From Agrococcus sp. Marseille-P2731 (GTDB lineage Bacteria > Actinomycetota > Actinomycetes > Actinomycetales > Microbacteriaceae), in the NCBI RefSeq assembly GCF_900117395.1, contig NZ_FPEG01000001.1, forward strand, positions 1 to 64,000: DNA of 64,000 nt. Direction: 5' to 3'. The notes below the pieces were generated by a model. The model made no database searches and was not told the origin of the DNA. It saw only the letters and a list, made by a program, of their open reading frames with translations. The translations under genes were made by a program, and so were the position numbers. Below, piece by piece: positions 1 through 64,000 of this stretch (positions within the stretch are counted from its first letter, which is position 1; each line of letters starts with the position of its first letter).

Positions 1-126
1 ATGGGCCCGCGGTGGGCGTTCGTGGGCTCCTGGGGCATCACCGGCGGATACATCGCCATCGTCGCCTTCGAGGCCGTCGCGCTGCCGCGCACGATCGCCT
101 ACATCGTGCCCGAGATCAACCAGATC
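1..126 (+). pseudogene. Internal fragment of an amino-acid (APC-type) permease, both ends missing
   Basis: Frame 1 encodes about 42 residues that read like a membrane-permease helix pair: an aromatic/glycine segment (WGITGGYIAIVAFEAVALPR) followed by TIAYIVPEINQI, typical of the middle of amino-acid permeases. There is no start of its own (the ATG at base 1 is just an internal Met at the window edge) and no stop codon. After about base 126 the permease-like character ends abruptly and the frame runs on antisense to ispDF. It is either a deletion remnant, or an assembly/contig-edge junction. The family call rests on a short stretch, so it is tentative. Confidence 0.45.
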
Positions 127-144
127 CGCGGGAGCGGGAGAGCG

Positions 145-1311
145 CTAGTGCGCGCGGCGGATGAGCGCCGTCGCGACCGCCTGCACGCCCTCGCCACGGC
201 CGATCGCGCCGAGCCCGTCGGTCGTGGTGCCGGAGACGCTCACGGGCGCGCCGACCATCGCCGACAGCGCCGTCTGCGCCTCGTCGCGGCGGGTGCCGAT
301 GCGGGGCCGGTTGCCGAGCACCTGCACCGAGACGTTCACCGGGGTCCAGCCGTGCTCGGCCAGCAGCTCGAGCGCCGCCCGCACGAAGACCGATCCTGCC
401 GCGCCGGCGTGCTGCGGGTCGTCGACGCCGACGAGCCCTCCGATGTCACCGAGCCCGGCGGCGCCGAGCAGCGCGTCGACGATCGCGTGGCAGACGGCAT
501 CCCCGTCGGAGTGCCCGGCGAGCCCCTGGCCCTCCCACTCGAGCCCCGCGAGGCGCAGCGGCGCGTCGCCGCCGAAGCCGTGCACGTCGACCCCGACGCC
601 GGTCCTGATGTCCATCGCTGCCCCCTTCGCCGATCCCCGCTCGCCCAGCAGCGATGCCGCTCGATCCGCGTCGGCCGCGGTCGTGATCTTGAACGCGAGC
701 TCGTCGCCCGCCACCGGCACGACCTGCTCGCCGAGGGCCTGCACGAGCTGCGCGTCGTCGGTCGACGCGCCCCGCGCATCCGCCGCCGCCTCGTAGGCGC
801 GTCGCAGCACCGCCGCCTCGAAGCCCTGCGGCGTCTGCATCGCGCGCAGCACCGAGCGGTCGACGATCGCGCCGAGCCCCGCGTCGCTCGCCTCGCGGAT
901 CGTGTCGACGACCGGAAGCACGGGCACGACCGCGAGCGCGCCCTCGCGCAGCGCCGCGCGCACGCGCTCGACCTGCGCAGGCGGCGTCAGGGCGCGCGCG
1001 GCGTCGTGCACGAGCACCCAGCGCGCGTCGCCCGCCGCAGCGAGGCCGGCGGCGACCGAGTCGGCTCGGGTCGCTCCCCCGGCGACCACTGCGGCGCCGA
1101 CTCCGGCGCGCGCGGCGATCGCCGACGCATCCGCCTCGAACCCGACCGGCACGACCACGACGACGGATGCGGTGGACCCGGATGCGGCGAGCCCACGCAG
1201 CGCGTGCTCGAGGATCGTCGCGCCCGCGAGCTCGGCGAAGGCCTTCGGCACGCCACGGCCGAGCCGGGTGCCGCTGCCCGCGGCGACGACGATGATGGCG
1301 GTGTCGGTCAC
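145..1311 (-). CDS. ispDF: Bifunctional IspD/IspF, MEP isoprenoid pathway
   Basis: This 388-aa protein fuses two consecutive-pathway enzymes. Residues 1-231 are 2-C-methyl-D-erythritol 4-phosphate cytidylyltransferase (IspD), with the CTP-binding loop AAGSGTRLG near residue 10 and the DDAQLV segment. Residues 233-388 are 2-C-methyl-D-erythritol 2,4-cyclodiphosphate synthase (IspF), recognised by the metal-binding GVDVHGF motif, SDGD, and the C-terminal TTTDGLGAIGRGEGVQA. Met233 is the natural first residue of a stand-alone IspF, which marks the fusion point. The protein makes the precursor of IPP/DMAPP in the cytosol. The fused form is known in several bacteria including actinobacteria. It is convergent with nothing intact on its left, where the permease remnant lies. 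Confidence 0.95.
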   Translation of the reverse strand: MTDTAIIVVAAGSGTRLGRGVPKAFAELAGATILEHALRGLAASGSTASVVVVVPVGFEADASAIAARAGVGAAVVAGGATRADSVAAGLAAAGDARWVLVHDAARALTPPAQVERVRAALREGALAVVPVLPVVDTIREASDAGLGAIVDRSVLRAMQTPQGFEAAVLRRAYEAAADARGASTDDAQLVQALGEQVVPVAGDELAFKITTAADADRAASLLGERGSAKGAAMDIRTGVGVDVHGFGGDAPLRLAGLEWEGQGLAGHSDGDAVCHAIVDALLGAAGLGDIGGLVGVDDPQHAGAAGSVFVRAALELLAEHGWTPVNVSVQVLGNRPRIGTRRDEAQTALSAMVGAPVSVSGTTTDGLGAIGRGEGVQAVATALIRRAH

Positions 1312-1402
1312 AGCGACAGCCTAGGTGGACGGCCGCGAGCGCGAGGCGACGGCGGTGCGGAGGCGCGCGCAGCTCGAGAGGCGGCCTCTAGGCTCGAGGG
1401 CG

Positions 1403-1891
1403 ATGACCCGAGCAGCTCGCCCCGCCCGCACCTATGCCACGGGTGCGCTCACGCGGGTGACGCGCGGCATCGCACTGCTCGGCAGCGCCGCGACCGCCGC
1501 GTGGCTCGTGCTGCAGTACCCCTCGCTGCCCGACGTCATCCCGACGCACTTCGGCCCGGGCGGCGAGCCCGACGCCTGGGGCAGCAAGGCGAGCGTGCTG
1601 TGGCTCGCGGGCGTGGCGCTCGCGCTGGCTGCGCTCGTCGGCTGGATCTCGACGCGTCCGCGGTCGTTCAACTTCCCGGTGCCCGTCACAGAGCAGAACG
1701 CGCAGCGCCTCTACCGCGAGGGCGAGCGCACGCTGGTGTGGCTGCTGGCCGCGCTGACGCTCGTGTTTGCCGGCCTCGCGCTCATGGTGACCGGCGCCGG
1801 CGGTGTGGCACTGCTCGTCGTGGGGCTCGCCGGCACGATGGCGAGCACGCTCGTCGGCCTCGTGCGCCTGATGATCGTCACCGGCAGGTAG
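1403..1891 (+). CDS. DUF1648-type small membrane protein
   Basis: A 162-aa protein from the ATG at 1403, which has a GAGGG ribosome site just upstream; an in-frame start at 1325 would add 26 low-complexity residues. The first helix is followed by YPSLPDVIPTHFGPGGEPDAWGSK, the signature of DUF1648 proteins (small multi-pass membrane proteins, some linked to peptide or stress sensing). I count about four hydrophobic segments (roughly residues 18-38, 65-85, 115-135, 138-158). No catalytic residues are apparent. It converges on carD across a strong hairpin. The cellular role is unknown. Confidence 0.8.
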   Translation: MTRAARPARTYATGALTRVTRGIALLGSAATAAWLVLQYPSLPDVIPTHFGPGGEPDAWGSKASVLWLAGVALALAALVGWISTRPRSFNFPVPVTEQNAQRLYREGERTLVWLLAALTLVFAGLALMVTGAGGVALLVVGLAGTMASTLVGLVRLMIVTGR

Positions 1892-1905
1892 CGCAGGCAC
1901 GCAGA

Positions 1906-1936
1906 GAGGCACCCGCCCTTGGGGAGCGGGTGCCTC
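1906..1936. terminator. Bidirectional terminator between DUF1648 gene and carD
   Basis: A perfect 11-bp inverted repeat (gaggcacccgc / gcgggtgcctc) with a 9-base loop lies between two convergent genes. It could stop transcription from both sides. There is no clear U-tract, as is common in actinobacteria. Confidence 0.75.
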
Positions 1937-1989
1937 AGCCCTGCACCGGATCGCTGCGGCAGCTCGCGCTGCGCGACGACCGGAGTGCG

Positions 1990-2478
1990 TCAGACTGCGG
2001 GCGCGAGCGCCTCGTCGAGGCGCGCGGCTGCGGCATCCTCATCGGTCTTCTCAGCGAGCGCGAGCTCCGAGACCAGGATCTGGCGCGCCTTCGCGAGCAT
2101 GCGCTTCTCACCGGCCGAGAGGCCGCGGTCCTGATCGCGGCGGCTCAGGTCGCGCACGACCTCGCTCACCTTGATGACGTCGCCGGAAGCGAGCTTCTCG
2201 ACGTTCGCCTTGTAGCGGCGCGCCCAGTTGGTGGGCTCCTCGGTGAAGTCTGCGCGCAGCACCTCGAAGACCCGGTCGAGGCCCTCCTCGCCGATCACAT
2301 CGCGCACGCCCACCATGTCGACGTTGGCAGCGGGGACCTCGATCGTGAGGCCGCCCTGTGCGACGTTGAGCTTGAGGTAGGTCATCTCGACGCCCTTGAC
2401 CTTGCGCACCTTGACCTCGGTGATCGTCGCAGCGCCGTGGTGGGGGTAGACGACTGTCTCTCCGACCTCAAAGTTCAT
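1990..2478 (-). CDS. carD: CarD-family RNA polymerase-binding regulator
   Basis: This 162-aa protein starts [19 protein letters not shown], the typical N-terminal RNAP-beta interaction domain of CarD/CdnL/TRCF-like proteins. The C-terminal helical DNA-binding part contains [28 protein letters not shown] and an ending rich in Ala and Glu. Family members stabilise the RNAP-promoter open complex at rRNA and other promoters; in mycobacteria the gene is essential. The length matches mycobacterial CarD. It is next to ispDF, as in other actinobacteria, although the DUF1648 gene intervenes here. Upstream it diverges from a lipoprotein gene. Confidence 0.95.
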
Positions 2479-2674
2479 CGAATGCTCCTCGTCATAGCCA
2501 GAACCTTGATTTTATCACAGCGTGTCGCTCGCCAGCGCCCGCCGACCGTGGTTGAATCACGCCCTTCTCGCGCCGGGCTGCGCCCCTTCGCGAGCGCGAA
2601 GCGGCCCGTACTAGACTCATCCAGACGGCGCCACCCGCACCTGATCGGCGTTCGTCACTGTCGAAAGGGTCCCC

Positions 2675-3136
2675 GTGCAGCCTCGCATCGCCGCCGCAGC
2701 AGCCGCAGCCGTCGTCGTCGCCTTCGCAGCGACCGGCTGCAACCTCCTCACGCCGCAGGCGACGACGATCGACTACGACCCGTCCGACGGCGTCTCGGGC
2801 CTGACGGGCACGGTCGAGATCCACAACGCGATGCTCATCGGCGAGCCCGGCGGCGACGCGCTGAGCCTCTCCACCACGTTCACGAACGCCGGCGAGGCGA
2901 CCTTCGTCGAGGTGCGCTTCGAGGATGCGGTCGAGCAGGTGCGCGTCGCGGAGGGCGTCACGACCTACGGCTTCCCCGAGCAGCAGCTGGTGCTGCCCGC
3001 GCCGAGCGAGCTGACCTTCGGATCGCTCCACAACGTCTCGTTCACGGCTGACGGCGCCGAGCCGGTCGGCCTCGAGGTGCCGTCGATCTCGACCGAGGTC
3101 GTCGGCTACGAGACGCTCGCGCCCGTCGCCGAGTAG
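2675..3136 (+). CDS. Putative lipoprotein of unknown function
   Basis: A 153-aa protein beginning with GTG at 2675, preceded by a GAAAGGG ribosome site. The N-terminus is an Ala/Val-rich signal ending in the lipobox ATGC, with the lipidated Cys at residue 22, so the mature protein should be anchored to the outer face of the membrane. The rest is a beta-rich domain of about 125 residues (TGTVEIHNAMLIGEPGGDALSL...) with no motif I recognise. Similar small lipoproteins sit beside the senX3-regX3 region in related actinobacteria. It converges on regX3 with a 7-bp gap. Confidence 0.75.
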   Translation: MQPRIAAAAAAAVVVAFAATGCNLLTPQATTIDYDPSDGVSGLTGTVEIHNAMLIGEPGGDALSLSTTFTNAGEATFVEVRFEDAVEQVRVAEGVTTYGFPEQQLVLPAPSELTFGSLHNVSFTADGAEPVGLEVPSISTEVVGYETLAPVAE

Positions 3137-3143
3137 CAGCGGC

Positions 3144-3830
3144 TCAGCGCTCGAAGCGATACCCCAGCCCGCGCAGCGTCACGACGCGCGTCGGGTTCGA
3201 GGGGTCCTCCTCGATCTTCGCCCGCAGGCGCTTGACGTGCACGTCGAGCGTCTTCGTGTCGCCGAAGTAGTCGCTGCCCCACACCCGGTCGATCAGCTGC
3301 CCGCGCGTCAGCACGCGGCCGGCGTTGCGCATCAGGTACTCGAGCAGCTCGAACTCGCGCAGCGGCATCGCGACCTCCTCGCCGTCGACGTGCACGGTGT
3401 GGCTGTCGGCATCGAGCCGCACGCGGCCGATCTCGACCACGGAGTCGTCCTCGCCCTCCTCGTCGACCGCGCGGCGGCGCAGCACGGCGCGGATGCGCGC
3501 GATGAGCTCGCGGGTCGAGTAGGGCTTGGTCACGTAGTCGTCGGCGCCGAGCTCGAGCCCCACGATCGTGTCGACCTCGCTGTCCTTCGCGGTCACCATG
3601 ATGATCGGCACCTGCGAGGTCTGGCGGATGTGCCGGCACACCTCGGTGCCGCTGCGACCGGGGAGCATGAGGTCGAGCAGCACCAGGTCGGCGCCCTGCT
3701 GCTCGAACATCTGCACCGCCGCGTTGCCGTCGGGCGCGTGGGCCGTCTCGTAGCCCTCGCGCTCGAGCAGGTAGGCCAGCGGCTCGGCGAGCGCCGTCTC
3801 GTCCTCGACGATCAGGATGCGCGTCGTCAT
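3144..3830 (-). CDS. regX3: OmpR/PhoB-family response regulator RegX3
   Basis: A 228-aa two-domain regulator. The receiver domain has the acidic pair in VEDE (residues 9-10), phospho-acceptor Asp53 in LLLDLMLPG, and the conserved Lys in GADDYVTKPYS. The C-terminal winged helix reads REFELLEYLMRNAGRVLTRGQLI and ends RGLGYRF. With SenX3 it should control the response to phosphate limitation. Its ATG overlaps the senX3 stop by 4 bp, so the two are translationally coupled. The nearby phoU, pstSCAB and ppk, with PHO-box-like repeats upstream of pstS and ppk, are likely targets. Confidence 0.93.
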   Translation of the reverse strand: MTTRILIVEDETALAEPLAYLLEREGYETAHAPDGNAAVQMFEQQGADLVLLDLMLPGRSGTEVCRHIRQTSQVPIIMVTAKDSEVDTIVGLELGADDYVTKPYSTRELIARIRAVLRRRAVDEEGEDDSVVEIGRVRLDADSHTVHVDGEEVAMPLREFELLEYLMRNAGRVLTRGQLIDRVWGSDYFGDTKTLDVHVKRLRAKIEEDPSNPTRVVTLRGLGYRFER

Positions 3831-4975
3831 GCAGTCTCCTTGTGGACAGGGGCGTGCGCGGCGGGGAGCCGCAGGGTGAAGGTCGAGCCCTGAGCAGGGC
3901 GCGACCAGAGCGTGACCTCGCCGCCGTGACTGACGGCGACGTGCTTCACGATACTGAGGCCGAGGCCGGTGCCGCCCGTCACGCGGCTGCGCGCTGGGTC
4001 GATCCGGTAGAAGCGCTCGAAGACGCGCTCCTGCTCCTCCGCCGCGATGCCGACGCCCTTGTCGGTCACGGCGATCTCGATGACGTCGTCGACGACGCGC
4101 ACACCGACGCCCACGTGCGTGGCCTCCGGCGAGTACTGGACGGCGTTCGAGATGAGGTTCTGCACGGCCATCGTGACGAGCTCCTCCGAGCCGATCACCT
4201 CGGCCTCGTCGAGCACTCGGGGCATGATGCGGATGCGTTTGGCGTCGGCGAGCACGTGGTTGCGATCCACCGCCACGTCGACGATGCGCGAGATCGGGAA
4301 GCGCTCGGCCTCCTCGAGCGGGTCGTCGGCCTGGATGCGCGAGAGGTCGATGAGCTCCTTGGTCATGCGGCCGAGCCGGTCGGCCTCGACCTGCATGCGC
4401 TGCGAGAACGCCCGCACCCGCTCCGGATCCTCTGCTGCCGCCTCGATCGCCTCTGCGAGCAGCGCGAGCGCACCGATCGGGGTCTTCAGCTCGTGGCTGA
4501 TGTTGGCGACGAAGTCCCGCCGCACCCCCGCGAGCCGCAGCTCTTCCGTGCGGTCGGCGACGAGCACGAGCATGAAGCGGTTGCCGAGCGGCGCGACGCG
4601 CGTGCGCAGCTGCATCTCGGTGCCGATCCCGATGCGGCCACGACGGTAGGTGAGGTCGAGCACCTCCGACTCCCCGGTGCGCCAGACGCGTCGCACCGCA
4701 TCCGCCATCTCTCGCATGCGCAGCTCGCGGCCGTCGACGAGGTCGAGGGCGTCAGCGCCCGGCGACGACAGGATCACCTGGTTGGAGCCGTCGAGGACGA
4801 TGCCCGCCGATTCGAGCACGTTGACCATCGCGACGATGCCGTCGGGGATCGGCTCGCTCGCGATCGCCATCACCTGGCGCCCTCGCTGCGCGGCGAGCCC
4901 CAGCAGATGCACGGAGCCGGCACCGAACGCGAAGCCGAGCAGGAGTGCGAGCAGCACGTACCAGGACGCATCCAC
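3827..4975 (-). CDS. senX3: Sensor histidine kinase SenX3
   Basis: A 382-aa kinase taken from the GTG at 4975; longer in-frame extensions run antisense into phoU. Residues 4-30 form one hydrophobic N-terminal segment, followed by a PAS-like region (about 45-145), the H-box FVANISHELKTP with His161, and a HATPase domain with N-box NLISNAVQYS, DKGVGI and GGTGLGLSIVKH. In the family the single membrane segment/PAS layout senses phosphate flux through PstSCAB/PhoU rather than a periplasmic ligand. It is transcribed divergently from phoU, the same arrangement as in mycobacteria, and overlaps regX3 by 4 bp. Confidence 0.93.
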   Translation of the reverse strand: MDASWYVLLALLLGFAFGAGSVHLLGLAAQRGRQVMAIASEPIPDGIVAMVNVLESAGIVLDGSNQVILSSPGADALDLVDGRELRMREMADAVRRVWRTGESEVLDLTYRRGRIGIGTEMQLRTRVAPLGNRFMLVLVADRTEELRLAGVRRDFVANISHELKTPIGALALLAEAIEAAAEDPERVRAFSQRMQVEADRLGRMTKELIDLSRIQADDPLEEAERFPISRIVDVAVDRNHVLADAKRIRIMPRVLDEAEVIGSEELVTMAVQNLISNAVQYSPEATHVGVGVRVVDDVIEIAVTDKGVGIAAEEQERVFERFYRIDPARSRVTGGTGLGLSIVKHVAVSHGGEVTLWSRPAQGSTFTLRLPAAHAPVHKETA

Positions 4976-5035
4976 CTGTCGATCGTATCCGGGCGGCGCG
5001 GCGCGAACCTCCCATCCGCACTGCCGCCCCCACAG

Positions 5036-5053
5036 GTTCAGGCGATGGACACT
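5036..5053. promoter_or_regulatory. Weak PHO-box-like direct repeat between senX3 and phoU
   Basis: GTTCAGG-CGAT-GGACACT has the 11-bp period of PHO boxes but matches GTTCACC only partly in each half. It lies in the 165-bp divergent region, where autoregulation by RegX3 would be expected. It is listed as a candidate only. Confidence 0.3.
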
Positions 5054-5140
5054 CGGCGGTAACCTGAGCGGGGAAGACTCGGAGTTCGACTCGTGCCCGG
5101 TCCCCCCGATGCAGCGAGGCACACCACAAGGAGCAGAAGC

Positions 5141-5836
5141 ATGCGCGACGTATTCCAGCAGGAGCTCGCCGAGGTGCAGAACCGCCTCGTCGACATCGCC
5201 AACCACGTCGTGGTGTCGATCGAATCCGCCGTGCGCGCGTTCGGCGACTCGAACGTGCAGCTCGCCGAGCAGGTCATCGCGACCGACCCGGTGATCGACG
5301 ACAAGGCCTCGTCCCTCGACGAGCTCGCGATCGACATCATCGCCCGCCAGTCGCCCGTCGCGCGCGACCTGCGCATCGTCGTCTCGGCGCTGCGCATCTC
5401 GGCCTCGCTCGAGCGCATGGGCGACCTCGCCCGCCACATCGCGATGCTCGCGCGCTACCGCTTCCCGATGCAGGTGGTTCCCGAGTCGCTGCAGCCGACC
5501 TTCGCCGAGATGGGCGCGCGCGACATCGAGATCGCCAAGATGCTGCGCGACCTGCTGGAGACGCAGGACCTCACGCTGGCCGAGCGCCTGCAGGACGCCG
5601 ACGAGGTCGTCGACCAGCTGCACCGCGACGTCTTCGCGCACGTGCTCGGCACCGAGTGGGAGGGCGCGGCGCACACGACCGTCGACGCGACGCTCGCCAG
5701 CCGCTACCACGAGCGCTTCGCCGACCACGCGGTCGGCATCGCCAAGAAGGTGCAGTACCTCGCGACCGGCGACTGGGTCGGCGACGAGGATGCGCGGGCC
5801 GAGCTGGCATCGGAGCCGGTGCAGCCCGCCTCGTGA
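5141..5836 (+). CDS. phoU: Phosphate signalling regulator PhoU
   Basis: A 231-aa all-helical protein. I chose the ATG at 5141 because AAGGAG lies 7 bases upstream and the family starts MR..FQQEL; the in-frame start at 5093 is not family-like. It shows the duplicated PhoU fold, with the acidic metal-binding motifs (EVIA-D type: SLDELAIDIIARQSPVARDLR and the second copy DATLASRYHERFADHAVGIA). PhoU couples the Pst transporter to SenX3, keeping RegX3 off when phosphate is plentiful. It is divergent from senX3 and followed by a very strong terminator. Confidence 0.94.
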   Translation: MRDVFQQELAEVQNRLVDIANHVVVSIESAVRAFGDSNVQLAEQVIATDPVIDDKASSLDELAIDIIARQSPVARDLRIVVSALRISASLERMGDLARHIAMLARYRFPMQVVPESLQPTFAEMGARDIEIAKMLRDLLETQDLTLAERLQDADEVVDQLHRDVFAHVLGTEWEGAAHTTVDATLASRYHERFADHAVGIAKKVQYLATGDWVGDEDARAELASEPVQPAS

Positions 5837-5851
5837 CCTGACGGTCGCACG

Positions 5852-5902
5852 ACCGACGACGAGGGCCCCGCAGCGCTGCGCTGCGGGGCCCTCGTCGTCG
5901 GT
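5852..5902. terminator. Bidirectional terminator between phoU and gpmA
   Basis: A 22-bp perfect inverted repeat with a 7-base loop sits between convergent genes. It is the longest perfect hairpin I found in the window. Confidence 0.9.
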
Positions 5903-5911
5903 GCGAGCGGC

Positions 5912-6658
5912 TCAGTGCTTGCCCTGGTTCGCCACGGCGGCGGCGCCGGCTGCGGCGGCCTCGGGGTCGAGGTACTCCCCCGGGCCGAGCGGCATGTTGT
6001 CGTCGCCCAGCTTGTAGACGAGCGGGATGCCCGTGGGGATGTTGAGCGCGGCGATGTCGTCGTCGGAGATGCCGTCGAGGTGCTTGACGAGCGCGCGCAG
6101 CGAGTTGCCGTGCGCGGTGACGAGCACGGTCTTGCCGGCGTCGAGGTCCTCGGTGATCGTCGACTCCCAGTAGGGCAGGAAGCGGTCGATGACGTCCTTC
6201 AGGCACTCGGTCTTCGGCACCTCGCCGTCGATGTCGGCGTAGCGCGGATCGTCGGCCTGCGAGTACTCGTTGTCGTCGCTGATGGGCGGCGGGGGCGTGT
6301 CGAACGAGCGGCGCCAGATCATGAAGCGCTCCTCGCCGTACTGCTCGAGGGTCTCTGCCTTGTCCTTGCCCTGCAGGTCGCCGTAGTGCCGCTCGTTGAG
6401 GCGCCACGAGCGGTGCACCGGGATCCACGAGCGCTCGGCCGCGTCGAGCGCGATGTTGGCGGTCTGGATCGCCCGCGCGAGCAGCGAGGTGTAGAGCACG
6501 TCGGGCAGCAGGTCGCGCTCGCGCAGCAGCTCGCCGCCGCGCTTCGCCTCCTCTTGGCCCTTCTGGGTGAGACGGACGTCGACCCAACCGGTGAAGAGGT
6601 TCTTCTCGTTCCAGTCGGACTGGCCGTGGCGGAGCAGGATGAGGGTGCGCTCGGTCAT
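5912..6658 (-). CDS. gpmA: 2,3-bisphosphoglycerate-dependent phosphoglycerate mutase
   Basis: A 248-aa protein of the histidine phosphatase superfamily: [17 protein letters not shown] at residues 9-25 contains the phospho-acceptor His11, and the second catalytic His is in [11 protein letters not shown] (about residue 183). The insert [18 protein letters not shown] is specific for cofactor-dependent phosphoglycerate mutases, which interconvert 3- and 2-phosphoglycerate in glycolysis. The length fits the family. The ATG at 6658 is the only start with this N-terminus. As in mycobacteria, gpm lies beside the senX3-regX3-phoU block. Confidence 0.96.
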
Positions 6659-6691
6659 GCGGCCAGCATAGTCAGCGCGCGTGGCGGGAGA

Positions 6692-7585
6692 ATGGATGCC
6701 GTGGGCAGGGCTGGGAGCGCAGGAGCGAGTGTCGCGGGCACGCCGCAGGGGCGCATCACGCGCGGCACGACCGGCGTGAACCGGCTGCGGCGCGTCGACC
6801 GCTGGATCGCCGCGCACGCTGCGGCGCGCGTGCCCGGCTGCCTCGTGGTCGACCTCGGCTACGGCGCGAGCGCGACGACGAGCCTCGAGCTGCACGAGCG
6901 GCTCTCGCGCGCGAACCCCGCGGTGGAGGTGCTCGGGCTCGAGATCGATCCGGCGCGGGTCGCGCTCGCGACGGCCCAGCTCGCCGAGGCGCGCCTGGCC
7001 GGGCCGACGCGCTATGGGCGCGCCATCGCATCCGACGCCCGTGTCTCGTTCGCGCTGGGCGGCTTCGAGGTGCCGGCGCCGCGGCGGCCGCAGGTGATCA
7101 GGGCGATGAACGTGCTGCGGCAGTACGACGAGCACGAGGTCGCGGGGCACTGGGCGACGATGCTCGGGCGGCTCGGGCCCGGAGGTCTGCTCGTGGAGGG
7201 CACGTCCAACGAGGTGGGGCGCGTGTGCTCGTGGGTGGCGCTCGACGCCGAGGGGCCTCGGTCGCTGACGATCGCGCTGAAGGTCGACGAGCTGGGCAGC
7301 GACGCGATGGAGGCGCCGTCGGTCGTGCGCGAGCGGCTCCCGAAGGCGCTGATCCACCGCAACGTGCCGGGCGAGCGCATCCACGAGCTGCTCGCGGAGC
7401 TCGACAGGGCGTGGGCGATCGAGGCGCCGCTGGCCGACTTCGGCGCGGTGCAGCGCTGGGTGGCGACGGCGGGGCGGATGCGCGCGGCGGGCTGGCCGGT
7501 CACCGGAGGCCCCGCGCGCTGGCGGCTGGGCGAGCTGACGGTCGCGTGGTCGGCGGTCGCGCCCGCGCCCAGTCCCGCAGGTTGA
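6692..7585 (+). CDS. Class I SAM-dependent methyltransferase-like protein
   Basis: A 297-aa protein starting at the ATG at 6692, 33 bases from the divergent gpmA start. The region [24 protein letters not shown]...[16 protein letters not shown] (residues about 50-95) is a Rossmann motif I / motif II pair, with the acidic end of strand beta-2 in [26 protein letters not shown] resembles motif V of methyltransferases. The substrate cannot be inferred. The last residues and the TGA stop are supplied by the first copy of the intergenic repeat (CCCGCAGGTTGA), so the repeat appears to have inserted into or trimmed the 3' end. Confidence 0.75.
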
Positions 7586-7771
7586 GGAGGCCGCGGGCCG
7601 CAGGCCCCCGCAGCACCCCGCAGGTTGAGGAGGCCGCGGGCCGCAGGCCCCCGCAGGTTGAGGAGGCCGCGGGCCGCAGGCCCGCAGCCGTCACGAAACC
7701 GGAGCGCACCCCTCACGAGTTCGGCCTCATGACACGTGCGGGCTCCGCCCGCGCGCTCCTCGACCTACGTC
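7574..7771. repeat. Family A intergenic repeat, three left arms and one right arm
   Basis: Three direct copies (about 7574, 7617 and 7650) begin gcaggttgaggaggccgcgg. The third continues through gcagccgtcacgaaaccgg, and after about 25 bases is followed by an imperfect inverse (tcatgacacgtgcgg...gctcctcgacctac) up to 7771, so that a long stem-loop can form. The repeat overlaps the stop codons of the methyltransferase gene on the left and the GIY-YIG gene on the right. Confidence 0.85.
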
Positions 7772-8079
7772 ACCCCGGGAGGCAGAGCGCGTTCCTCCCG
7801 CGCCCGCGCCCGCGACCCCGAGCCCGGGAGCGCATCCGCTCGCCCATCGATGAGCATCTGCCGCTTCCTGCGGCTCCAGCCCTGCACCTGCTTCTCTGCG
7901 GCGTACGCCTCGTCGATCCGGTCGAACCATGCGGCATAGACGAGCTCGACCGGCCGTCGTCGCTTCGTGTACTTCGCACCGGTCCCGGCGTTGTGCTCAG
8001 CGAGCCTGCGCTCGGCGTTCCAGGTGCTGCCGACGTAGAACGAGTCGTCAGCGCAGCGGAGGATGTACATGTAGGGCAT
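7765..8079 (-). CDS. GIY-YIG nuclease-domain protein (UPF0213/YhbQ-like)
   Basis: A 104-aa protein made of one GIY-YIG domain: MPYMYILRCADDSFYVGST contains the modified GIY (YMYIL) and YIG (FYVGST) elements. It is followed by RRLAEHNAGTGAKYTKRRRPVELVY, with the conserved Arg and Tyr, and AAEKQVQGWSRRKRQMLI. Small single-domain members are common and their DNA targets are mostly unknown. The C-terminal 25 residues are low-complexity Arg/Ala and the stop lies inside the family A repeat, so the tail has probably been re-made by the repeat. The gene is isolated between two repeat blocks. Confidence 0.85.
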   Translation of the reverse strand: MPYMYILRCADDSFYVGSTWNAERRLAEHNAGTGAKYTKRRRPVELVYAAWFDRIDEAYAAEKQVQGWSRRKRQMLIDGRADALPGSGSRARAREERALPPGVT

Positions 8080-8157
8080 GAGCGGAGGAAAGCGGATGCT
8101 CGGGGGCGCGCGCTCGTCGGGAGGGCGCGCTGTGGATGGGCGTCGTGCGGGCGCGGT

Positions 8158-8455
8158 CGGTCTCGTGACGCGTGCGGCTGCGCCGCGCGCTCCTCGACCT
8201 ACGGAGAGCCCCGCAGGTTGAGGAGGCCGCGCGCCGCAGGCACGCAGCCGTCACGAAACCGGAAGCCTGCCGCTCCGGGTCCGGTCTCGTGACGCGTGCG
8301 GCTGCGCCGCGCGCTCCTCGACCTACAGAGAGCCCCGCAGGTTGAGGAGGCCGCGCGCCGCAGGCACGCAGCCGTCACGAAACCGGAGGGGTACCGCTCC
8401 GGGTTCGGTCTCGTGACGCGTGCGGCTGCGCCGCGCGCTCCTCGACCTACGGGGT
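8158..8455. repeat. Family A intergenic repeat, second block
   Basis: The right-arm sequence ggtctcgtgacgcgtgcgg...gctcctcgacctac appears three times (near 8158, 8283 and 8407). Left arms gcaggttgaggaggccgcgc...gtcacgaaaccgg lie near 8212 and 8338 between them. The block is therefore a chain of near-identical palindromes of about 125 bp. Nearly the whole 386-bp gap from 8080 to 8465 is repeat; I see no gene in it. Confidence 0.85.
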
Positions 8456-8465
8456 GGGCGTCGGA

Positions 8466-9524
8466 CTACGGGGTGGGCGCCGGGCGCTTGACGGCGCCGA
8501 GGCGCGGCAGGCGCGGAGGGCGGTTGACGTGCCCGGCAGACGGCGGCACCAGCAGCTGCTGCGCCGCCGCGACCGCGATCCCGTCAGCCGCGGTGACCAC
8601 CAGGTCGCCATCGGCCGGCGCCGAGCGCTTCACGACCGCGAGGGCGATGGGGCCCAGCTCGTGGTGCACGGCCGAGGACGTCACCTGCCCGACCGCCTGG
8701 TCGCCCGCCAGCACCTGGTCACCGGCGGCGACCTGGCCGTTCTCGCTGCCGTCGAGGTGCAGCAGCACGATGCGACGGGGCGGTGCGCCGAGGTTGTGCA
8801 CCTTCGCGACCGTCTCCTGCCCGCGGTAGCAGCCCTTCGAGAGGTGCACCGCGGTCGTCAGCCAGTCGAGCTCATGCGGGATCGTGCGGTCGTCGACCTC
8901 GGCGAGCGAGGGCCGCCCGGCCGCGATGCGCAGCGCATCCGCCGCCAGGCTGCCGACGAAGCGGTCGGGCGCGATCGCCGCCGCCTGGTCGGGGGTGAGG
9001 ATGGCCTCGGACCACGCCCAGGGCTCGCCCGTCGGCTCGCCGTAGCGGGCGCCGCCCGGCGATACCTCCGGCCAGCCGTCGACCCAGGTCGGCGCGAGCG
9101 GGGCGACGCCCGCGGTGCCCACGACGACCACCTCCGGCCGCTCGATCTCGACCTGCTTGTAGAAGCGCATCCGCGTCAGCCACGTCTCGAGCGCGTCGCC
9201 CGTGCCCGCGTCGACGAGCACCCAGAGCGCGTCGCCCTCGCGCAGCAGGCGCAGCACGTGCTCGATGCGGCCCACCGGGGACAGCACGAGCGTCTCGGTG
9301 GAGGCGCCGTCGTCGAGCTGCTCGACGGCCTGGCTCGTGATCGAGTCGAGCCACGGCAGCGTGTCGGGCCCGCTCAGCCGCAGCACGTCGCGCGGCAGCA
9401 GCACGAGCCCACCGGCAAGCAGGCGGCGCTGCTCGGCGACGGGGTTGCCGACGTGCAGCGGCAGCCCGGAGGCTTCGTCGAGCACGGCGTCGGGGATGCG
9501 GGAGGCCAGCTCGGGCGCGGTCAC
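8466..9524 (-). CDS. ygfZ: YgfZ/GcvT-like folate-binding protein
   Basis: A 352-aa protein from the GTG at 9524, which overlaps the upstream gene's stop by 4 bp. The signature of the YgfZ family is plain: KGCYRGQETVAKVHNLGAPPRR (KGCYxGQE, about residue 230), together with the early LSGPDTLPWLDSITSQAVEQL. YgfZ proteins resemble the aminomethyltransferase GcvT, bind tetrahydrofolate, and help iron-sulfur enzymes such as MiaB. It is the last gene of a three-gene run (40-aa membrane protein, nitrobindin-like, ygfZ). The C-terminal PPRLPRLGAVKRPAPTP is a non-conserved tail that ends just short of the family A repeats. Confidence 0.92.
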   Translation of the reverse strand: MTAPELASRIPDAVLDEASGLPLHVGNPVAEQRRLLAGGLVLLPRDVLRLSGPDTLPWLDSITSQAVEQLDDGASTETLVLSPVGRIEHVLRLLREGDALWVLVDAGTGDALETWLTRMRFYKQVEIERPEVVVVGTAGVAPLAPTWVDGWPEVSPGGARYGEPTGEPWAWSEAILTPDQAAAIAPDRFVGSLAADALRIAAGRPSLAEVDDRTIPHELDWLTTAVHLSKGCYRGQETVAKVHNLGAPPRRIVLLHLDGSENGQVAAGDQVLAGDQAVGQVTSSAVHHELGPIALAVVKRSAPADGDLVVTAADGIAVAAAQQLLVPPSAGHVNRPPRLPRLGAVKRPAPTP

Positions 9525-10138
9525 GTCGCGCTCGCCTCGCTGCGCGTCTGGCGCCCGAGGCGCGCCGAGGCATGGCTCTCGAGCCCGCGGCCGAGGGCTG
9601 CGAGATCCCACGCCCACAGCAGGTGGTTCTCGACCAGGCCGTACATGCGGGTGGAGGCACTGTGATCCTTGGCGCCCGCGCCGCGCAGGACTGCGTCGGT
9701 CGCGAGGTCGATCCGCGGGCCGTCGATCGTGCCGAGGTAGAGCTCTGCGACTCCGGTCGGATGCGAGATGAGCGCCTGCAAGTCGAAGGCACCATCGGGG
9801 CGGCGCAGCCCCTCGACCGCATCGGCGTCGCCGAACGCGGGCGCGCCCTGCGCCGGCAGCATGCCCGGCCCCGCGTCTGCCTCGTGCGAGGGGCGCGCGA
9901 GGCGCCAGAAGCCGCTCTCGGCAGCCAGCGGTGTCAGCTCGTCGTCGAGCTGCCACGCGTAGGCCTGGTAGCTGAGGTAGGGGTGCCCGTGGTGCTCGAA
10001 CGAGATGCGCTGGCCGAACTCGCGCTCGACGGTGCTCTCGCCGTCGGGGAAGGAGAGGACGCCGGTGCCCTCCCACGTGCCGATCAGCCACTGGAGCGGC
10101 CCCAGCTCGGCCGGGAGCGTCGGGTCGAGCTCGAGCAT
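9521..10138 (-). CDS. Nitrobindin-like (FABP-family) haem protein
   Basis: A 205-aa protein with the lipocalin-like start LQWLIGTWEGTGVLSFPDGE (GxWxGxG motif, residues 19-27) and the conserved FEHHGHPYLSYQAYAW and SGFWRL strands, features of the DUF1794/nitrobindin family. Members form a ten-stranded barrel that binds haem through a C-terminal His and react with nitric oxide or peroxynitrite. A candidate His is in GLVENHLLWAWDLAA. The last 20 or so residues are not conserved. It is downstream of the 40-aa membrane protein with a 3-bp gap and overlaps ygfZ by 4 bp, so the three are probably one operon. Confidence 0.88.
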   Translation of the reverse strand: MLELDPTLPAELGPLQWLIGTWEGTGVLSFPDGESTVEREFGQRISFEHHGHPYLSYQAYAWQLDDELTPLAAESGFWRLARPSHEADAGPGMLPAQGAPAFGDADAVEGLRRPDGAFDLQALISHPTGVAELYLGTIDGPRIDLATDAVLRGAGAKDHSASTRMYGLVENHLLWAWDLAALGRGLESHASARLGRQTRSEASAT

Positions 10139-10141
10139 CGC

Positions 10142-10264
10142 TTAGCGCTGACCCCGGAAGAGGTTGCGGATGACGACGAACGAGGTGCCCAGGATCGCGA
10201 GCATCGCGAGGCCCAGCAGACCGGTGAAGAAGATCTCGAGTGCGACGACGGGGATGGCATCCAT
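10142..10264 (-). CDS. 40-aa single-pass membrane protein
   Basis: This short frame encodes MDAIPVVALEIFFTGLLGLAM followed by LAILGTSFVVIRNLFRGQR and a TAA stop. It has one hydrophobic helix (about residues 5-32) and a positively charged tail, so the C-terminus should face the cytoplasm. It starts at the ATG at 10264 and stops 3 bp before the nitrobindin-like gene, which suggests co-translation. The function is unknown. Because of its size it would be missed by a 60-residue cut-off. Confidence 0.65.
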   Translation of the reverse strand: MDAIPVVALEIFFTGLLGLAMLAILGTSFVVIRNLFRGQR

Positions 10265-10324
10265 GGCTCGATCCTACCGCCTCGCGCACGCCACCGCCCG
10301 GGGACGAGCGGCAGGTCGGGGGCC

Positions 10325-10645
10325 TCAGAGCACGGTGAGCGGCACGAGGATCGCGCTCGCCACCGCGAGCACCACCACCGAGCCGAAGATCGCCGACGCC
10401 AGCCGCCCCACGAGACCCGGGACCGTCGGCCCACCGAGCTGGATCCCGAAGGCGACCAGCGTGCAGGCGCCCAGCACGATCGGCAGCCAGACGATGCCGT
10501 CGCTCGGCTGCAGCACACCGACCACCGCGGCGCCGATCGCTGCCAGCAGCCAGACCGGCCACACGCTCGCCCACCGCCAGGACAGCGCGCCGCCAGCGAC
10601 GCCCCGGGAAGGAGCGTCGCCGCTGACGGCGGCGTCGTCGCTCAC
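10325..10645 (-). CDS. Small three-helix membrane protein, hypothetical
   Basis: A 106-aa protein with a hydrophilic N-terminus (MSDDAAVSGDAPSRG) and three hydrophobic segments at about residues 29-46, 52-72 and 82-104. There are no recognisable motifs. It is upstream of the 40-aa/nitrobindin/ygfZ run on the same strand with a 60-bp gap, so it could belong to that transcript. It is divergent from glnR, with a 139-bp shared region. Confidence 0.65.
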   Translation of the reverse strand: MSDDAAVSGDAPSRGVAGGALSWRWASVWPVWLLAAIGAAVVGVLQPSDGIVWLPIVLGACTLVAFGIQLGGPTVPGLVGRLASAIFGSVVVLAVASAILVPLTVL

Positions 10646-10784
10646 GACCGACCTGCAGTGCTCATGGCCAACATCATGGCGCAGGTGCGGTGCGCGCGCC
10701 CTGGGGGTGTCGGATGCGCCGCCGCGCAGGCGGAGCGGTCGCGGCGGGTATCAGACCGGCTTAGGATCGAGATCGGGAGGTTGG

Positions 10785-11429
10785 ATGGCGCACGTCGTGG
10801 TCTTCACCCGCCGAGCCGAGGACGTGCTGCCCAGCCTGGAGCTCCTCGAGCACCGCGTGAGCACACTGCCGGTCTCGGCGGAGGCTGCCGCGCGCGCTCC
10901 CGAGGGCGACCTGCTCGTCGTCGACGGCGCTGTCGAGCTCGCCGCGGCGAAGGCCCTGTGCCGCCTGCTCGAGCACGACCCCTCCCCCGTGCTGCTGGTG
11001 CTGAGCGACGGCGGCTTCGCCGCGGTCACCGCCGAGTGGTCGGTGGCCGACATCGTGCTCGACTCCGCCGGTCCCGCTGAGCTCGAGGCGCGCATCCGCC
11101 TCGCCCTCGCGAGCGCCGCGCGCAGCGCCGAGCCCGTCTCGACGAGCGGCCTCACGATCGACGAGGCGAGCTATCAGGCCAAGGTCGACGGCAAACCGAT
11201 CGACCTGACGTACAAGGAGTTCGAGCTGCTGCGGTTCCTCTCCGCGCACCCGGCGCGGGTCTTCACGCGCGAGCAGCTGCTGAGCGAGGTGTGGGGCTAC
11301 GACTACTTCGGCGGCACCCGCACGGTCGACGTGCACGTGCGGCGCCTGCGCGCCAAGCTCGGCGACCTCGAGCGGCTCATCGGCACGGTGCGCGGGGTCG
11401 GCTATCGCTTCGAGCGGGAGGACGACTGA
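10785..11429 (+). CDS. glnR: GlnR-like atypical response regulator
   Basis: A 214-aa protein. The N-terminal 105 residues resemble the GlnR receiver-like domain (LELLEHRVSTLP, then LVVDGAVELAAAKALCRLL, then GGFAAVTAEW), which in the family works without a cognate kinase. The C-terminal OmpR-type winged helix reads LTYKEFELLRFLSAHPARVFTREQLL and VDVHVRRLRAKL, ending RGVGYRFE. GlnR controls nitrogen metabolism genes in actinobacteria. The next gene, mshD, overlaps by 3 bp; the glnR-mshD pairing is also found in mycobacteria and supports the assignment. The start at 10785 has GGGAGG 9 bases upstream. Confidence 0.8.
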   Translation: MAHVVVFTRRAEDVLPSLELLEHRVSTLPVSAEAAARAPEGDLLVVDGAVELAAAKALCRLLEHDPSPVLLVLSDGGFAAVTAEWSVADIVLDSAGPAELEARIRLALASAARSAEPVSTSGLTIDEASYQAKVDGKPIDLTYKEFELLRFLSAHPARVFTREQLLSEVWGYDYFGGTRTVDVHVRRLRAKLGDLERLIGTVRGVGYRFEREDD

Positions 11430-12283
11430 TGGAGGCTGCGCGCGCGATCGAACTCGCCGAGGCACTGGGCGCCGCGAGCCTCGCCGCTGACGGCGTGCCG
11501 CCCTTCAACGACCAGGCGCTCGTCGAGCTGCGGCGCGGCGCCCGGTGCGCGATCGGCGACGCCGAGGCCCTCGCTGTCGTCAGCGACGCCGAGCGCGAGG
11601 TCGAGCTCGCCGTGCACCCCGCGCACCGCCGCCGGGGTCTCGGCAGCGCCCTCGCGGCGCGCGTCACCGACGAGCTCGGCGAGCTCGAGGCCTGGGCGCA
11701 CGGCGACCTGCCCGGCGCCCGCGCGATCGCCGAGCGGCTCGGCATGCGGCGGGTGCGCACGCTGCTGCAGCTGCGCGCGCCGGTGCCGCCCGCGGGCGAG
11801 AGAAGCGACCGCCTGCCCGATGGGACCCGCGCGTTCGAGCGGGCCGACGCATCCGCCCTGCTCGCCCTCAACGCCGCAGCCTTCGCCTCGCACCCCGAGC
11901 AGGGCCGCATGAGCGCCGACGACCTGGCATCGCGCTTGGCCGAGCCCTGGCACGACGACGCGAACCTCGTGGTCGCGCCGGGCGACCACGGCCTCGACGC
12001 CTTCACCTGGGTCAAGCCCGCGACCGGCGAGGGCGAGGGCGATGTCGCCGAGCTCTACGTGCTGGGCGTCTCGCCAGAGCGGCAGGGCGCGGGTCTCGGT
12101 CGGCGGATGCTCGAGGCCACCTTCGTGCGGATGCGCGCGGTCGGCGCGACCACGGCGCACCTCTACGTCGAGGGCGACAACGACGCGGCGCTCGCGCTCT
12201 ATCGCCGAGCCGGCTTCGAGCAGTGGGCGATCGACGTGCGGTGGCAGCGTGCTGCGACGACGGGCAGCAGCGACGCGCGATGA
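11429..12283 (+). CDS. mshD: Mycothiol synthase (GNAT acetyltransferase)
   Basis: A 284-aa protein with two tandem GNAT folds. The N-terminal copy carries the acetyl-CoA loop HPAHRRRGLGSALA (about residues 62-75). The C-terminal copy has VLGVSPERQGAGLGRRML (about 211-228) and LYVEGDNDAALALYRRAGFE. The layout and length are those of MshD, which acetylates Cys-GlcN-Ins in the final step of mycothiol synthesis. It shares the ATGA overlap with glnR, and ppk follows 39 bp later. Confidence 0.9.
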   Translation: MEAARAIELAEALGAASLAADGVPPFNDQALVELRRGARCAIGDAEALAVVSDAEREVELAVHPAHRRRGLGSALAARVTDELGELEAWAHGDLPGARAIAERLGMRRVRTLLQLRAPVPPAGERSDRLPDGTRAFERADASALLALNAAAFASHPEQGRMSADDLASRLAEPWHDDANLVVAPGDHGLDAFTWVKPATGEGEGDVAELYVLGVSPERQGAGLGRRMLEATFVRMRAVGATTAHLYVEGDNDAALALYRRAGFEQWAIDVRWQRAATTGSSDAR

Positions 12284-12294
12284 CGTCGCGCGCC

Positions 12295-12312
12295 GTTCAC
12301 CCGCAGTTGACA
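12295..12312 (+). promoter_or_regulatory. Candidate PHO box upstream of ppk
   Basis: GTTCACC-CGCA-GTTGACA is two 7-base units with an 11-bp period, the PHO-box layout. The first unit is a perfect GTTCACC. It ends 10 bp before the ppk start codon and shares GTTCACCCGC with the stronger box before pstS. This suggests RegX3 control of polyphosphate synthesis. Confidence 0.5.
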
Positions 12313-12322
12313 CAATGACGGC

Positions 12323-14607
<2,285 letters not shown>

Positions 14608-14611
<4 letters not shown>

Positions 14612-15567
14612 GCGCCGCGGCCCCCGTGCTCGCCGCCGGAGCACTGGTCTGGCGCCGCGTCGACGACGAGGTGCTCGTGCTGCTCGTGGAGCGCACGCAG
14701 CACCGCGACTTCTCGCTGCCGAAGGGCAAGCTCGACCCGGGCGAGACGCTGCCGGAGTGCGCCGTGCGCGAGATCGAGGAGGAGACGGGGCTTCGGATCG
14801 CGCTCGGCGCTCCCCTGCCGCAGAGCGAGTACCGGCTGCCCGACGGCCGCGACAAGGTCGTCTACTACTGGCAGTCGAAGGTCGACGAGGCCGAGGCCGC
14901 GGTCGCCGCGTCGCGCTTCGCGTCCAACGACGAGATCCTCGCGCTCGAGTGGCTGCCGATCGCGGAGGCCAAGCAGCGCTGCTCCTACCGCCACGACGTC
15001 GCCGTGATCGAGCGCTTCGAGGAGCGGCTCGCGGCCGGGCACGCCGAGACCTTCCCGATCATCGCGCTGCGGCACGCGAAGGCCACCAGCCCCTTCGACT
15101 GGGAGGGCACGGATGCGTCGCGCGCGCTGACGACGCGGGGCGAGCGGCAGGCGAAGCAGGCGGCGCCGGGCATCGCGGCCTTCGCGCCCGCGCGCATCCT
15201 CACCTCAGACGCGACGCGCTGCCTGCAGACCGTCGAGCCGCTGCGCCGCCTCACGGGCATCGAGCCGAAGGCGCGCGCCGAGATCAGCCAGGACGCGCAC
15301 GAGCTCGACCACGGCAGCCTGCGCAGCGCGATCGAGCGCCGCGTCGCGAAGGCCGTGCGCAAGCGCCGCGGCACCGTGCTCTGCAGCCACGCGCCCGTCA
15401 TCCCCGAGATCGTCACCGCGGTGGTGCATGCGGCGGATGCGCTGGAGTCGGAGCGCACGCACCGCGCGTCGATGCTGCACACGGCCGAGTTCACCGTCAT
15501 GCACATCTCGGCGGGCGAGACGCCCGCGCTCGTGGGCCTCGAGACGCACGCACCGCGCGAGCCGTAG
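14608..15567 (+). CDS. mutT1: MutT1-type Nudix hydrolase with histidine-phosphatase domain
   Basis: A 319-aa two-domain protein. Residues 1-145 form a Nudix domain with a full Nudix box (GKLDPGETLPECAVREIEEE, from residue 40). Residues 150-319 form a histidine phosphatase domain with LRHAKAT (RHx at 155-157) and the second His in SHAPVIPEIV. This architecture is that of mycobacterial MutT1, which hydrolyses 8-oxo-GTP/8-oxo-dGTP and diadenosine polyphosphates. The start codon overlaps the ppk stop (ATGA), so the two genes are co-translated. Confidence 0.92.
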
Positions 15568-15595
15568 CCGCGCATCCGCCGCTGCCGGTGTCCTC

Positions 15596-15638
15596 AGCAG
15601 AGGACGGATGGGTGGCAGCGACCGATCCGTCCTCTGCT
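15596..15638. terminator. Hairpin downstream of mutT1
   Basis: A 14-bp perfect inverted repeat (agcagaggacggat / atccgtcctctgct) with a 15-base loop lies between convergent mutT1 and the acetyltransferase gene. It probably ends both transcripts. Confidence 0.65.
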
Positions 15639-15697
15639 GCGTGACGCTTCGCCCATCCGTCCTCGATCCGGGACGGCTGGCAGCAGGAGCCGAGCGC

Positions 15698-16279
15698 CTA
15701 CGACGCGCGGAAGCCGGTCTCGCGGATCACCCGCGCCGGCACCCCGGCCACGATCGTGTCGGCAGGCACGTCCTTCGTCACGACCGCACCGGCGCCGACG
15801 ATCGCGCCGTCACCGATGGTGACCCCCGGCACGACCGTCACGCTGGCCCCCAGCCACACCTTGCGCCCGATCACGATCGGTGCGGGCTGCATGTCGCCGC
15901 GGTGCGCTGGATCGACGCCGTGGTCGAGCGTCGCGAGGGTCGAGCCGTGACCGATGAGCGAGCCGTCGCCGATCGTGATGCCACCGGTGTCCTGGAAGCG
16001 GCAGCCCATGTTGATGAAGACGTCGACGCCGAGGTGCAGGTTCTTGCCGAACTCCGAGTAGAACGGCGGGAACACCGTCACCGACGCATCCACTGCCCGG
16101 CCGGTGAGCTCGCCCAGCAGCTCGCGCACCTCGTCGGCGCTGCGGTAGGCGCCGTTCAGCGCAGCGGTGATGCGCAGCGCCTCCTGCGCGAGGTCGTGCA
16201 TGAGCGCGTGGTGCGGTGACCCGGCGACGATCGTCTCGCGGCGGCCGACGTGCTCGAGGAACTCCTGCAGTGCGATCAT
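15698..16279 (-). CDS. Maltose/galactoside O-acetyltransferase-like hexapeptide protein
   Basis: A 193-aa left-handed beta-helix acetyltransferase. The N-terminal helical part is short; then come hexapeptide turns with [27 protein letters not shown], the catalytic His in TLDHGVDP, and the C-terminal coil [32 protein letters not shown]. This is the pattern of the LacA/Maa/NodL group, which transfers acetyl from acetyl-CoA to sugar hydroxyls. The natural substrate is unknown. It stands alone, 65 bp upstream of the end of pstB on the same strand. Confidence 0.88.
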
Positions 16280-16344
16280 GCGAGCACCCTACGCGCCGCG
16301 GGGGCGGCGAGCAGGGTGCTCAGCAGGACGATCGCCAGCGCGGA

Positions 16345-17124
16345 TCAGCCGAAGCGGCCCGAGACGTAGTCCTCGGTGGCCTGCACGGTCGGGTTCGAGA
16401 AGATCTTCGTCGTCTCATCGAACTCGATGAGCTTGCCCGGCTTGCCGGTTCCGGCGATGTTGAAGAAGGCCGTCTTGTCGCTCACGCGGCTGGCCTGCTG
16501 CATGTTGTGGGTCACGATCACGATCGTGTACTCGGTCTTCAGCTCCTCGATGAGGTCCTCGATCGCGAGCGTCGAGATCGGGTCGAGGGCCGAGCAGGGC
16601 TCGTCCATGAGCAGCACGTCGGGGCTGACGGCGATGGCGCGCGCGATGCAGAGGCGCTGCTGCTGGCCGCCGGAGAGGCCCGAGCCGGGCACGCCGAGGC
16701 GGTCCTTGACCTCGTTCCAGAGGTTGGCTCCCCGCAGCGAGCGCTCGACCAGGTCGTCCTGGTCGCTGCGCGACATGCGGCGGTTGTTCAGCAGCACGCC
16801 CGCCAGCACGTTCTCGCGGATCGTCATGGTCGGGAACGGGTTGGGGCGCTGGAACACCATGCCGATCTGGCGGCGCACGTTCACGGGGTCGACGCCCTGG
16901 CCATAGAGGTTGGCGCCGTCGAGCAGCACCTCGCCGTCGACCCATGCACCCGAGATGACCTCGTGCATGCGGTTGATGGAGCGGAGCACTGTGGACTTGC
17001 CGCAGCCCGAGGGGCCGATGAACGCGGTGACCGCGCGGGGCTCGATGTCGACGGAGACCCCCTCGACGGCCTTGAAGGCGCCGTAGTAGATGTCGAGGTC
17101 GTTGATCTCGATGCGCTTGGACAT
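16345..17124 (-). CDS. pstB: Phosphate ABC transporter ATPase PstB
   Basis: A 259-aa ABC ATPase with Walker [10 protein letters not shown] (residues 37-45), signature [14 protein letters not shown], Walker [14 protein letters not shown] and H-loop VTHNMQQ. The sequence [21 protein letters not shown] is typical of PstB. It powers high-affinity phosphate uptake and with PhoU signals to SenX3. It is the last gene of the pstSCAB operon, 6 bp after pstA. Confidence 0.97.
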
Positions 17125-17130
17125 GCTGCG

Positions 17131-18213
17131 TTACCTTCCAGACTTCGGCGCGAAGAAGTGCGAGATGACGCGCGCGCCGATGTTGAGGATCATGACGATG
17201 AGGATGAGCACGAGAGCGGCCGACCAGGCTCGGTCGAAGTAGGCCTGCTCCTGCACTCCGGGGCTGATGTACTGGTTGAAGGCGAACACCGGCAGCGTCA
17301 TCATGCGGCCGTCGAACACGTTGTAGTTCATGTTCGTCGTGAAGCCGGCGATGATGAGCAGCGGCGCCGTCTCTCCGATGACACGGGCGATGGCGAGCGT
17401 GACGCCGGTGACGATGCCGGCGAGTGCCGTGGGGAGCACGACCTTCCAGATCGTCAGCCACTTCGGCACGCCGAGCGCGAGCGATGCCTCGCGCAGGTCG
17501 TTCGGGACGAGCTTCAGCATCTCCTCCGTCGACCGCACGACGGTGGGGATCATGAGGAGGCTGAGCGCGACCGCGCCGCCGAAGCCGCTGCGCACGCCCT
17601 CGCCCGCGAACAGGGCGAACAGGGCATAGGCGAACAGGCCGGCGACGATCGACGGGATGCCGGTCATCACGTCGACGAAGAACGTGATCGCCTTCGCCAG
17701 CGCGCCCTTGCCGTACTCGACCAGGTAGATGGCGGTGAAGATGCCGACCGGCACCGAGATGATCGCGGCCCAGAGGGTCACGAGCACGGTGCCGACGATG
17801 GCGTGCAGCACGCCGCCGCCCTCGCCGACCACGTTGCGCATCGTGTACGTGAAGAACTCGATGTCGAAGCGGGCCAGGCCGTTGGCGACGACCGTGATGA
17901 TGAGGGAGACCAGCGGCACGAGCGCGAGCAGGAAGGCCCCGATCACGAGCCCCGTGACGAAGCGGTCGGTGGCCTTGCGGCCGCCCTCGATGAGCTGGCT
18001 GACGACCGTCACGGCCACCAGGTAGAGCACGTAGCCCAGGAGCGCGACGATGACGATGCTGAAGCTGGAGCCGGATGCGCCGGCGATGAGGCCCGCGACG
18101 GCGGCGCCGACAGCGATGCAGACGCCGAGCAGTGCCCAGGGGGCCCAGGCGGGCAGCTGGCCCGCGGTCAGCGGGTTCTGGGCCTGGCGGGTGGGAGCGA
18201 TGGTGGTGGTCAT
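17131..18213 (-). CDS. pstA: Phosphate ABC transporter permease PstA
   Basis: A 360-aa membrane protein. The first 120 residues hold additional membrane helices, and the MetI-type permease core follows, with the EAA-like loop EEMLKLVPNDLREASLALGVPKW. It pairs with PstC to form the phosphate channel. It lies between pstC (3-bp gap) and pstB. It is longer than the E. coli protein because of the extra N-terminal helices, as is common in actinobacteria. Confidence 0.95.
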   Translation of the reverse strand: MTTTIAPTRQAQNPLTAGQLPAWAPWALLGVCIAVGAAVAGLIAGASGSSFSIVIVALLGYVLYLVAVTVVSQLIEGGRKATDRFVTGLVIGAFLLALVPLVSLIITVVANGLARFDIEFFTYTMRNVVGEGGGVLHAIVGTVLVTLWAAIISVPVGIFTAIYLVEYGKGALAKAITFFVDVMTGIPSIVAGLFAYALFALFAGEGVRSGFGGAVALSLLMIPTVVRSTEEMLKLVPNDLREASLALGVPKWLTIWKVVLPTALAGIVTGVTLAIARVIGETAPLLIIAGFTTNMNYNVFDGRMMTLPVFAFNQYISPGVQEQAYFDRAWSAALVLILIVMILNIGARVISHFFAPKSGR

Positions 18214-18216
18214 GGC

Positions 18217-19155
18217 TCAGCGACCTCCGTCGACGGTCGTCTTGGCGATGATCAGGCGCGAGATGGCGTTCACGAGCAGCGTGATCGCGAACAGCACGAG
18301 GCCCGATCCGATGAGCATGTTGACGGTGATGCCGTGCGCCTCCGGGAAGCGGAGCGCGATGTTGGCAGCGATCGTCGAGGGGTTCTGCGAGCCGATCAGG
18401 ACGAAGCTGACGGCGCCGGAGGAGGCGAGCACCATCGCGACGGCCATCGTCTCGCCCAGCGCACGACCGAGGCCGAGGATCGACGAGGCGATGATGCCCG
18501 AGCGGCCGTGCGGGAGGACGGCCATCGTGATCATCTCCCAGCGGGTGGCGCCGAGGGCGAGCGCGGCTTCCTCGTTGAGGCGCGGCGTCTGCAGGAAGAT
18601 CTCGCGGCAGAGCGCCGTGATGATCGGCAGCACCATGACGGCGAGCACGATGGATGCGGTGAGGATCGTGCGGCCCGTGCCGGAGGCGGGCGGGGAGAAC
18701 AGCGGGATCCAGCCGAGGTTCTGCGCGAGCCAGGCGAAGCCGGGCAGCAGGAACGGTGCGAGCACCGTGATGCCCCAGAGCCCGTAGATGACCGAGGGGA
18801 TGGCGGCGAGCAGGTCGACCAGGTACCCGAGGAACTGGGCCAGCCTGCGGGGCGCGAAGTGTGTGATGAACAGCGCGATCGAGACGGCGAGCGGCACGGC
18901 CATCACCATCGCGAGGAACGCGGACCAGAGCGTGCCGAACGTCAGCGGCCAGACCCAGGTCCAGAAGCTCGAGCCCTCGGACTCGGGGATCGGCCCGATG
19001 ATCGCGGGAACGGCCTGGGCGACCAGGAAGATCGCGACGCCACCGAGCGCCAGCAGGATGAGCACGCCCGCGGTGGTCGAGATCGCCTTGAAGACGATGT
19101 CGGCGGGCCTGTTCCTGACGGCGGACTTTGGCGCAGCCGGTGCAGCGGTAGTCAT
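18217..19155 (-). CDS. pstC: Phosphate ABC transporter permease PstC
   Basis: A 312-aa inner-membrane permease with six predicted helices and the cytoplasmic coupling loop EEAALALGATRWEMI. YLVDLLAAIPSVIYGLWGI is the conserved PstC/PstA core. It follows pstS after a 110-bp gap that contains a strong hairpin, so its transcription may be reduced compared with pstS. Confidence 0.95.
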   Translation of the reverse strand: MTTAAPAAPKSAVRNRPADIVFKAISTTAGVLILLALGGVAIFLVAQAVPAIIGPIPESEGSSFWTWVWPLTFGTLWSAFLAMVMAVPLAVSIALFITHFAPRRLAQFLGYLVDLLAAIPSVIYGLWGITVLAPFLLPGFAWLAQNLGWIPLFSPPASGTGRTILTASIVLAVMVLPIITALCREIFLQTPRLNEEAALALGATRWEMITMAVLPHGRSGIIASSILGLGRALGETMAVAMVLASSGAVSFVLIGSQNPSTIAANIALRFPEAHGITVNMLIGSGLVLFAITLLVNAISRLIIAKTTVDGGR

Positions 19156-19191
19156 GAGGCTCCCTGCGAGCTCGGAGGACCGGATGAATGG

Positions 19192-19225
19192 GTCCGGCCG
19201 GGGCGATGAGACGCCCCGGCCGGAC
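19192..19225 (-). terminator. Hairpin between pstS and pstC
   Basis: A 14-bp perfect stem (gtccggccggggcg / cgccccggccggac) with a 6-base loop lies between two co-directional genes of the operon, and a second small GC stem lies at about 19229-19247. It probably acts as an attenuator or an mRNA-stabilising end that makes PstS more abundant than the membrane subunits. Confidence 0.7.
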
Positions 19226-19265
19226 GGTGCGCGCCGTCAGCGGCGCGCGAGGTTCCGAACCAGTA

Positions 19266-20387
19266 TTACTGGATCAAGTCGACGACGCTGAGGATCTCCT
19301 CGCGCAGCTCGTCGGAGATGGGCGCGTTGCCCGCGTTCTCGGCGCCGGCCTGCTGGCCCTCAGCCGAGGCGATGTAGCTCAGGTAGCCCTTGACGAGCTC
19401 GGCCTGAGCCTCGTCCTGGTACTCCGTGCAGGCGATCGCGTAGGAGATGAGGACGAGCGGGTAGACGCCGGCCTCGGTCGACGTGCGGTCCAGGTCGACC
19501 GCGATGTCACCCTCGTGACGGCCCTCGACGCGCGGCGACGCGTCGACGGCGGCCGCTGCGGCCTCCGCCGTGAAGGGCACGTACTCCTCGCCGACCTGCA
19601 GGGCGACGGTGCCGAGGTCACCGGCGCGCGAGGCGTCGGCGTAGCCGATCGTGTTCATGCCGTTGGTGACCGCGTCGACGACGCCCGAGGTGCCCTGTGC
19701 GCCCTCGCCGCCGTAGGAGGCAGGCCACGTCTCGAAGACGCCCTCGGTCCAGTCCGACTCAGCCGTCGCAGCGAGGTACTCGGTGAAGTTCTCGGTGGTG
19801 CCCGAGTCGTCCGAGCGGTGCACGGCGGTGATGTTGGCGTCCGGCAGCGTCGCGTCCGGGTTCTGGTCGGCGATCGCCGGGTCGTTCCAGTTGGTGATCT
19901 CGCCCGAGAAGATCTGGGCGATCGTCGCGGCGTCCATGTTGAGCGAGTCGACGCCCTCGACGTTGAAGATGATGGCGATCGGCGAGATGTAGATCGGCAG
20001 GTCGACCGGCAGCGTGTCGGCGACGCAGGCGCCGAACGAGCCCTCGAGCTCGTCGTCGCCGAGGTAGGCGTCCGAGCCAGCGAAGGCGACGCCGCCGGCG
20101 ATGAACTGCTCGCGGCCAGCGCCCGAGCCTGCGGGGTCGTACGTGATGTTGACGTCTTCGTTCTGCGTCTGGAAGCCTGCGATCCAGGCCTCCTGTGCAG
20201 CACCCATCGACGAGGCGCCGGCGCCGGCGAGGTCGCCCGAGAGCGTGGACTCGGGAGCGGTGGACTCGCCACCGGTCTCGCCCGCAGGGGCCTCGGTGGC
20301 GGCGGGCTCGTTGGCAGCGCAGGAGCTGAGCAGGAGTGCGCCTGCAGCAGCGACGACCGCAGCGCGGCCGAGCTTCGTGAACTTCAC
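19266..20387 (-). CDS. pstS: Phosphate-binding lipoprotein PstS
   Basis: A 373-aa secreted lipoprotein beginning with GTG at 20387 (AAGGGA 8 bases upstream). The signal ends in the lipobox LSSC with Cys23. The phosphate-binding loops are visible: GAGASSMGAAQEAW, DPAGSGAGREQFIAGGVAFAGSD and VHRSDDSGTTENFTEYL (SDDSGTT is a hallmark). It captures phosphate outside the membrane for PstCA. It is the first gene of pstSCAB and is preceded by a PHO box. Confidence 0.97.
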   Translation of the reverse strand: MKFTKLGRAAVVAAAGALLLSSCAANEPAATEAPAGETGGESTAPESTLSGDLAGAGASSMGAAQEAWIAGFQTQNEDVNITYDPAGSGAGREQFIAGGVAFAGSDAYLGDDELEGSFGACVADTLPVDLPIYISPIAIIFNVEGVDSLNMDAATIAQIFSGEITNWNDPAIADQNPDATLPDANITAVHRSDDSGTTENFTEYLAATAESDWTEGVFETWPASYGGEGAQGTSGVVDAVTNGMNTIGYADASRAGDLGTVALQVGEEYVPFTAEAAAAAVDASPRVEGRHEGDIAVDLDRTSTEAGVYPLVLISYAIACTEYQDEAQAELVKGYLSYIASAEGQQAGAENAGNAPISDELREEILSVVDLIQ

Positions 20388-20784
20388 GGATGGTTCCCTT
20401 CGGAATGATTCGGTGCAGGGCGCATCAGCGGCCTGGATTCGGCGCGAACGAGCGCGCCGGAGATCACGCTAGGGAAGCCGGGTGGCGGCGAGGCCCCGCA
20501 CAGGTGAACAGCGGGTGAACACGGCAGCGGGCCGGTCGAGGCCGCTGCGCTGGCCTCGGTGGAGGCGCGAGATCGGCGCCGAAGCGGGGCCTAGACATGC
20601 GAGTGCCGGGCCGCGAACGCCTCTCGGCGGAAGGCCGCTCGCAGCGGCGAATAATGGAGCCCGGGGTTACGCGGCCCGGCCCCACCAATGTACCGAGGCG
20701 CGAGCCGACACGCAGGCGGGTGCGCTCACCGCGAACGCGGGAATGGGCGCGCCGGTGGGCGGCTCGGCGGCCCTCGGTGACCGC
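20388..20784. other. 397-bp non-coding region carrying the pstS promoter
   Basis: No convincing gene is visible on either strand. The part nearest pstS holds the PHO box and a possible -10 element (TAGCGT on the minus strand, 20466-20471). The remainder towards 20784 is featureless GC-rich DNA between the pstS promoter and the end of the next minus-strand gene. Confidence 0.6.
20503..20520 (-). promoter_or_regulatory. PHO box upstream of pstS
   Basis: Read on the minus strand: GTTCACC-CGCT-GTTCACC, two perfect 7-base repeats with an 11-bp period, the consensus for PhoP/RegX3-type regulators in actinobacteria. It lies about 32 bp upstream of the candidate -10 (TAGCGT), the position expected for an activator site overlapping -35. 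Confidence 0.75.
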
Positions 20785-21414
20785 TCAGTCGAGCGAGTCG
20801 GCCCGCCACATGCGAGCGCTGATCAGGAGGTCGGCGGCGATGTCGGTCAGGCGCGCTGCGAGGCGGGTGCGGTCGCTCGCGCGCTCCGGGTTCGTCGCCT
20901 CGTCGGCGTGCGCCACCTGCACGGCGCCCGCGGCGGTCACGGTGGCGAACGCCGCCGCGCGCTCGAGCGCCATCGCGAAGTCGCCCGAGAAGACGCCGCG
21001 CAGGATCGTCTCCGAGAGCGAGCGCAGCTCCTCCGGCGTCGCCGGGGCGGGCACTCCCGCGACGACGGGCGCGGCCGTGTGCAGCGCATCCGCCCCCGCC
21101 TGGTAGAGGTGCGCGGTCTCGTCGGCGCGCTGCGTCACGAGCGCGTGCAGCAGGTGCACCCGCCAGAGCGTGCCGGGCAGCGAGTGGGCGCGGGCGTGCG
21201 ACCAGAGCTCTGCGACGGTGTCGATGCCGTCCTCGCGCGCGACCTGCAGGATGCGCTCGACGACCTGCGGGTCGGCACCCGAGCGCACGCGGGCGAGCAG
21301 CGCCTGCGCCGTCTCGCTCGCGAGCTGGAGCCGCACGACCGGATCGACGTCGCCCTCCACCCGCTCGAACCAGTCGTTCGAGAAGCGGGTGGGGCGGTGG
21401 AAGTCGTCAGCCAT
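20785..21414 (-). CDS. Conserved actinobacterial helical protein of unknown function
   Basis: A 209-aa protein from the ATG at 21414, beginning MADDFHRPTRFSNDWFERV and ending ARMWRADSLD. It is almost entirely alpha-helical, rich in Ala, Leu and Arg, with no signal peptide or membrane segment. I recall similar proteins in Microbacteriaceae that are mislabelled as an RNA polymerase beta subunit; nothing in this sequence supports that label. It may be a cytosolic repeat-helix scaffold. It is divergent from the ACT-domain gene. Confidence 0.7.
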   Translation of the reverse strand: MADDFHRPTRFSNDWFERVEGDVDPVVRLQLASETAQALLARVRSGADPQVVERILQVAREDGIDTVAELWSHARAHSLPGTLWRVHLLHALVTQRADETAHLYQAGADALHTAAPVVAGVPAPATPEELRSLSETILRGVFSGDFAMALERAAAFATVTAAGAVQVAHADEATNPERASDRTRLAARLTDIAADLLISARMWRADSLD

Positions 21415-21484
21415 GGGTTGCAAGTCTCCCACGCGCGGATGGGCGCGGATCGAGACAGCGGCGGCCGCGCCTAGGGTTGGCCGC

Positions 21485-21874
21485 ATGGACGAGACGATCT
21501 CGGTCGAGGTGCGCATCGTGCCGCAGCGGCTCACGGTGCTGCCGGGTGAGCTCGCCATCGTGCAGACGGGTGACGAGGGCGCGGCCGACCCGGGCCAGGT
21601 GATGGCGCGGGTCGCGGCGCCTGATGGCGTGACGCTCGTCCGACGCGCTCGGGAGGGCGACGCGGAGCGGTTCGTCGCGCTCTTCTCCGGCGGCACCGCG
21701 CACGGCCTCGAGGCGCCCGGCATGACCGCCTCGCTGCTGGCGCCGCTCGCCGCGGCGGGCATCGGCGCGTTCGTCGTCGGCACGGCGACGGCCGATCTGC
21801 TGCTCGTGCCAGTGACCTCGATCGACGTCGCGACCGAGTCGCTCGCCTCGGCCGGCCACGCGATCGAGCGCTGA
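21485..21874 (+). CDS. ACT-domain protein (aspartate-kinase-like ACT)
   Basis: A 129-aa protein. ERFVALFSGGTAHGLEAPGM and the C-terminal IGAFVVGTATADLLLVPVTSI resemble CASTOR/ACT-type domains (DUF2241-like) that bind amino acids; the end STATADLLLVP plus a final helix VATESLASAGHAI is typical. The ligand is not predictable. It starts at the ATG at 21485, divergent from the unknown helical gene and upstream of tRNA-Lys. Confidence 0.7.
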   Translation: MDETISVEVRIVPQRLTVLPGELAIVQTGDEGAADPGQVMARVAAPDGVTLVRRAREGDAERFVALFSGGTAHGLEAPGMTASLLAPLAAAGIGAFVVGTATADLLLVPVTSIDVATESLASAGHAIER

Positions 21875-21922
21875 GCGCCAGGCGTCGCTCCCGGCCCGAT
21901 CGCGCTACTACCCTGGAGGCAC

Positions 21923-21998
21923 GGGCCTGTAGCTCAGTCGGTAGAGCGTCGGACTTTTAATCCGCTGGTCGTGGGTTCGAGCCCCACCGGGCCCACCA
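21923..21998 (+). tRNA. tRNA-Lys (UUU), CCA encoded
   Basis: A complete cloverleaf: acceptor GGGCCTG / CGGGCCC with one U-G pair, D arm AGCTCAGTCGGTAGAGC, anticodon loop CTTTTAA with UUU, T arm GTGGGTTCGAGCCCCAC, discriminator A and a genomically encoded CCA. It is 76 nt in total. Confidence 0.96.
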
Positions 21999-22009
21999 CG
22001 ACGCCGTCG

Positions 22010-22207
22010 CTACGACCGCTTGAGCCGCTTCTTCGTCGCCCGCTCCGTCAGCACGGTGAGGAAGTCCGTCACCGGGCTGTCGGAGATCGCGTCGAGCTCC
22101 TCGCTCGCCACCCGCTGGATCTCCGCGGCGTCCCACTCAGGGCGCGCGGCCGCCAGGCGGGCCGTCACCTGGGCGATGATCTCGTCGCGGTCGAAGTTCG
22201 TGGTCAT
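22010..22207 (-). CDS. Small three-helix-bundle-domain protein
   Basis: A 65-aa protein, MTTNFDRDEIIAQVTARLAA, then three predicted helices and a basic tail ERATKKRLKRS. It resembles the short 'three-helix bundle dimerization domain' proteins (DUF3562-like) of actinobacteria. The basic tail might touch nucleic acid. The function is unknown. It is convergent with tRNA-Lys. Confidence 0.6.
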   Translation of the reverse strand: MTTNFDRDEIIAQVTARLAAARPEWDAAEIQRVASEELDAISDSPVTDFLTVLTERATKKRLKRS

Positions 22208-22435
22208 GCTCTCAGTATCGAGCGCCCGGCGGGACCGCCGCCACGATGGTGCTCCGAATGGTGTGAACAGCGCCTATGAGAGCGGGCTCGGCCATATGGA
22301 CCCCTTGCGCACCTCGGAGAAGCGCGTACCCTCAGCCCCACACGGGTTCCGGCTGAGCTCCGCGATGCACGCACATCCCGCGCCCCAGGCATCGCAGGCC
22401 GAAGCTCCCGACAGCGGACAGCGAAACGACCACAC

Positions 22436-22723
22436 ATGTCCGAATCCGCAGCCCGCGACGCCCATCGCTCACGGCAGGTGCCCATCGTGAAGCCTGCGCT
22501 CCACGCCCACAGCGTCATCGCCATCGACGAGCTCCTCGCCGAGCTCAACGTGCATGTGCGCGACCGCGCGCAGCTGCAGCCCTGGATCGAGCGGTCCGAC
22601 ATCCAGATGGCCCGCATCGTGAACGTCCCGAGCCTCACCTACATCCGCCTCACCCATCGAGATGAGCAGCATGTCCCGATCGTCGTCATGCTCGTCGACG
22701 GCATCTGGGAACGCGCGCTGTGA
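22436..22723 (+). CDS. Hypothetical 95-aa protein
   Basis: MSESAARDAHRSRQVPIVKP begins a 95-residue soluble protein ending VVMLVDGIWERAL. The segment RIVNVPSLTYIRLTHRDEQHVPIVVM looks like a two-strand beta hairpin and has normal actinobacterial codon use. No ribosome site is seen at the ATG at 22436; a downstream GTG is possible. It overlaps the next gene by 4 bp (GTGA), which argues that both are real and co-translated. I do not recognise the family. Confidence 0.55.
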   Translation: MSESAARDAHRSRQVPIVKPALHAHSVIAIDELLAELNVHVRDRAQLQPWIERSDIQMARIVNVPSLTYIRLTHRDEQHVPIVVMLVDGIWERAL

Positions 22724-22938
22724 CCGTCGGCGATCCCCTCCCCGGCAGCTCAGAGCAGGCGACGCGACTTCGCGAGCTCCTCGACGACCTCGCGAGATAC
22801 CCGACCGGAACGCTCGCGGCAGACCCCGACCCCGCCGAGCTCGCCCTCTGCGCAGAGATCCAGGCCATCGTGCACGCGAGGCGCAGAGCGCGCGCGGCCG
22901 GGCAGGACAGCGAGCTCCGGCCCGGCGACCCCGCGTAG
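22720..22938 (+). CDS. Hypothetical 72-aa protein
   Basis: It begins with a GTG overlapping the stop of the 95-aa gene. It is charged and helical (QATRLRELLDDLARYPTGTL, then ELALCAEIQAIVHARRRARAAG) with a disordered end. The small size and overlapped pairing resemble a toxin-antitoxin or regulator pair, but I see no family motif, so no function is proposed. Confidence 0.5.
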   Translation: MTVGDPLPGSSEQATRLRELLDDLARYPTGTLAADPDPAELALCAEIQAIVHARRRARAAGQDSELRPGDPA

Positions 22939-23034
22939 TCGAGCGCGCTCCGCGTCTCCGACGGGGATGAGCCGCGCGCAGGACCGACCGCCGTATCCTG
23001 GTGCGCAGCATCCGATCGATCGACGAGGCGGGCG

Positions 23035-23145
23035 ATGGCCGACAAGGTCGACTACACGAAGGCGCTCGACCCCTACCGCGCCACGCGCGGCGAGCTGGTG
23101 CGAGCCGAGGCCACGACGGAGAAGCCAGCGCCGGTGACGGGGTGA
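23035..23145 (+). pseudogene. 36-residue possible remnant of a GyrI-like domain protein
   Basis: MADKVDYTKALDPYRATRGE (first 20 residues) resembles the opening of GyrI-like small-molecule-binding proteins (xxKVDFKKxLxxYxxxxGEF). After RGEL the similarity stops and the frame ends at 23145, although the family is about 200 residues long. The stop overlaps the GTG of the next gene. It is probably a gene decayed by deletion, although a genuine micro-protein cannot be excluded. Confidence 0.4.
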
Positions 23146-23432
23146 GCGCCGGGCGCGCACCCGAGCCGCCCCACCGTTGGAGCGACAGCGCCGGCGAGTG
23201 GTCGCTCGTGCTCGGCATCATCGCGATCGCCTGCGCGTTCGTGCCGGTGATCGGCGACGTCATCACGCTGCCCTTCGCGGCCGGCGCGGTCGCGCTCGGC
23301 TTCGTCGGCATCCGCGCGGCCCACGGGCGGCGCGCCTGGCGATCGGTGCTCGCGATGCTCGGCGTCGCGCTCGGCGCGGCCGCGATCGCCACGGTCGTCG
23401 TGCTGCTGATCGCCACCTCGCACACCGGCTGA
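23142..23432 (+). CDS. DUF4190-like two-helix membrane protein
   Basis: A 96-aa protein from the GTG at 23142: a short hydrophilic lead (PPHRWSDSAGEWSL), then two long hydrophobic segments, the first with GIIAIACAFVPVIGDVITLP and the second VLAMLGVALGAAAIATVVVL, joined by a basic loop (RAAHGRRAWR). This is the pattern of DUF4190 proteins. Its role is unknown. It overlaps the preceding remnant by 4 bp. Confidence 0.65.
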   Translation: MSAGRAPEPPHRWSDSAGEWSLVLGIIAIACAFVPVIGDVITLPFAAGAVALGFVGIRAAHGRRAWRSVLAMLGVALGAAAIATVVVLLIATSHTG

Positions 23433-23488
23433 CCCCGCACCCCTCCGCGCTGGTGGCGCAGGAGAGGTGCGAGGTCAGGCGTCAGCCG

Positions 23489-24658
23489 TCAGTCGCCCTT
23501 CACGTTGACGATCTGACGCAGCGTGTGCCGCACGCGCACCAGGTCTGACGCATCCGCCATCACCTCGTCGATCGGCTTGTAGGCCTGCGGGATCTCGTCG
23601 ATGAAGGCGTCGGTGTCGCGGTACTCGATGCCCACCATCGCCGCGCGCAGCTCGTCGCGGGAGAAGGCCCGACGGGCGGCGCTGCGGGAGAGCCTGCGCC
23701 CGGCACCGTGCGGCGCCGAGTTGAGCGAGACCGGGTTGCCGAGCCCCTCGACCACGTAGGACGCGGTGCCCATCGAGCCCGGGATCAGCCCCGGCCGACC
23801 CTCGTCGGCCATGATGGCGCCCTTGCGCGACACCCACACCTGCTTGCCGAAGTGGCGCTCCGACTCGGTGAAGTTGTGGTGGCAGTTGATGCGCTCGAGC
23901 TCCTGGATCTCGGCCCCGACGAAGCGGCCGAGCTGGTTCGCGACGCGATCCATCATCTCCTCGCGGTTGAGCAGCGCGAACCGCTGCGCCCAGCGCAGCT
24001 CGGTGATGTAGCGGTCGAACTCCTCCGTGCCCTCGACGAGGTAGGCCAGGTCGGGGTCGGGCAGGTCGATCCACCACTGCTGCGCGAGGCGCTGGGCGAC
24101 CTTGATGTGGTGGCCGGCGATCCTGTTGCCCACCCCGCGCGAGCCGGAGTGCAGGAACATCCACACTGCTCCCGCCTCATCGAGCGACACCTCGATGAAG
24201 TGGTTGCCGCTGCCGAGCGAGCCCAGCTGCAGCCGCCACTGCTTCGCGTAGGACGCGGGGTCGAAGTCGCCGTCGGACGCCAGCTGCTCGAGCTCGGCGA
24301 TGCGCGGCTCGGCGGTCGCCTGCAGCTTGCGGTTGGCGTGACCCGCCGAGAGCGGGATGCTGCGCTCGATCTGCTGGCGCAGCTCGCCGAGCTCGCGACC
24401 CTCGAGGTCGCTGCGCTGCAGCTGGGTGCGCACGGCGATCATGCCGCAGCCGATGTCGACGCCGACGGCGGCCGGCATGATGGCGCCGAGCGTCGGGATG
24501 ACCGACCCGACCGTCGCGCCGCGCCCGAGGTGGGCGTCGGGCATCAGTGCCAGGTGCGGGTGGATGAACGGCATCCGCGACGCGGTGCGAGCCTGCTCGA
24601 GGGTGTGGTCCTCGATGATGCTCGCCCACGACACGAGCCGCTTGGAGATGGTCTCCAT
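23489..24658 (-). CDS. rtcB: RNA-splicing ligase RtcB
   Basis: A 389-aa protein with all the RtcB hallmarks: metal-binding DIGCGM with Cys71, LGSGNHFIE (about residues 147-155), LHSGSRGVGN, the HHN motif at 260-262 (CHHNF), and the GMP-accepting His317 in NSAPHGAGRRLSR. It seals RNA ends with 2',3'-cyclic phosphate to 5'-OH using GTP and Mn2+. No archease or RtcA gene is adjacent. The long 5' region (24659-24947) suggests separate regulation. Confidence 0.96.
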   Translation of the reverse strand: METISKRLVSWASIIEDHTLEQARTASRMPFIHPHLALMPDAHLGRGATVGSVIPTLGAIMPAAVGVDIGCGMIAVRTQLQRSDLEGRELGELRQQIERSIPLSAGHANRKLQATAEPRIAELEQLASDGDFDPASYAKQWRLQLGSLGSGNHFIEVSLDEAGAVWMFLHSGSRGVGNRIAGHHIKVAQRLAQQWWIDLPDPDLAYLVEGTEEFDRYITELRWAQRFALLNREEMMDRVANQLGRFVGAEIQELERINCHHNFTESERHFGKQVWVSRKGAIMADEGRPGLIPGSMGTASYVVEGLGNPVSLNSAPHGAGRRLSRSAARRAFSRDELRAAMVGIEYRDTDAFIDEIPQAYKPIDEVMADASDLVRVRHTLRQIVNVKGD

Positions 24659-24947
24659 GGTTCCTGTTCCTTGTGAGTTGCGATGACTGCCACAGGGTGC
24701 GGGCAGCCGCTCACGAGGAGGCGTCGTCCCGAACCCTGACGGTGCGGGACGCGAAGCGGATGGGCTACGCGGCGAGCGCCGGAGGGCATGGCGTGGGGAG
24801 GTTCGAGTGATCCCGAACCTCTGCCTGTCGTTCGCGCTTGACGCTCACGATCGCCACCTTCTCGACTGCCTGCCGTGCGGGGTGCACAGCCTTGCGACGC
24901 TATGCCATGCGGCGCGGGGCGTCAATGGGTGCGCGCGGGGATCCGCC
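24659..24947. other. 289-bp non-coding region between rtcB and the epimerase gene
   Basis: I see no gene here. There are short inverted repeats, for example gaggttcg / cgaacctc around 24797-24820 and ctgcc / gggcag around 24691-24708, which could fold in the rtcB leader. No known riboswitch class is recognisable. Confidence 0.5.
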
Positions 24948-25880
24948 TCAGAAGCCGACCGGGTCGATGCCCCAGTGGCCGACCCAGCGCTCCCCCGGCT
25001 CGAGCCAGACGAGGCCGGTGCCGCTGTTGAGAGCATTCGCGGGCGCCGACATCGGCTCGACGGCGGCGACGTGCTTCGGGCCGACGGCCGCCGGGAAGTC
25101 GCGGGGCGTGAACACGACCGCGAAGGGGAACGCGGAGTCCTGCCAGAGCTCGGCCCCGCGGCCGGTGTCGTCGATGAGCGACGAGGTGACCACGCCGTCC
25201 TCGAGCTCGAGCCCGGAGTAGTTGTGGTCGATGTCGAGCTCTGCCAGCCGACGGCCGCCGCGCAGGTCTGGCGCCGTCGCATCCATCGCATCGACCAGGG
25301 TCTCCTCGGTCGGGATGAGCCCTTCTGCGTTGAACACGCGCGCTGCCGGCACGGTGAGCGTGAGGCGCTCGGCCGGTGTGTCGCCGACGGAGAGATACGG
25401 ATGCGCGCCGCACGACCACGGCGCCCGCTCCGTCCCGACGTTGACGGCCTCGTGGGTGACGAGCAGGCCATCGTCGGTGAGCTCGTAGGTGACGGAGGTG
25501 TCGAGCAGGAACGGGAAGCCGGTCTGCGCGTGGATGGTCGCCTGCAGCACGACCTTCGAGTCGGTGTGCTCGAGCACGCGGTATGGCGCGAAGCGCAGCA
25601 GGCCGTGGCTGGCGTTGCCGAGGTCGCGCTCGGTGATGGCCAGCTGCTGGCGCTTGCCGTCGAGCTGCCAGTCGCCGCGGGCGACGCGGCCGCCCCACGG
25701 CGCCAGCACGATGCCCTGCGCCTTGGCCGGGCGGGCCTCCTCCGGGAACGGCTCGACGAGGTCGACGCCATCGAAGACGAGCTCGCGCAGCCCCGCAGCG
25801 ACCTCCGTGATCGTCGCGCGCAGCTGCTTGCCGTCGACGGTGCCCGAGAGGGAGAACTGCTGGCCGGTGGGTGCGCGCAT
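24948..25880 (-). CDS. Aldose 1-epimerase family protein
   Basis: A 310-aa beta-sandwich epimerase. LAPWGGRVARGDW (about residues 59-71) carries the substrate-binding Arg, NASHGLLRFAPY (88-99) contains the first catalytic His, WSCGAHPYLSVG the second, and a late Glu in WLEPGERWVGH is the likely base. It resembles the aldose-1-epimerase/hexose-6-phosphate mutarotase group that interconverts sugar anomers. The specific sugar is unknown. It is separated from rtcB and not clearly in an operon. Confidence 0.9.
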   Translation of the reverse strand: MRAPTGQQFSLSGTVDGKQLRATITEVAAGLRELVFDGVDLVEPFPEEARPAKAQGIVLAPWGGRVARGDWQLDGKRQQLAITERDLGNASHGLLRFAPYRVLEHTDSKVVLQATIHAQTGFPFLLDTSVTYELTDDGLLVTHEAVNVGTERAPWSCGAHPYLSVGDTPAERLTLTVPAARVFNAEGLIPTEETLVDAMDATAPDLRGGRRLAELDIDHNYSGLELEDGVVTSSLIDDTGRGAELWQDSAFPFAVVFTPRDFPAAVGPKHVAAVEPMSAPANALNSGTGLVWLEPGERWVGHWGIDPVGF

Positions 25881-26031
25881 GCCGCGAGCCTACTGAGGTC
25901 TGAGGTCTGAGGGCTGACGCAGGGTTCCCTGAAGCAGCCCGCGCACGGCACGGCGAGCGGCTTCGGCGTCGTATCGTCGAGAGTCCAGCATTCGGGAGTC
26001 GACCGGCCCCAGCCACCCAGGAGAGACACGC

Positions 26032-26934
26032 ATGACCGAGGCCCCCGCACTGGCTGATGGAGCGCTGCCCGATGGCGCGCGCTCAGCCGCTGCGCCGGCG
26101 CTTCCCGAGCTCGCGATCACCGGCGCGACCGGCACGGTCGGGCGGCTGACGGCAGAGGAGCTCGCACGGGGCGGTGCGGCGCTGCGGCTGCTCGCCCGCG
26201 ACTCGGCCAGGGCCCCGCAGCTGCCGCGCGCCGCGATCATGGCCTGCACCTACTGCGACGACGAGCTCGCGCGGGCTGCGCTCGTCGGCGTGCGCACCCT
26301 GCTGATGGTGTCGGCCGACGAGGAGCCCCAGTGGCTCGAGCAGCAGCTCGGCTTCGTCGCCGCCGCCGTCGACGCCGGCGTCGAGCACATCGTCTACCTG
26401 TCGACCCAGGGCGCCTCGGCGACCTCGACCTTCACCTTCGGCCGCTCGCACTTCGCGACCGAGGAGGCGATCCGCGCGAGCGGCATGGCCTGGACCATCC
26501 TGCGCAGCGCCTTCCCTCTCGACCTCGTCGCCCTGCTGCCGGGCGCGGACGACACCGTGCAGGGCCCCGCGGGAGAGGGCCGAGTCGCGGCCGTCGCCAA
26601 GCTCGATGTCGCCCGAGCTGCAGCTGCCGTCCTGCGGGATCCCGCAGCGCATGCCGGCCGCACCTACGAGCTGACCGGGCCGCGAGCGCTCTCGTTCCAC
26701 GAGATCGCCGCGACCCTCACCGCGGCGACCGGCCGACGCATCCGCTATCTCGACGAGACCGTCGAGGAGGGCCGTCGCTGGCGAGCGGCGACGGGAGCGA
26801 GCGAGATGCGCGTGGAGGCCTGGGTCTCGACCTACACGGCGATCGCTGCGGGCGAGAACGAGCATGTAAGCGGCGACGTCGAGCTGCTCACCGGCCGCCC
26901 GCCGGTCGCGCTCGAGGAGCTCGTCGGGCTCTGA
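26032..26934 (+). CDS. NmrA-like NAD(P)-binding protein (SDR)
   Basis: A 300-aa atypical short-chain dehydrogenase. The dinucleotide-binding motif ITGATGTVGRLTAEELA lies at about residues 33-49 after an extended N-terminus, which is longer than usual (a start at a later codon is possible). VEHIVYLSTQGA and WTILRSAFPLDLVA are the typical NmrA/quinone-oxidoreductase-2 (QorB-like) segments, and YELTGPRALSFHEIAATLT is the C-terminal substrate lobe. It is probably an NADPH-dependent quinone reductase or a redox sensor; the substrate is unknown. GGAGAG lies 10 bases before the ATG. Confidence 0.85.
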   Translation: MTEAPALADGALPDGARSAAAPALPELAITGATGTVGRLTAEELARGGAALRLLARDSARAPQLPRAAIMACTYCDDELARAALVGVRTLLMVSADEEPQWLEQQLGFVAAAVDAGVEHIVYLSTQGASATSTFTFGRSHFATEEAIRASGMAWTILRSAFPLDLVALLPGADDTVQGPAGEGRVAAVAKLDVARAAAAVLRDPAAHAGRTYELTGPRALSFHEIAATLTAATGRRIRYLDETVEEGRRWRAATGASEMRVEAWVSTYTAIAAGENEHVSGDVELLTGRPPVALEELVGL

Positions 26935-26967
26935 GCCCCTCGCGGCCGAGGCCGCCCGGGCGACGCG

Positions 26968-27041
26968 TGCCCCCGCTGGGGTTCGAACCCAGACTGCGCG
27001 GAGTTTAAGTCCGCTGCCTCTGCCGATTGGGCTACGGGGGC
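26968..27041 (-). tRNA. tRNA with UAA anticodon, short variable loop (tRNA-Leu?)
   Basis: A 74-nt cloverleaf on the minus strand: acceptor GCCCCCG / CGGGGGC, D stem of 3 bp, anticodon stem GCGGA / TCCGC with loop CTTAAAC (anticodon UAA), 5-nt variable loop GCAGT, T arm CTGGGTTCGAACCCCAG, discriminator A, and no encoded CCA. By anticodon it would read UUA Leu codons. Ordinary bacterial tRNA-Leu is class II with a long variable arm; this one is class I in shape. Confidence 0.85.
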
Positions 27042-27069
27042 CGGGCGCTCGCCCGCCACTACGGTACGC

Positions 27070-27104
27070 CGAAGGGCGGGGCGCCGAGGCGCACCCGCCC
27101 TTCG
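27070..27104 (-). terminator. Terminator after the siderophore-binding protein gene
   Basis: An 11-bp perfect stem (cgaagggcggg / cccgcccttcg) with a 13-base loop lies 30 bp downstream of the minus-strand gene. Confidence 0.75.
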
Positions 27105-27133
27105 AGGCGCTGCCGAGATGGCAGACGTCGCGG

Positions 27134-28177
27134 TCAGAGCTTCGCAGCGGCCTCCGCCAGCTGCGGCACCAGCTCGTCGAGCACGACCGGGATGCTGAGC
27201 GCGCTCGCCGCACCCCATGCGCCGGCGAGGTCGGAGGCGGGGTCGATGAAGACCGCCCGGCCGTCCTGCACGACGCTCAGCGACGAGAGCAGCGCATCCT
27301 GCTCGGTCTCCTCGAGCGTGTAGCCGATGGGCAGGATGACCGCCGTATCGGCGTCGAAGGCAGCGACGCTCTCGGCAGAGGCATTGGCGAAGAAGCCGGA
27401 GGACTCGAGGTCGGCGATCGCCGGGTTGTTCTCGAAGCCGAGCTCTGCGAGCAGGTCGAAGCGGCCGTCGCCCGGGAGGTAGGCGCCGTAGGCGTCGCCG
27501 AACTTGGCGACGGATGCCGTGGTCAGGCCCGCGAACTCGGGGTTGGCCTCGGCGGCCGCGGTGATCTCGCCCTCGACCTCCTCGATGAGCGCCTGCGCCT
27601 CGTCGGCCTTGCCGAGCGCCTCGCCGACGAGCGTCAGCTGGTCCGTCCACTCGGTCGCGAACGCACCAGCGCCCTCGGGTCCGTAGATGGTGGGGGCGAT
27701 GTCGCTGAGGTTCGTGAACTCCGCCTCGTCGTTGCCTGAGCGGGTGTTGAGGATCACGTCGGGGTCGAGGCCGAGGATCTGCTCGTAGTTGAGCGACTCG
27801 TCGCCGCGCTCGATGAGCACCGGCTCCTCATCGCCGAAGAGCTCGGCCGCCCAAGGTCCGACGCCGTTGCTCTCGGCGCCGAAGCCCTGCCAGTCGAAGA
27901 CGGCGACCGGCGTGACGCCGAGGGCGAGCGCCATCTCGGCATCCGACCAGCCGAGCGCGACGACGGTGAGCTCGCCGTCCTCGGGCTGCGGCACCTCGAC
28001 GGCGCCGAACATCGTGTCGACCGTCGCGAGGGGGCCGTCACCCGCGGGCGCCTCGCTGCCGGTGGGCTCTGTGGAGACCTCGGGCGTGGAGGCCGAGCAG
28101 CCGGCGAGCAGGCCGATGGCCAGCGCGCCGGCGATCGCTGCGGTGGCCGCGCGAGCGCGGCGAGTGCGGAGTGTCAT
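27134..28177 (-). CDS. Iron-siderophore ABC transporter binding lipoprotein
   Basis: A 347-aa lipoprotein with lipobox LAGC (Cys27). It has the long-helix FepB/BtuF fold: VVALGWSDAEMALALGVTPVAVFDW and the Glu-rich EEVEGEITAAAEA, with IAPTIYGPEG in the hinge region typical of siderophore-binding proteins. It delivers ferric siderophore to the two permeases. It is the last gene of the four-gene operon on the minus strand, 19 bp after the ATPase gene. Confidence 0.9.
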   Translation of the reverse strand: MTLRTRRARAATAAIAGALAIGLLAGCSASTPEVSTEPTGSEAPAGDGPLATVDTMFGAVEVPQPEDGELTVVALGWSDAEMALALGVTPVAVFDWQGFGAESNGVGPWAAELFGDEEPVLIERGDESLNYEQILGLDPDVILNTRSGNDEAEFTNLSDIAPTIYGPEGAGAFATEWTDQLTLVGEALGKADEAQALIEEVEGEITAAAEANPEFAGLTTASVAKFGDAYGAYLPGDGRFDLLAELGFENNPAIADLESSGFFANASAESVAAFDADTAVILPIGYTLEETEQDALLSSLSVVQDGRAVFIDPASDLAGAWGAASALSIPVVLDELVPQLAEAAAKL

Positions 28178-28196
28178 GGGTTTCCTTTCGGTGGGT

Positions 28197-29033
28197 TCAG
28201 TCGCCCGCGGCCTGCGGCATCGCCGAGACGGCGCCGTGGGCGAGGGGAACGATCATGGGCGTGTGCGACTCGGGGTCATCGAGCACGCGGCTGCGCACGC
28301 CGAACACGCGCTCGACGAGCTCGACGGTGACGACCTCGGCGGGCGTGCCCTCGGCGACGATCGCGCCGTCGCGCATCGCGATCAGGTGCGTGGCATAGCG
28401 CGCGGCCTGGTTGATGTCGTGCAGCACGGCCACGAGGGTGCGCCCCTCGTGGTGCAGTCGGCGGCACAGCTCGAGCAGCTCGATCTGGTGCGCGATGTCG
28501 AGGAAGGTGGTGGGCTCGTCGAGCAGCACGAGCGGGGTCTCCTGCGCGAGCACCATCGCGATCCAGACGCGCTGCCGCTGCCCGCCGGAGAGCTCGTCGA
28601 CGCGACGCTTCGCGAGATCCTCGGTCGACGTCGCCTGCAGTGCCGCGCGCACGGCCTGCTCGTCCTCCGCCGACCACTGCTGCAGCAGCCCCTGGTGCGG
28701 GTACCGGCCGCGGCTCACGAGGTCGACGACCGTGATGCCCTCGGGTGCGATCGCGGTCTGCGGCAACAGGCCGATGGTGCGGGCCACCTCGCGCGTGGGC
28801 TTCGAGCGGATGTCGTCGCCGTCGAGCACGATCTGCCCGTGCGTGGGCGGCAGCAGCCGGGCGAGCGAGCGCAGCAGCGTCGACTTGCCGCACGCGTTCG
28901 GGCCGATGATGACCGTGAACGAGCCGTCCGGGATCGCGACGTCGAGCCCGTCGATCACGTGGCGGTCGCCGTAGCCGATCGAGGCGCCGCGGGCCTCGAG
29001 GCGGGAGCCGCCGTCGGCGGGGTGCACAGTCAT
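28197..29033 (-). CDS. Iron-siderophore ABC transporter ATPase
   Basis: A 278-aa FecE/FepC-type ATPase: Walker A GPNACGKST (about 44-52), Q-loop LLPQTA, signature LSGGQRQRVWIAMVLAQ, Walker B LVLLDEPTTFLD, and H-loop AVLHDINQAARYA. The typical HIAHQIELLELC helix of siderophore/vitamin B12 importers is present as DIAHQIELLELC. The start at 29033 overlaps the permease stop by 4 bp. Confidence 0.95.
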   Translation of the reverse strand: MTVHPADGGSRLEARGASIGYGDRHVIDGLDVAIPDGSFTVIIGPNACGKSTLLRSLARLLPPTHGQIVLDGDDIRSKPTREVARTIGLLPQTAIAPEGITVVDLVSRGRYPHQGLLQQWSAEDEQAVRAALQATSTEDLAKRRVDELSGGQRQRVWIAMVLAQETPLVLLDEPTTFLDIAHQIELLELCRRLHHEGRTLVAVLHDINQAARYATHLIAMRDGAIVAEGTPAEVVTVELVERVFGVRSRVLDDPESHTPMIVPLAHGAVSAMPQAAGD

Positions 29034-30091
29034 CGCTGCTCCTTCATGCCGCGCGAGAGCAGCCAGACGAGGTAGGCGCCGCCGAGGCACGCGGTGATGA
29101 CGCCGACGGGGTACTGCGAGGGCGCGATGACGCGCTGCGCGAGCACGTCGCTCGCCAGCAGCAGCAGCGCGCCGACGAGCGCCGACGCCATGAGCGCAGG
29201 GCCCGTGCCGCGCACGAGCCGCTTGGCGATCTGCGGTGCCGCGAGCGCGACGAAGGTGATGGGCCCGGTGATCGCGGTGACGATCGAGACGAGCCCGACG
29301 CCCACGACGAGCAGCATGATGCGCGTCGGCTCTGCCCGCACACCCAGCATGCGGGCATGGTCGTCGCCGAGCTCGAGCACCGTGAGCCGCCGCGAGAGCA
29401 GCATGCACGCGGGCGTCAGCACTGCGAGCGTCGCGATCACCGGCAGCACCTCCGGCCAGCGCGCCTCGTTGAGCGTGCCGGCGCCCCAGATGGCGGCCGT
29501 CACGGCCTGCTCGAGGCTCGCCCGCACGAGCAGGTAGGCGTTGACCGCGCTCAGCACCGCGCTCACCGCGATGCCGACCACGATGAGCCTGAAGCCCTGC
29601 ACTCCGCGCTTGAAGGCGAGCGCATAGACCGCGAGCGCCGTCGCGAGGCCACCGATGAAGGCGCCGACGGACACGGATGCGGCGCTCGCGCCGAGCACGA
29701 GGGTCACCACGAGCGCGCCCGTGTAGGCGCCGGTCGAGAAGCCGATGATGTCGGGGCTGCCGAGCGGGTTGCGCGTCATCGACTGGAAGATCGCTCCGGA
29801 GATCGCCAGGCTCATCCCCCCGACGATCGCGAGCACCACGCGCGAGAGCCGCCACTCCCGCACCACGCGCACGGTGCTGTCGTCGCCCTGCCCGAGCAGC
29901 GCCGCGAGCACCTGGGGCACCGAGAGGTCGGAGTCGCCGAAGGTGAGCGCGAGCGCCGAGAGCGCCGCGATCGCGACGAGCAGCGCCGCGCACACCGCGA
30001 GCGCTCGTCCGTCGAGCAGCAGCCGGATCCCGGCGGGGCCGCGAAGCATCCGGACGCGCGAGGGCCACAGCGCCATGCTCGCGCCGCTCAC
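29030..30091 (-). CDS. Iron-siderophore ABC permease (FecCD family), second subunit
   Basis: A 353-aa FecCD-type protein with about nine or ten helices. Family motifs include RVVLAIVGGMSLAISGAIFQ, RNPLGSPDIIGFSTGAY, and the C-terminal GPITFVALAAPQIAKRLVRG. I use the GTG at 30091, which overlaps the preceding stop (GTGA); a later ATG at residue 6 is also possible. It forms the channel with the upstream permease. Confidence 0.92.
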   Translation of the reverse strand: MSGASMALWPSRVRMLRGPAGIRLLLDGRALAVCAALLVAIAALSALALTFGDSDLSVPQVLAALLGQGDDSTVRVVREWRLSRVVLAIVGGMSLAISGAIFQSMTRNPLGSPDIIGFSTGAYTGALVVTLVLGASAASVSVGAFIGGLATALAVYALAFKRGVQGFRLIVVGIAVSAVLSAVNAYLLVRASLEQAVTAAIWGAGTLNEARWPEVLPVIATLAVLTPACMLLSRRLTVLELGDDHARMLGVRAEPTRIMLLVVGVGLVSIVTAITGPITFVALAAPQIAKRLVRGTGPALMASALVGALLLLASDVLAQRVIAPSQYPVGVITACLGGAYLVWLLSRGMKEQR

Positions 30092-31203
30092 AGCGACCGC
30101 ATCCTCGTGCGGCGCACGAGCGCGATGAGCACGGGCGCACCCACGAACGCCGTGACGACCCCGACGGGCAGCTCGCTGCCCACGAGCACGCGACCGAGGA
30201 CATCCGACAGCAGCACGAGCGCAGGACCGGCCACGAGGCTGAAGGCGATGATCCAGCGGTGGTCGACGCCGACCGTGAACCGCGCGACGAACGGCACGAC
30301 GAGGCCGACGAACGTGATCGGGCCGACCGCCGCCGTCGCGGCGCCGCACAGCAGCGTGATGGCCACGAAGCCGACGCCGCGCACGAGCGGGATGTTCGTG
30401 CCGAGCGCTCTCGCGACCTCCTCGCCCATCGTGAGCGCGTTGAGCGAGCGAGAGAGCAGCAGCACGGCGACTGCGGCGACGACGATGAGCAGCCAGACGG
30501 CGTGCACGCTGTCGAACTGCCTGCCCTGCAGCGAGCCGGCCGACCAGAAGCGCACGCGGTCGAAGACCGTGGGGTTCGCGAACGTGATCGCCTGGCTGAA
30601 GCCAGAGAGGACGGCCCCGATCGCGACACCCGCGAGCACCAGCTTGACGGGCGTGCCCGCCGCCGGCCCGGTCGTGCCGACCAGGTAGACGACGGCTGCG
30701 GCGATGCCGGCGCCCACCACGCCCCAGACGATCTGGCCGGATGCGATGCCTGCGCCGAAGAAGCCGGTGCCGACGACGACGGCGAAGTAGGCGCCGGCGT
30801 TGACGCCGAGCAGGCCGGGGTCGGCGAGCGGGTTGCGCGTGAGGGCCTGCATGACGACACCCGCGAGGCCGAGCGCGAGCCCGGCGAGCACGGCGAGGAT
30901 CGTGCGGGGCACGCGGTAGTCGCGCACCAGCAGGTCGTTGGTGGTGGTCCCGTCGCCCATGAGCGCGTTCAGGACGATCTGAGGAGAGAGGTCGCCCGAG
31001 CCGACGAAGAGGCTGAGCGCCGACGAGGCCGCGAGCAGGAGGAGCGACGCCACGACGGCGAGGACGCGGGTGCGGGTGCTGCGGCGACGACCGGTGCGGC
31101 GACGGCCGGCAGCGAGCGCGTCGGCGCTCGCATCCGGTCGTGCGGTCGAGGTGTCAGGCAGGAGGGGGCTCCACGGTCGGGCCAGGCGATCGTGGAGGAC
31201 CAC
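30088..31203 (-). CDS. Iron-siderophore ABC permease (FecCD family), first subunit
   Basis: A 371-aa FecCD-type permease with RVPRTILAVLAGLALGLAGVVMQ, RNPLADPGLLGVNAGAYFAVV and GPITFVGLVVPFVAR. The first 45 residues are a hydrophilic, Arg/Pro-rich cytoplasmic lead before helix 1. It is the first gene of the iron operon, with an iron box 11 bp upstream, so the operon should be repressed by a DtxR/IdeR-type regulator when iron is sufficient. Confidence 0.92.
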   Translation of the reverse strand: MVLHDRLARPWSPLLPDTSTARPDASADALAAGRRRTGRRRSTRTRVLAVVASLLLLAASSALSLFVGSGDLSPQIVLNALMGDGTTTNDLLVRDYRVPRTILAVLAGLALGLAGVVMQALTRNPLADPGLLGVNAGAYFAVVVGTGFFGAGIASGQIVWGVVGAGIAAAVVYLVGTTGPAAGTPVKLVLAGVAIGAVLSGFSQAITFANPTVFDRVRFWSAGSLQGRQFDSVHAVWLLIVVAAVAVLLLSRSLNALTMGEEVARALGTNIPLVRGVGFVAITLLCGAATAAVGPITFVGLVVPFVARFTVGVDHRWIIAFSLVAGPALVLLSDVLGRVLVGSELPVGVVTAFVGAPVLIALVRRTRMRSL

Positions 31204-31213
31204 GGTGCCGAAG

Positions 31214-31232
31214 TAAGGCGAGCCTAACCTGT
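31214..31232 (-). promoter_or_regulatory. DtxR/IdeR-type iron box
   Basis: TAAGGCGAGCCTAACCTGT matches 14 of 19 positions of the DtxR/IdeR consensus TTAGGTTAGCCTAACCTAA, including an intact AGCCTAACCT half. It lies just before the first gene of the siderophore transporter operon, where such operators act as repressor sites. Confidence 0.65.
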
Positions 31233-31383
31233 CTGCGCCTGCGCGTGCACGCCGCGCATCCGCCCGCGCTCGTCGACGGAGGAGGAGAACCTGAGAAGTG
31301 GCCGATACCCGCGGGGTACAAAGGGGCGTACCGTCCGCGAGAGGAGCGGTCGTATGGTGACCGCTGCAGGAGAGAGGGTTGAC

Positions 31384-32760
31384 ATGCGATCACGCTTGGG
31401 CGCCGCTGGCGCCGCTGCGGCTGCGACAGCACTGCTGCTGACCGGCTGCGGAGGAGGCGGCACGCCTGCCGCGGAGGCCGACTTCGGCGCTGAGCCGACC
31501 GGCACGCTGAGCGGCTGGGGCTTCGAGAACACCGATGACGTCGGGCAGGCTCGACTCGATCACGCGGCTGGAGCGCTCGAGGGCGTCACCGTCGAGCTCG
31601 ACCAGACCGCGTTCGACGCGCAGAAGTTCACCACCCTCTCGGTCTCGGGCGGCATGGCCGACGTCGTGCAGATGGATCGCCAGTTCGTGCCGACCTATGC
31701 CGCGCAGGGGCTCATCATGCCGCTCGACGCGTGCTTCGAGGCCAACGACCTCGACCCGCAGTCGCACTGGTACCCGCAGGTGACGAGCGACATCACCTAT
31801 CAGGATCAGATCTGGGCGGTGCCGCAGTTCTACCAGCCGCCCGCCATCCTCACGAACGCGCGCGTCATGGAAGAGGCCGGCGTGAGCGCCGAGGATCTCG
31901 ATCTGAGCGACCAGGAGGCGATGATCGCCGCCGCGGAGGCGATGACCGTGATGGAGGGCAACAGCGTGACGCGCGTCGGCTTCGACCCGCAGGGCGTGCC
32001 GAAGGCCAACCAGTGGATGCTCGCGTTCGGCGGCGGCACCGTCGACGAGGAGGGCGCACCGACGCTCGACCGCGCCGAGAACGTCGAGGCTGTCGAGTTC
32101 CTGCAGGAGCTCTACGAGGTGCAGGGCGGCTACGCCGAGGTGAGCGGCTTCGTCGACTCGATCGACATCTTCGGCGACGGCAACAGCTATGCGAACGACA
32201 CCGTCGGCGCCGCGGTCTTCGACCAGTGGTACCTCAACGTGCTGACGCCCTACGCCGACGACGTCGAGATCGGCGCCATCCCGATGACGACGACCGAGGG
32301 CGAGCCCTTCTCCGCCACCGGAGGATCGGCGTTCGTGATCCCGGCGGGCGCGCAGAACCCGGCTGCCGCGTGCGCCTGGGCGCTCGAGCTGACCAGCGAG
32401 GAGGCCTGGACCGCAGCTGCCGACGCCCGCGCGGCGACGACCGAGGAGGACGAGGGTCGCAACGGCATCAACACGGGTCTGTTCACCGGCTCGCCCGCGG
32501 CCGACGAGATGATCCGCGACGAGTATGCCGCGGCCGACGGCTACGAGGGCTTCGAGCAGGCCATCGACGTCTACTACGACGTCGCGGCAGAAGGCGCCTC
32601 GCTCGGCGGCTCGGCCGCTGGGCAGCAGATCCGTGGCGAGCTCGAGAGCGCCGTCACCTCTGCCCTGCTCGGCGAGTCCTCGCCGGCTGACGCGCTCGCG
32701 GAGGCGCAGCAGGCGGCGATGTCTGCGTACGAGCAGGCGGCCGACGTCAACGAGGGCTGA
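31384..32760 (+). CDS. Sugar ABC transporter substrate-binding lipoprotein (family 1)
   Basis: A 458-aa lipoprotein from the ATG at 31384 (GGAGAGAGGG upstream; an in-frame ATG 30 bp earlier is less likely). The lipobox is LTGC with Cys22. The periplasmic-binding fold of the maltose type shows LSVSGGMADVVQMDRQFVPTYAAQGLIMPLD and SATGGSAFVIPAGAQNPAAACAWALEL. It should bind an oligosaccharide. It converges on two permease genes (malF/malG-like) that lie on the opposite strand. No ATPase is adjacent, so a shared MsiK-type ATPase elsewhere is likely. Confidence 0.9.
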   Translation: MRSRLGAAGAAAAATALLLTGCGGGGTPAAEADFGAEPTGTLSGWGFENTDDVGQARLDHAAGALEGVTVELDQTAFDAQKFTTLSVSGGMADVVQMDRQFVPTYAAQGLIMPLDACFEANDLDPQSHWYPQVTSDITYQDQIWAVPQFYQPPAILTNARVMEEAGVSAEDLDLSDQEAMIAAAEAMTVMEGNSVTRVGFDPQGVPKANQWMLAFGGGTVDEEGAPTLDRAENVEAVEFLQELYEVQGGYAEVSGFVDSIDIFGDGNSYANDTVGAAVFDQWYLNVLTPYADDVEIGAIPMTTTEGEPFSATGGSAFVIPAGAQNPAAACAWALELTSEEAWTAAADARAATTEEDEGRNGINTGLFTGSPAADEMIRDEYAAADGYEGFEQAIDVYYDVAAEGASLGGSAAGQQIRGELESAVTSALLGESSPADALAEAQQAAMSAYEQAADVNEG

Positions 32761-32783
32761 GCCAGGCACTCACCTGACGCACA

Positions 32784-32819
32784 CGAGAGCGGGGGCGGCT
32801 TCGGCCTCCCCCGCTCTCG
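32784..32819. terminator. Bidirectional terminator between sugar-binding protein and permease genes
   Basis: A 12-bp stem (cgagagcggggg / cccccgctctcg) with a 12-base loop lies exactly between convergent genes. Confidence 0.85.
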
Positions 32820-32828
32820 CGTGCCGCC

Positions 32829-33785
32829 TCAGCCGGTCTTGCCAGAGGTGGCGATGCCGTGGATGAACGAGCGCTGCCCGAAGGCGAAGAGGATCAGCAT
32901 CGGCAGCGTCACGATCAGCGCTGCGACCATGACGTACTGGTAGTCGCCGTGCCCGCCGGACTCCGGTGCGTACTTCGTCATCGCGCTGGCGATGCCGAGC
33001 GGCACGGTGTACCCCTCGGCCGACCCGGTGTTCAGGTAGATGAGCGCCCCCTGCAGGTTGTTCCAGCTCGCCTGGAACTCGAAGAGGAACACGATGACGA
33101 ACGACGGGAGCGACAGCGGGAACGCGATGCGCCAGAACTGCCCCCACGCGCTCAGCCCGTCGACGCGCGCCGCCTCGAACAGCTCCTTCGGCAGCCCGAG
33201 GAAGAACTGCCGCAGCAGGAAGATGTAGAAGGCCGAGCCGAAGAGGTTGGCGCCCCACAGCGGCACGTTCGTGCCCACGAAGCCCAGCTGGTTCCAGATC
33301 AGGAACTGCGGCACGAGGGTGACCGCGCCCGGCAGCATCATCGTCGCGAGCAGCACACCGAAGAGCACCTTCCTGCCCGGGAAGCGGAACCGAGCGAAGC
33401 CGAACGCCACCATGGCGCTCGCGATCGTCACGAACCCTGCGGCCAGCACGGCGATCAGCACGCTGTTGCCGAGCCACGAGAGCAGCGGCAGCTCGTTGAA
33501 GACGTCGACGTAGTTCTGCGGCACCCAGGTCTCGGGGATCAGGCGGTTGTCGAACACCTCGCCACGCGGCTTGAGGCTCGCGGAGACCAGCCACACGAGC
33601 GGGTAGAGGAACAGCGCGCTGCAGCCCAGCAGCAGCAGCCAGCGCACCACCTGGCCGGCCCAGCCCCATGCCGAGAGCCGCGGCCCGCGATCGCGCGAGG
33701 GCTTGGCTGCCGCCTTCGCGAGGTCGCCAGAGGTCATCGGGGCAGCCGCGGCCGCCTTCGCGCTGACGTCGGTCGAAGCGGTCAT
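32829..33785 (-). CDS. Sugar ABC permease, MalG type
   Basis: A 318-aa permease with six helices and the EAA loop LFEAARVDGLSAWGQFWRIAFPLS. The N-terminal 40 residues are cytoplasmic and Ala/Lys-rich. It overlaps the MalF-type gene by 4 bp and is the distal gene of the pair. Together with the convergent binding protein it makes a CUT1-type carbohydrate importer. Confidence 0.93.
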   Translation of the reverse strand: MTASTDVSAKAAAAAPMTSGDLAKAAAKPSRDRGPRLSAWGWAGQVVRWLLLLGCSALFLYPLVWLVSASLKPRGEVFDNRLIPETWVPQNYVDVFNELPLLSWLGNSVLIAVLAAGFVTIASAMVAFGFARFRFPGRKVLFGVLLATMMLPGAVTLVPQFLIWNQLGFVGTNVPLWGANLFGSAFYIFLLRQFFLGLPKELFEAARVDGLSAWGQFWRIAFPLSLPSFVIVFLFEFQASWNNLQGALIYLNTGSAEGYTVPLGIASAMTKYAPESGGHGDYQYVMVAALIVTLPMLILFAFGQRSFIHGIATSGKTG

Positions 33786-34789
33786 CGCTCATCCCCCTCG
33801 TAGTAGACGAATCGGTTGCCGACCCGCATCTGGATCATCGAGATGATGAGGATGATCAGGAACAGCAGCCACGCCATGGCGGCTGCGAAGCCGAAGTTGA
33901 ACTGCCGGAAGGCCTGCTCGAACAGGTAGATCGCATAGAACAGCGATGCATCCGTCGACCCGGTCCCCGTGGTCCGATGGAAGAGCAGGAAGGCCTGATC
34001 GAAGATCTGGAAGGCCGCGATCGTGAGCACCAGCACGTTGAAGAGCACCGCCGGAGAGATCAGCGGCAGCGTCACGTGCCAGAAGCGGCCCCACGGCCCG
34101 GCGCCGTCGATCGACGCCGCCTCGTAGAGCTCCTTCGGCACGTTCTGCAGCGCGGCGAGGAAGATCACCATCGTGCCGGCGACGCCCCAGATGGTCATCA
34201 GCACGATCGACGGCTTCACCCAGTCCGGGTCGAGCAGCCAGTCGGGCCCGTCGATGCCGATGGATGCGAGGCCGCGGTTGATCGCACCCGTCGAGCCGTT
34301 CAGCAGCAGCAGGAAGACGGATGCGGTGGCGACCGTCGGCGTCATCTTCGGGAGGTAGAAGATGGTGCGGAAGAAGCCGGCGCCGCGCCGAACGCTGTTG
34401 AGCAGCAGCGCGAGCCCCAGCGCGAGCGCGATCTCGAGCGGCACAGCCAGTACGGCGTAGAAGAGCGTGTTGCCGAGCGCCGTCGCAATCTTGGGGTCGG
34501 TGATCAGCGACTCGTAGTTCGCGAAGCCCGCGGGCCGCGCGGTGTCGGTCGCCAGCTGGTAGTAGCTGAAGGAGATGACGAGGCTGTAGATCATCGCGCC
34601 GAGCGTGAAGATCAGGAAGCCCAGCACCCACGGCGAGATGAACAGGTAGCCGGCGAGCGCCTCGCGCCGCCGCATCGGGCTCGCGCGCTTGCGCTCGCGT
34701 GGGCGCCCGCGCTTGCCGCTCGCAGGCAGGTCGTCTGCTGATGCCGACGGGTCCACGGGCGGTGCGGCAGCTGCAGACGAGTTCGACAC
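33782..34789 (-). CDS. Sugar ABC permease, MalF type
   Basis: A 335-aa permease from the GTG at 34789, chosen because GGAGGAC lies 7 bases upstream. After a basic cytoplasmic lead (GKRGRPRERKRASPMRRREALAG) come six helices and the EAA loop ELYEAASIDGAGPWGRFWHVTLPL. It pairs with the MalG-type protein. A sequence upstream (around 34832-34850) shares GGGGTACAA with the region before the convergent binding protein, hinting at joint regulation. Confidence 0.92.
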   Translation of the reverse strand: MSNSSAAAAPPVDPSASADDLPASGKRGRPRERKRASPMRRREALAGYLFISPWVLGFLIFTLGAMIYSLVISFSYYQLATDTARPAGFANYESLITDPKIATALGNTLFYAVLAVPLEIALALGLALLLNSVRRGAGFFRTIFYLPKMTPTVATASVFLLLLNGSTGAINRGLASIGIDGPDWLLDPDWVKPSIVLMTIWGVAGTMVIFLAALQNVPKELYEAASIDGAGPWGRFWHVTLPLISPAVLFNVLVLTIAAFQIFDQAFLLFHRTTGTGSTDASLFYAIYLFEQAFRQFNFGFAAAMAWLLFLIILIISMIQMRVGNRFVYYEGDER

Positions 34790-34960
34790 CGATGTCCTCC
34801 ATTCGAGCGATCCGGGAGAAGCGCTGCTCTCCTTGTACCCCCTTTCTCTGAGAAGCGCATCCCGTTCTTCTCCAGCGGCGCGCGTGCGGGGGCTGCAGCG
34901 TGCAGCGCATCCGCTCGCGCTGACCGCGCCATCAGCGGAGTCCCGGCGTACGCTGACCCC

Positions 34961-35497
34961 ATGACCGTCCACGAGCGAGCCACGATCATCCCGCTGCCCG
35001 ACCGGGTGCCGCACCTGCCCAAGTCGGCGCTCGTGATGCCGGGCGTCGTGATCGCCGGGGCCGTCTCGCTCGGCGAGCGCGTCGGGATCTGGCCGGGCGC
35101 CTCGCTGCGCGCCGAGGAGGAGGCCGTCGTGATCGGCGACGACTCCAACGTGCAGGACTCCTGCTCGCTGCACGTCGACCACGGCTCGCCGCTGACGATC
35201 GGTGCGCGCGTCTCGATCGGCCACAACGCCGTCGTGCACGGCTGCACCGTCGAGGACGACGTGCTCATCGGCATGCACGCGACCGTCATGAACGGTGCCG
35301 TCATCGGCTCGGGCTCGATCATCGCCGCCGGAGCGCTCGTCACCGAGGGCACCGTCATCCCCGAGCGCTCGCTCGTCGCCGGCGTGCCCGGCAAGGTGCG
35401 GCGAGAGACGACCGACGACGAGGTGCTCGCGATCGCCCGCAACGCCGAGACCTACGCGAAGCGCATCCGCCTCTACGTCGACGCGATCGGGCGCTGA
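34961..35497 (+). CDS. Gamma-class carbonic anhydrase-like hexapeptide protein
   Basis: A 178-aa left-handed beta-helix protein. The zinc-ligand histidines of the gamma-carbonic-anhydrase/YrdA group are visible: the first in SCSLHVDHGSPLTIG, the others in IGHNAVVHGCTVEDDVLIGMHATVMNGAV. The C-terminal helix DEVLAIARNAETYAKRIRLY is typical. It may hydrate CO2 or act as an uncharacterised acyltransferase-like protein. A single gene. Confidence 0.88.
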   Translation: MTVHERATIIPLPDRVPHLPKSALVMPGVVIAGAVSLGERVGIWPGASLRAEEEAVVIGDDSNVQDSCSLHVDHGSPLTIGARVSIGHNAVVHGCTVEDDVLIGMHATVMNGAVIGSGSIIAAGALVTEGTVIPERSLVAGVPGKVRRETTDDEVLAIARNAETYAKRIRLYVDAIGR

Positions 35498-35613
35498 GGC
35501 AGCAGCGGGAGGCGCTGAGGGCGCCAGCTCGCGGCGCAGCGCCGGCCGGTGACGCCACCCTGGCGGTGCACGGGTGCGGATGCGTAGGCTCGGCTGCACC
35601 GGGAGGAGACCGC

Positions 35614-36108
35614 ATGGGCATCGAACGGACGGGCAGCGTGACCGAGCACGGGCAGATGTGCGAGCTGACCCTGGAGCGGCAAGTGACGGCCGACGCGATC
35701 GCGGTGTGGCCGTTCCTGTCGGAGTCGCGGGAGCTGGGTCTCTGGTTCGCCACCTACGTCGGCGACCCCGACTCGGGCGAGGTCGTGCTGGCGATGACCG
35801 CCGAGGAGGGCGACGCGACGAGCGCCGTCGAGATCATCGACTGCACGGCCCCCGAGCACCTGGTCGTGCAGACGACGGATGAGGCCGGCAGCTGGAGCCT
35901 CGAGGTCGAGCTGGTGGATGGCGGGCGCGAGCCCGGCTCCGGCACGCTGATCCGCTTCACGCAGCACGAGCTGCCGCTGACGATGCTGCCCGACGTCGCC
36001 GCGGGCTGGGAGTGGTACCTCGACCGCCTCGTCGCCGCGATCGGAGGCCAGCCCATGCCGGAGTGGGACGACTACTACCCGGCGCTCCGCGACGCCTACA
36101 CGGCCTGA
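35614..36108 (+). CDS. SRPBCC/AHSA1-like protein
   Basis: A 164-aa protein from the ATG at 35614 (GGGAGGAG 9 bases upstream). TLERQVTADAIAVWPFLSESRELGLWFA is the start of the START/Bet v1-like AHSA1 domain, and TLIRFTQHELPLTMLPDVAAGWEWYLDRLVA is the typical end, a Trp-rich helix. Such proteins bind hydrophobic ligands in a cavity; the ligand is unknown. Confidence 0.85.
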   Translation: MGIERTGSVTEHGQMCELTLERQVTADAIAVWPFLSESRELGLWFATYVGDPDSGEVVLAMTAEEGDATSAVEIIDCTAPEHLVVQTTDEAGSWSLEVELVDGGREPGSGTLIRFTQHELPLTMLPDVAAGWEWYLDRLVAAIGGQPMPEWDDYYPALRDAYTA

Positions 36109-36113
36109 CCCGG

Positions 36114-36249
36114 CGCTTCGACACGGTGAGCGCCTTCGGCGCGCACCGGCTCAGCGGGCTACTGCTCCCTGAGCCGCTCTGCGCCCGAACGGCTCCCAGC
36201 CGTCCCCTGAGCCGCTCCGCGCCCGAAGGGCGCAGAGCGTGTCGAAGGG
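36114..36249. repeat. Family B intergenic repeat, copy B1
   Basis: It begins cgcttcgacacggtgagcgcc, and the 46-bp unit ends in ctcagcg. Two inverse half-units (ccctgagccgctctgcgccc and ccctgagccgctccgcgccc...gtgtcgaaggg) follow, so the whole folds as a stem-loop. It fills the gap between the convergent SRPBCC gene and folD and touches the folD stop codon. Confidence 0.85.
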
Positions 36250-37137
36250 TCAGCGCGAGCGCACCGACTTCTCTGCCATCTGCACGACGTTGTCGAGCAG
36301 CATGACGCGCGTCATCGGGCCCACGCCGCCGGGCACGGGCGAGACCCAGCCAGCGACCTCGCGCACACCGGGGTCGACGTCGCCCAGCAGCTTCACCTTG
36401 CCCGTCTCGGCCGAGAGGCCGCGCGTGATGCCGACGTCGAGCACCGCGGCACCGGGCTTCACCCAGTCGGCCGTGATGAGCCCCGGCACGCCCACAGCTG
36501 CCACCACGATGTCGGCCTCGCGCACCTGCGCGGCCAGATCGGGCGTGCGGGAGTGGCAGAGCGTCACGGTCGCGTCGATGCCCTTGCGGGTCAGGAGCAG
36601 CCCGAGCGGACGGCCGACCGTCAGCCCGCGGCCGACCACCGCGACGGTGGCGCCGGCGATCGCGATGTCGTGGCGGCGCAGCATCTGCACGATGCCCGCC
36701 GGGGTGCACGGCAGCGGCGAGTCGATGGGGCCGTCGACGCCCAGCACGAGCCGGCCGAGGTTGGTCGGGTGCAGGCCATCGGCATCCTTGTCGGGGTCCA
36801 TCAGCTCGAGCATCGCGTGCTCGTCGTGCCCGGGCGGCAGCGGCAGCTGGATGATGTAGCCGGTCACCTCTCGCGCCGAGTTGAGGTCCTCGATCGCCGT
36901 CCGCACGTCGGCGCTCGACGCGTTCGCCGGCAGGTCCACGCGGATCGACTCGATGCCCACCTCGGCGCAGTCGCGGTGCTTGCCCTTCACATAGGACTGG
37001 CTCGCCGGGTCCTCGCCCACCAGCAGCGTGCCGAGGCCCGGGTGCACGCCCTTGGCGCCGAGCGCATCCACTCGCTCCTTGAGCTCGAGCTTGATGGCCG
37101 CCGCGGTCGCGTTGCCGTCGAGCAGGCGCGCCGTCAT
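36250..37137 (-). CDS. folD: Methylenetetrahydrofolate dehydrogenase/cyclohydrolase FolD
   Basis: A 295-aa bifunctional enzyme. [15 protein letters not shown] carries the catalytic Lys (SYVxxK), QLPLPPG and [15 protein letters not shown] are substrate motifs, and [16 protein letters not shown] is the NADP-binding loop; [17 protein letters not shown] is the C-terminal signature. It interconverts methylene-, methenyl- and formyl-THF. It overlaps glyA by 4 bp and lies in the riboswitch-controlled glyA-folD operon. Confidence 0.96.
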
Positions 37138-38495
37138 CGGGCGGAGCCGCTGCCGTCGACCGACGAGCCGAGCTCGTGCACCGCCTCGGGCTGCCCCGAG
37201 GGGCCGAAGCCCGCGTAGAGCGGGAAGGCGTCGGCGAGCTTCGCGACGCGGGCGCGCAGCGGCTCGAGGTCGGCCTCGGCTGCATCGGCGCCGAGCTGCA
37301 GCGCGAGCGCGATCACGTCGGCGACCTCGGTGAACTCGGTGTCGCCGAAGCCGCGGGTGGCAAGCGCCGGCGTGCCGATGCGGAGGCCCGACGTGACCAT
37401 CGGAGGCCGCGGGTCGTTGGGCACGGCGTTGCGGTTCACGGTGATGCGGATCTCGTGCAGGAGATCCTCGGCCTGCTTGCCGTCGATCGCGGCGTCGCGC
37501 AGGTCGACGAGCACCAGGTGCACGTCGGTGCCGTTCGAGCGCACGGTGATGCCCGCATCCGCCACATCCTGCTGCATGAGGCGGTCGGCGAGGATGTGCG
37601 CGCCGCGCAGGGTGCGCTCCTGGCGCTCCTTGAACTCGGCGGAGGCCGCGAGCTTGAAGGCGGTCGCCTTCGCCGCGATCGCGTGCATGAGCGGGCCGCC
37701 CTGCTGGCCGGGGAAGACGCCGGAGTTGATCTTCTTCGCGATGTCGGCGTCGTTCGTCAGGATGAAGCCCGAACGGGGGCCGCCGATGGTCTTGTGCACC
37801 GTGGACGAGACGACGTGCGCGTGCGGCACCGGGCTCGGGTGCACGCCGGCGGCGACGAGGCCCGCGAAGTGGGCCATGTCGACCCACAGCAGCGCGCCGA
37901 CCTCGTCGGCGATGGCGCGGAAGGCCGCGAAGTCGAGCTGGCGCGGGTAGGCCGACCAGCCGGCGACGATCACCTTCGGCTTGTGCTCGATGGCGAGGCG
38001 GCGCACCTCCTCCATGTCGACGCGGCTCGTCTCGGCGTCGACGCCGTAGGCGACGATGTCGTAGAGCCGGCCGGAGAAGTTGATCTTCATGCCGTGCGTG
38101 AGGTGGCCGCCGTGGTCGAGCGAGAGGCCGAGCACCGTGTCGCCCGGGCGCGCGATCGCGTGCAGGACGGCGGCGTTGGCGGTGGCGCCCGAGTGGGGCT
38201 GCACGTTGGCGAACTCGGCGCCGAAGAGCGACTTGGCGCGGTCGATCGCGAGCTGCTCGGCGACGTCGACGTACTCGCAGCCGCCGTAGTAGCGGCGGCC
38301 CGGGTAGCCCTCTGCGTACTTGTTGGTCAGCACGCTGCCGGCGGACTCGAGCACCGCGACCGGCACGAAGTTCTCGCTCGCGATCATCTCGAGGAAGTCG
38401 CGCTGGCGGTTCAGCTCCTGCTGCAGGACCTCGGCGATCTCGGGATCGACCTCGGCGAGGGGCGAGTTGAACGTGCTGGGCATGCGGTCGGTCAC
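37134..38495 (-). CDS. glyA: Serine hydroxymethyltransferase GlyA
   Basis: A 453-aa PLP enzyme. I prefer the GTG at 38495 (AAGGAG 5 bases upstream), giving [13 protein letters not shown]; the next ATG is 12 bp later and has no such site. Features: [49 protein letters not shown], and the PLP Lys in [19 protein letters not shown]. It converts serine and THF to glycine and methylene-THF, supplying FolD. It is the first gene after the ZTP riboswitch. Confidence 0.96.
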
Positions 38496-38530
38496 GGGTG
38501 CTCCTTCGCTGATGCGCTCGCGCGCGTCGC

Positions 38531-38611
38531 TGGCGGTGTCGCCCAGGCGCGCGGCTCGAGATCGGCCGCTCCCCGGTGGTGCTCCACCTGTGCGCCAGTC
38601 ACGGCCTCCCA
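38531..38611 (-). promoter_or_regulatory. ZTP (pfl) riboswitch upstream of glyA-folD
   Basis: On the minus strand the leader reads GGCCGTGACTGGCG..., then an AGGTGGA/ACCACC stem, GGGGAGCGGCC closing the first helix, and later CCGCGCGCCTGGGC, which is the conserved CGCCTGGGC end and pseudoknot partner of the pfl motif. The order and conserved bases match the ZTP riboswitch, which senses AICAR-phosphates (ZMP/ZTP), a signal of low 10-formyl-THF. A TATCAT -10 element lies at 38614-38619. It lies 36 nt before glyA. Confidence 0.85.
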
Positions 38612-38650
38612 CCATGATATCTCGCGACCGCTCCCCCCGCGCCTCCGCAC

Positions 38651-38780
38651 AGGGACCCCTTCTGCCATCGGGGACCCCGTGCGCCGGGTCCCTCGTGGCG
38701 GAAGGGGTCCCCACGAACGAGGACCCCTTCTGCCATCGGGGACCCGGTGCACCGGGTCCGCGATGGCGGAAGGGGTCCTT
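38651..38780. repeat. Family C palindromic repeat, two tandem copies
   Basis: Each copy of about 60 bp starts ggaccccttctgccatcggg and ends in the inverse ggcggaaggggtcc; copies lie at 38651-38711 and 38721-38778. Each folds on itself. Together with the riboswitch they fill the interval from glyA to putA. Confidence 0.85.
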
Positions 38781-38792
38781 CGCTGGCGTGCG

Positions 38793-41700
38793 CTAGATCA
38801 GCGCGTCGGTCAGGTGGTTCGGCGTGCCGAAGCGGTGCGCCGTGATGGCGATCGCCTGCTCGCGCAGGAACGGCAGCATCTCGACCCGGCCGGCCTCGAC
38901 GAGTGCGTGCGACACGATGGCGAGGTCGGGGCGCCCGTCGACCGCCTCGGCGAGCGCGCGCACGCCTTCGGCGACGGCGTCCTCTGCCGCGAGATAGCGG
39001 ATGCGCCCCTGGCCCAGGCCCGCAGCAGCGCGCCGGAAGGCGGCGTCGTCCTGCACCTCGACCGGCACGTTCGCCGCGGCGAGCGCAGCCCGCACCGCGG
39101 GTGCCGGCTCGATCGCCGTCGAGACGCGCACCGAGGCTCCGGCGCGCAGCGCTGCGACCACCGATCGCGCGAGCTGCACGATGCGGCCGCCCTCCGCGAG
39201 GCGGATGGTGACGCCCGGCATCGGCAGGTGCCGCAGGATGTCGCGCTCGGCCAGCAGCTGCTGCTCGTCGCGCGCCACGCCCAGGTCGGTCGCCCACACC
39301 TGCTGGTCGGAGCCGGCCGACCGCCACAGCGCCGCGGCCTCGGCGACCGTCACCGACGCATCCGCCGACCTCGCCAGCGACTCGATGGCGTCGACGACCG
39401 TCTGCACCGACAGCAGCTCGATCGGCGCGAGCTGCGCAGCCTCGGCGCTCACCCACTCGACGAGCGGCATGAGGTAGCTCGGGCCGCCGGCCTTCGTGGT
39501 CGGGCCGACGACCGAGCGCTTCCAGCCGCCGAAGGGCTGGCGCTGCACGATCGCGCCGGTGATGCCGCGGTTGACGTAGAGGTTGCCGGCCTCGATGGTG
39601 TCGAGCCACCGGCCGATCTCTGCCGGGTTGAGCGAGTGGATGCCGGAGGTGAGGCCGTAGTCGACCTCGTTGACGATCGCGATCGCCTCCTCCAGCGTCT
39701 CGACGCGCATGATGCCGAGGATCGGCCCGAAGTACTCCGTCAGGTGGTACTCGCTGCCGCGCTGCACGCCTGCGCGCAGGCCCGGCGTCCACAGCTTGCC
39801 CTCGTCGTCGAGCTGCTTCGGCTCGACGATCCACGACTCGCCCTCGCCGAGCGTCGTCAGGCCGTCGAGCAGCTTGCCCTCGGCGGGCGCGACGATCGGG
39901 CCCATCTGGCTCGTGGCCTCCCACGGGTAGCCGACCTCGAGCGAGCGCACGCCGTCGACGATCTGGTTGTGCAGGCGCTTCGAGCGGCCGGCCTGGCCGA
40001 CGAGGATCACCAGCGAGGCCGCCGAGCACTTCTGGCCGGCGTGGCCGAAGGCGCTCGAGACGATGTCCTTCGCCGCGAGGTCGAAGTCGGCGGAGGGGGT
40101 GACGATGATGGCGTTCTTGCCGCTCGTCTCGGCCAGCAGGCTGAGGTCGGGGCGGATGCGTCGGAAGGCCTGCGCGGTCTCGAAGCCGCCGGTGAGGATC
40201 ACGCGGTCGACGCGCTCGTCTCCGATGAGCTGGTCGCCGAGCGAGCGCTCGCCGAGCTGCACGAGCTGCAGCACGTCCTTCGGCACACCGGCGGCCCAGA
40301 GCGCCTCGACCATCGTGGCTCCGGTGCGCGCGGTGGCGCGGGCGGGCTTGATGATGACGGATGCGCCGCTCGCGAGGGCTGCGAGGGTCGAGCCCGCGGG
40401 GATGGCGATCGGGAAGTTCCACGGCGGCGTGACGACGATCAGCCGCGAGGGCACCGCGGTGGCGCCGTCGACGCGGTCGAGGTCGCGCGCGCGCTCGGCG
40501 TAGTAGTGCGCGAAGTCGATCGCCTCGGAGACCTCGGGGTCGGACTGGTCGAGCGTCTTGCCCGCCTCGCTCGCGGCGACCTCCATGAGCTCTGCGCGGC
40601 GCACCTCGAGCTCGTGACCGACGCGGTGCAGGATCTCGGCGCGCTCGGCGCCCGAGAGCGAGCGCCACGCGTCGTTGGCGGCGATGCCGGTCTCGATCAC
40701 GGCGTCGAGCGCTGCGGCGTCGTGCAGGGTCGCGGCAGCGACGGCGTCTGCGCCCAGGCTCGAGCCCTGCGCGCGCTCGCGGATGCCTGCTGCCCAGGCC
40801 TGGTTGGCGGGCAGCGAGGGGTCGGTGTCGGGCGCGTTGTGGAACGCGTCGGTCGCTGCCGGCTCCGGCGCCTGCGTGCGGTCCTGCACGCGGTGCGTGC
40901 CGGGCGCCTGCGCGGCGAGCGCGTCGAGCGACGCGAGGAAGCGGTCGCGCTCGCGGTCGAAGAGGCCGCGGTCGTTCGCGAGCTCGAAGACGGCCGACAT
41001 GAAGTTCTCGCGGCTCGCACCCTCCTCGAGGCGGCGGATCAGGTAGGCGATCGCCACGTCGAACTCGGCCGGGTGCACGACCGGGGTGTAGAGCAGCAGG
41101 CCGCCGACGTCGCGGCGCACGACCTCTGCCTGGCCCTGCGCCATGCCGAGCAGCATCTCGAACTCGAGCCCCGCGGTGATGCCGCGCTGCTTCGCGAGCA
41201 GCCACGCGAAGGCGACGTCGAAGAGGTTGTGGCCGGCGACGCCGAGCTCGACGTTGCCGATGCGCTCAGGCGTCAGCGACCAGGCGAGCACTCGCTTGTA
41301 GTGCGTGTCGCTGTCCTGCTTCGTGTGCCAGGTCGCGAGCGGCCAGTCGTGGATCGAGGCCTCGACGCGCTCCATCGGCAGGTTCGCGCCCTTGACGAGG
41401 CGCACCTTGACGCCTGCCCCGCCCTGCGCGCGGCGCTCGGCGGCCCACACCTGCAGGCGCTGCATCGCGGGCAGCGCGTCGGGCAGGTAGGCCTGCAGCA
41501 CGATGCCGCCGCGGTACTGCTCGAGGCCCGGCGTCTCCAGGATCCGCGTGAAGACCGCCATGGTCATCTCGAGGTCCTTGTACTCCTCCATGTCGAGGTT
41601 GATGAAGGTCTTCGTCTCGGCTGCGCGGCGATAGAGCGGCAGCAGCCGCTCGATCACGTGCTCGACGGCGGCGTCGAAGCCGAACGCCTGGTGCGGCGCG

Positions 41701-42308
41701 GTCGTGGCAGAGACCTTGATCGAGACGTAGTCGACGTCGTCGCGCTCGATGAGCGCCATGGTGCCCTCGAGGCGGCGCTTCGCCTCGCGGTCGCCGAGCA
41801 CGGCCTCGCCGAGCAGGTTGACGTTCAGACGGGCGCCGGTGGCGCGGATGCGCTTGATCGCGGCACCGAGGCGGGCGTCGGTCGCGTCGATGATGAGGTG
41901 GCCGACCATCTCGCGCAGCACGCGGCGCGCGATCGGGACGACGACCTGCGGGGCGAGGGGCGCGACGCCGCCGCCGAGCTTGAGCGCCTGGCGCATCGGC
42001 CAGGGGAGGAACGAGGGCGCATCCCCGGCGATCTCGCGCAGCGTGCGCGCAGCGACGTGGACGTCCTCGGGGCGCACGACGCCGTCGACGAAGGCGACCG
42101 CGAAGTCAAGGCCCTTCGGGTCGCGCAGCACGCCGGCGAGCTGCTCGGCGCTCGAGTCGGAGGGGATCTGCTCCGCCTGCTCGAGCCAGGTGCGCACCTG
42201 CTCGACGATCTGCGGCGCGAGCGCCTGGAGCTCTGCGAGCTCGGCCGCGTCCACGGTCGTCTCGGTGCCGGTGATCTCGGCGTGCTTCGGGGTGGCGGCT
42301 GCGCCCAT
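38793..42308 (-). CDS. putA: Bifunctional proline dehydrogenase / P5C dehydrogenase PutA
   Basis: A 1171-aa protein starting at the ATG at 42308 (AGGAAAGGG upstream). The N-terminal half is the FAD-dependent proline dehydrogenase barrel (VSIKVSATTAP, INLDMEEYKDLEMTMAVF, GIVLQAYLPDALP, VRLVKGANLPMERV, then YLIRRLEEGASRENFM). The second half is an aldehyde dehydrogenase with VTPPWNFPIAIPAGS and catalytic Cys in GHAGQKCSAASLV. The C-terminal 200 residues are an ALDH-like tail. It oxidises proline to glutamate. No N-terminal DNA-binding domain is visible, so regulation probably comes from the divergent LysR gene. Confidence 0.95.
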   Translation of the reverse strand: MGAAATPKHAEITGTETTVDAAELAELQALAPQIVEQVRTWLEQAEQIPSDSSAEQLAGVLRDPKGLDFAVAFVDGVVRPEDVHVAARTLREIAGDAPSFLPWPMRQALKLGGGVAPLAPQVVVPIARRVLREMVGHLIIDATDARLGAAIKRIRATGARLNVNLLGEAVLGDREAKRRLEGTMALIERDDVDYVSIKVSATTAPHQAFGFDAAVEHVIERLLPLYRRAAETKTFINLDMEEYKDLEMTMAVFTRILETPGLEQYRGGIVLQAYLPDALPAMQRLQVWAAERRAQGGAGVKVRLVKGANLPMERVEASIHDWPLATWHTKQDSDTHYKRVLAWSLTPERIGNVELGVAGHNLFDVAFAWLLAKQRGITAGLEFEMLLGMAQGQAEVVRRDVGGLLLYTPVVHPAEFDVAIAYLIRRLEEGASRENFMSAVFELANDRGLFDRERDRFLASLDALAAQAPGTHRVQDRTQAPEPAATDAFHNAPDTDPSLPANQAWAAGIRERAQGSSLGADAVAAATLHDAAALDAVIETGIAANDAWRSLSGAERAEILHRVGHELEVRRAELMEVAASEAGKTLDQSDPEVSEAIDFAHYYAERARDLDRVDGATAVPSRLIVVTPPWNFPIAIPAGSTLAALASGASVIIKPARATARTGATMVEALWAAGVPKDVLQLVQLGERSLGDQLIGDERVDRVILTGGFETAQAFRRIRPDLSLLAETSGKNAIIVTPSADFDLAAKDIVSSAFGHAGQKCSAASLVILVGQAGRSKRLHNQIVDGVRSLEVGYPWEATSQMGPIVAPAEGKLLDGLTTLGEGESWIVEPKQLDDEGKLWTPGLRAGVQRGSEYHLTEYFGPILGIMRVETLEEAIAIVNEVDYGLTSGIHSLNPAEIGRWLDTIEAGNLYVNRGITGAIVQRQPFGGWKRSVVGPTTKAGGPSYLMPLVEWVSAEAAQLAPIELLSVQTVVDAIESLARSADASVTVAEAAALWRSAGSDQQVWATDLGVARDEQQLLAERDILRHLPMPGVTIRLAEGGRIVQLARSVVAALRAGASVRVSTAIEPAPAVRAALAAANVPVEVQDDAAFRRAAAGLGQGRIRYLAAEDAVAEGVRALAEAVDGRPDLAIVSHALVEAGRVEMLPFLREQAIAITAHRFGTPNHLTDALI

Positions 42309-42401
42309 GCTGCTGCCCTTTCCTGCGGTGATGGAGGTGCGCACGACGGTGCGCGCAGCGCCAGTCTGCACCCATCCACCATTCAGGTACAGTGACGGTT
42401 G

Positions 42402-42419
42402 GCGACGAGTATCCGTCGC
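42402..42419. promoter_or_regulatory. Inverted repeat in the putA-LysR divergent region, candidate operator
   Basis: GCGACG-agtatc-CGTCGC has 6-bp arms around an AT-rich centre, a plausible LysR-type site midway between the two divergent genes. Confidence 0.35.
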
Positions 42420-42447
42420 TTTTCGCGATGCTTCTCGAAGGGCGCGC

Positions 42448-43386
42448 ATGCTCGACATCCGACGGCTCAGACTGCTGCGCGAGCTGCGCCTGCGTGGCAC
42501 GATCGCAGCGGTCGCCACAGCGCTCGCCTACGCGCCGAGCGCCGTCTCCCAGCAGCTCTCGGCGCTCGAGCGAGAGGTCGGCGTGCCCCTCACGCGCAAG
42601 CAGGGGCGGCGGCTCGCACTCACTCCGCAGGGTGAGCTGCTCGCCCAGCACGCCGAGGGCATCCTCGCCCAGCTCGAGACGGCCGAGCGCGCCGTCGCGG
42701 TGTCGCTCGGTCGCCCGATCGGCACCGTGCGCATCGCCGTCTTCCAGTCGGCGGCGCTGTCGCTCGTGCCCGGCATGCTGCGGATCCTCGCGGAGACCGC
42801 TCCGGAGGTGCGCATCGAGATGGTGCAGCGCGAGCCCGAGACCGCCCTCTACGACACGCACGTGGGCGACTTCGACCTCGTCGTCGCCGAGCAGTACCCG
42901 GGGCACGCGGCCCCGCAGCACCTCGGGCTCGACCGCGAGGTGCTCATGACGGATGCGCTGCGACTGGCGGTGCCACCCGGCAGCCGCATCGGCTCGCTCG
43001 CCGACGCATCCGCCCACCCCTGGGTCATGGAGCCGCAGGGCGCCGCATCGCGGCACTTCGGCGAGCAGCAGTGCCGCATCGCCGGCTTCGAGCCCGACGT
43101 GCGCTTCGCGACCGCCGATCTGCAAGCGCAGATGCGGCTGATCGAGACCGGGCACGCCGTCGGGATCATGAACGACCTCACCTGGGTCGGCACGCCCGTG
43201 CGGTTCCGCGCGCTGCCGCTGCCGGGGGCGCCCCGGCGCGAGGTCTTCACGGCCGCCCGGTCGGCCTCGAGCGGCTCGCCCGCGATCACCGCCGTGCGCG
43301 AGGCGCTGCGCGGCGCGGTGCCAGCGGATGCCGCGGCCGACGAGCGAGCGCCCACGGCGCCGTCGCTCCCAGCCGCCGATCGGTAG
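42448..43386 (+). CDS. LysR-family transcriptional regulator
   Basis: A 312-aa regulator. The winged helix at the start reads LDIRRLRLLRELRLRGTIAAVATALAYAPSAVSQQLSALEREVGVPL, and the co-inducer-binding domain follows (VRIAVFQSAALSLVPGMLRIL). It is divergent from putA with 139 bp between the starts, so it probably controls proline degradation, as in other bacteria where a LysR-type or PutR protein does so. The C-terminal 25 residues are low-complexity. Confidence 0.88.
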   Translation: MLDIRRLRLLRELRLRGTIAAVATALAYAPSAVSQQLSALEREVGVPLTRKQGRRLALTPQGELLAQHAEGILAQLETAERAVAVSLGRPIGTVRIAVFQSAALSLVPGMLRILAETAPEVRIEMVQREPETALYDTHVGDFDLVVAEQYPGHAAPQHLGLDREVLMTDALRLAVPPGSRIGSLADASAHPWVMEPQGAASRHFGEQQCRIAGFEPDVRFATADLQAQMRLIETGHAVGIMNDLTWVGTPVRFRALPLPGAPRREVFTAARSASSGSPAITAVREALRGAVPADAAADERAPTAPSLPAADR

Positions 43387-43415
43387 GTTTGGGCGCACGC
43401 TTCGGAGGGGGAACC

Positions 43416-44597
43416 ATGGGCCTGTTCACACGCACGCAGCCGACACCCGTCGCTCAGCGGCCCGTCCGGCCACCGTGGTCGCTGTGGGCCGACTCGTTCG
43501 GCCGACTCGCGACGCGGGCCCTCCAGATCATCCTGGTGCTGCTGGTCGTCGCCGGGCTCGTCTACGCCATGACGCAGCTCACGCTCGTCATCATCCCGGT
43601 GATCCTCGCGCTCATCCTCGCCTCGGCCTTCGCTCCCCTGATGCGCTGGATGCGCCGCAAGGGCGTGCCGTCGGTGCTCGCGACGGTGATCTCGCTGCTC
43701 GCCATCGTCGTGGTGCTCGGCGGCGTGGTCTGGCTCATCGTCAACGCGGTGCGCGACCAGTTCGGCGAGCTCGCGGAGCAGGCGCAGGAAGGATTCGACC
43801 GGGTGCTCGAGTGGGTGGCCACCCTGCCGTTCGCCCCCACCGACGAGCAGATCACCGAGGCGCGCGACGCTGTGATCGACTTCGTCACGAGCGCCCAGTT
43901 CGGCTCCGGCGCGCTCGCGGGCGTCAGCGCCGCCGCGAGCTTCCTCACCGGGCTCGTGCTGATGATCGTCGTGCTGTTCTTCTTCCTGAAGGACGGCCCG
44001 CGCATCTGGGAGTTCCTGCTGCGGCCCTTCGAGGGCGAGTCCTACGCCCGCGCCGAGCGCATCGGCGACCGCACCGTCGACACGCTGGGCGGATACGTTC
44101 GCGGCACGGCCACCGTCGCGCTCGTCGACGCCGTCGGCATCGGCGTGGTGCTGTGGATCCTCCAGATCCCGCTCGCCCTGCCGCTCGCGGTCCTCGTCTT
44201 CCTGCTCGCCTTCATCCCGCTCGTGGGCGCCACCCTCGCTGGCATCCTCGCCACGCTCGTGGCGCTCGTGTCGACCGGCGAGGTCGTGACCGCCCTGATC
44301 GTGCTGGGCGCCGTCATCGTCGTCAACCAGCTCGAGGGCAACTTCCTGCAGCCGGTCGTGATGGGTCGCTCGCTCAAGCTGCACGCGCTCGTCATCCTCA
44401 TCGCCCTGACCATCGGCACCGTCCTCGGTGGCGTTGTCGGCGCCGTGCTCTCGGTGCCCGTCGCCGCGGTCGCGTGGGGCATCGTGCAGGTGTGGGACGG
44501 CGAGGACACCCCCGCGCGGATGTTCCGGCAGAAGCGGCCGGAGGTCGTGGAGACGGGTGCGGCTGCGCGCGCGTCGCAGCGGCGCCACCGCCGCTGA
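43416..44597 (+). CDS. AI-2E family transporter (PerM-like)
   Basis: A 393-aa membrane protein with about eight helices and the AI-2E family pattern: IILVLLVVAGLVYAMTQLTLVIIPVILALILASAFAPLMRWM, FFFLKDGPRIWEF, and the helix pair AFIPLVGATLAGILATLVALV followed by NQLEGNFLQPVVMGRSLKLHALVI. Some members export the autoinducer AI-2 or act as Na+/H+ antiporters; most have no known substrate. It is downstream of LysR with a 29-bp gap, perhaps co-transcribed. Confidence 0.92.
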   Translation: MGLFTRTQPTPVAQRPVRPPWSLWADSFGRLATRALQIILVLLVVAGLVYAMTQLTLVIIPVILALILASAFAPLMRWMRRKGVPSVLATVISLLAIVVVLGGVVWLIVNAVRDQFGELAEQAQEGFDRVLEWVATLPFAPTDEQITEARDAVIDFVTSAQFGSGALAGVSAAASFLTGLVLMIVVLFFFLKDGPRIWEFLLRPFEGESYARAERIGDRTVDTLGGYVRGTATVALVDAVGIGVVLWILQIPLALPLAVLVFLLAFIPLVGATLAGILATLVALVSTGEVVTALIVLGAVIVVNQLEGNFLQPVVMGRSLKLHALVILIALTIGTVLGGVVGAVLSVPVAAVAWGIVQVWDGEDTPARMFRQKRPEVVETGAAARASQRRHRR

Positions 44598-44603
44598 ACC
44601 GCG

Positions 44604-45827
44604 TCAGCGGGCCGTGAGGTCGCGGCGGTGCAGCGCCGCGTCGACCGCGACGAGCACGAGGGCGACGACGAGCCCGGCGCACAGCGCCCAGGGCAGGAAC
44701 GCGACGCCGATCGAGTCGAGCACGAGCGCGCCCAGCAGCGCGCCGGCACCGATGCCGACGTTGAAGCCCGTCGTGTACCAGGCGGTGGCCTGCTGCAGCA
44801 GCCGCTCGGGCGTCGCCTGCAGCTGCCTCGTCTGCAGCAGCGCCGGCAGGGCGCCGAGCGCGAAGGCCCACACCAGCACCGCGGCGATCGTGAGCAGCGC
44901 GAGCTGCGAGAGGCCCAGCAGCACCATCGCCACGATGCCGGCGAGCATCATCGCGAGCGTCGACGCGGTGGGGCGCTTGCCGAGCCAGAGCGCGATCGCG
45001 AGCACCGCGACGATGCCGACGACGCCGTAGCCGAGCAGCGCGCCCGAGAGCCACGACTCGGGCACCCCCGCGTGCTGCACGAGGAAGGGCGAGATGTAGG
45101 TGTACAGCGCGTAGTGGCCGAGCATCACGAGCGTGGTCGAGATGATCGCGAGCGCCACGCCGCGCAGGCTCTTCCCCGGCTCGGGGCTCGGCAGCGCGAT
45201 GGATCCCGTGGAGGTGGTCGCCTGGTCCCGCAGGTGATCGACGGGCGGCAGCATCCGCCAGACGGCCACGGCGACCACGATGCAGACGGCACCGAAGAGC
45301 GCGAACGACCAGCGCCATCCGATCACCTGCCCGAGCAGGGTGGCCAGCGGCAGGCCGAGCACGTAGGCGAAGGAGCCGCCCGCTGAGGTGAGCGCGACGG
45401 CGCGCGCGAGCTGGTGGGGCGGCACGAGGTAGGCGGCGTACGCGCCCACGACCGTCCAGAAGACACCGTGTGCGAGGCCGCCGAGCACGCGGAAGGCGAT
45501 CATCCACTCGTAGGTCGGCGCCAGCGCCGAGCCGAAGCAGCTGACGGCGAAGACCGCGAGCACGGTGAGCACGAGCAGGTGCCTGGGCACGCGGCGCGTG
45601 AGGCGGATGAGCGTGGTCGACGAGGCGACGACCGTGAACGCGAAGATCGTCACCAGCAGGCCGATGGCGCTCTCGCTCACGGCGAGCTCGCGGCTCATCG
45701 GCAGCAGCAGCCCCATGGGCAGCATCTCGACGGAGATGTTGGTGAAGATCGCCAGCGCGAGCACGAGCAGCGGCGCCATCGGGAAGGACCGGGCGGCGGA
45801 TGCGTGGGGTGCGGTGGGGGCTGACAT
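44604..45827 (-). CDS. MFS transporter (DHA1, YdhP/AraJ-like)
   Basis: A 407-aa protein with 12 predicted helices. The segment NISVEMLPMGLLLPMSREL at helix 1 and the motif A-like loop RLTRRVPRHLL between helices 2 and 3 are typical of the drug:H+ antiporter-1 group. GLAHGVFWTVVGAYAAYLVPP is in helix 4, where antiporter motif C would follow. It is likely an exporter of unknown substrate. Convergent with the AI-2E gene, 6 bp apart. Confidence 0.9.
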   Translation of the reverse strand: MSAPTAPHASAARSFPMAPLLVLALAIFTNISVEMLPMGLLLPMSRELAVSESAIGLLVTIFAFTVVASSTTLIRLTRRVPRHLLVLTVLAVFAVSCFGSALAPTYEWMIAFRVLGGLAHGVFWTVVGAYAAYLVPPHQLARAVALTSAGGSFAYVLGLPLATLLGQVIGWRWSFALFGAVCIVVAVAVWRMLPPVDHLRDQATTSTGSIALPSPEPGKSLRGVALAIISTTLVMLGHYALYTYISPFLVQHAGVPESWLSGALLGYGVVGIVAVLAIALWLGKRPTASTLAMMLAGIVAMVLLGLSQLALLTIAAVLVWAFALGALPALLQTRQLQATPERLLQQATAWYTTGFNVGIGAGALLGALVLDSIGVAFLPWALCAGLVVALVLVAVDAALHRRDLTAR

Positions 45828-45875
45828 GGTGCGGCGCAAGCCTAGTGCTGGCGCCGCCCGCCCTAGGATCGGCGC

Positions 45876-46169
45876 ATGCTGACACCGCAGGAGATCGTGA
45901 CGAAGCACTTCTCGATGACGCGGTTCGCGCCGGGCTATGAGGCCGACGAGGTGGACGACTACCTGGATCGCATCGTGCTGACGCTCCGCGGATACCTCGA
46001 GGGCGACGGTGCAGCGATCGAGCTCCTCTCCGACGACGTCGCCGCCGCGCGATTCGCGACCACGCGGTTCCGCGAGGGCTATGCGGCCGGGGAGGTCGAC
46101 GCCTTCCTCGACGAGGTGCGCGCGACGCTCCGCTCGCACGAGCAGTCGGCCGGGCTCGCCCCCTCCTAG
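45876..46169 (+). CDS. DivIVA-domain protein with two DivI1A motifs
   Basis: A 97-aa protein with two copies of the actinobacterial DivIVA N-terminal motif: FSMTRFAPGYEADEVDDYLDRI (residues 12-33) and FATTRFREGYAAGEVDAFLDEV (about 59-80). It lacks the coiled coil of full DivIVA/Wag31. It is probably a small accessory of polar growth or division. purU begins 10 bp later. Confidence 0.88.
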   Translation: MLTPQEIVTKHFSMTRFAPGYEADEVDDYLDRIVLTLRGYLEGDGAAIELLSDDVAAARFATTRFREGYAAGEVDAFLDEVRATLRSHEQSAGLAPS

Positions 46170-46179
46170 ACTCGACCGG

Positions 46180-47028
46180 GTGAGCAACCACTGGATCCTG
46201 TCGTTCGTCTGCGAGGACCGGCCGGGCATCGTGCACGCCATCTCCGGTGCGATCGTCGCCAGCGGCGGCAACATCACCGAGTCGCAGCAGTTCTCCTCTG
46301 CCGACACCGACCGCTTCTTCATGCGGCTGCAGGTCGAGGCCGACGCCGAGCGCACCGACTTCGAGTCGCGGCTCGCACCGATCGTCGAGCGCTACGGCAT
46401 GCAGTGGCAGCTCGACGACGTCGGCCGGCCACTCAAGACGCTCGTATTGGTGTCGAAGGCTGCGCACTGCCTCAACGACATGCTCTTCCGGCAGCGCGCG
46501 GGGCAGCTCTCCGTCGACATCCCGCTCGTCATGTCGAACCACGCGGAGCTCGGTTCGCTCGCCTCCTTCTACGACGTGCCCTTCGAGCACTCGCCAGTCG
46601 TCGACGCTGGATCGAAGGCCGCGTTCGAGCGCCGGATCCTCGAGGTCGTCGAGGCGGAGGGCATCGAGCTCGTCGTGCTCGCCCGATACATGCAGATCCT
46701 CTCCCCCGAGCTGTGCGACGCGCTCGCCGGGCGACTGATCAACATCCACCACTCCTTCCTGCCGGGCTTCAAGGGCGCCAACCCCTATCGGCAGGCGCAC
46801 GCGCGCGGCGTCAAGCTCATCGGCGCGACGGCCCACTTCGTGACGAGCGACCTCGATGAGGGCCCGATCATCGAGCAGAACGTCGTGCGCGTCGATCACG
46901 CGCACTCCCCCGCCCAGCTGATCGCGATCGGGCAGGACGAGGAGTCGCGCACGCTGTCGCGCGCGGTGCAGTGGTTCGCCGAGGATCGCGTGCTGCTCGA
47001 CGGGCAGCGCACCATCATCTTCCGCTGA
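46180..47028 (+). CDS. purU: Formyltetrahydrofolate deformylase PurU
   Basis: A 282-aa protein from the GTG at 46180. An N-terminal ACT-like domain (WILSFVCEDRPGIVHAISGAI) precedes a formyltransferase domain with LVSKAAHCLNDML, NHAELG, ARYMQILS and the hallmark INIHHSFLPGFKGANPY plus GATAHFVTSDLDEGPII, in which Asn, His and Asp form the active site. It hydrolyses 10-formyl-THF to formate and THF, balancing one-carbon pools with GlyA and FolD. Confidence 0.95.
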   Translation: MSNHWILSFVCEDRPGIVHAISGAIVASGGNITESQQFSSADTDRFFMRLQVEADAERTDFESRLAPIVERYGMQWQLDDVGRPLKTLVLVSKAAHCLNDMLFRQRAGQLSVDIPLVMSNHAELGSLASFYDVPFEHSPVVDAGSKAAFERRILEVVEAEGIELVVLARYMQILSPELCDALAGRLINIHHSFLPGFKGANPYRQAHARGVKLIGATAHFVTSDLDEGPIIEQNVVRVDHAHSPAQLIAIGQDEESRTLSRAVQWFAEDRVLLDGQRTIIFR

Positions 47029-47032
47029 CCTC

Positions 47033-47132
47033 CGCTTCGGCACGGTGTGCGCATCCGGCGCGCACCGGCTCAGCGACCCACGTTCCCTGAGCCGCTCCGC
47101 GCCGGCAGGGCGCTGAGCGCGTCGAAGGGTCG
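47033..47132. repeat. Family B intergenic repeat, copy B2
   Basis: A forward half (cgcttcggcacggtgtgcgc...ctcagcgaccc) and an inverse half (ccctgagccgctccgcgcc...cgcgtcgaagggtcg) form a stem-loop right behind the purU stop codon. Confidence 0.8.
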
Positions 47133-47239
47133 CGACCCTTGCGCCGTTCGTCACCCGATGTTCAACTGAGGCCCCGGGCGCGCCGTGGGTGGCCTTCACT
47201 ACCGTCGGCAGTGTCCCTGCACCTCAACGGAGTGGAACC

Positions 47240-49960
47240 ATGCGCGCACGCACCATGCTCGGCACCGCCACCATCGCGTCCCTCGCCCTCGCCGGCCTGG
47301 TCGCGACGCCGGCGATGGCGGCTGACCATCCGGTCATCGACGAGTCCTCGGCGAACATCGACCTCAGCTGCGAGTCGCAGGCGATGGCGATCGGCGCCGT
47401 GCAGGGCAGCGGCGAGGCGACCCCGCTCGCCGGCCAGACCGTGGTCGTGCGCGGCACGGTCGTGGGCGACTGGCAGGTCGGAGGCTTCAACGGCTTCACC
47501 GTGCAGGACGCCGGCGACGGCGACGCCGCGACGAGCGACGGCATCTTCGTCTACGCACCCGGTGCAGCGGAGGTCGCCGAGGGCGACGCGGTGACCGTCA
47601 GCGGCGTCGCGGGCGAGCACTTCGGCATGACGCAGCTCTCGAGCGCCACCGTGCTCGCCTGCGGCGAGGGCGCGATGCCGGCCGCGACCGAGCTCGAGCT
47701 GCCGATCGACGACCACGAGCGCTACGAGAGCATGCTCGTCACGCTGCCGCAGGATCTCGCGATCCTCGAGTACTTCAACTACGGCCGCTACGGCGAGGTC
47801 GTCGTCGGCACGGAGCGCCAGATGCAGCCCACCGCCGTCGCGGCGCCGGGGTCCCCCGAGGCGGCAGCGATCCGAGAGGCCAACGCGATGAACCGCCTCA
47901 CCATCGACGACAGCCGCACGGCGCAGAACGCCGACCCGGCCATCCACCCCGGCAACCTCGAGGAGTTCACGCTCGAGAACACCTTCCGCGGAGGCGACCT
48001 CATCACCGGCATCACCGGTGTGCTCGACTACCGCTTCGACCTCTGGCGTCTGCAGCCGACCGAGGCGGGCACCTTCACGTCGGTCAACAGCCGCGGACCG
48101 GCACCCGAGATCGCCGGCGCGACGCTCGAGGTGACCTCGTTCAACGTGCTCAACTACTTCACGACGCTCGGCAGCCGCGGCGCGCAGACCGCTGAAGAGC
48201 TCGCGCGCCAGGAGGCGAAGATCGTCGCCGCCCTCACCGAGCTCGACTCCGCCATCATCGGTGTGAACGAGATCGAGAACAACGACGGCGAGGCGCTGGA
48301 TGCGCTGGTCGCCGCGCTCAACGAGGCCGCCGGTCCGAACGACGACGGCTCGGCTCGTTGGGCGGGCATCGACACCGGCACCGTCGGCACGGACGAGATC
48401 ACGACCGCACTGCTCTACCAGCCCGCCCTCGTCACCCCCGAGGGCGAGCACGCCGTGCTCGACGAGACCGTCGACGCGCGCTTCGACACCTCGGCCAACC
48501 GCCCCGCGATCGCGCAGTCGTTCGTCGACACCGCGACCGACCGCGTCATCACCGTCGCCGTCAACCACCTGAAGTCCAAGGGCTCGGCGTGCGAGGGCGA
48601 CACCGGCACGCCCGAGCAGGGCAACTGCAACGAGGTGCGCACGGATGCCGCGGCCGCGCTCGCCGACTGGATGGCGAGCGAGCCCACCGGTGTGGAGGCT
48701 GACGGCTCGCTCATCATCGGCGACCTGAACTCCTACGACCACGAGGATCCGATCACCACGCTCGAGGCCGCAGGCTGGAGCGACCTGCTCGAGCAGTTCC
48801 AGGGCGAGGAGGCCTACACCTACGTCTTCGACGGTCTGCTCGGCTACCTCGACTACGGTCTGGCCGATCAGGCGCTGCAGCCGCACGTCGTGGGCGCCGC
48901 CGCATGGCACGCGAACGCGGACGAGCCGAGCATCATCGACTATGCGATGGCCTTCAAGGCCGACGCGCAGGATGCGCTCTTCGCACCCGACCCCTACCGG
49001 TCGAGCGACCACGATGCCGTCGTGATCGGGCTCGCGCTCGAGGCCGCCCCGCCGACCGAGACGGTGGTCGAGACCTACGCCGGCGCGAACCGCTTCGAGA
49101 CGAACGCCGAGACCTCGCGCGCCACCTTCGCGGCTGGCACCGACGTGCTGCTGGCCTCCGGCGAGCTGTTCCCGGATGCGCTGGCCGCAGGCCCCGCGGC
49201 GGCGAGCGTCGACGCGAGCCTCCTGCTGACGCGCGCCTCGGTGCTGCCCACCGCGACGGCCGAGGAGCTCGAGCGCCTGCAGCCCTCGACCGTCACGATC
49301 GTCGGCGGCGCCCCCTCGATCTCGCCCGCCGTCGTCGCGCAGGTGCTCGACATCGTGCCCGGCGCGACCGTCGAGCGCATCGCGGGTGCCAACCGCTACC
49401 AGACGGCGGCCGAGCTGGCCGAGCGCTACTTCGGCGACGCCACCACCGCGTTCGTCGCCAGTGGCCAGGTGTTCGCCGACGCCGTCTCTGCCAGCGGCAC
49501 GGCTGCAGCGCTGGGCGACATCCCCGTGCTGCTCACGCCGCGCGATCGATCCGACGAGGCGACGCTCGAGGCGTTCGAGTCACTGGGCATCGAGTCGGCG
49601 ACCGTGCTGGGCGGACAGCCCTCGGTCTCGGACACCGCGTTGCGCGCCTACCGCGCGACGGGGGCGACGGTCACCCGCATCGCCGGCTCCGACCGCTACG
49701 CGACCAACGCCATGCTGATCGACGCCTACATCACGCCGGGCGACGAGCAGGCGATCGCCGTCGCATCGGGGCAGAACTTCCCCGATGCGCTCTCGGCCTC
49801 CATGGTCGCCGGTGCGCACAGCGCCCCGGTGGTGCTCGCGGTGCGCAGCTGCGTGCTGCTCTCGGTGGAGGAGCAGATCGCGAAGCTCGCCCCGACGGCT
49901 GTCTACAACGTCGGCGGCCTTCCCTCGCTGCACCCGGAGGCCTGGCGCACGAGCTGCTGA
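47240..49960 (+). CDS. Secreted ExeM/NucH-type endonuclease with three cell-wall-binding (CWB2) repeats
   Basis: A 906-aa exported protein. The signal peptide ends near AMA|AD (about residue 29). An OB-fold-like domain (about 55-145) is followed by an endonuclease/exonuclease/phosphatase domain (about 296-600) with TSFNVLNYF, NEIENNDGEAL, GDLNSYDHEDPI and the last His in SSDHDAVV. Three CWB2 repeats follow (about 612, 711 and 811: RIAGANRYQTAAELA and similar), which hold the nuclease on the cell wall. It would degrade extracellular DNA. This pairing is known in Microbacteriaceae-type bacteria. Confidence 0.92.
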   Translation: MRARTMLGTATIASLALAGLVATPAMAADHPVIDESSANIDLSCESQAMAIGAVQGSGEATPLAGQTVVVRGTVVGDWQVGGFNGFTVQDAGDGDAATSDGIFVYAPGAAEVAEGDAVTVSGVAGEHFGMTQLSSATVLACGEGAMPAATELELPIDDHERYESMLVTLPQDLAILEYFNYGRYGEVVVGTERQMQPTAVAAPGSPEAAAIREANAMNRLTIDDSRTAQNADPAIHPGNLEEFTLENTFRGGDLITGITGVLDYRFDLWRLQPTEAGTFTSVNSRGPAPEIAGATLEVTSFNVLNYFTTLGSRGAQTAEELARQEAKIVAALTELDSAIIGVNEIENNDGEALDALVAALNEAAGPNDDGSARWAGIDTGTVGTDEITTALLYQPALVTPEGEHAVLDETVDARFDTSANRPAIAQSFVDTATDRVITVAVNHLKSKGSACEGDTGTPEQGNCNEVRTDAAAALADWMASEPTGVEADGSLIIGDLNSYDHEDPITTLEAAGWSDLLEQFQGEEAYTYVFDGLLGYLDYGLADQALQPHVVGAAAWHANADEPSIIDYAMAFKADAQDALFAPDPYRSSDHDAVVIGLALEAAPPTETVVETYAGANRFETNAETSRATFAAGTDVLLASGELFPDALAAGPAAASVDASLLLTRASVLPTATAEELERLQPSTVTIVGGAPSISPAVVAQVLDIVPGATVERIAGANRYQTAAELAERYFGDATTAFVASGQVFADAVSASGTAAALGDIPVLLTPRDRSDEATLEAFESLGIESATVLGGQPSVSDTALRAYRATGATVTRIAGSDRYATNAMLIDAYITPGDEQAIAVASGQNFPDALSASMVAGAHSAPVVLAVRSCVLLSVEEQIAKLAPTAVYNVGGLPSLHPEAWRTSC

Positions 49961-49977
49961 TCGGATCCTGATCGGCC

Positions 49978-50020
49978 GCAGGGGCCCGTGCTCGAGTGCT
50001 GCTCGAGGCGGGCCCTCTGC
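49978..50020 (+). terminator. Terminator after the nuclease gene
   Basis: Interrupted inverted repeat gcaggggcccg / cgggccctctgc with an inner ctcgag palindrome, 17 bp after the stop codon. Confidence 0.75.
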
Positions 50021-50043
50021 GTCCTCCGCGTAGGCTGACGAGC

Positions 50044-51168
50044 GTGACGGAGCGCATGCTGCTGACGGTCGACCGGGCTCTGGCCGAGGGCGTCCTGGTG
50101 CCGGATGCGTGGGTCGAGACGGCAGACGGCATCATCACCGCAGTCGGGCAGGGAGCGCCGCCGCGCGCCCCCGATCTCGAGCTGCGAGGCGTCACGCTCG
50201 TGCCCGGCTTCGTCGACCTGCACTGCCACGGCGGCGGCGGCTCGGCGTTCGACGACGGGGCACCCGACTGGGAGGCCGTCGACCGCTTCCACGGCGAGCG
50301 CGGCAGCACCAGCAGGGCGGTCTCGCTCGTGACGGCTCCGCTCGACGAGCTGCTGCCGCGCGTCGCCGCCGCCGCCCGTCGCTGTGCGGTCGACCCATCG
50401 CTGCTCGGCATCCACCTCGAGGGCCCGTTCCTCGCCGACAGCCACCGCGGCGCCCACGACGCCTCGGCGCTGCGCGCGCCGACGCCCGATGCGGTCGAGC
50501 AGCTGCTCGACGCCGGCGAGGGCCGCATCCTGCAGGTCACGATCGCGCCCGAGCTGCCCGGGGCGCTCGACGCGATCGGCAGCTTCGCAGATGCGGGCGC
50601 GCGCGTCGCCGTCGGCCACACGGGCGCCGATGCAGCCACCGCTCGCGCCGCGTTCGATGCTGGCGCGACGCTCCTGACGCACGCCTGCAACGCCATGCCG
50701 CCGTTGCACCACCGCGCCCCTGGCCCGCTGGCTGCAGCGCTCCTCGACGAGCGCGTGACGCTCGAGGCGATCGCCGACGGCCACCACGTCGCCCCCGAGA
50801 TGCTCGCGCTGCTGCTGCGCTCGGCGCCGGGCCGCATCGCGCTCGTCACCGACGCGATGGCGGCCGCGGGCATGCCCGACGGCGACTACCGCATCGGTGC
50901 GCTCGACGTGCGGGTCGTGGGCGGGCTGCCGCGCCTGGCGGCAGATGGCACGATCGCCGGCTCGACGCTCACGCTCGACCGGGCGGTGCGGGTGCTCGTC
51001 GCTGCCGGCGTGCCCTTCGAGGTCGCCGTCGATGCGGCGACGCGAGCACCGGCGAATGCAGTGGGTCGCGACGACCTCGGCCGCATCCGGGTGGGTGCCC
51101 GAGCCGATCTCGTGGCGCTCGACGCGCGGCTCGAGGTCGTCGGGGTGTGGCGCGCTTCGACACGATGA
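50044..51168 (+). CDS. nagA: N-acetylglucosamine-6-phosphate deacetylase
   Basis: A 374-aa amidohydrolase from the GTG at 50044 (12 bp before an alternative ATG). PGFVDLHCHGGGG has the metal-binding His pair, IHLEGPF the active-site Glu, AVGHTGA and THACNAMPPLHHR further ligands, and ALVTDAMAAAGMPDGDY the catalytic Asp. It feeds GlcNAc-6-P to NagB. The other nag genes are 11 kb away on the other strand. The C-terminal ASTR and the stop are encoded by family B repeat B3. Confidence 0.93.
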   Translation: MTERMLLTVDRALAEGVLVPDAWVETADGIITAVGQGAPPRAPDLELRGVTLVPGFVDLHCHGGGGSAFDDGAPDWEAVDRFHGERGSTSRAVSLVTAPLDELLPRVAAAARRCAVDPSLLGIHLEGPFLADSHRGAHDASALRAPTPDAVEQLLDAGEGRILQVTIAPELPGALDAIGSFADAGARVAVGHTGADAATARAAFDAGATLLTHACNAMPPLHHRAPGPLAAALLDERVTLEAIADGHHVAPEMLALLLRSAPGRIALVTDAMAAAGMPDGDYRIGALDVRVVGGLPRLAADGTIAGSTLTLDRAVRVLVAAGVPFEVAVDAATRAPANAVGRDDLGRIRVGARADLVALDARLEVVGVWRASTR

Positions 51169-51198
51169 GCGCCTGCGGAGCGCACCGGCTCAGCGAGC
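51153..51198. repeat. Family B intergenic repeat, copy B3
   Basis: One 46-bp unit (cgcttcgacacgatgagcgcc...ctcagcgagc) overlaps the last five codons and the stop of nagA. Confidence 0.8.
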
Positions 51199-51205
51199 CG
51201 CAGGT

Positions 51206-51925
51206 CTAGTCCTCGTCAGGCTCGGCGACGACGTCCCACGTGCCGAAGCACGCCAGCCCCGCCGAGCGCGCGAGCGCGATGGAGGCTCCGTTGTCGAGCT
51301 GGCAGCGGTACTGCGGCTCGTAGCCGAGCGAGAGCGCATGGGCGCTCATCGCCCGCACCGTCTGCCGGGCGAGTCCGCGGCCCCGGAATCGCGGCAGCGT
51401 CAGCACCCCCAGGTCGGCGAGCGCCGTCTCGGGCCACGGGTACATGCTGGCGGCGCATGCGAGCTCGTCCTCCACGAAGGCGCCGAACACGAGCCAGTGA
51501 TCGAGCTCGACGAAGGCGTCGTCGAGGTCGCTCTCGGGGGCCTCTCGCTCGAACGCCGCGAAGGCCGTCGCGTCGGCGACGGTGAGCTGCCGCACGTGTG
51601 ACGGCGCGGTCGCCTGCACGAGCAGCTCATGCCCCTCGGCGGGCAGGTAGAAGAGCGCATCGGCGCCGTGCAGCGAGAGGTCCGCCCGCTGCAGCGCCGC
51701 CGCGAGCTGCGCCGAGCCGACGGTGCCGCCGTGCACGAGGCCGAGCGCGCGCGCGATCGAAGGAGTGGCGGAGACGATGCCGGCACCGTCGGTGGGCTCG
51801 AGCACCGCCAGGCGCCGATTCTGCGGCAGGGTCTCGTCGACGACCACGCCGAGCTCGCCGTTCGAGACGGGTGTGGCATCCGCAGACAGGGGCAGCCAGT
51901 ACTGGGTGACAGTGCTCGAGAACAT
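51206..51925 (-). CDS. GNAT-family acetyltransferase
   Basis: A 239-aa protein from the ATG at 51925 (GGAGGCG 6 bases upstream). The C-terminal GNAT domain has LGVLTLPRFRGRGLARQTVRAM (acetyl-CoA loop R-x-x-G-x-G/A) and YRCQLDNGASIALARSAGLACFGTW. The N-terminal 120 residues are a separate region that may bind the substrate. No specific substrate is evident. Confidence 0.85.
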   Translation of the reverse strand: MFSSTVTQYWLPLSADATPVSNGELGVVVDETLPQNRRLAVLEPTDGAGIVSATPSIARALGLVHGGTVGSAQLAAALQRADLSLHGADALFYLPAEGHELLVQATAPSHVRQLTVADATAFAAFEREAPESDLDDAFVELDHWLVFGAFVEDELACAASMYPWPETALADLGVLTLPRFRGRGLARQTVRAMSAHALSLGYEPQYRCQLDNGASIALARSAGLACFGTWDVVAEPDED

Positions 51926-51996
51926 GGGTTCGCCTCCGATGTGCGGGGGATGCCGACCACGCAGCACCGCAGGGTATCGGTGGTGTGACGGGCGCA

Positions 51997-52136
51997 CGCT
52001 TCGACACGGTGAGCGCCTGCGGCACGCACCGGCTCAGCGACCGCGCTTCGACACGGTGAGCGCCTGCGGCACGCACCGGCTCAGCGACCACGCTTCGACA
52101 CGGTGAGCGCCTGCGGCACGCACCGGCTCAGCGACC
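51997..52136. repeat. Family B intergenic repeat, three tandem copies
   Basis: The 46-bp unit cgcttcgacacggtgagcgcc...ctcagcgacc is repeated three times without a base change (51997, 52044, 52091), separated by a single g or a. It is not a CRISPR array, since no spacer-length sequences separate the units. Confidence 0.9.
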
Positions 52137-52155
52137 CGTCGCCAGCTGAGCCCGC

Positions 52156-55100
52156 CTAGCGGAAGTCGCGCGACCCCGAGCTCGGCACCTCGAAGCGCTC
52201 GAGCCGATCGGCGAGCAGCGCGATGACCCCCTCGGGCGTCCGCTGCAGCATGCCTTGCACGATGAGCGCTGGCGAGTGCCGCGCGACCTGCCGCGAGTGC
52301 GCCCACAGCCCCTTCGAGATGATGACGTTCAGCATGCCCGTCTCGTCCTCGAGGTTCATGAAGGTGACGCCCTGCGCCGTGCTCGGCCGCTGCCGGTGCG
52401 TGACGACGCCCGCCGCCTGCACGCGCCGGCCGGGCTCTGCCTCAGCGAGCGCCGCGATCGGCAGCACGCCGCGGCCGTCGAGCATCGCGCGCGCGTGCCG
52501 CACCGGATGATCATCCGTCGCGACACCCGTCGACCAGATGTCGAGCGCCACCTGCTCGGAGGCCGACAGCATCGGCAGCAGCGGCGGCTGGATGACCAGC
52601 TGCGAGCCCTCGAGCTGATCCTCGCGCTCCGCCGACGCGGGGCCCGCGAGCCACAGCCCCTCCCGCCGGCTGACGCCCAGCCCCTCGAGCGCGCCAGCGG
52701 TCGCGAGCGCCTCGAGCTCGCCGCGGTCGAGGTCGGCGCGGCGCGCGAGGTCGTGGATGTCGCGCAGCGGCGCCGCCTCGCGCGCGGCGACGATGCGCTC
52801 GGCGGCCGCCTCGCCCACGCCCGCGACGCTCGTGAGCCCCATCCGCACGGCGAAGCCCGCGTCGCGCCGATGCCGGTCGCGCATCGCGAGCGTCTCTGTC
52901 GCGACCTTCGGCACGGGCGGCTGCTCCCGCTCGAGGCACGCGTCGACGCCTGGCCTGCGCTCGCCGTGCCGCTCGAGGCCAGCGACGATGCCCGACCGCG
53001 CCACGTCGGGGCGCAGCGTCTCGACGCCGTGCCTCGAGGCATCCTTCACGAGCGTCTGCGGGGACCAGAACCCCATGGGCTGGCTGCGCAGCAGCCCAGC
53101 GAGGAACGCCGCCGGGTAGTGCAGCTTGAGCCACGACGAGGAGTAGACGAGCTTGCCGAACGCGAGCGAGTGCGACTCGGCGAAGCCGAAGCCCGCGAAG
53201 GCCTCGATCTTGCGGTAGATCGACTCGGCCGTCTCGTCGTCCACACCGTTCGCGGCCATGCCCGCGAAGAGCTTCGCCTTGAGCGCCTCGATGCGCTCCC
53301 GCGATCGCTTCGAGCCGATCGCGCGGCGCAGCTGGTCGGCCTCGCCGGCGTCGAAGCCGCCGACCGCGACCGACATCTGCATCAGCTGCTCCTGGAACAG
53401 CGGCACCCCGAGGGTGCGCTCGAGGACCGGCACGAGCAGCGCGTGCGGATAGGTCACCGGCTCGGCACCGGTGCGGCGGCGGATGTAGGGGTGCACCGCA
53501 CCGCCCTGGATGGGGCCGGGGCGGATGAGCGCGATCTCGATCACCAGGTCGTAGAAGCTGCGCGGCTTCAGCCGCGGGAGGGTGGCCATCTGCGCGCGCG
53601 ACTCGACCTGGAACACGCCCACCGCATCCGCCTCGCACAGCATGTCGTAGACCCCCGCCTCCTCGGCGGGGATCGACCCGATCGACCACTCCTCGCCGAG
53701 GTGCTCGCGCGCGAGCTCGAGGGTGTGCGACATGGCGCCGAGCATGCCGAGGCCCAGCAGGTCGAACTTCACCAGGCCCATCCACTCGCAGTCGTCCTTG
53801 TCCCACTGCAGCACCGTGCGATGCTCCATGCGCGCGGGCTCGATGGGGCAGACCGTGCCGACGGGCTGCTCGGTGAGCACCATGCCACCCGAGTGGATGC
53901 CGAGGTGGCGGGGCGCGTGCAGGAACTCGCCGGCGAGCAGCGCGACCGGCTCGGGGATGCCGCTGTCCTCGTCGATGCGCGAGTAGGACTCGACCGACTT
54001 CGACCAGGCGTTCTGCTGCCCGACGGCATAGCCGAGCGCCTTCGCCGCGTCGCGCACCGCCGACTTCGGGCGGTAGGTGATGACGTTGGCGACCTGCGCG
54101 GCGTTGCGGCGGCCGTAGCGCTCGTAGACGTGCTGGATCACCTCTTCGCGCCGGTCGGCGTCGAAGTCGATGTCGATGTCGGGCTCCTCGGTGCGCATCA
54201 TCGAGATGAAGCGCTCGAAGGGCAGGTCGTAGCGGATGGGGTCGACGGCGGTGATGCCGAGGATGAAGCAGACGGCGCTCGCGACGGCCGAGCCGCGGCC
54301 CTGGCAGAGGATGCCGCGGCTGTGGGCGAACTCGGCGATCTCGAACACGATGAGGAAGTAGCCGGCGAAGCCCTTCTCGTCGATGAGGCGCAGCTCGTGG
54401 TCGAGCCGCCCCCGCACCGAGGGGCTGGGTGCGCCGTCTGCGCCGGTGTCGTAGACGCGCGGCAGCCGCTCGTCGACGAGCGCCCGCAGCCAGCTCATGG
54501 GGGTGTGCCCCGGTGGCACCTCGGTCTTCGGCAGGGCGGGGGATGCGGCGCGCAGGTCGAAGGCGAGGTCGCGCCCGAGCGCCGCGGCCGTGTCGACGGC
54601 GCCGGGGAACGCGCGGAAGCGACGGGCCATGACGGCGCCCGAGCGCAGCGACGGCACGCCGCCGGCGGGCAGCCAGGCGTCGAGCTCGTCGATCGAGCGG
54701 CGGGCGCGCACGGCCGCGACCGCGTCGCCGAGCTGCTGCCGGGCGGGGCTCGCGATGTGGGCGTTGGTGGTCGCGATCATCGGCAGCCCGCGGCGCTCGG
54801 CGAGGTCGGCGAGCACCCGGTTGCGCTCGTGGTCGCGCGGGTCGCCGATGTCGCTCAGCTCGACCACGACGCGATCCCGACCGAAGAGCGACGCGAGCCG
54901 GTCGAGCTCGTGACCGGCGGCATCCGCCCCGTCTGCGTCGGCACCGAAGCGGTCGAGCGCCTGGCGCACGGTGCCCTTGCGGCAGCCCGACAGGATCATC
55001 CACTCGCCGCGCGCGGTCTCGGCGAGCCGCTCGAGCTCGAAGATGGGCCGCCCCTTCTCGCCCGGCCGGCCGCGGCTGTCGGTCGAGAGGTAGCCGTCGG

Positions 55101-55554
55101 TGAGCGCCGAGGCGAGCGCCGAGTAGCCCGTCGGGCCGGTCGCGAGTGCGACGAGGTGGCTGCCGTCGGGGTCGGGGATGCCGTGCTGCGGGGTCTCGAG
55201 GCCGAGCGAGAACTCGGTGCCGAAGACGGTGGGCAGCTGCGCCTCTGCGGCGGCCTCGGCGAAGCGCACCGCGCCGTAGAGCCCGTCGTGGTCGACGAGC
55301 GCGAGCGCCTCGAGGCCGAGCCTGCGCGCCTCGTTCACGAGCTCTGCCGGGCTCGAGGCGCCGTCGAGGAAGGAGTAGTGCGAGTGGGCGTGCAGCTCGG
55401 CGTAGGGCGTCGAGGCGCTCGGCACGCGGATGCGCGGGCGCCGCGCCTCGTCGAGCTCCTCGGCGCGCGGGGTCTTGCCCGCCCCGACGTCGCGGTCGCT
55501 GAGGATGCCCTCGAGCTCGCGCCACGGCATCGCCGGGTTGTTCCAGCCGGCCAT
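52156..55554 (-). CDS. dnaE2: Error-prone DNA polymerase DnaE2 (ImuC)
   Basis: A 1132-aa family C polymerase. The PHP domain begins YAELHAHSHYSFLDGASSP (about 50), with LALVDHDGLYGAVRF and TTNAHIA. The palm has GRGSAVASAVCFILGIT and the catalytic acidic run PDIDIDFDADRREEV (about 455-470). The C-terminal OB fold reads AAGVVTHRQRPSTAQGVTFMNLEDETG. The length (shorter than DnaE1) and motifs fit ImuC/DnaE2, which does damage-induced mutagenesis with ImuA and ImuB. It is 168 bp downstream of imuB, with a hairpin and tandem repeat in the gap. Confidence 0.95.
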   Translation of the reverse strand: MAGWNNPAMPWRELEGILSDRDVGAGKTPRAEELDEARRPRIRVPSASTPYAELHAHSHYSFLDGASSPAELVNEARRLGLEALALVDHDGLYGAVRFAEAAAEAQLPTVFGTEFSLGLETPQHGIPDPDGSHLVALATGPTGYSALASALTDGYLSTDSRGRPGEKGRPIFELERLAETARGEWMILSGCRKGTVRQALDRFGADADGADAAGHELDRLASLFGRDRVVVELSDIGDPRDHERNRVLADLAERRGLPMIATTNAHIASPARQQLGDAVAAVRARRSIDELDAWLPAGGVPSLRSGAVMARRFRAFPGAVDTAAALGRDLAFDLRAASPALPKTEVPPGHTPMSWLRALVDERLPRVYDTGADGAPSPSVRGRLDHELRLIDEKGFAGYFLIVFEIAEFAHSRGILCQGRGSAVASAVCFILGITAVDPIRYDLPFERFISMMRTEEPDIDIDFDADRREEVIQHVYERYGRRNAAQVANVITYRPKSAVRDAAKALGYAVGQQNAWSKSVESYSRIDEDSGIPEPVALLAGEFLHAPRHLGIHSGGMVLTEQPVGTVCPIEPARMEHRTVLQWDKDDCEWMGLVKFDLLGLGMLGAMSHTLELAREHLGEEWSIGSIPAEEAGVYDMLCEADAVGVFQVESRAQMATLPRLKPRSFYDLVIEIALIRPGPIQGGAVHPYIRRRTGAEPVTYPHALLVPVLERTLGVPLFQEQLMQMSVAVGGFDAGEADQLRRAIGSKRSRERIEALKAKLFAGMAANGVDDETAESIYRKIEAFAGFGFAESHSLAFGKLVYSSSWLKLHYPAAFLAGLLRSQPMGFWSPQTLVKDASRHGVETLRPDVARSGIVAGLERHGERRPGVDACLEREQPPVPKVATETLAMRDRHRRDAGFAVRMGLTSVAGVGEAAAERIVAAREAAPLRDIHDLARRADLDRGELEALATAGALEGLGVSRREGLWLAGPASAEREDQLEGSQLVIQPPLLPMLSASEQVALDIWSTGVATDDHPVRHARAMLDGRGVLPIAALAEAEPGRRVQAAGVVTHRQRPSTAQGVTFMNLEDETGMLNVIISKGLWAHSRQVARHSPALIVQGMLQRTPEGVIALLADRLERFEVPSSGSRDFR

Positions 55555-55575
55555 CGCTCCCCCTTCCCCTGCTGC

Positions 55576-55616
55576 TGCGCCTGCCTGCGCCTGCCTGCGC
55601 CTGCCTGCGCCTGCCT
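55576..55616. repeat. 10-bp tandem repeat in the imuB-dnaE2 gap
   Basis: The unit ctgcctgcgc is repeated about four times, just upstream of the dnaE2 start on its leader. The 10-bp period could change leader length or promoter spacing by slippage. Confidence 0.8.
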
Positions 55617-55655
55617 CGTCCGCCTCATCCGCCGTTCTTCAACCGGTCTCCCGGT

Positions 55656-55682
55656 GGTTCGACCGGGCTATCCGGTCGAACC
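55656..55682 (-). terminator. Hairpin between imuB and dnaE2
   Basis: A perfect 11-bp stem (ggttcgaccgg / ccggtcgaacc) with a 5-base loop lies in the imuB-dnaE2 gap. It may be an attenuator or the end of the imuB transcript. Confidence 0.55.
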
Positions 55683-55722
55683 CCCTCCATGCCGGTTGAC
55701 GGTCGCCGGCGTGCTGCGCCCC

Positions 55723-57276
55723 TCACGCATAACGGCCCTCGGCGAGCCAGGCGCCGTCGGCGTGCAGCAGTACCCAGGCCTCGCCCTCGCCGTCGAGCAG
55801 CTGCAGCCGGTGCACGACGTCGCCGAGCTCGCGCCGCCTGATCGGCCACGGCCCCGCCCACGTCACCACCCGCCGCCGCGGCGCGGCGGGCGGCGAGAAG
55901 ACGGCGGGGGATGCCTCGCGCACGTCGAGCGCGCTGGGCTCGACGGCGAGACCGGCGGCATCGACGAGCAGCACCGGCAGCGGCGGGCGGAAGACGACGG
56001 AGGGCCGCGGTGCGGGCAGCGCGCCCGGCCAGGGTCCGACCGGCTGCGGCGGTGCGGCGTCGCCCCACGGGGTGAGCACGCCGCGCTCGGCCAGCAGCCT
56101 GCCGCCGCCGGTCGCCGCGGTGAGCACTGCCTCGCGCCCCAGCATGCTCTGCAGCCGCTCGAGCGCGTGCTTCGTGCGGTCGTCGATGTCGCCGCCGCCC
56201 CACAGCCCCGGCATGTGCTCGGTGTCGGCGTCGAGCCGCTCTGGCAGCGCCTCGACCTCGACGAGCGCCGAGCCGAGGTCGCTCTCGGCGAGCTGCCAGC
56301 GCATCCGGTCGACGATGTCGCTCGCGCGCAGGAAGCCAGGCTGCCGCCAGAGGCGCTCGCTCACCCGCCCCTCCTCGGCGCGCAGCAGGATGCGGATCTC
56401 GCTGCACACGAGCCGCTGCTCGGCCAGCTGCCGCACGAAGCGCTCGACCGGCTCGCGCACCGCGAGCGCCAGCTCTGCCACGCCCTCGATGCCGGGCTCG
56501 AACACGAGCCGCAGCACGCGCTCCTCCCCCAGCCCCGCCTCGTCGACGCGGCGGTCGTCGAGCCCGCGAGCACGGGAGAGGGCGATGAGCCCCGCGGCGC
56601 CGAAGCGATCGCGGATGCTCGCCTCCGGCAGCTGCGCGAAGTCGCCCAGCGTGTGCACGCCGAGCCGGTGCAGCATGCCCGGCAGCTCATCGTCGCCCAG
56701 CACCCCGACGGGCAGCGCGCTCAGGAACTCCTGGCTGCGCCCCTCGGGCACGATCGTGTCTGCGGCCGCGGCGAGCTCGGCGGTGAAGCGATCATCGGCG
56801 ACGCCGAACGCCGCCGTCAGCCCCAGCGCCGCGAGCGCCGAGCGCACCGCCTCGATCGCGCGCGGCTCCGAGCCGTAGAACCTGCTGGCCCCCCGCATCC
56901 GGAACGCCAACGCCCCGTCGCCGATGGGCTGCGCGGCGGGCACGACCGCGAGCACCGCGCGCACGACCTGCTCGAAGGCGAGCGCCTCGCCCACCGGGTC
57001 GGCGGGCGCGAGCGCGAGCATGGGCGAGGCCGACTGCGCGTCGCGCACCCGCATGCCGACCCGCACGCCATCGGCTCGAGCCCCTGCGTCGCAGGCGACG
57101 ACCCGCAGCGCGTGGGTGATCGCGCCCGGCACGCCGGCCTCGCCGCCAGCGGGCAGCGCGCCGGTCTGGCGCGCGACGACGACCGCCCAGTCGGGCACGC
57201 GCAGCACGCCGATGCGGCTGTCGCGCTGCGGGGTGGCGCGCGACTGCGCGCCCCGCTCCATCGTCTGCTCTGCCAT
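55723..57276 (-). CDS. imuB: Y-family polymerase-like mutasome protein ImuB
   Basis: A 517-aa protein from the ATG at 57276. It has the Y-family fold, but the acidic residues needed for catalysis are absent: the first motif reads [16 protein letters not shown] and the second [11 protein letters not shown], with no DMDAFF or SIDE, as is usual for Imu[17 protein letters not shown] and [22 protein letters not shown] are the thumb/helix-hairpin-helix part, and [10 protein letters not shown] a putative clamp-interaction region. ImuB links DnaE2 to the sliding clamp. A perfect LexA box sits 10 bp before the start codon. Confidence 0.92.
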
Positions 57277-57286
57277 GCATCCATGA

Positions 57287-57302
57287 TCGAACACACGTTC
57301 GA
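57287..57302. promoter_or_regulatory. LexA (SOS) box before imuB
   Basis: TCGAACACACGTTCGA is a perfect match to the actinobacterial LexA palindrome TCGAAC-N4-GTTCGA. Confidence 0.9.
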
Positions 57303-57358
57303 ACGCAGTCAAGCGGATGCGGTGTGTCGCGATCAGCCTGCACCGCACGCGGGCATGC

Positions 57359-57396
57359 GGAGGTGCGGGACGCTGTCGTACGCGCCCCGCACCTCC
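57359..57396 (-). terminator. Terminator after the LPQTG surface-protein gene
   Basis: An 11-bp perfect stem (ggaggtgcggg / cccgcacctcc) lies just beyond the minus-strand stop codon at 57404. It separates this gene from imuB. Confidence 0.8.
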
Positions 57397-57403
57397 CTGC
57401 ACA

Positions 57404-59800
57404 TCACTGCATGCTGCGGACGCGACGTGCGCCCAGCATCAGCAGTGCACCGAGCGCCAGCAGACCGAGCGCCATCAGCAGGGCTGCGGAGTGCTCCGCG
57501 CCCGTCTGCGGCAGCATCGCCGCCGAGCCGCCCGCGGCCGACGGGTTCGCCCCGTCGTCCGCCGGGCGGTCGATCACCGGGAGGTCGGCCTTGCCGTCGT
57601 CGCCCGGAGTGCTGGGCTCACCGGGCATGTTCGGCTCGCCAGGGGTGCCCGGCTGGCCGGGGGTTCCCGGCTCACCCGGGGTGCCCGGCGTACCCGGCTC
57701 ACCCGGCGTACCAGGCTCACCCGGGGTACCCGGCTCACCCGGCGTACCAGGCTTACCCGGGGTACCCGGGGTACCCGGGGTACCCGGGGTACCCGGGGTA
57801 CCCGGGGTACCCGGGGTACCCGGGTCACCCGGCGTACCAGGCTCACCAGGCGTACCAGGCTCACCCGGGGTACCAGGCTCACCCGGGGTACCCGGCTCAC
57901 CCGGGGTACCCGGCTCACCCGGGGTACCCGGCTCACCTGGGGTTCCCGGGCCCGTCACCGCGCTGCAGTCGCTCGACGACGCATCGCCGATGAGGCCGAT
58001 CGCGTTGCAGGAGACGTTCACCGGCACCGAGACGCCGATGCTGCCGAGCAGGCCCGAGAGCAGCCCGTCGTCACCGGAGGTCGAGCCGTTGCCCGACCCA
58101 GTGGTCGCGGAGGAGTCGACCGTGGACCCCTCGCTCGTCGCGTCGCCCAGCACGGCGATCGCGTTGCCACCGACAGCCACGGGAACCGCGGCCTCGATGA
58201 CGGTCTGCAGACCGCCCAGCAGGCTGTCGTCACCGGAGGTCGACGGAGCATCCGACGAGCCGGAGCCCGTCGTCGCGCCAGCGTCCGAACCGGTGCTCGT
58301 CGCGTCACCGACGACGCCGACAGCGTTGCCGCCAGCGACGATCGGCGCCACGACATCAGCGACCACCTGCGTGCCACCCAGCAGGCTGTCATCACCGGAG
58401 GTCGACGGAGCATCCGACGAACCGGAGCCCGTCATCGCGCCAGCGTCCGAACCGGTGCTCGTCGCGTCACCGACGACGCCGACAGCGTTGCCGCCAGCGA
58501 CGATCGGCGCAACCACATCAGCGACCACCTGCGAACCACCCAGCAGGCTGTCATCACCCGAGGTCGACTCGGCAGCATCCGACGAACCGGAGCCCGTCAT
58601 CGCCCCAGCGTCCGAACCGGTGCTCGTCGCGTCACCGACGACGCCGACAGCGTTGCCACCAACGACGATGGGCGCCACGACATCAGCGACCACCTGCGTG
58701 CCACCCAGCAGGCTGTCGTCACCGGAGGTCGACGGAGCATCCGACGAACCGGAGCCCGTCATCGCCCCAGCGTCCGAACCGGTGCTCGTCGCGTCACCGA
58801 CGACGCCGACAGCGTTGCCGCCAGCGACGATGGGCGCCACGACATCAGCCACCACCTGCGTGCCACCCAGCAGGCTGCCGTCACCGGAGGTCGACTCGGC
58901 AGCATCCGACGAACCGGAGCCCGTCATCGCCCCAGCGTCCGAACCGGTGCTCGTCGCGTCACCGACGACGCCGACAGCGTTGCCGCCAGCGACGATGGGC
59001 GCCACGACATCAGCCACCACCTGCGAACCACCCAGCAGGCTGTCGTCTCCCGAGGTCACCGGCGCATCCGACGAACCGGAGCCCGTCATCGCCTCAGCCG
59101 ACGAGCCCTCGCTGTGCGCGTCACCGCCCACACCGACAGCATTGCCGCCCGTGATCACGGGCGCTGCGACGTCGTAGACCTCCTGCGTGCCGCTGCCGAC
59201 ACCGTCGTCACCCGAGGTGGCAGCAGGAGCGCTCGCTCCTGCATCCCCGGTCGACGCGGTGCTGCTCGAGTCGGTGCTCGTCGCATCGCCCAGCACCGCG
59301 ACCGCGTTGCCCGAGATGTTCACCGGCACCGAGACGTCGCCGAGCAGCTGGGTGCCGCTCAGCACGCTGTCATCACCGGACGTCGATGCCGCCGCGGCGT
59401 CGCCGCCGCCTGAGCTCGTCGTCGCGGTCGAGCCCTCGCTCGTCGCGTCGCCGAGCACGCCGACCGCATTGCCTGCGATCGTCACCGGCAGGTCGACGTC
59501 CACGAGCGCCGTCGTGCCCGAGAGCACGCCGCCGATCCCGGAGGTCGAGACGCCGGCCGACGGCGCTTCCGCCGACGAGTCCGACGTCGTGTGCGCATCC
59601 GTCGACTCGGCATCGCCGAGCAGACCGAGGGATGTGCCGCTGATCGTCACCGGCAGCGAGACATCCACCACCGCCTGGTTCCCTGCACCGAGGCCGTCTG
59701 CGCCCTCGGTCTCTGTCGCACTGGCGATGCCAGTGCCTGCGGCCCACAGGCCGCCCGCGACCGCTGCTGTGCACAGCGCTCGCCACATGAGCTTGTTCAT
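57404..59800 (-). CDS. Sortase-anchored surface protein with chaplin-like repeats and a collagen-like stalk
   Basis: A 798-aa secreted protein. Signal peptide to about residue 28 (ASA|TE). Residues about 35-600 are eleven repeats of about 54-60 residues around [17 protein letters not shown], resembling chaplin cores ([21 protein letters not shown] in the last copy, with two Cys). The middle five are nearly identical. Residues about 617-733 are a collagen-like GTPGEPG stretch, followed by a linker and an LPQTG sorting signal (763-767), a hydrophobic span and ARRVRSMQ. Sortase would fix it to peptidoglycan. Surface adhesion or hydrophobicity is inferred. The antisense reading lacks these signals. 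Confidence 0.9.
57761..57820. repeat. 9-bp in-frame tandem repeat (ggggtaccc) in the collagen-like region
   Basis: Seven GGTACC sites follow each other with an exact 9-bp period. Each unit codes for one Gly-Thr-Pro triplet, so gain or loss of units keeps the reading frame. Confidence 0.9.
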
Positions 59801-59883
59801 TGCTCTGCCTTTCCTGATTGGAGTGATCCGCCATCCCGCTCCGGGACGGCTGTGCATGCCGCGCGAGCGCGGCAGGGGATCGC

Positions 59884-61185
59884 TCAATCAGGACTTGCGG
59901 TGTGCTCCTCGACGATCGAGGCGGGGGCGCGATCGTTCGCGATCGCGCCAGCCTGCCCGCCCGAGAGCTCGGGCAGCAGGTGGTCATGGGTGTCCGCCAC
60001 AGCGGCGGCGGCTCCGGCGGCAGCGCCGCTCGCGCCAGCCGGCGCAGCCGGCGCGACCGCGGGAGCAGCGGGCGCCTCGATCGGCACGGCGCGCTCGCCG
60101 ACCGTGGGCAGCGCTCCAGGCTGCGGAGCCTCGACCGTCGTGACGGCGGCAGGCATCGGCGCGAAGGTGAGTGCCGCCATCACGCGGAGCGCGAGGGTGT
60201 CGGCAGCGTCGGGGGCGTCGGATGCGTCCACGGCGCTCGCGTCGTCGGCCTGCGTCGTCGGGGCGGGAGCCGGGGTCTGGAGGATCGGCGCTGCGGGTGC
60301 CGGCGTAGCGGGGATCGGCTGCGGCGACGGGCTCGGGACTGCGGGGGTCGGGACTGCGGGGCTCGGGCTCGAGGGGACCGGCACCACAGGGTTCGGAGCT
60401 GCGGGGCTCGGGTTCGGCGTGACTGCCTCGACCACGTCCACGACCGGGTCGAGCACCGGGTCCAGCGCCTCTTCGACGACGTCGACGACGGGCTCGGTCA
60501 CCGGCTCCAGCGTCTCCTCGACGGCGTCGACGACCGGCTCGGTCACCTCAGTGACCAGATCGCCGACGGGCTGCGTCACCTCGGTCACCAGATCGCCGAC
60601 CGGCTGCGTCACCTCGGTCACCAGATCGCCGACCGGCTGCGTCACCTCGGTCACCAGATCGCCGACCGGCTGCGTCACCTCGGAGACCAGATCGCCCACC
60701 GGCGCCGTCACCTCGGAGACGACATCGCCCACCGGCACCGTCACCTCGGAGACCAGGTCGCCAACAGGCGCCGTCACCGCAGAGACCAGATCGCCGGCCG
60801 GCTGCGTGACCTCGGTGACCGGCTCCGCCACCGCTGCGACCACGTCGCCGACGGGCGCTGCCATGTCGCCGACGAGATCTCCCGCAGGCTCCGCGACCTC
60901 TTCGACGAGGTCGCCGACCGGCTCCGCCACTCCGCCGACCAGCTCGCCGACGGGCTCCGTGACCTCTCCGGCCAGGTCGCCGACCGGCTCCGTCACACCA
61001 CCGACCAGGTCGCCGAGGTCCTGCACGAGCCCTGTGGTGGATCCGCCGACCGCCTCATCACCGGCCGCATGCGCAGGCATCCCGCCTGCGAAGAGGAACA
61101 GCGCCGCGGCTCCGATCGTCGCGGTGCCGCTCGCGAGCGCGAGGCGCAGCAGGCGGGGCTGCCTGCGCGGTGCGCTCGCGTCCAT
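59884..61185 (-). CDS. Secreted 11-residue-repeat (PVGDLVxEVTx) protein
   Basis: A 433-aa protein with a signal peptide ending AHA|AG at residue 40. Residues about 53-256 are a chain of 11-residue units PVGDLVTEVTQ, with hydrophobic positions in a regular order, a form seen in helical or beta-helix surface fibres. Residues about 257-320 are Pro/Ser/Ala-rich, and the rest is Ala/Pro-rich without a sorting signal or membrane span, so it is probably released or bound by other means. A good GGAGGACC ribosome site is present. I do not recognise a described family. Confidence 0.8.
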   Translation of the reverse strand: MDASAPRRQPRLLRLALASGTATIGAAALFLFAGGMPAHAAGDEAVGGSTTGLVQDLGDLVGGVTEPVGDLAGEVTEPVGELVGGVAEPVGDLVEEVAEPAGDLVGDMAAPVGDVVAAVAEPVTEVTQPAGDLVSAVTAPVGDLVSEVTVPVGDVVSEVTAPVGDLVSEVTQPVGDLVTEVTQPVGDLVTEVTQPVGDLVTEVTQPVGDLVTEVTEPVVDAVEETLEPVTEPVVDVVEEALDPVLDPVVDVVEAVTPNPSPAAPNPVVPVPSSPSPAVPTPAVPSPSPQPIPATPAPAAPILQTPAPAPTTQADDASAVDASDAPDAADTLALRVMAALTFAPMPAAVTTVEAPQPGALPTVGERAVPIEAPAAPAVAPAAPAGASGAAAGAAAAVADTHDHLLPELSGGQAGAIANDRAPASIVEEHTASPD

Positions 61186-61317
61186 TGCGGTCCTCCGAAG
61201 TCATGCCTTCTCGGGTGTTCTCTGGTCACGCTAGGCCGCTGGCATGGGAGAAGCGAGGAATCTCAGAGCATTCACAGCAATTCTGCTCGCCTCCCAGTTC
61301 TGCGGAGTGTGAAAGAT

Positions 61318-62007
61318 TCACGCGGCCGATCTGCGCGCTTCCACCGCCCGCATCCCCGGCCCACCCGTCCTGTCGATGGGGATCCTCGCGAAGCTCGGAG
61401 CCCCGCCGGTCGCCACCTCGACGACGAGGCCGCCGGCAGCGATCCGCCCGTCGCCGTCGGCGAGCCCCTGCCACTCGGCGCGCACGCTGCGCACCACGGT
61501 CGCTGCCCCATGCCACGGCCCCGCGATGAGCAGCGTCGACGAGGCCTGCCGCAACCGCGCGGCGAGCCGAGCAGCATCCGTCGGCGTCACCCTGCCGGGC
61601 GAGGCGGCGAGCACCACCGGCATCGCCTCGGCCAGGCTCGCCACCACATCGAGCCACGAGCGGCCCGGATGCGGCACGAGCGCCACGCGGTCGATGGGCA
61701 CCCCGAGGTCGCGGGCCGCCTCGATGCCGAGATCGGGGAGTCCGACGATCGCGCCCCAGGCACCTGCCGGCATCACCGCCCCCAGGCACGCGAGCGCGAG
61801 CCCTCGCGACTCGATGCTGTGCACGGCACCCGCACGCAGGCGCCGCACCACCTCGTCCAGGCCCTCCAGCATCGACTCGTCGGGCACCGGCGCCTGCTGC
61901 GTGGTGGCCTGCTGCATGCCGCGGAGCCGCGCGCGCAGCGCTTCGACCGTCGCCGTGCGGTCGTCTCCCGTGCGGCGCTCGAGTCGTGCTGGAACCCGTG
62001 TGCTCAC
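61318..62007 (-). CDS. imuA: Mutasome accessory protein ImuA (actinobacterial ImuA')
   Basis: A 229-aa protein of the ImuA' type, related in shape to RecA-like/SulA-like proteins but without an intact Walker A (GAVMPAGAWGAIVGLPDLG replaces it). Conserved pieces are GAVHSIESRGLALACLGAVMPAGAWGAIVGLP and the Arg-rich end. With ImuB and DnaE2 it forms the mutagenic translesion complex. GTG at 62007 is used, 9 bp after a perfect LexA box. Usually next to imuB; here it is separated by 3.9 kb of surface-protein genes. Confidence 0.85.
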   Translation of the reverse strand: MSTRVPARLERRTGDDRTATVEALRARLRGMQQATTQQAPVPDESMLEGLDEVVRRLRAGAVHSIESRGLALACLGAVMPAGAWGAIVGLPDLGIEAARDLGVPIDRVALVPHPGRSWLDVVASLAEAMPVVLAASPGRVTPTDAARLAARLRQASSTLLIAGPWHGAATVVRSVRAEWQGLADGDGRIAAGGLVVEVATGGAPSFARIPIDRTGGPGMRAVEARRSAA

Positions 62008-62016
62008 ACTCCATGA

Positions 62017-62032
62017 TCGAACGTGTGTTCGA
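62017..62032. promoter_or_regulatory. LexA (SOS) box before imuA
   Basis: TCGAACGTGTGTTCGA is a perfect TCGAAC-N4-GTTCGA palindrome. It and the imuB box are the only two that I noticed in the window. Confidence 0.9.
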
Positions 62033-62103
62033 TCGCTGTCAATCGCGCGCGGCGTGTCGCCACGGCCTCGCCGACGGCCTCCGCCGGCCGCAGCGCGCGC
62101 GCA

Positions 62104-62880
62104 TCAGCGCGCTCGCAGCGCCTCGCTCGCAGCAGCCGCCTCGCGGTAGTAGTCCTGCATCCGCAGCCCGCCGGCCGCCGCCTCGTCGACGATCACGGTC
62201 GCCCGCCGATGCAGCTGCAGCACCGATCCCGGCCACATCGCCGACAGCGACCCCTCCACCATCTGCGCCACCGCCTCCGCCTTCCGCTCCCCCGTCGCGA
62301 CCAGCAGCACGCGGTCGGCATCCAGGATGGTGCCGAGCCCCTGCGTGATGCAGTGCGTCGGCACGTCGTCGGCGCTCGCGAAGAAGCGCGCGTTGTCCGC
62401 CCGCGTGCGCACCGACAGCGACTTCACCCGCGTTCGTGAGCTGAGTGACGAGGTCGGCTCGTTGAACCCGATGTGCCCGTTCGCCCCGATGCCGAGCAGC
62501 TGCAGGTCGATGCCGCTGATCGCGATCCGCCGCTCGTAGCGCGCGCACTCCGCCGCGAGGTCGGCGGCGTCGCCCTTGGGCACGTGCACTCGCGCGGGAT
62601 CGAGGCCGAGCGGCGCCGTCACCTCCCTCGCGATCACCTCGCGGTACGACTCCGGGTGCCGCCTGGCCAGCCCGACGTACTCGTCGAGCGCGAACGCCGA
62701 CACGCGCGAGAGATCGAGGCCCGCCTCCCTCCTGGCGGCGAGCGCGCGGTAGGTCGCGAGGTGGCTCGAGCCGGTCGCGACGCCCAGCACCGCATCGGGC
62801 ATGGCCTCCACGACCTCGGCGACCCGCGCGGCGGCGAGATCGCCGGCAGCTGCGGCGTCCGCGACGATCACGACCTCCAT
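62104..62880 (-). CDS. nagB: Glucosamine-6-phosphate deaminase
   Basis: A 258-aa protein: VLGVATGSSHLATYRAL binds phosphate, FALDEYVGL carries the catalytic Asp/Glu, and LLGIGANGHIGFNEPTSS holds the second Asp/His region. It converts GlcN-6-P to fructose-6-P and ammonia. Its start lies 13 bp inside the end of the ROK kinase gene, so the two are translationally coupled. Slightly short versus E. coli, with no allosteric C-terminal helix. Confidence 0.95.
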   Translation of the reverse strand: MEVVIVADAAAAGDLAAARVAEVVEAMPDAVLGVATGSSHLATYRALAARREAGLDLSRVSAFALDEYVGLARRHPESYREVIAREVTAPLGLDPARVHVPKGDAADLAAECARYERRIAISGIDLQLLGIGANGHIGFNEPTSSLSSRTRVKSLSVRTRADNARFFASADDVPTHCITQGLGTILDADRVLLVATGERKAEAVAQMVEGSLSAMWPGSVLQLHRRATVIVDEAAAGGLRMQDYYREAAAASEALRAR

Positions 62881-63770
62881 GCGGCGCTCCCCATGATGGC
62901 GGCGCCCACAGCACCCGGCTGCGCACCGGGTGGCAGCAGGCGGATGCGCGCGGGCACGTCGAGCGCGCCCAGCAGCGGCGAGTCCTCGGCCCAGGCGGCG
63001 ATCCGCCCCTGCACCCCGTCGAGCAGCGGGGCGCCGAGCCCGCTGATCCCGCCGCCGATCAGCACGGCGTCGACGCCGGTCGTGAGCACGAGGCTGCGCA
63101 CCGCGTGCGCGATCCCGTCGATGAACGCCCGCCACTCGCGCTCGCCCCGCTCCTGGCCGCGCTCGGCGGCGGCCAGCATGGCGGCGGCGGGGATATCGCC
63201 CGCCCAGCGCTGTGCGAGCGACCAGCCGGAGGCGAGCGTCTCGAGGCAGCCGAGCTGCCCGCAGCGGCATCGGCTGCTCGCACCCGGCACGGGGATGTGA
63301 CCGATCTCGCCCGCCATGCCGCTCGCGCCGCGCAGCACGCGGTCGCCGAAGGCCAGCCCTGCGGCGATGCCGGTGCCGAGCCCGACGTAGGCGATCACCG
63401 CAGCGGGCTCTGCCATCAGGTGCCGGGCGCCGAGCACCGCGGCGCGCACGTCGTTGTCGACCGTGACCGCGACGCCGAGGCCCTCGCTCACCGCGCTGCC
63501 GATGTCGAGTGCCTCGATGCCGAGGTTGACGGCGCCGCGCACGAGCGTGCGGTCGTCGCCGACGATGCCGGGCACCCCGAGACCTGCGCCTTCGAGCGCC
63601 GAGCGCTCGACGCCGGCGACCGCGAGCGCCTCGCGCGCCGCCGCGACCGCAGAGGCCACGACGCCGTCGCCGCGACGCGTCGCCACCTGGTGCGAGCCGA
63701 GCACGCGCCCATGCTCGAGCACGACGGCGACCGTCGTGGTGCCGCCGATGTCGATGCCGAGCGCGCTCAT
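62868..63770 (-). CDS. ROK-family sugar kinase (probably GlcNAc kinase)
   Basis: A 300-aa protein: LGIDIGGTTTVAVVLEHG is the ATP phosphate loop, VDNDVRAAVLGARH the substrate region with catalytic Asp, and GEIGHIPV plus CRCGQLGCLETLAS the ROK zinc motif (CxCGxxGCxE). The neighbours NagB and the GH3 enzyme suggest N-acetylglucosamine or a related amino sugar as substrate. It overlaps both neighbours (ATGA with the upstream gene, 13 bp with nagB). Confidence 0.9.
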   Translation of the reverse strand: MSALGIDIGGTTTVAVVLEHGRVLGSHQVATRRGDGVVASAVAAAREALAVAGVERSALEGAGLGVPGIVGDDRTLVRGAVNLGIEALDIGSAVSEGLGVAVTVDNDVRAAVLGARHLMAEPAAVIAYVGLGTGIAAGLAFGDRVLRGASGMAGEIGHIPVPGASSRCRCGQLGCLETLASGWSLAQRWAGDIPAAAMLAAAERGQERGEREWRAFIDGIAHAVRSLVLTTGVDAVLIGGGISGLGAPLLDGVQGRIAAWAEDSPLLGALDVPARIRLLPPGAQPGAVGAAIMGSAAWRS

Positions 63771-64000
63771 CGCGCGAGCATCTCGCGCAGCGCGAGCCCG
63801 CAGGCGCGCGAGGCGCCGAAGGTCGCGACGTCGGCGAGGCGGCCGGCAGACCACCCCGCGTCGACGACGAGCAGGTCGTGCCGCTCGCGCAGCGCCGCGA
63901 TGCTCGCGGCTGACTCCGGCCCGCGCTCGAGATCCTTGCCGAGCACGATGACGGGCCCTGCTTGCAGCTGCGGCACGGCGCCCGGCTCGACGACGACCGA
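63767..64000 (-). CDS. C-terminal end of a GH3-like beta-N-acetylglucosaminidase (partial)
   Basis: About 77 residues run off the right edge. GPVIVLGKDLERGPESAASI and LLVVDAGWSAGRLADVATFGASRACGLALREML look like the end of actinobacterial GH3 NagZ-type enzymes (usually VVDMGWPS...YADVATFGASR), which release GlcNAc from wall fragments. It is the first visible gene of the kinase-nagB operon. The true start is outside the window. Confidence 0.7.
   Translation of the reverse strand, partial: SVVVEPGAVPQLQAGPVIVLGKDLERGPESAASIAALRERHDLLVVDAGWSAGRLADVATFGASRACGLALREMLAR

Follow-up and report, generated by a model that had tools for sequence, protein, structure and literature searches.

A chaplin-related, wall-anchored repeat protein of Agrococcus encoded with a conserved secreted partner: a possible two-gene surface-coat cassette

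Chaplins serve as the textbook case of functional amyloids in actinobacteria that sporulate and grow aerially, and Agrococcus is non-filamentous; what, then, might be the function of an Agrococcus protein that joins chaplin-like repeats to a collagen-like tract and a sortase signal? We analyzed such a protein, P0001, in a 64,000-nucleotide stretch of the genome of Agrococcus sp. Marseille-P2731 (here called the window), where it is encoded by an intact open reading frame (57404-59800, minus strand; ATG start at 59800; 798 residues on translation). The eleven repeats are about 54 residues each, with S/T/G/D linkers and core prolines at residues 50, 105, 159, 214, 268, 323, 377, 432, 486, 540, and 593; repeats 5-9 are nearly identical to one another, and TRF reports a 162-bp unit in the gene (6.0 copies, 91% matches, score 1541). 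Residues 30-618 contain 69 D/E and no K/R. They are followed by a collagen-like tract of 35 uninterrupted Gly-X-Y triplets (residues 619-723), Y being proline in 35/35, and then by the LPXTG motif, hydrophobic segment, and basic tail of a Gram-positive LPXTG protein. The whole protein matches the Pfam families Collagen (57.7 bits, cut-off 27.2), ChpA-C (PF03777; 23.0 bits, gathering score 21), and Gram_pos_anchor (21.9, cut-off 20), as well as TIGR01167 (23.2, cut-off 15.9). Open reading frame, repeat positions, and Pfam matches together confirm the original prediction of one 798-residue protein with eleven repeats, a Gly-X-Y stretch, and a sortase signal, and the signal peptide and the Gram_pos_anchor match bear out its secretion and wall-anchor signals.

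A signal peptide, here recognized by inspection, combined with a sortase signal is also the arrangement of a long chaplin. The first 40 residues are 85% identical to those of A. baldri. In the five orthologue pairs computed, dN/dS was 0.35-0.69 for repeats 1-3 (two further loci were not picked up); for the short signal-peptide part, it was 0.27-1.15. The P0001 region recurs on the same contig as an exact inverted copy (100% over 16,010 bp), which looks like an assembly artefact.

Table 1. Features of the P0001 locus and its surroundings (positions in the window)
Feature	Position	Strand	Basis or remarks
Error-prone DNA polymerase DnaE2	52156..55554	-	NCBIfam NF004225, 1364 bits (cut-off 939)
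imuB, Y-family polymerase-like	55723..57249	-	Name from context; Pfam IMS, 30.7 bits (cut-off 23.2); downstream of P0001
LexA-type box before imuB	57288..57301	.	
Wall-anchored chaplin-repeat protein P0001	57404..59800	-	ORF and translation; Pfam Collagen, ChpA-C, and Gram_pos_anchor above cut-off
Hydrophobic segment and basic tail of P0001 wall-sorting signal	57407..57499	-	RR in tail
LPQTG sortase motif of P0001	57500..57514	-	Residues 763-767
Gly-X-Pro (collagen-like) spacer of P0001	57584..57949	-	Core of 35 perfect triplets
Array of eleven truncated chaplin-like repeats of P0001	57953..59704	-	Hydrophobic 24-residue cores and 29-31-residue linkers
Cys pair of P0001 terminal repeat (C598, C612)	57965..58009	-	
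P0001 signal peptide, residues 1-28 (..GIASA|T)	59717..59800	-	Sequence inspection; putative A-x-A site
Structured intergenic/5' leader	59801..59883	-	Two hairpins within a closing stem (GAUCC/GGAUC), followed immediately 3' by a Shine-Dalgarno-like sequence
Secreted partner P0002	59884..61185	-	433 aa, 11-residue V/P repeats, no anchor; directly upstream of P0001, codirectional
Conserved acidic C-terminal tail of P0002	59887..59937	-	NDRAPASIVEEHTASPD
imuA', DnaE2-dependent mutagenesis accessory factor	61318..62007	-	NCBIfam NF058630, 128 bits (cut-off 65); upstream, codirectional
LexA-type box before imuA'	62018..62031	.	CGAAC-N4-GTTCG

Sequence comparison indicates that the P0001 repeats share ancestry with a portion of the chaplin domain, which they retain in truncated form. 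We scored them against a chaplin profile made of 30 domains, one from each of 30 loci ("Streptomyces-type" being our own reading of these). Repeats 1, 2, 3, and 11 gave 11.5, 21.2, 22.1, and 18.8 bits, each reached by 0 of 1,000 shuffles, and repeat 10 gave 10.7 bits, reached by one. A profile-profile comparison scored 32.1 (29 columns, 31% identity), none of 200 column-permuted controls exceeded 17.7, reversed repeats stayed at or below 4.8 bits, and ChpA-C matched a three-repeat segment with 39.8 bits (E 4e-10). The chaplin relationship that had been proposed is thus upheld by the profile-profile score and its controls, and the profile searches suggested with it, for chaplin and for collagen, both came out above cut-off. 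All of these results except the three-repeat and collagen matches speak against a convergence of low-complexity V/G/A/S sequence, a reading to which repeats 4-9 lend themselves, being weak when taken singly (5.5-7.2 bits, reached by 5-14 of 1,000 shuffles), as does the whole-protein ChpA-C match, which barely exceeds its cut-off. We regard convergence as largely refuted and very improbable.

The homology covers only part of the domain. A chaplin has been defined by three GN motifs 12-13 residues apart (PMC13251363) and, according to PMC3079736 and PMC13251363, its domain has two conserved cysteines, which are absent in ChpE and in one ChpB domain. The P0001 repeats correspond roughly to positions 1-45 of the 57 in ChpA-C, and the match to the Streptomyces-type profile stops at position 43-44 of 56, leaving two turns in and the third GN and the second Cys out; the first GN is GT, GS, or GL in 10 of the 11 repeats. 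Since the third GN is missing from its repeats, we do not file P0001 as a chaplin. Cysteines are confined to repeat 11, so that the predicted restriction of a Cys pair to the last repeat stands, but its likeness to the chaplin pattern is inexact: 13 residues separate C598 and C612, versus 17 in the 30 Streptomyces-type domains, and the first Cys takes the place of the G of the GN turn, one position later, where the chaplin Cys precedes GN. ChpE, which has no Cys, still makes fibrils, and Cys-less chaplins form amyloid in vitro (PMC3079736); absence of Cys alone therefore does not exclude amyloid.

Hydrophobicity values of seven of the eleven P0001 cores are 1.12-1.23, compared with 1.12 for the chaplin core, and those of the other four are lower (0.28-0.96). 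AlphaFold prediction of three repeats, from a 51-row alignment of the window sequence with 50 of 51 segments (L016 was omitted for its masked letters), gave a pLDDT of 45.6 and a pTM of 0.26. True chaplins fared equally poorly (30 domains, mean pLDDT 44.9), and an outcome of "disordered" is therefore no evidence against chaplin nature.

We read the Gly-X-Pro tract as a probable exchangeable, wall-spanning spacer, one of several kinds, in which a triple helix is possible. We surveyed proteins whose reading frame runs to a stop, counting only one of those that share their last 40 residues; the 58 with at least two repeats were mostly fetched through PF03777 and are biased to chaplin-like members. 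Among the 15 Agrococcus proteins, just 6 have a Gly-X-Y stretch of at least 18 residues after the repeats, as do 2 of the 43 from other genera; orthologous loci hold (DPTVPT)n, (DGT)n, (VEP)n-like, or (GEPGQP)n tracts at this position, and L061, another LPxTG protein of this genome and an unrelated one, has a similar Gly-X-Pro tract before its anchor. The low counts, the first three kinds of replacement, and the tract of L061 all argue against the idea that P0001 forms an Scl-type trimeric fibre, collagen-like and headed by the chaplin-like repeats, and no trimerisation domain is found among the Pfam or NCBIfam matches. Such a fibre, to which the 35 perfect triplets, the Collagen score, and a weak Scl1/SclA match (27.7 bits, cut-off 400) would be suited, seems to us quite unlikely. 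Streptococcal Scl1/SclA do share with P0001 the succession of Gly-X-Y tract and LPXTG anchor; unlike theirs in score, the P0001 tract is also not conserved in orthologues. The top PDB sequence match to the spacer (8zxl, E 1e-119) was set aside, its alignment sharing only Gly-X-Y composition.

The genome also encodes a class E sortase (228.1 bits, cut-off 160), which further supports the wall-anchor reading. It is one of four sortases; the others are a class C enzyme, which adjoins a pilin-like gene, and two class F-like enzymes just under the cut-off (161.1 and 150.0 bits versus 166). The P0001 motif is LPQTG and not the LAXTG of class E substrates. This extends to the genus: in the same survey, anchors of the 15 Agrococcus proteins are LPxTG in 12, LAETG in 1, and unreadable in 2, and those of the 43 proteins of other genera are LAxTG in 39, LPxTG in 1, and absent in 3, that is, LPxTG in 12 of 13 readable Agrococcus anchors and LAxTG in 39 of 40 others. 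A Tyr in the class E beta3/beta4 loop has been proposed to select the Ala of LAXTG (PMC5148588). We read this loop by profile alignment, the Tyr reference being 5go5, a Streptomyces-type class E enzyme other than SrtE1. At the aligned position, all 17 Agrococcus enzymes examined have Gln; among 30 other genomes, Trp is found in 13, Tyr in 11, His in 5, and Ser in 1, and Tyr is therefore not the rule outside Agrococcus. Loop residue and signal do not correspond in G108 (LPATG with His) and G613 (LAETG with Ser), and in G021 (LAETG) the only sortase match lies far below the class E cut-off. The loop change is one event in one genus and hence a lead, not a test; LPxTG signals accompanied by a changed class E loop bear on the specificity idea set out in PMC5148588.

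Are such proteins peculiar to this genome? Long chaplins that pair two domains with a sortase signal are already classical. PF03777 matches 5 of 24 genomes of the genus and, among genomes sampled at higher ranks, 84 of 398 for the family, 36 of 396 for the order, and 97 of 394 for the class. A more sensitive profile built from the repeats finds them in 13 of the 24 Agrococcus genomes and in 76 of 249 family genomes, representing 30 of 85 genera. In the present genome, one chaplin-type gene was found, apart from its exact duplicate, and no short chaplin. A scan of genome contigs returned two loci, of which A. baldri is a true relative and Planobispora was rejected, the match being limited to the Gly-X-Pro tract; three repeats searched against a plasmid collection gave no match. 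Chaplin-like genes in a non-sporulating Arthrobacter have already been noted (PMC4255298). With the repeats this widespread, long chaplins long described, and the Arthrobacter genes in print, the notion of a one-off form without described counterpart is not upheld, and the more interesting result is a conserved cassette with a partner gene.

This partner, P0002, is encoded directly upstream. It has a signal peptide (by inspection), contains no K or C, is rich in V, A, and P, and ends in ..NDRAPASIVEEHTASPD. The upstream gene and the structured gap that follows it were absent from the original prediction. Among the fetched loci, 77 distinct sequences have at least three repeats, and the 61 with a start call were scored (the other 16 are mostly cut fragments); because most were fetched via PF03777 or a profile from its matches, this set favors chaplin-like members. 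An open reading frame with a partner-type tail (consensus ..DDxLPxSPxxDTDxSPD; loose pattern) ends within 141 nt upstream of 58 of the 61 chaplin-repeat genes, the misses being L072 and L080, which have no such tail, and L086, a near miss (..SPVAAHDTTPG). By the strict pattern, P-x9-[STA]PD-stop, the partner is found upstream of 53 of 61. As a control, 96 of 1779 other open reading frames of at least 250 aa in the same loci have the strict tail, as partners would, and 7 of the remaining 1683 fit the loose pattern. The strict pattern occurs once in the window, in P0002, once each in 105 of 154 other loci scanned (these overlap and are not independent), and not at all in 30 Streptomyces-type chaplin loci (95 kb) or 60 sortase loci (218 kb).

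We picked 43 partners from 51 loci, eight loci giving none and five genes being counted twice via overlapping loci. In all 43, neither the Pro at -13 nor the final PD varies, although the picking pattern demanded the end, which makes the constancy of the end circular. Periods in the partner mid-regions are often 4, 7, 11, or 14-15, and also 3 and 8, and may fit amphipathic helices. None of ten partners tested exceeds any Pfam or NCBIfam cut-off; P0002 gave weak Collagen_mid and lantibiotic matches, and GAF_2, GAF_PdtaS, and SpoVT_C also appeared as weak matches, all below cut-offs. A literature search on chaplins, sortases, and Micrococcales, mostly outside subscription papers, did not return the two-gene cassette. 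The gene pair with its conserved secreted partner, present in many genera of the family, is what is new here.

The 83 nt between the P0002 stop and the P0001 start form the candidate structured leader. A covariance model built from ten Agrococcus gaps finds 14 of 15 Agrococcus loci, missing L044; the four found loci that were not used for model building score 55.9, 25.1, 24.8, and 24.5 bits, the last three with E of about 0.002. Across 40 sources scanned, the best other site scores 17.8 bits, and opposite-strand shadows of the leader reach 22.4. Covariation in Agrococcus is strong: two-sided changes occur in 9 of 20 pairs, a number reached by 0 of 500 shuffles and compared with at most 2 in slid versions, in an alignment that was fitted to the covariance model and so leans towards it. 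The count of additional pair types, by comparison, is unremarkable, as 71 of 500 shuffles reach it. Ten loci of other genera gave no match to the Agrococcus model. The corresponding gaps of other genera (42, several from close relatives) have a median folding z-score of -2.6, with 16 below -3 and two above 0. Rfam returned four matches in 57200-62200 with E up to 1, all far below gathering scores and none over the leader. The distance from the structure to the start codon is only some 20-26 nt, which makes a simple terminator improbable, and we infer that the leader may act in mRNA processing, stability, or dosage control.

The gene pair lies between two mutagenesis genes, imuA' and imuB, with the error-prone polymerase gene dnaE2 in the same cluster (Table 1); the putative imuB falls below the cut-offs of DNA polymerase IV models. 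The CGAAC-N4-GTTCG boxes before imuA' and imuB, which we take to be LexA-type, are the two found in the window, against 0.02 expected. Consensus scans, which are poor for high-GC actinobacteria, give only two sigma70-like sites in 57200-62200, both overlapping these boxes, and no terminator-like site on the minus strand of this interval. In eight of the 13 Agrococcus carriers, this genome among them, imuA' and imuB flank the repeat gene. The arrangement in G017 is consistent with this, with a contig break in between; in G002, one contig has repeats next to imuB and a second contig has additional ones; and in G007, G008, and G014, whose imuB is diverged, the pair lies outside imuA'-imuB. The boxes and the promoter and terminator scans, the placement in eight genomes, and the common direction of imuA', P0002, P0001, and imuB would all suit a cassette that is primarily an SOS-response surface layer, with LexA repressing imuA' and read-through inducing P0002 and P0001. 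Against this stand the three genomes with the pair outside, the ten loci of other genera (14-16 kb each), which have no imuB match, and the poor performance of the scans; the first two make it unlikely that SOS control is ancestral. We consider an SOS layer unlikely, and coupling to the SOS response, if real, would be secondary.

The same position is informative in Agrococcus genomes that lack the chaplin repeats. We find imuB in six of the 11 non-carriers. The imuA'-imuB gap is short in G016 (774 bp) and G009 (308 bp), and a contig end interrupts the region in G011. In G015, G010, and G003, the partner, the leader, the signal peptide, and the anchor are all retained and enclose another kind of repeat body, of the VDADAVVDLGDG type in two of them and of a related type in G010. 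The chaplin repeats are therefore not essential to the locus, which exchanges its display body.

From these sequence features, we tentatively favor P0001 as the wall-tethered half of a two-gene, chaplin-type surface-coat cassette, although we would stop short of calling this probable. The class E sortase would link P0001 to peptidoglycan, and the Gly-X-Pro spacer would carry the repeat array through the wall; the hydrophobic repeat cores would pair as beta-strands between neighboring molecules, giving a hydrophobic or adhesive coat, as with chaplin cores. The secreted partner would be a soluble co-component that replaces the short chaplins, with the leader RNA setting the dose of anchored protein relative to it. 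As the cassette lies between two LexA-boxed units in the Agrococcus clade, read-through from imuA' may add DNA-damage control, which is a guess. Several features weigh against a coat: the array is strongly acidic without K/R and so differs from a coat that is purely hydrophobic; the repeats lack the distal part of the chaplin domain, and repeats 4-9 are singly weak; three Agrococcus genomes have another repeat body, L072 and L080 have no partner tail, and L086 has only a near miss.

P0001 might instead be a conventional modular adhesin or spacer, that is, a flexible, length-variable stalk whose chaplin likeness is a relic without assembly, and whose partner is a ligand or a wall protein co-expressed for another reason. 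Uncut Agrococcus proteins (those with no contig end or masked stretch) range from 6 to 26 repeats, as in length-variable adhesins, the linkers are acidic and S/T-rich, and the body is swapped for another repeat in three orthologous loci. However, the hydrophobic core, the PV..GN turn, and the GD end are conserved across genera, which a mere spacer would not need, and the chaplin match is restricted to the hydrophobic core. We hold this alternative to be a credible one, if rather doubtful.

The coat reading finds its closest precedent in the long chaplins ChpA-C of Streptomyces, which share with P0001 a signal peptide, several chaplin domains, and a C-terminal sortase signal, with an alignable core GVLSG.....V..PV.V.GN.V.V.G. 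They differ in that P0001 has eleven truncated domains without the third GN turn, where ChpA-C have two complete ones, has Cys in the last repeat only and at another spacing, and ends in LPQTG in place of LAXTG; its genome has no detected short chaplin, and the upstream secreted partner is of another type. In function only, P0002 can be compared with the short chaplins and rodlins of Streptomyces, which likewise accompany an anchored chaplin protein as secreted, unanchored products; P0002 itself matches neither chaplins nor, above cut-off, any Pfam/NCBIfam family and is V/A/P-rich with heptad- or hendecad-like periods. CwpA and CwpB of Actinoplanes missouriensis, class E sortase substrates thought to render the surface hydrophobic, differ from P0001 in having no chaplin domains according to the authors who described them (PMC13251363).

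It is possible, though somewhat doubtful, that non-filamentous Micrococcales have a two-component coat, in which an anchored multi-chaplin-repeat protein and an obligate secreted partner, acting via its free acidic C-terminal tail, would be made from one message with the structured gap setting their ratio. If true, the cassette would be a functional counterpart of the long and short chaplin system of Streptomyces, and chaplin-type coats would not be tied to aerial growth. The partner tail and the covarying leader offer two concrete handles for mutation, and the P0001 repeats are a naturally repeated, wall-displayable building block. With a widespread branch in simple rods and cocci, one could ask what role the chaplin domain had before aerial growth.

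The gene pair formed by the wall-anchored chaplin-repeat protein P0001 and its secreted partner P0002 is flanked by two putative SOS units, each marked by a LexA-type box (CGAAC-N4-GTTCG; see the table). Between the two genes lies a conserved leader with two hairpins and strong covariation, which belongs to no Rfam family and, among the sources searched, is found only at this gene pair. The long open frames opposite the P0001 gene are attributed to the high G+C content and repetitive sequence there.

Coordinates of the features discussed
Feature	Sequence	Position	Strand	Detail
Duplicated window end	window	47991-64000		16,010 bp compared
Its inverted copy (L040)	G000:C3, same contig	326000-346000		100% identity
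LexA-type box	window	57288-57301		before imuB
LexA-type box	window	62018-62031		before imuA'
Leader	window	59801-59883
Opposite frame	window	57317-59413	plus	698 aa
Opposite frame	window	57324-59177	plus	617 aa
Orthologous LPxTG protein	L180	8676-10007
Orthologous LPxTG protein	L182	7439-9478
Orthologous LPxTG protein	L185		minus
Repeat frame	L187 (G004)	4579-9738		1720 aa

The inverted duplication, which runs at least 3.9 kb past the window, looks like an assembly artefact, given a reported contamination of 7.69%.

The loop of the class E sortase carries Gln in all 17 Agrococcus enzymes (L196-L212); in 30 other genomes (L226-L255) the residue is Trp (13), Tyr (11), His (5), or Ser (1). The Gln coincides with LPxTG sorting signals in place of LAxTG. 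Elsewhere in the same genome as the window, a class C sortase adjoins a pilin-like LPITG protein (L056 and L064).

The longest repeat-bearing open frame seen, in G004, holds 26 or 27 repeats by two counts. At three orthologous Agrococcus loci (L180, L182, and L185), the LPxTG proteins keep a signal peptide and anchor of the same kind as those of P0001, and another repeat body replaces the chaplin repeats. Here it is the locus that is fixed and the body that is swapped.
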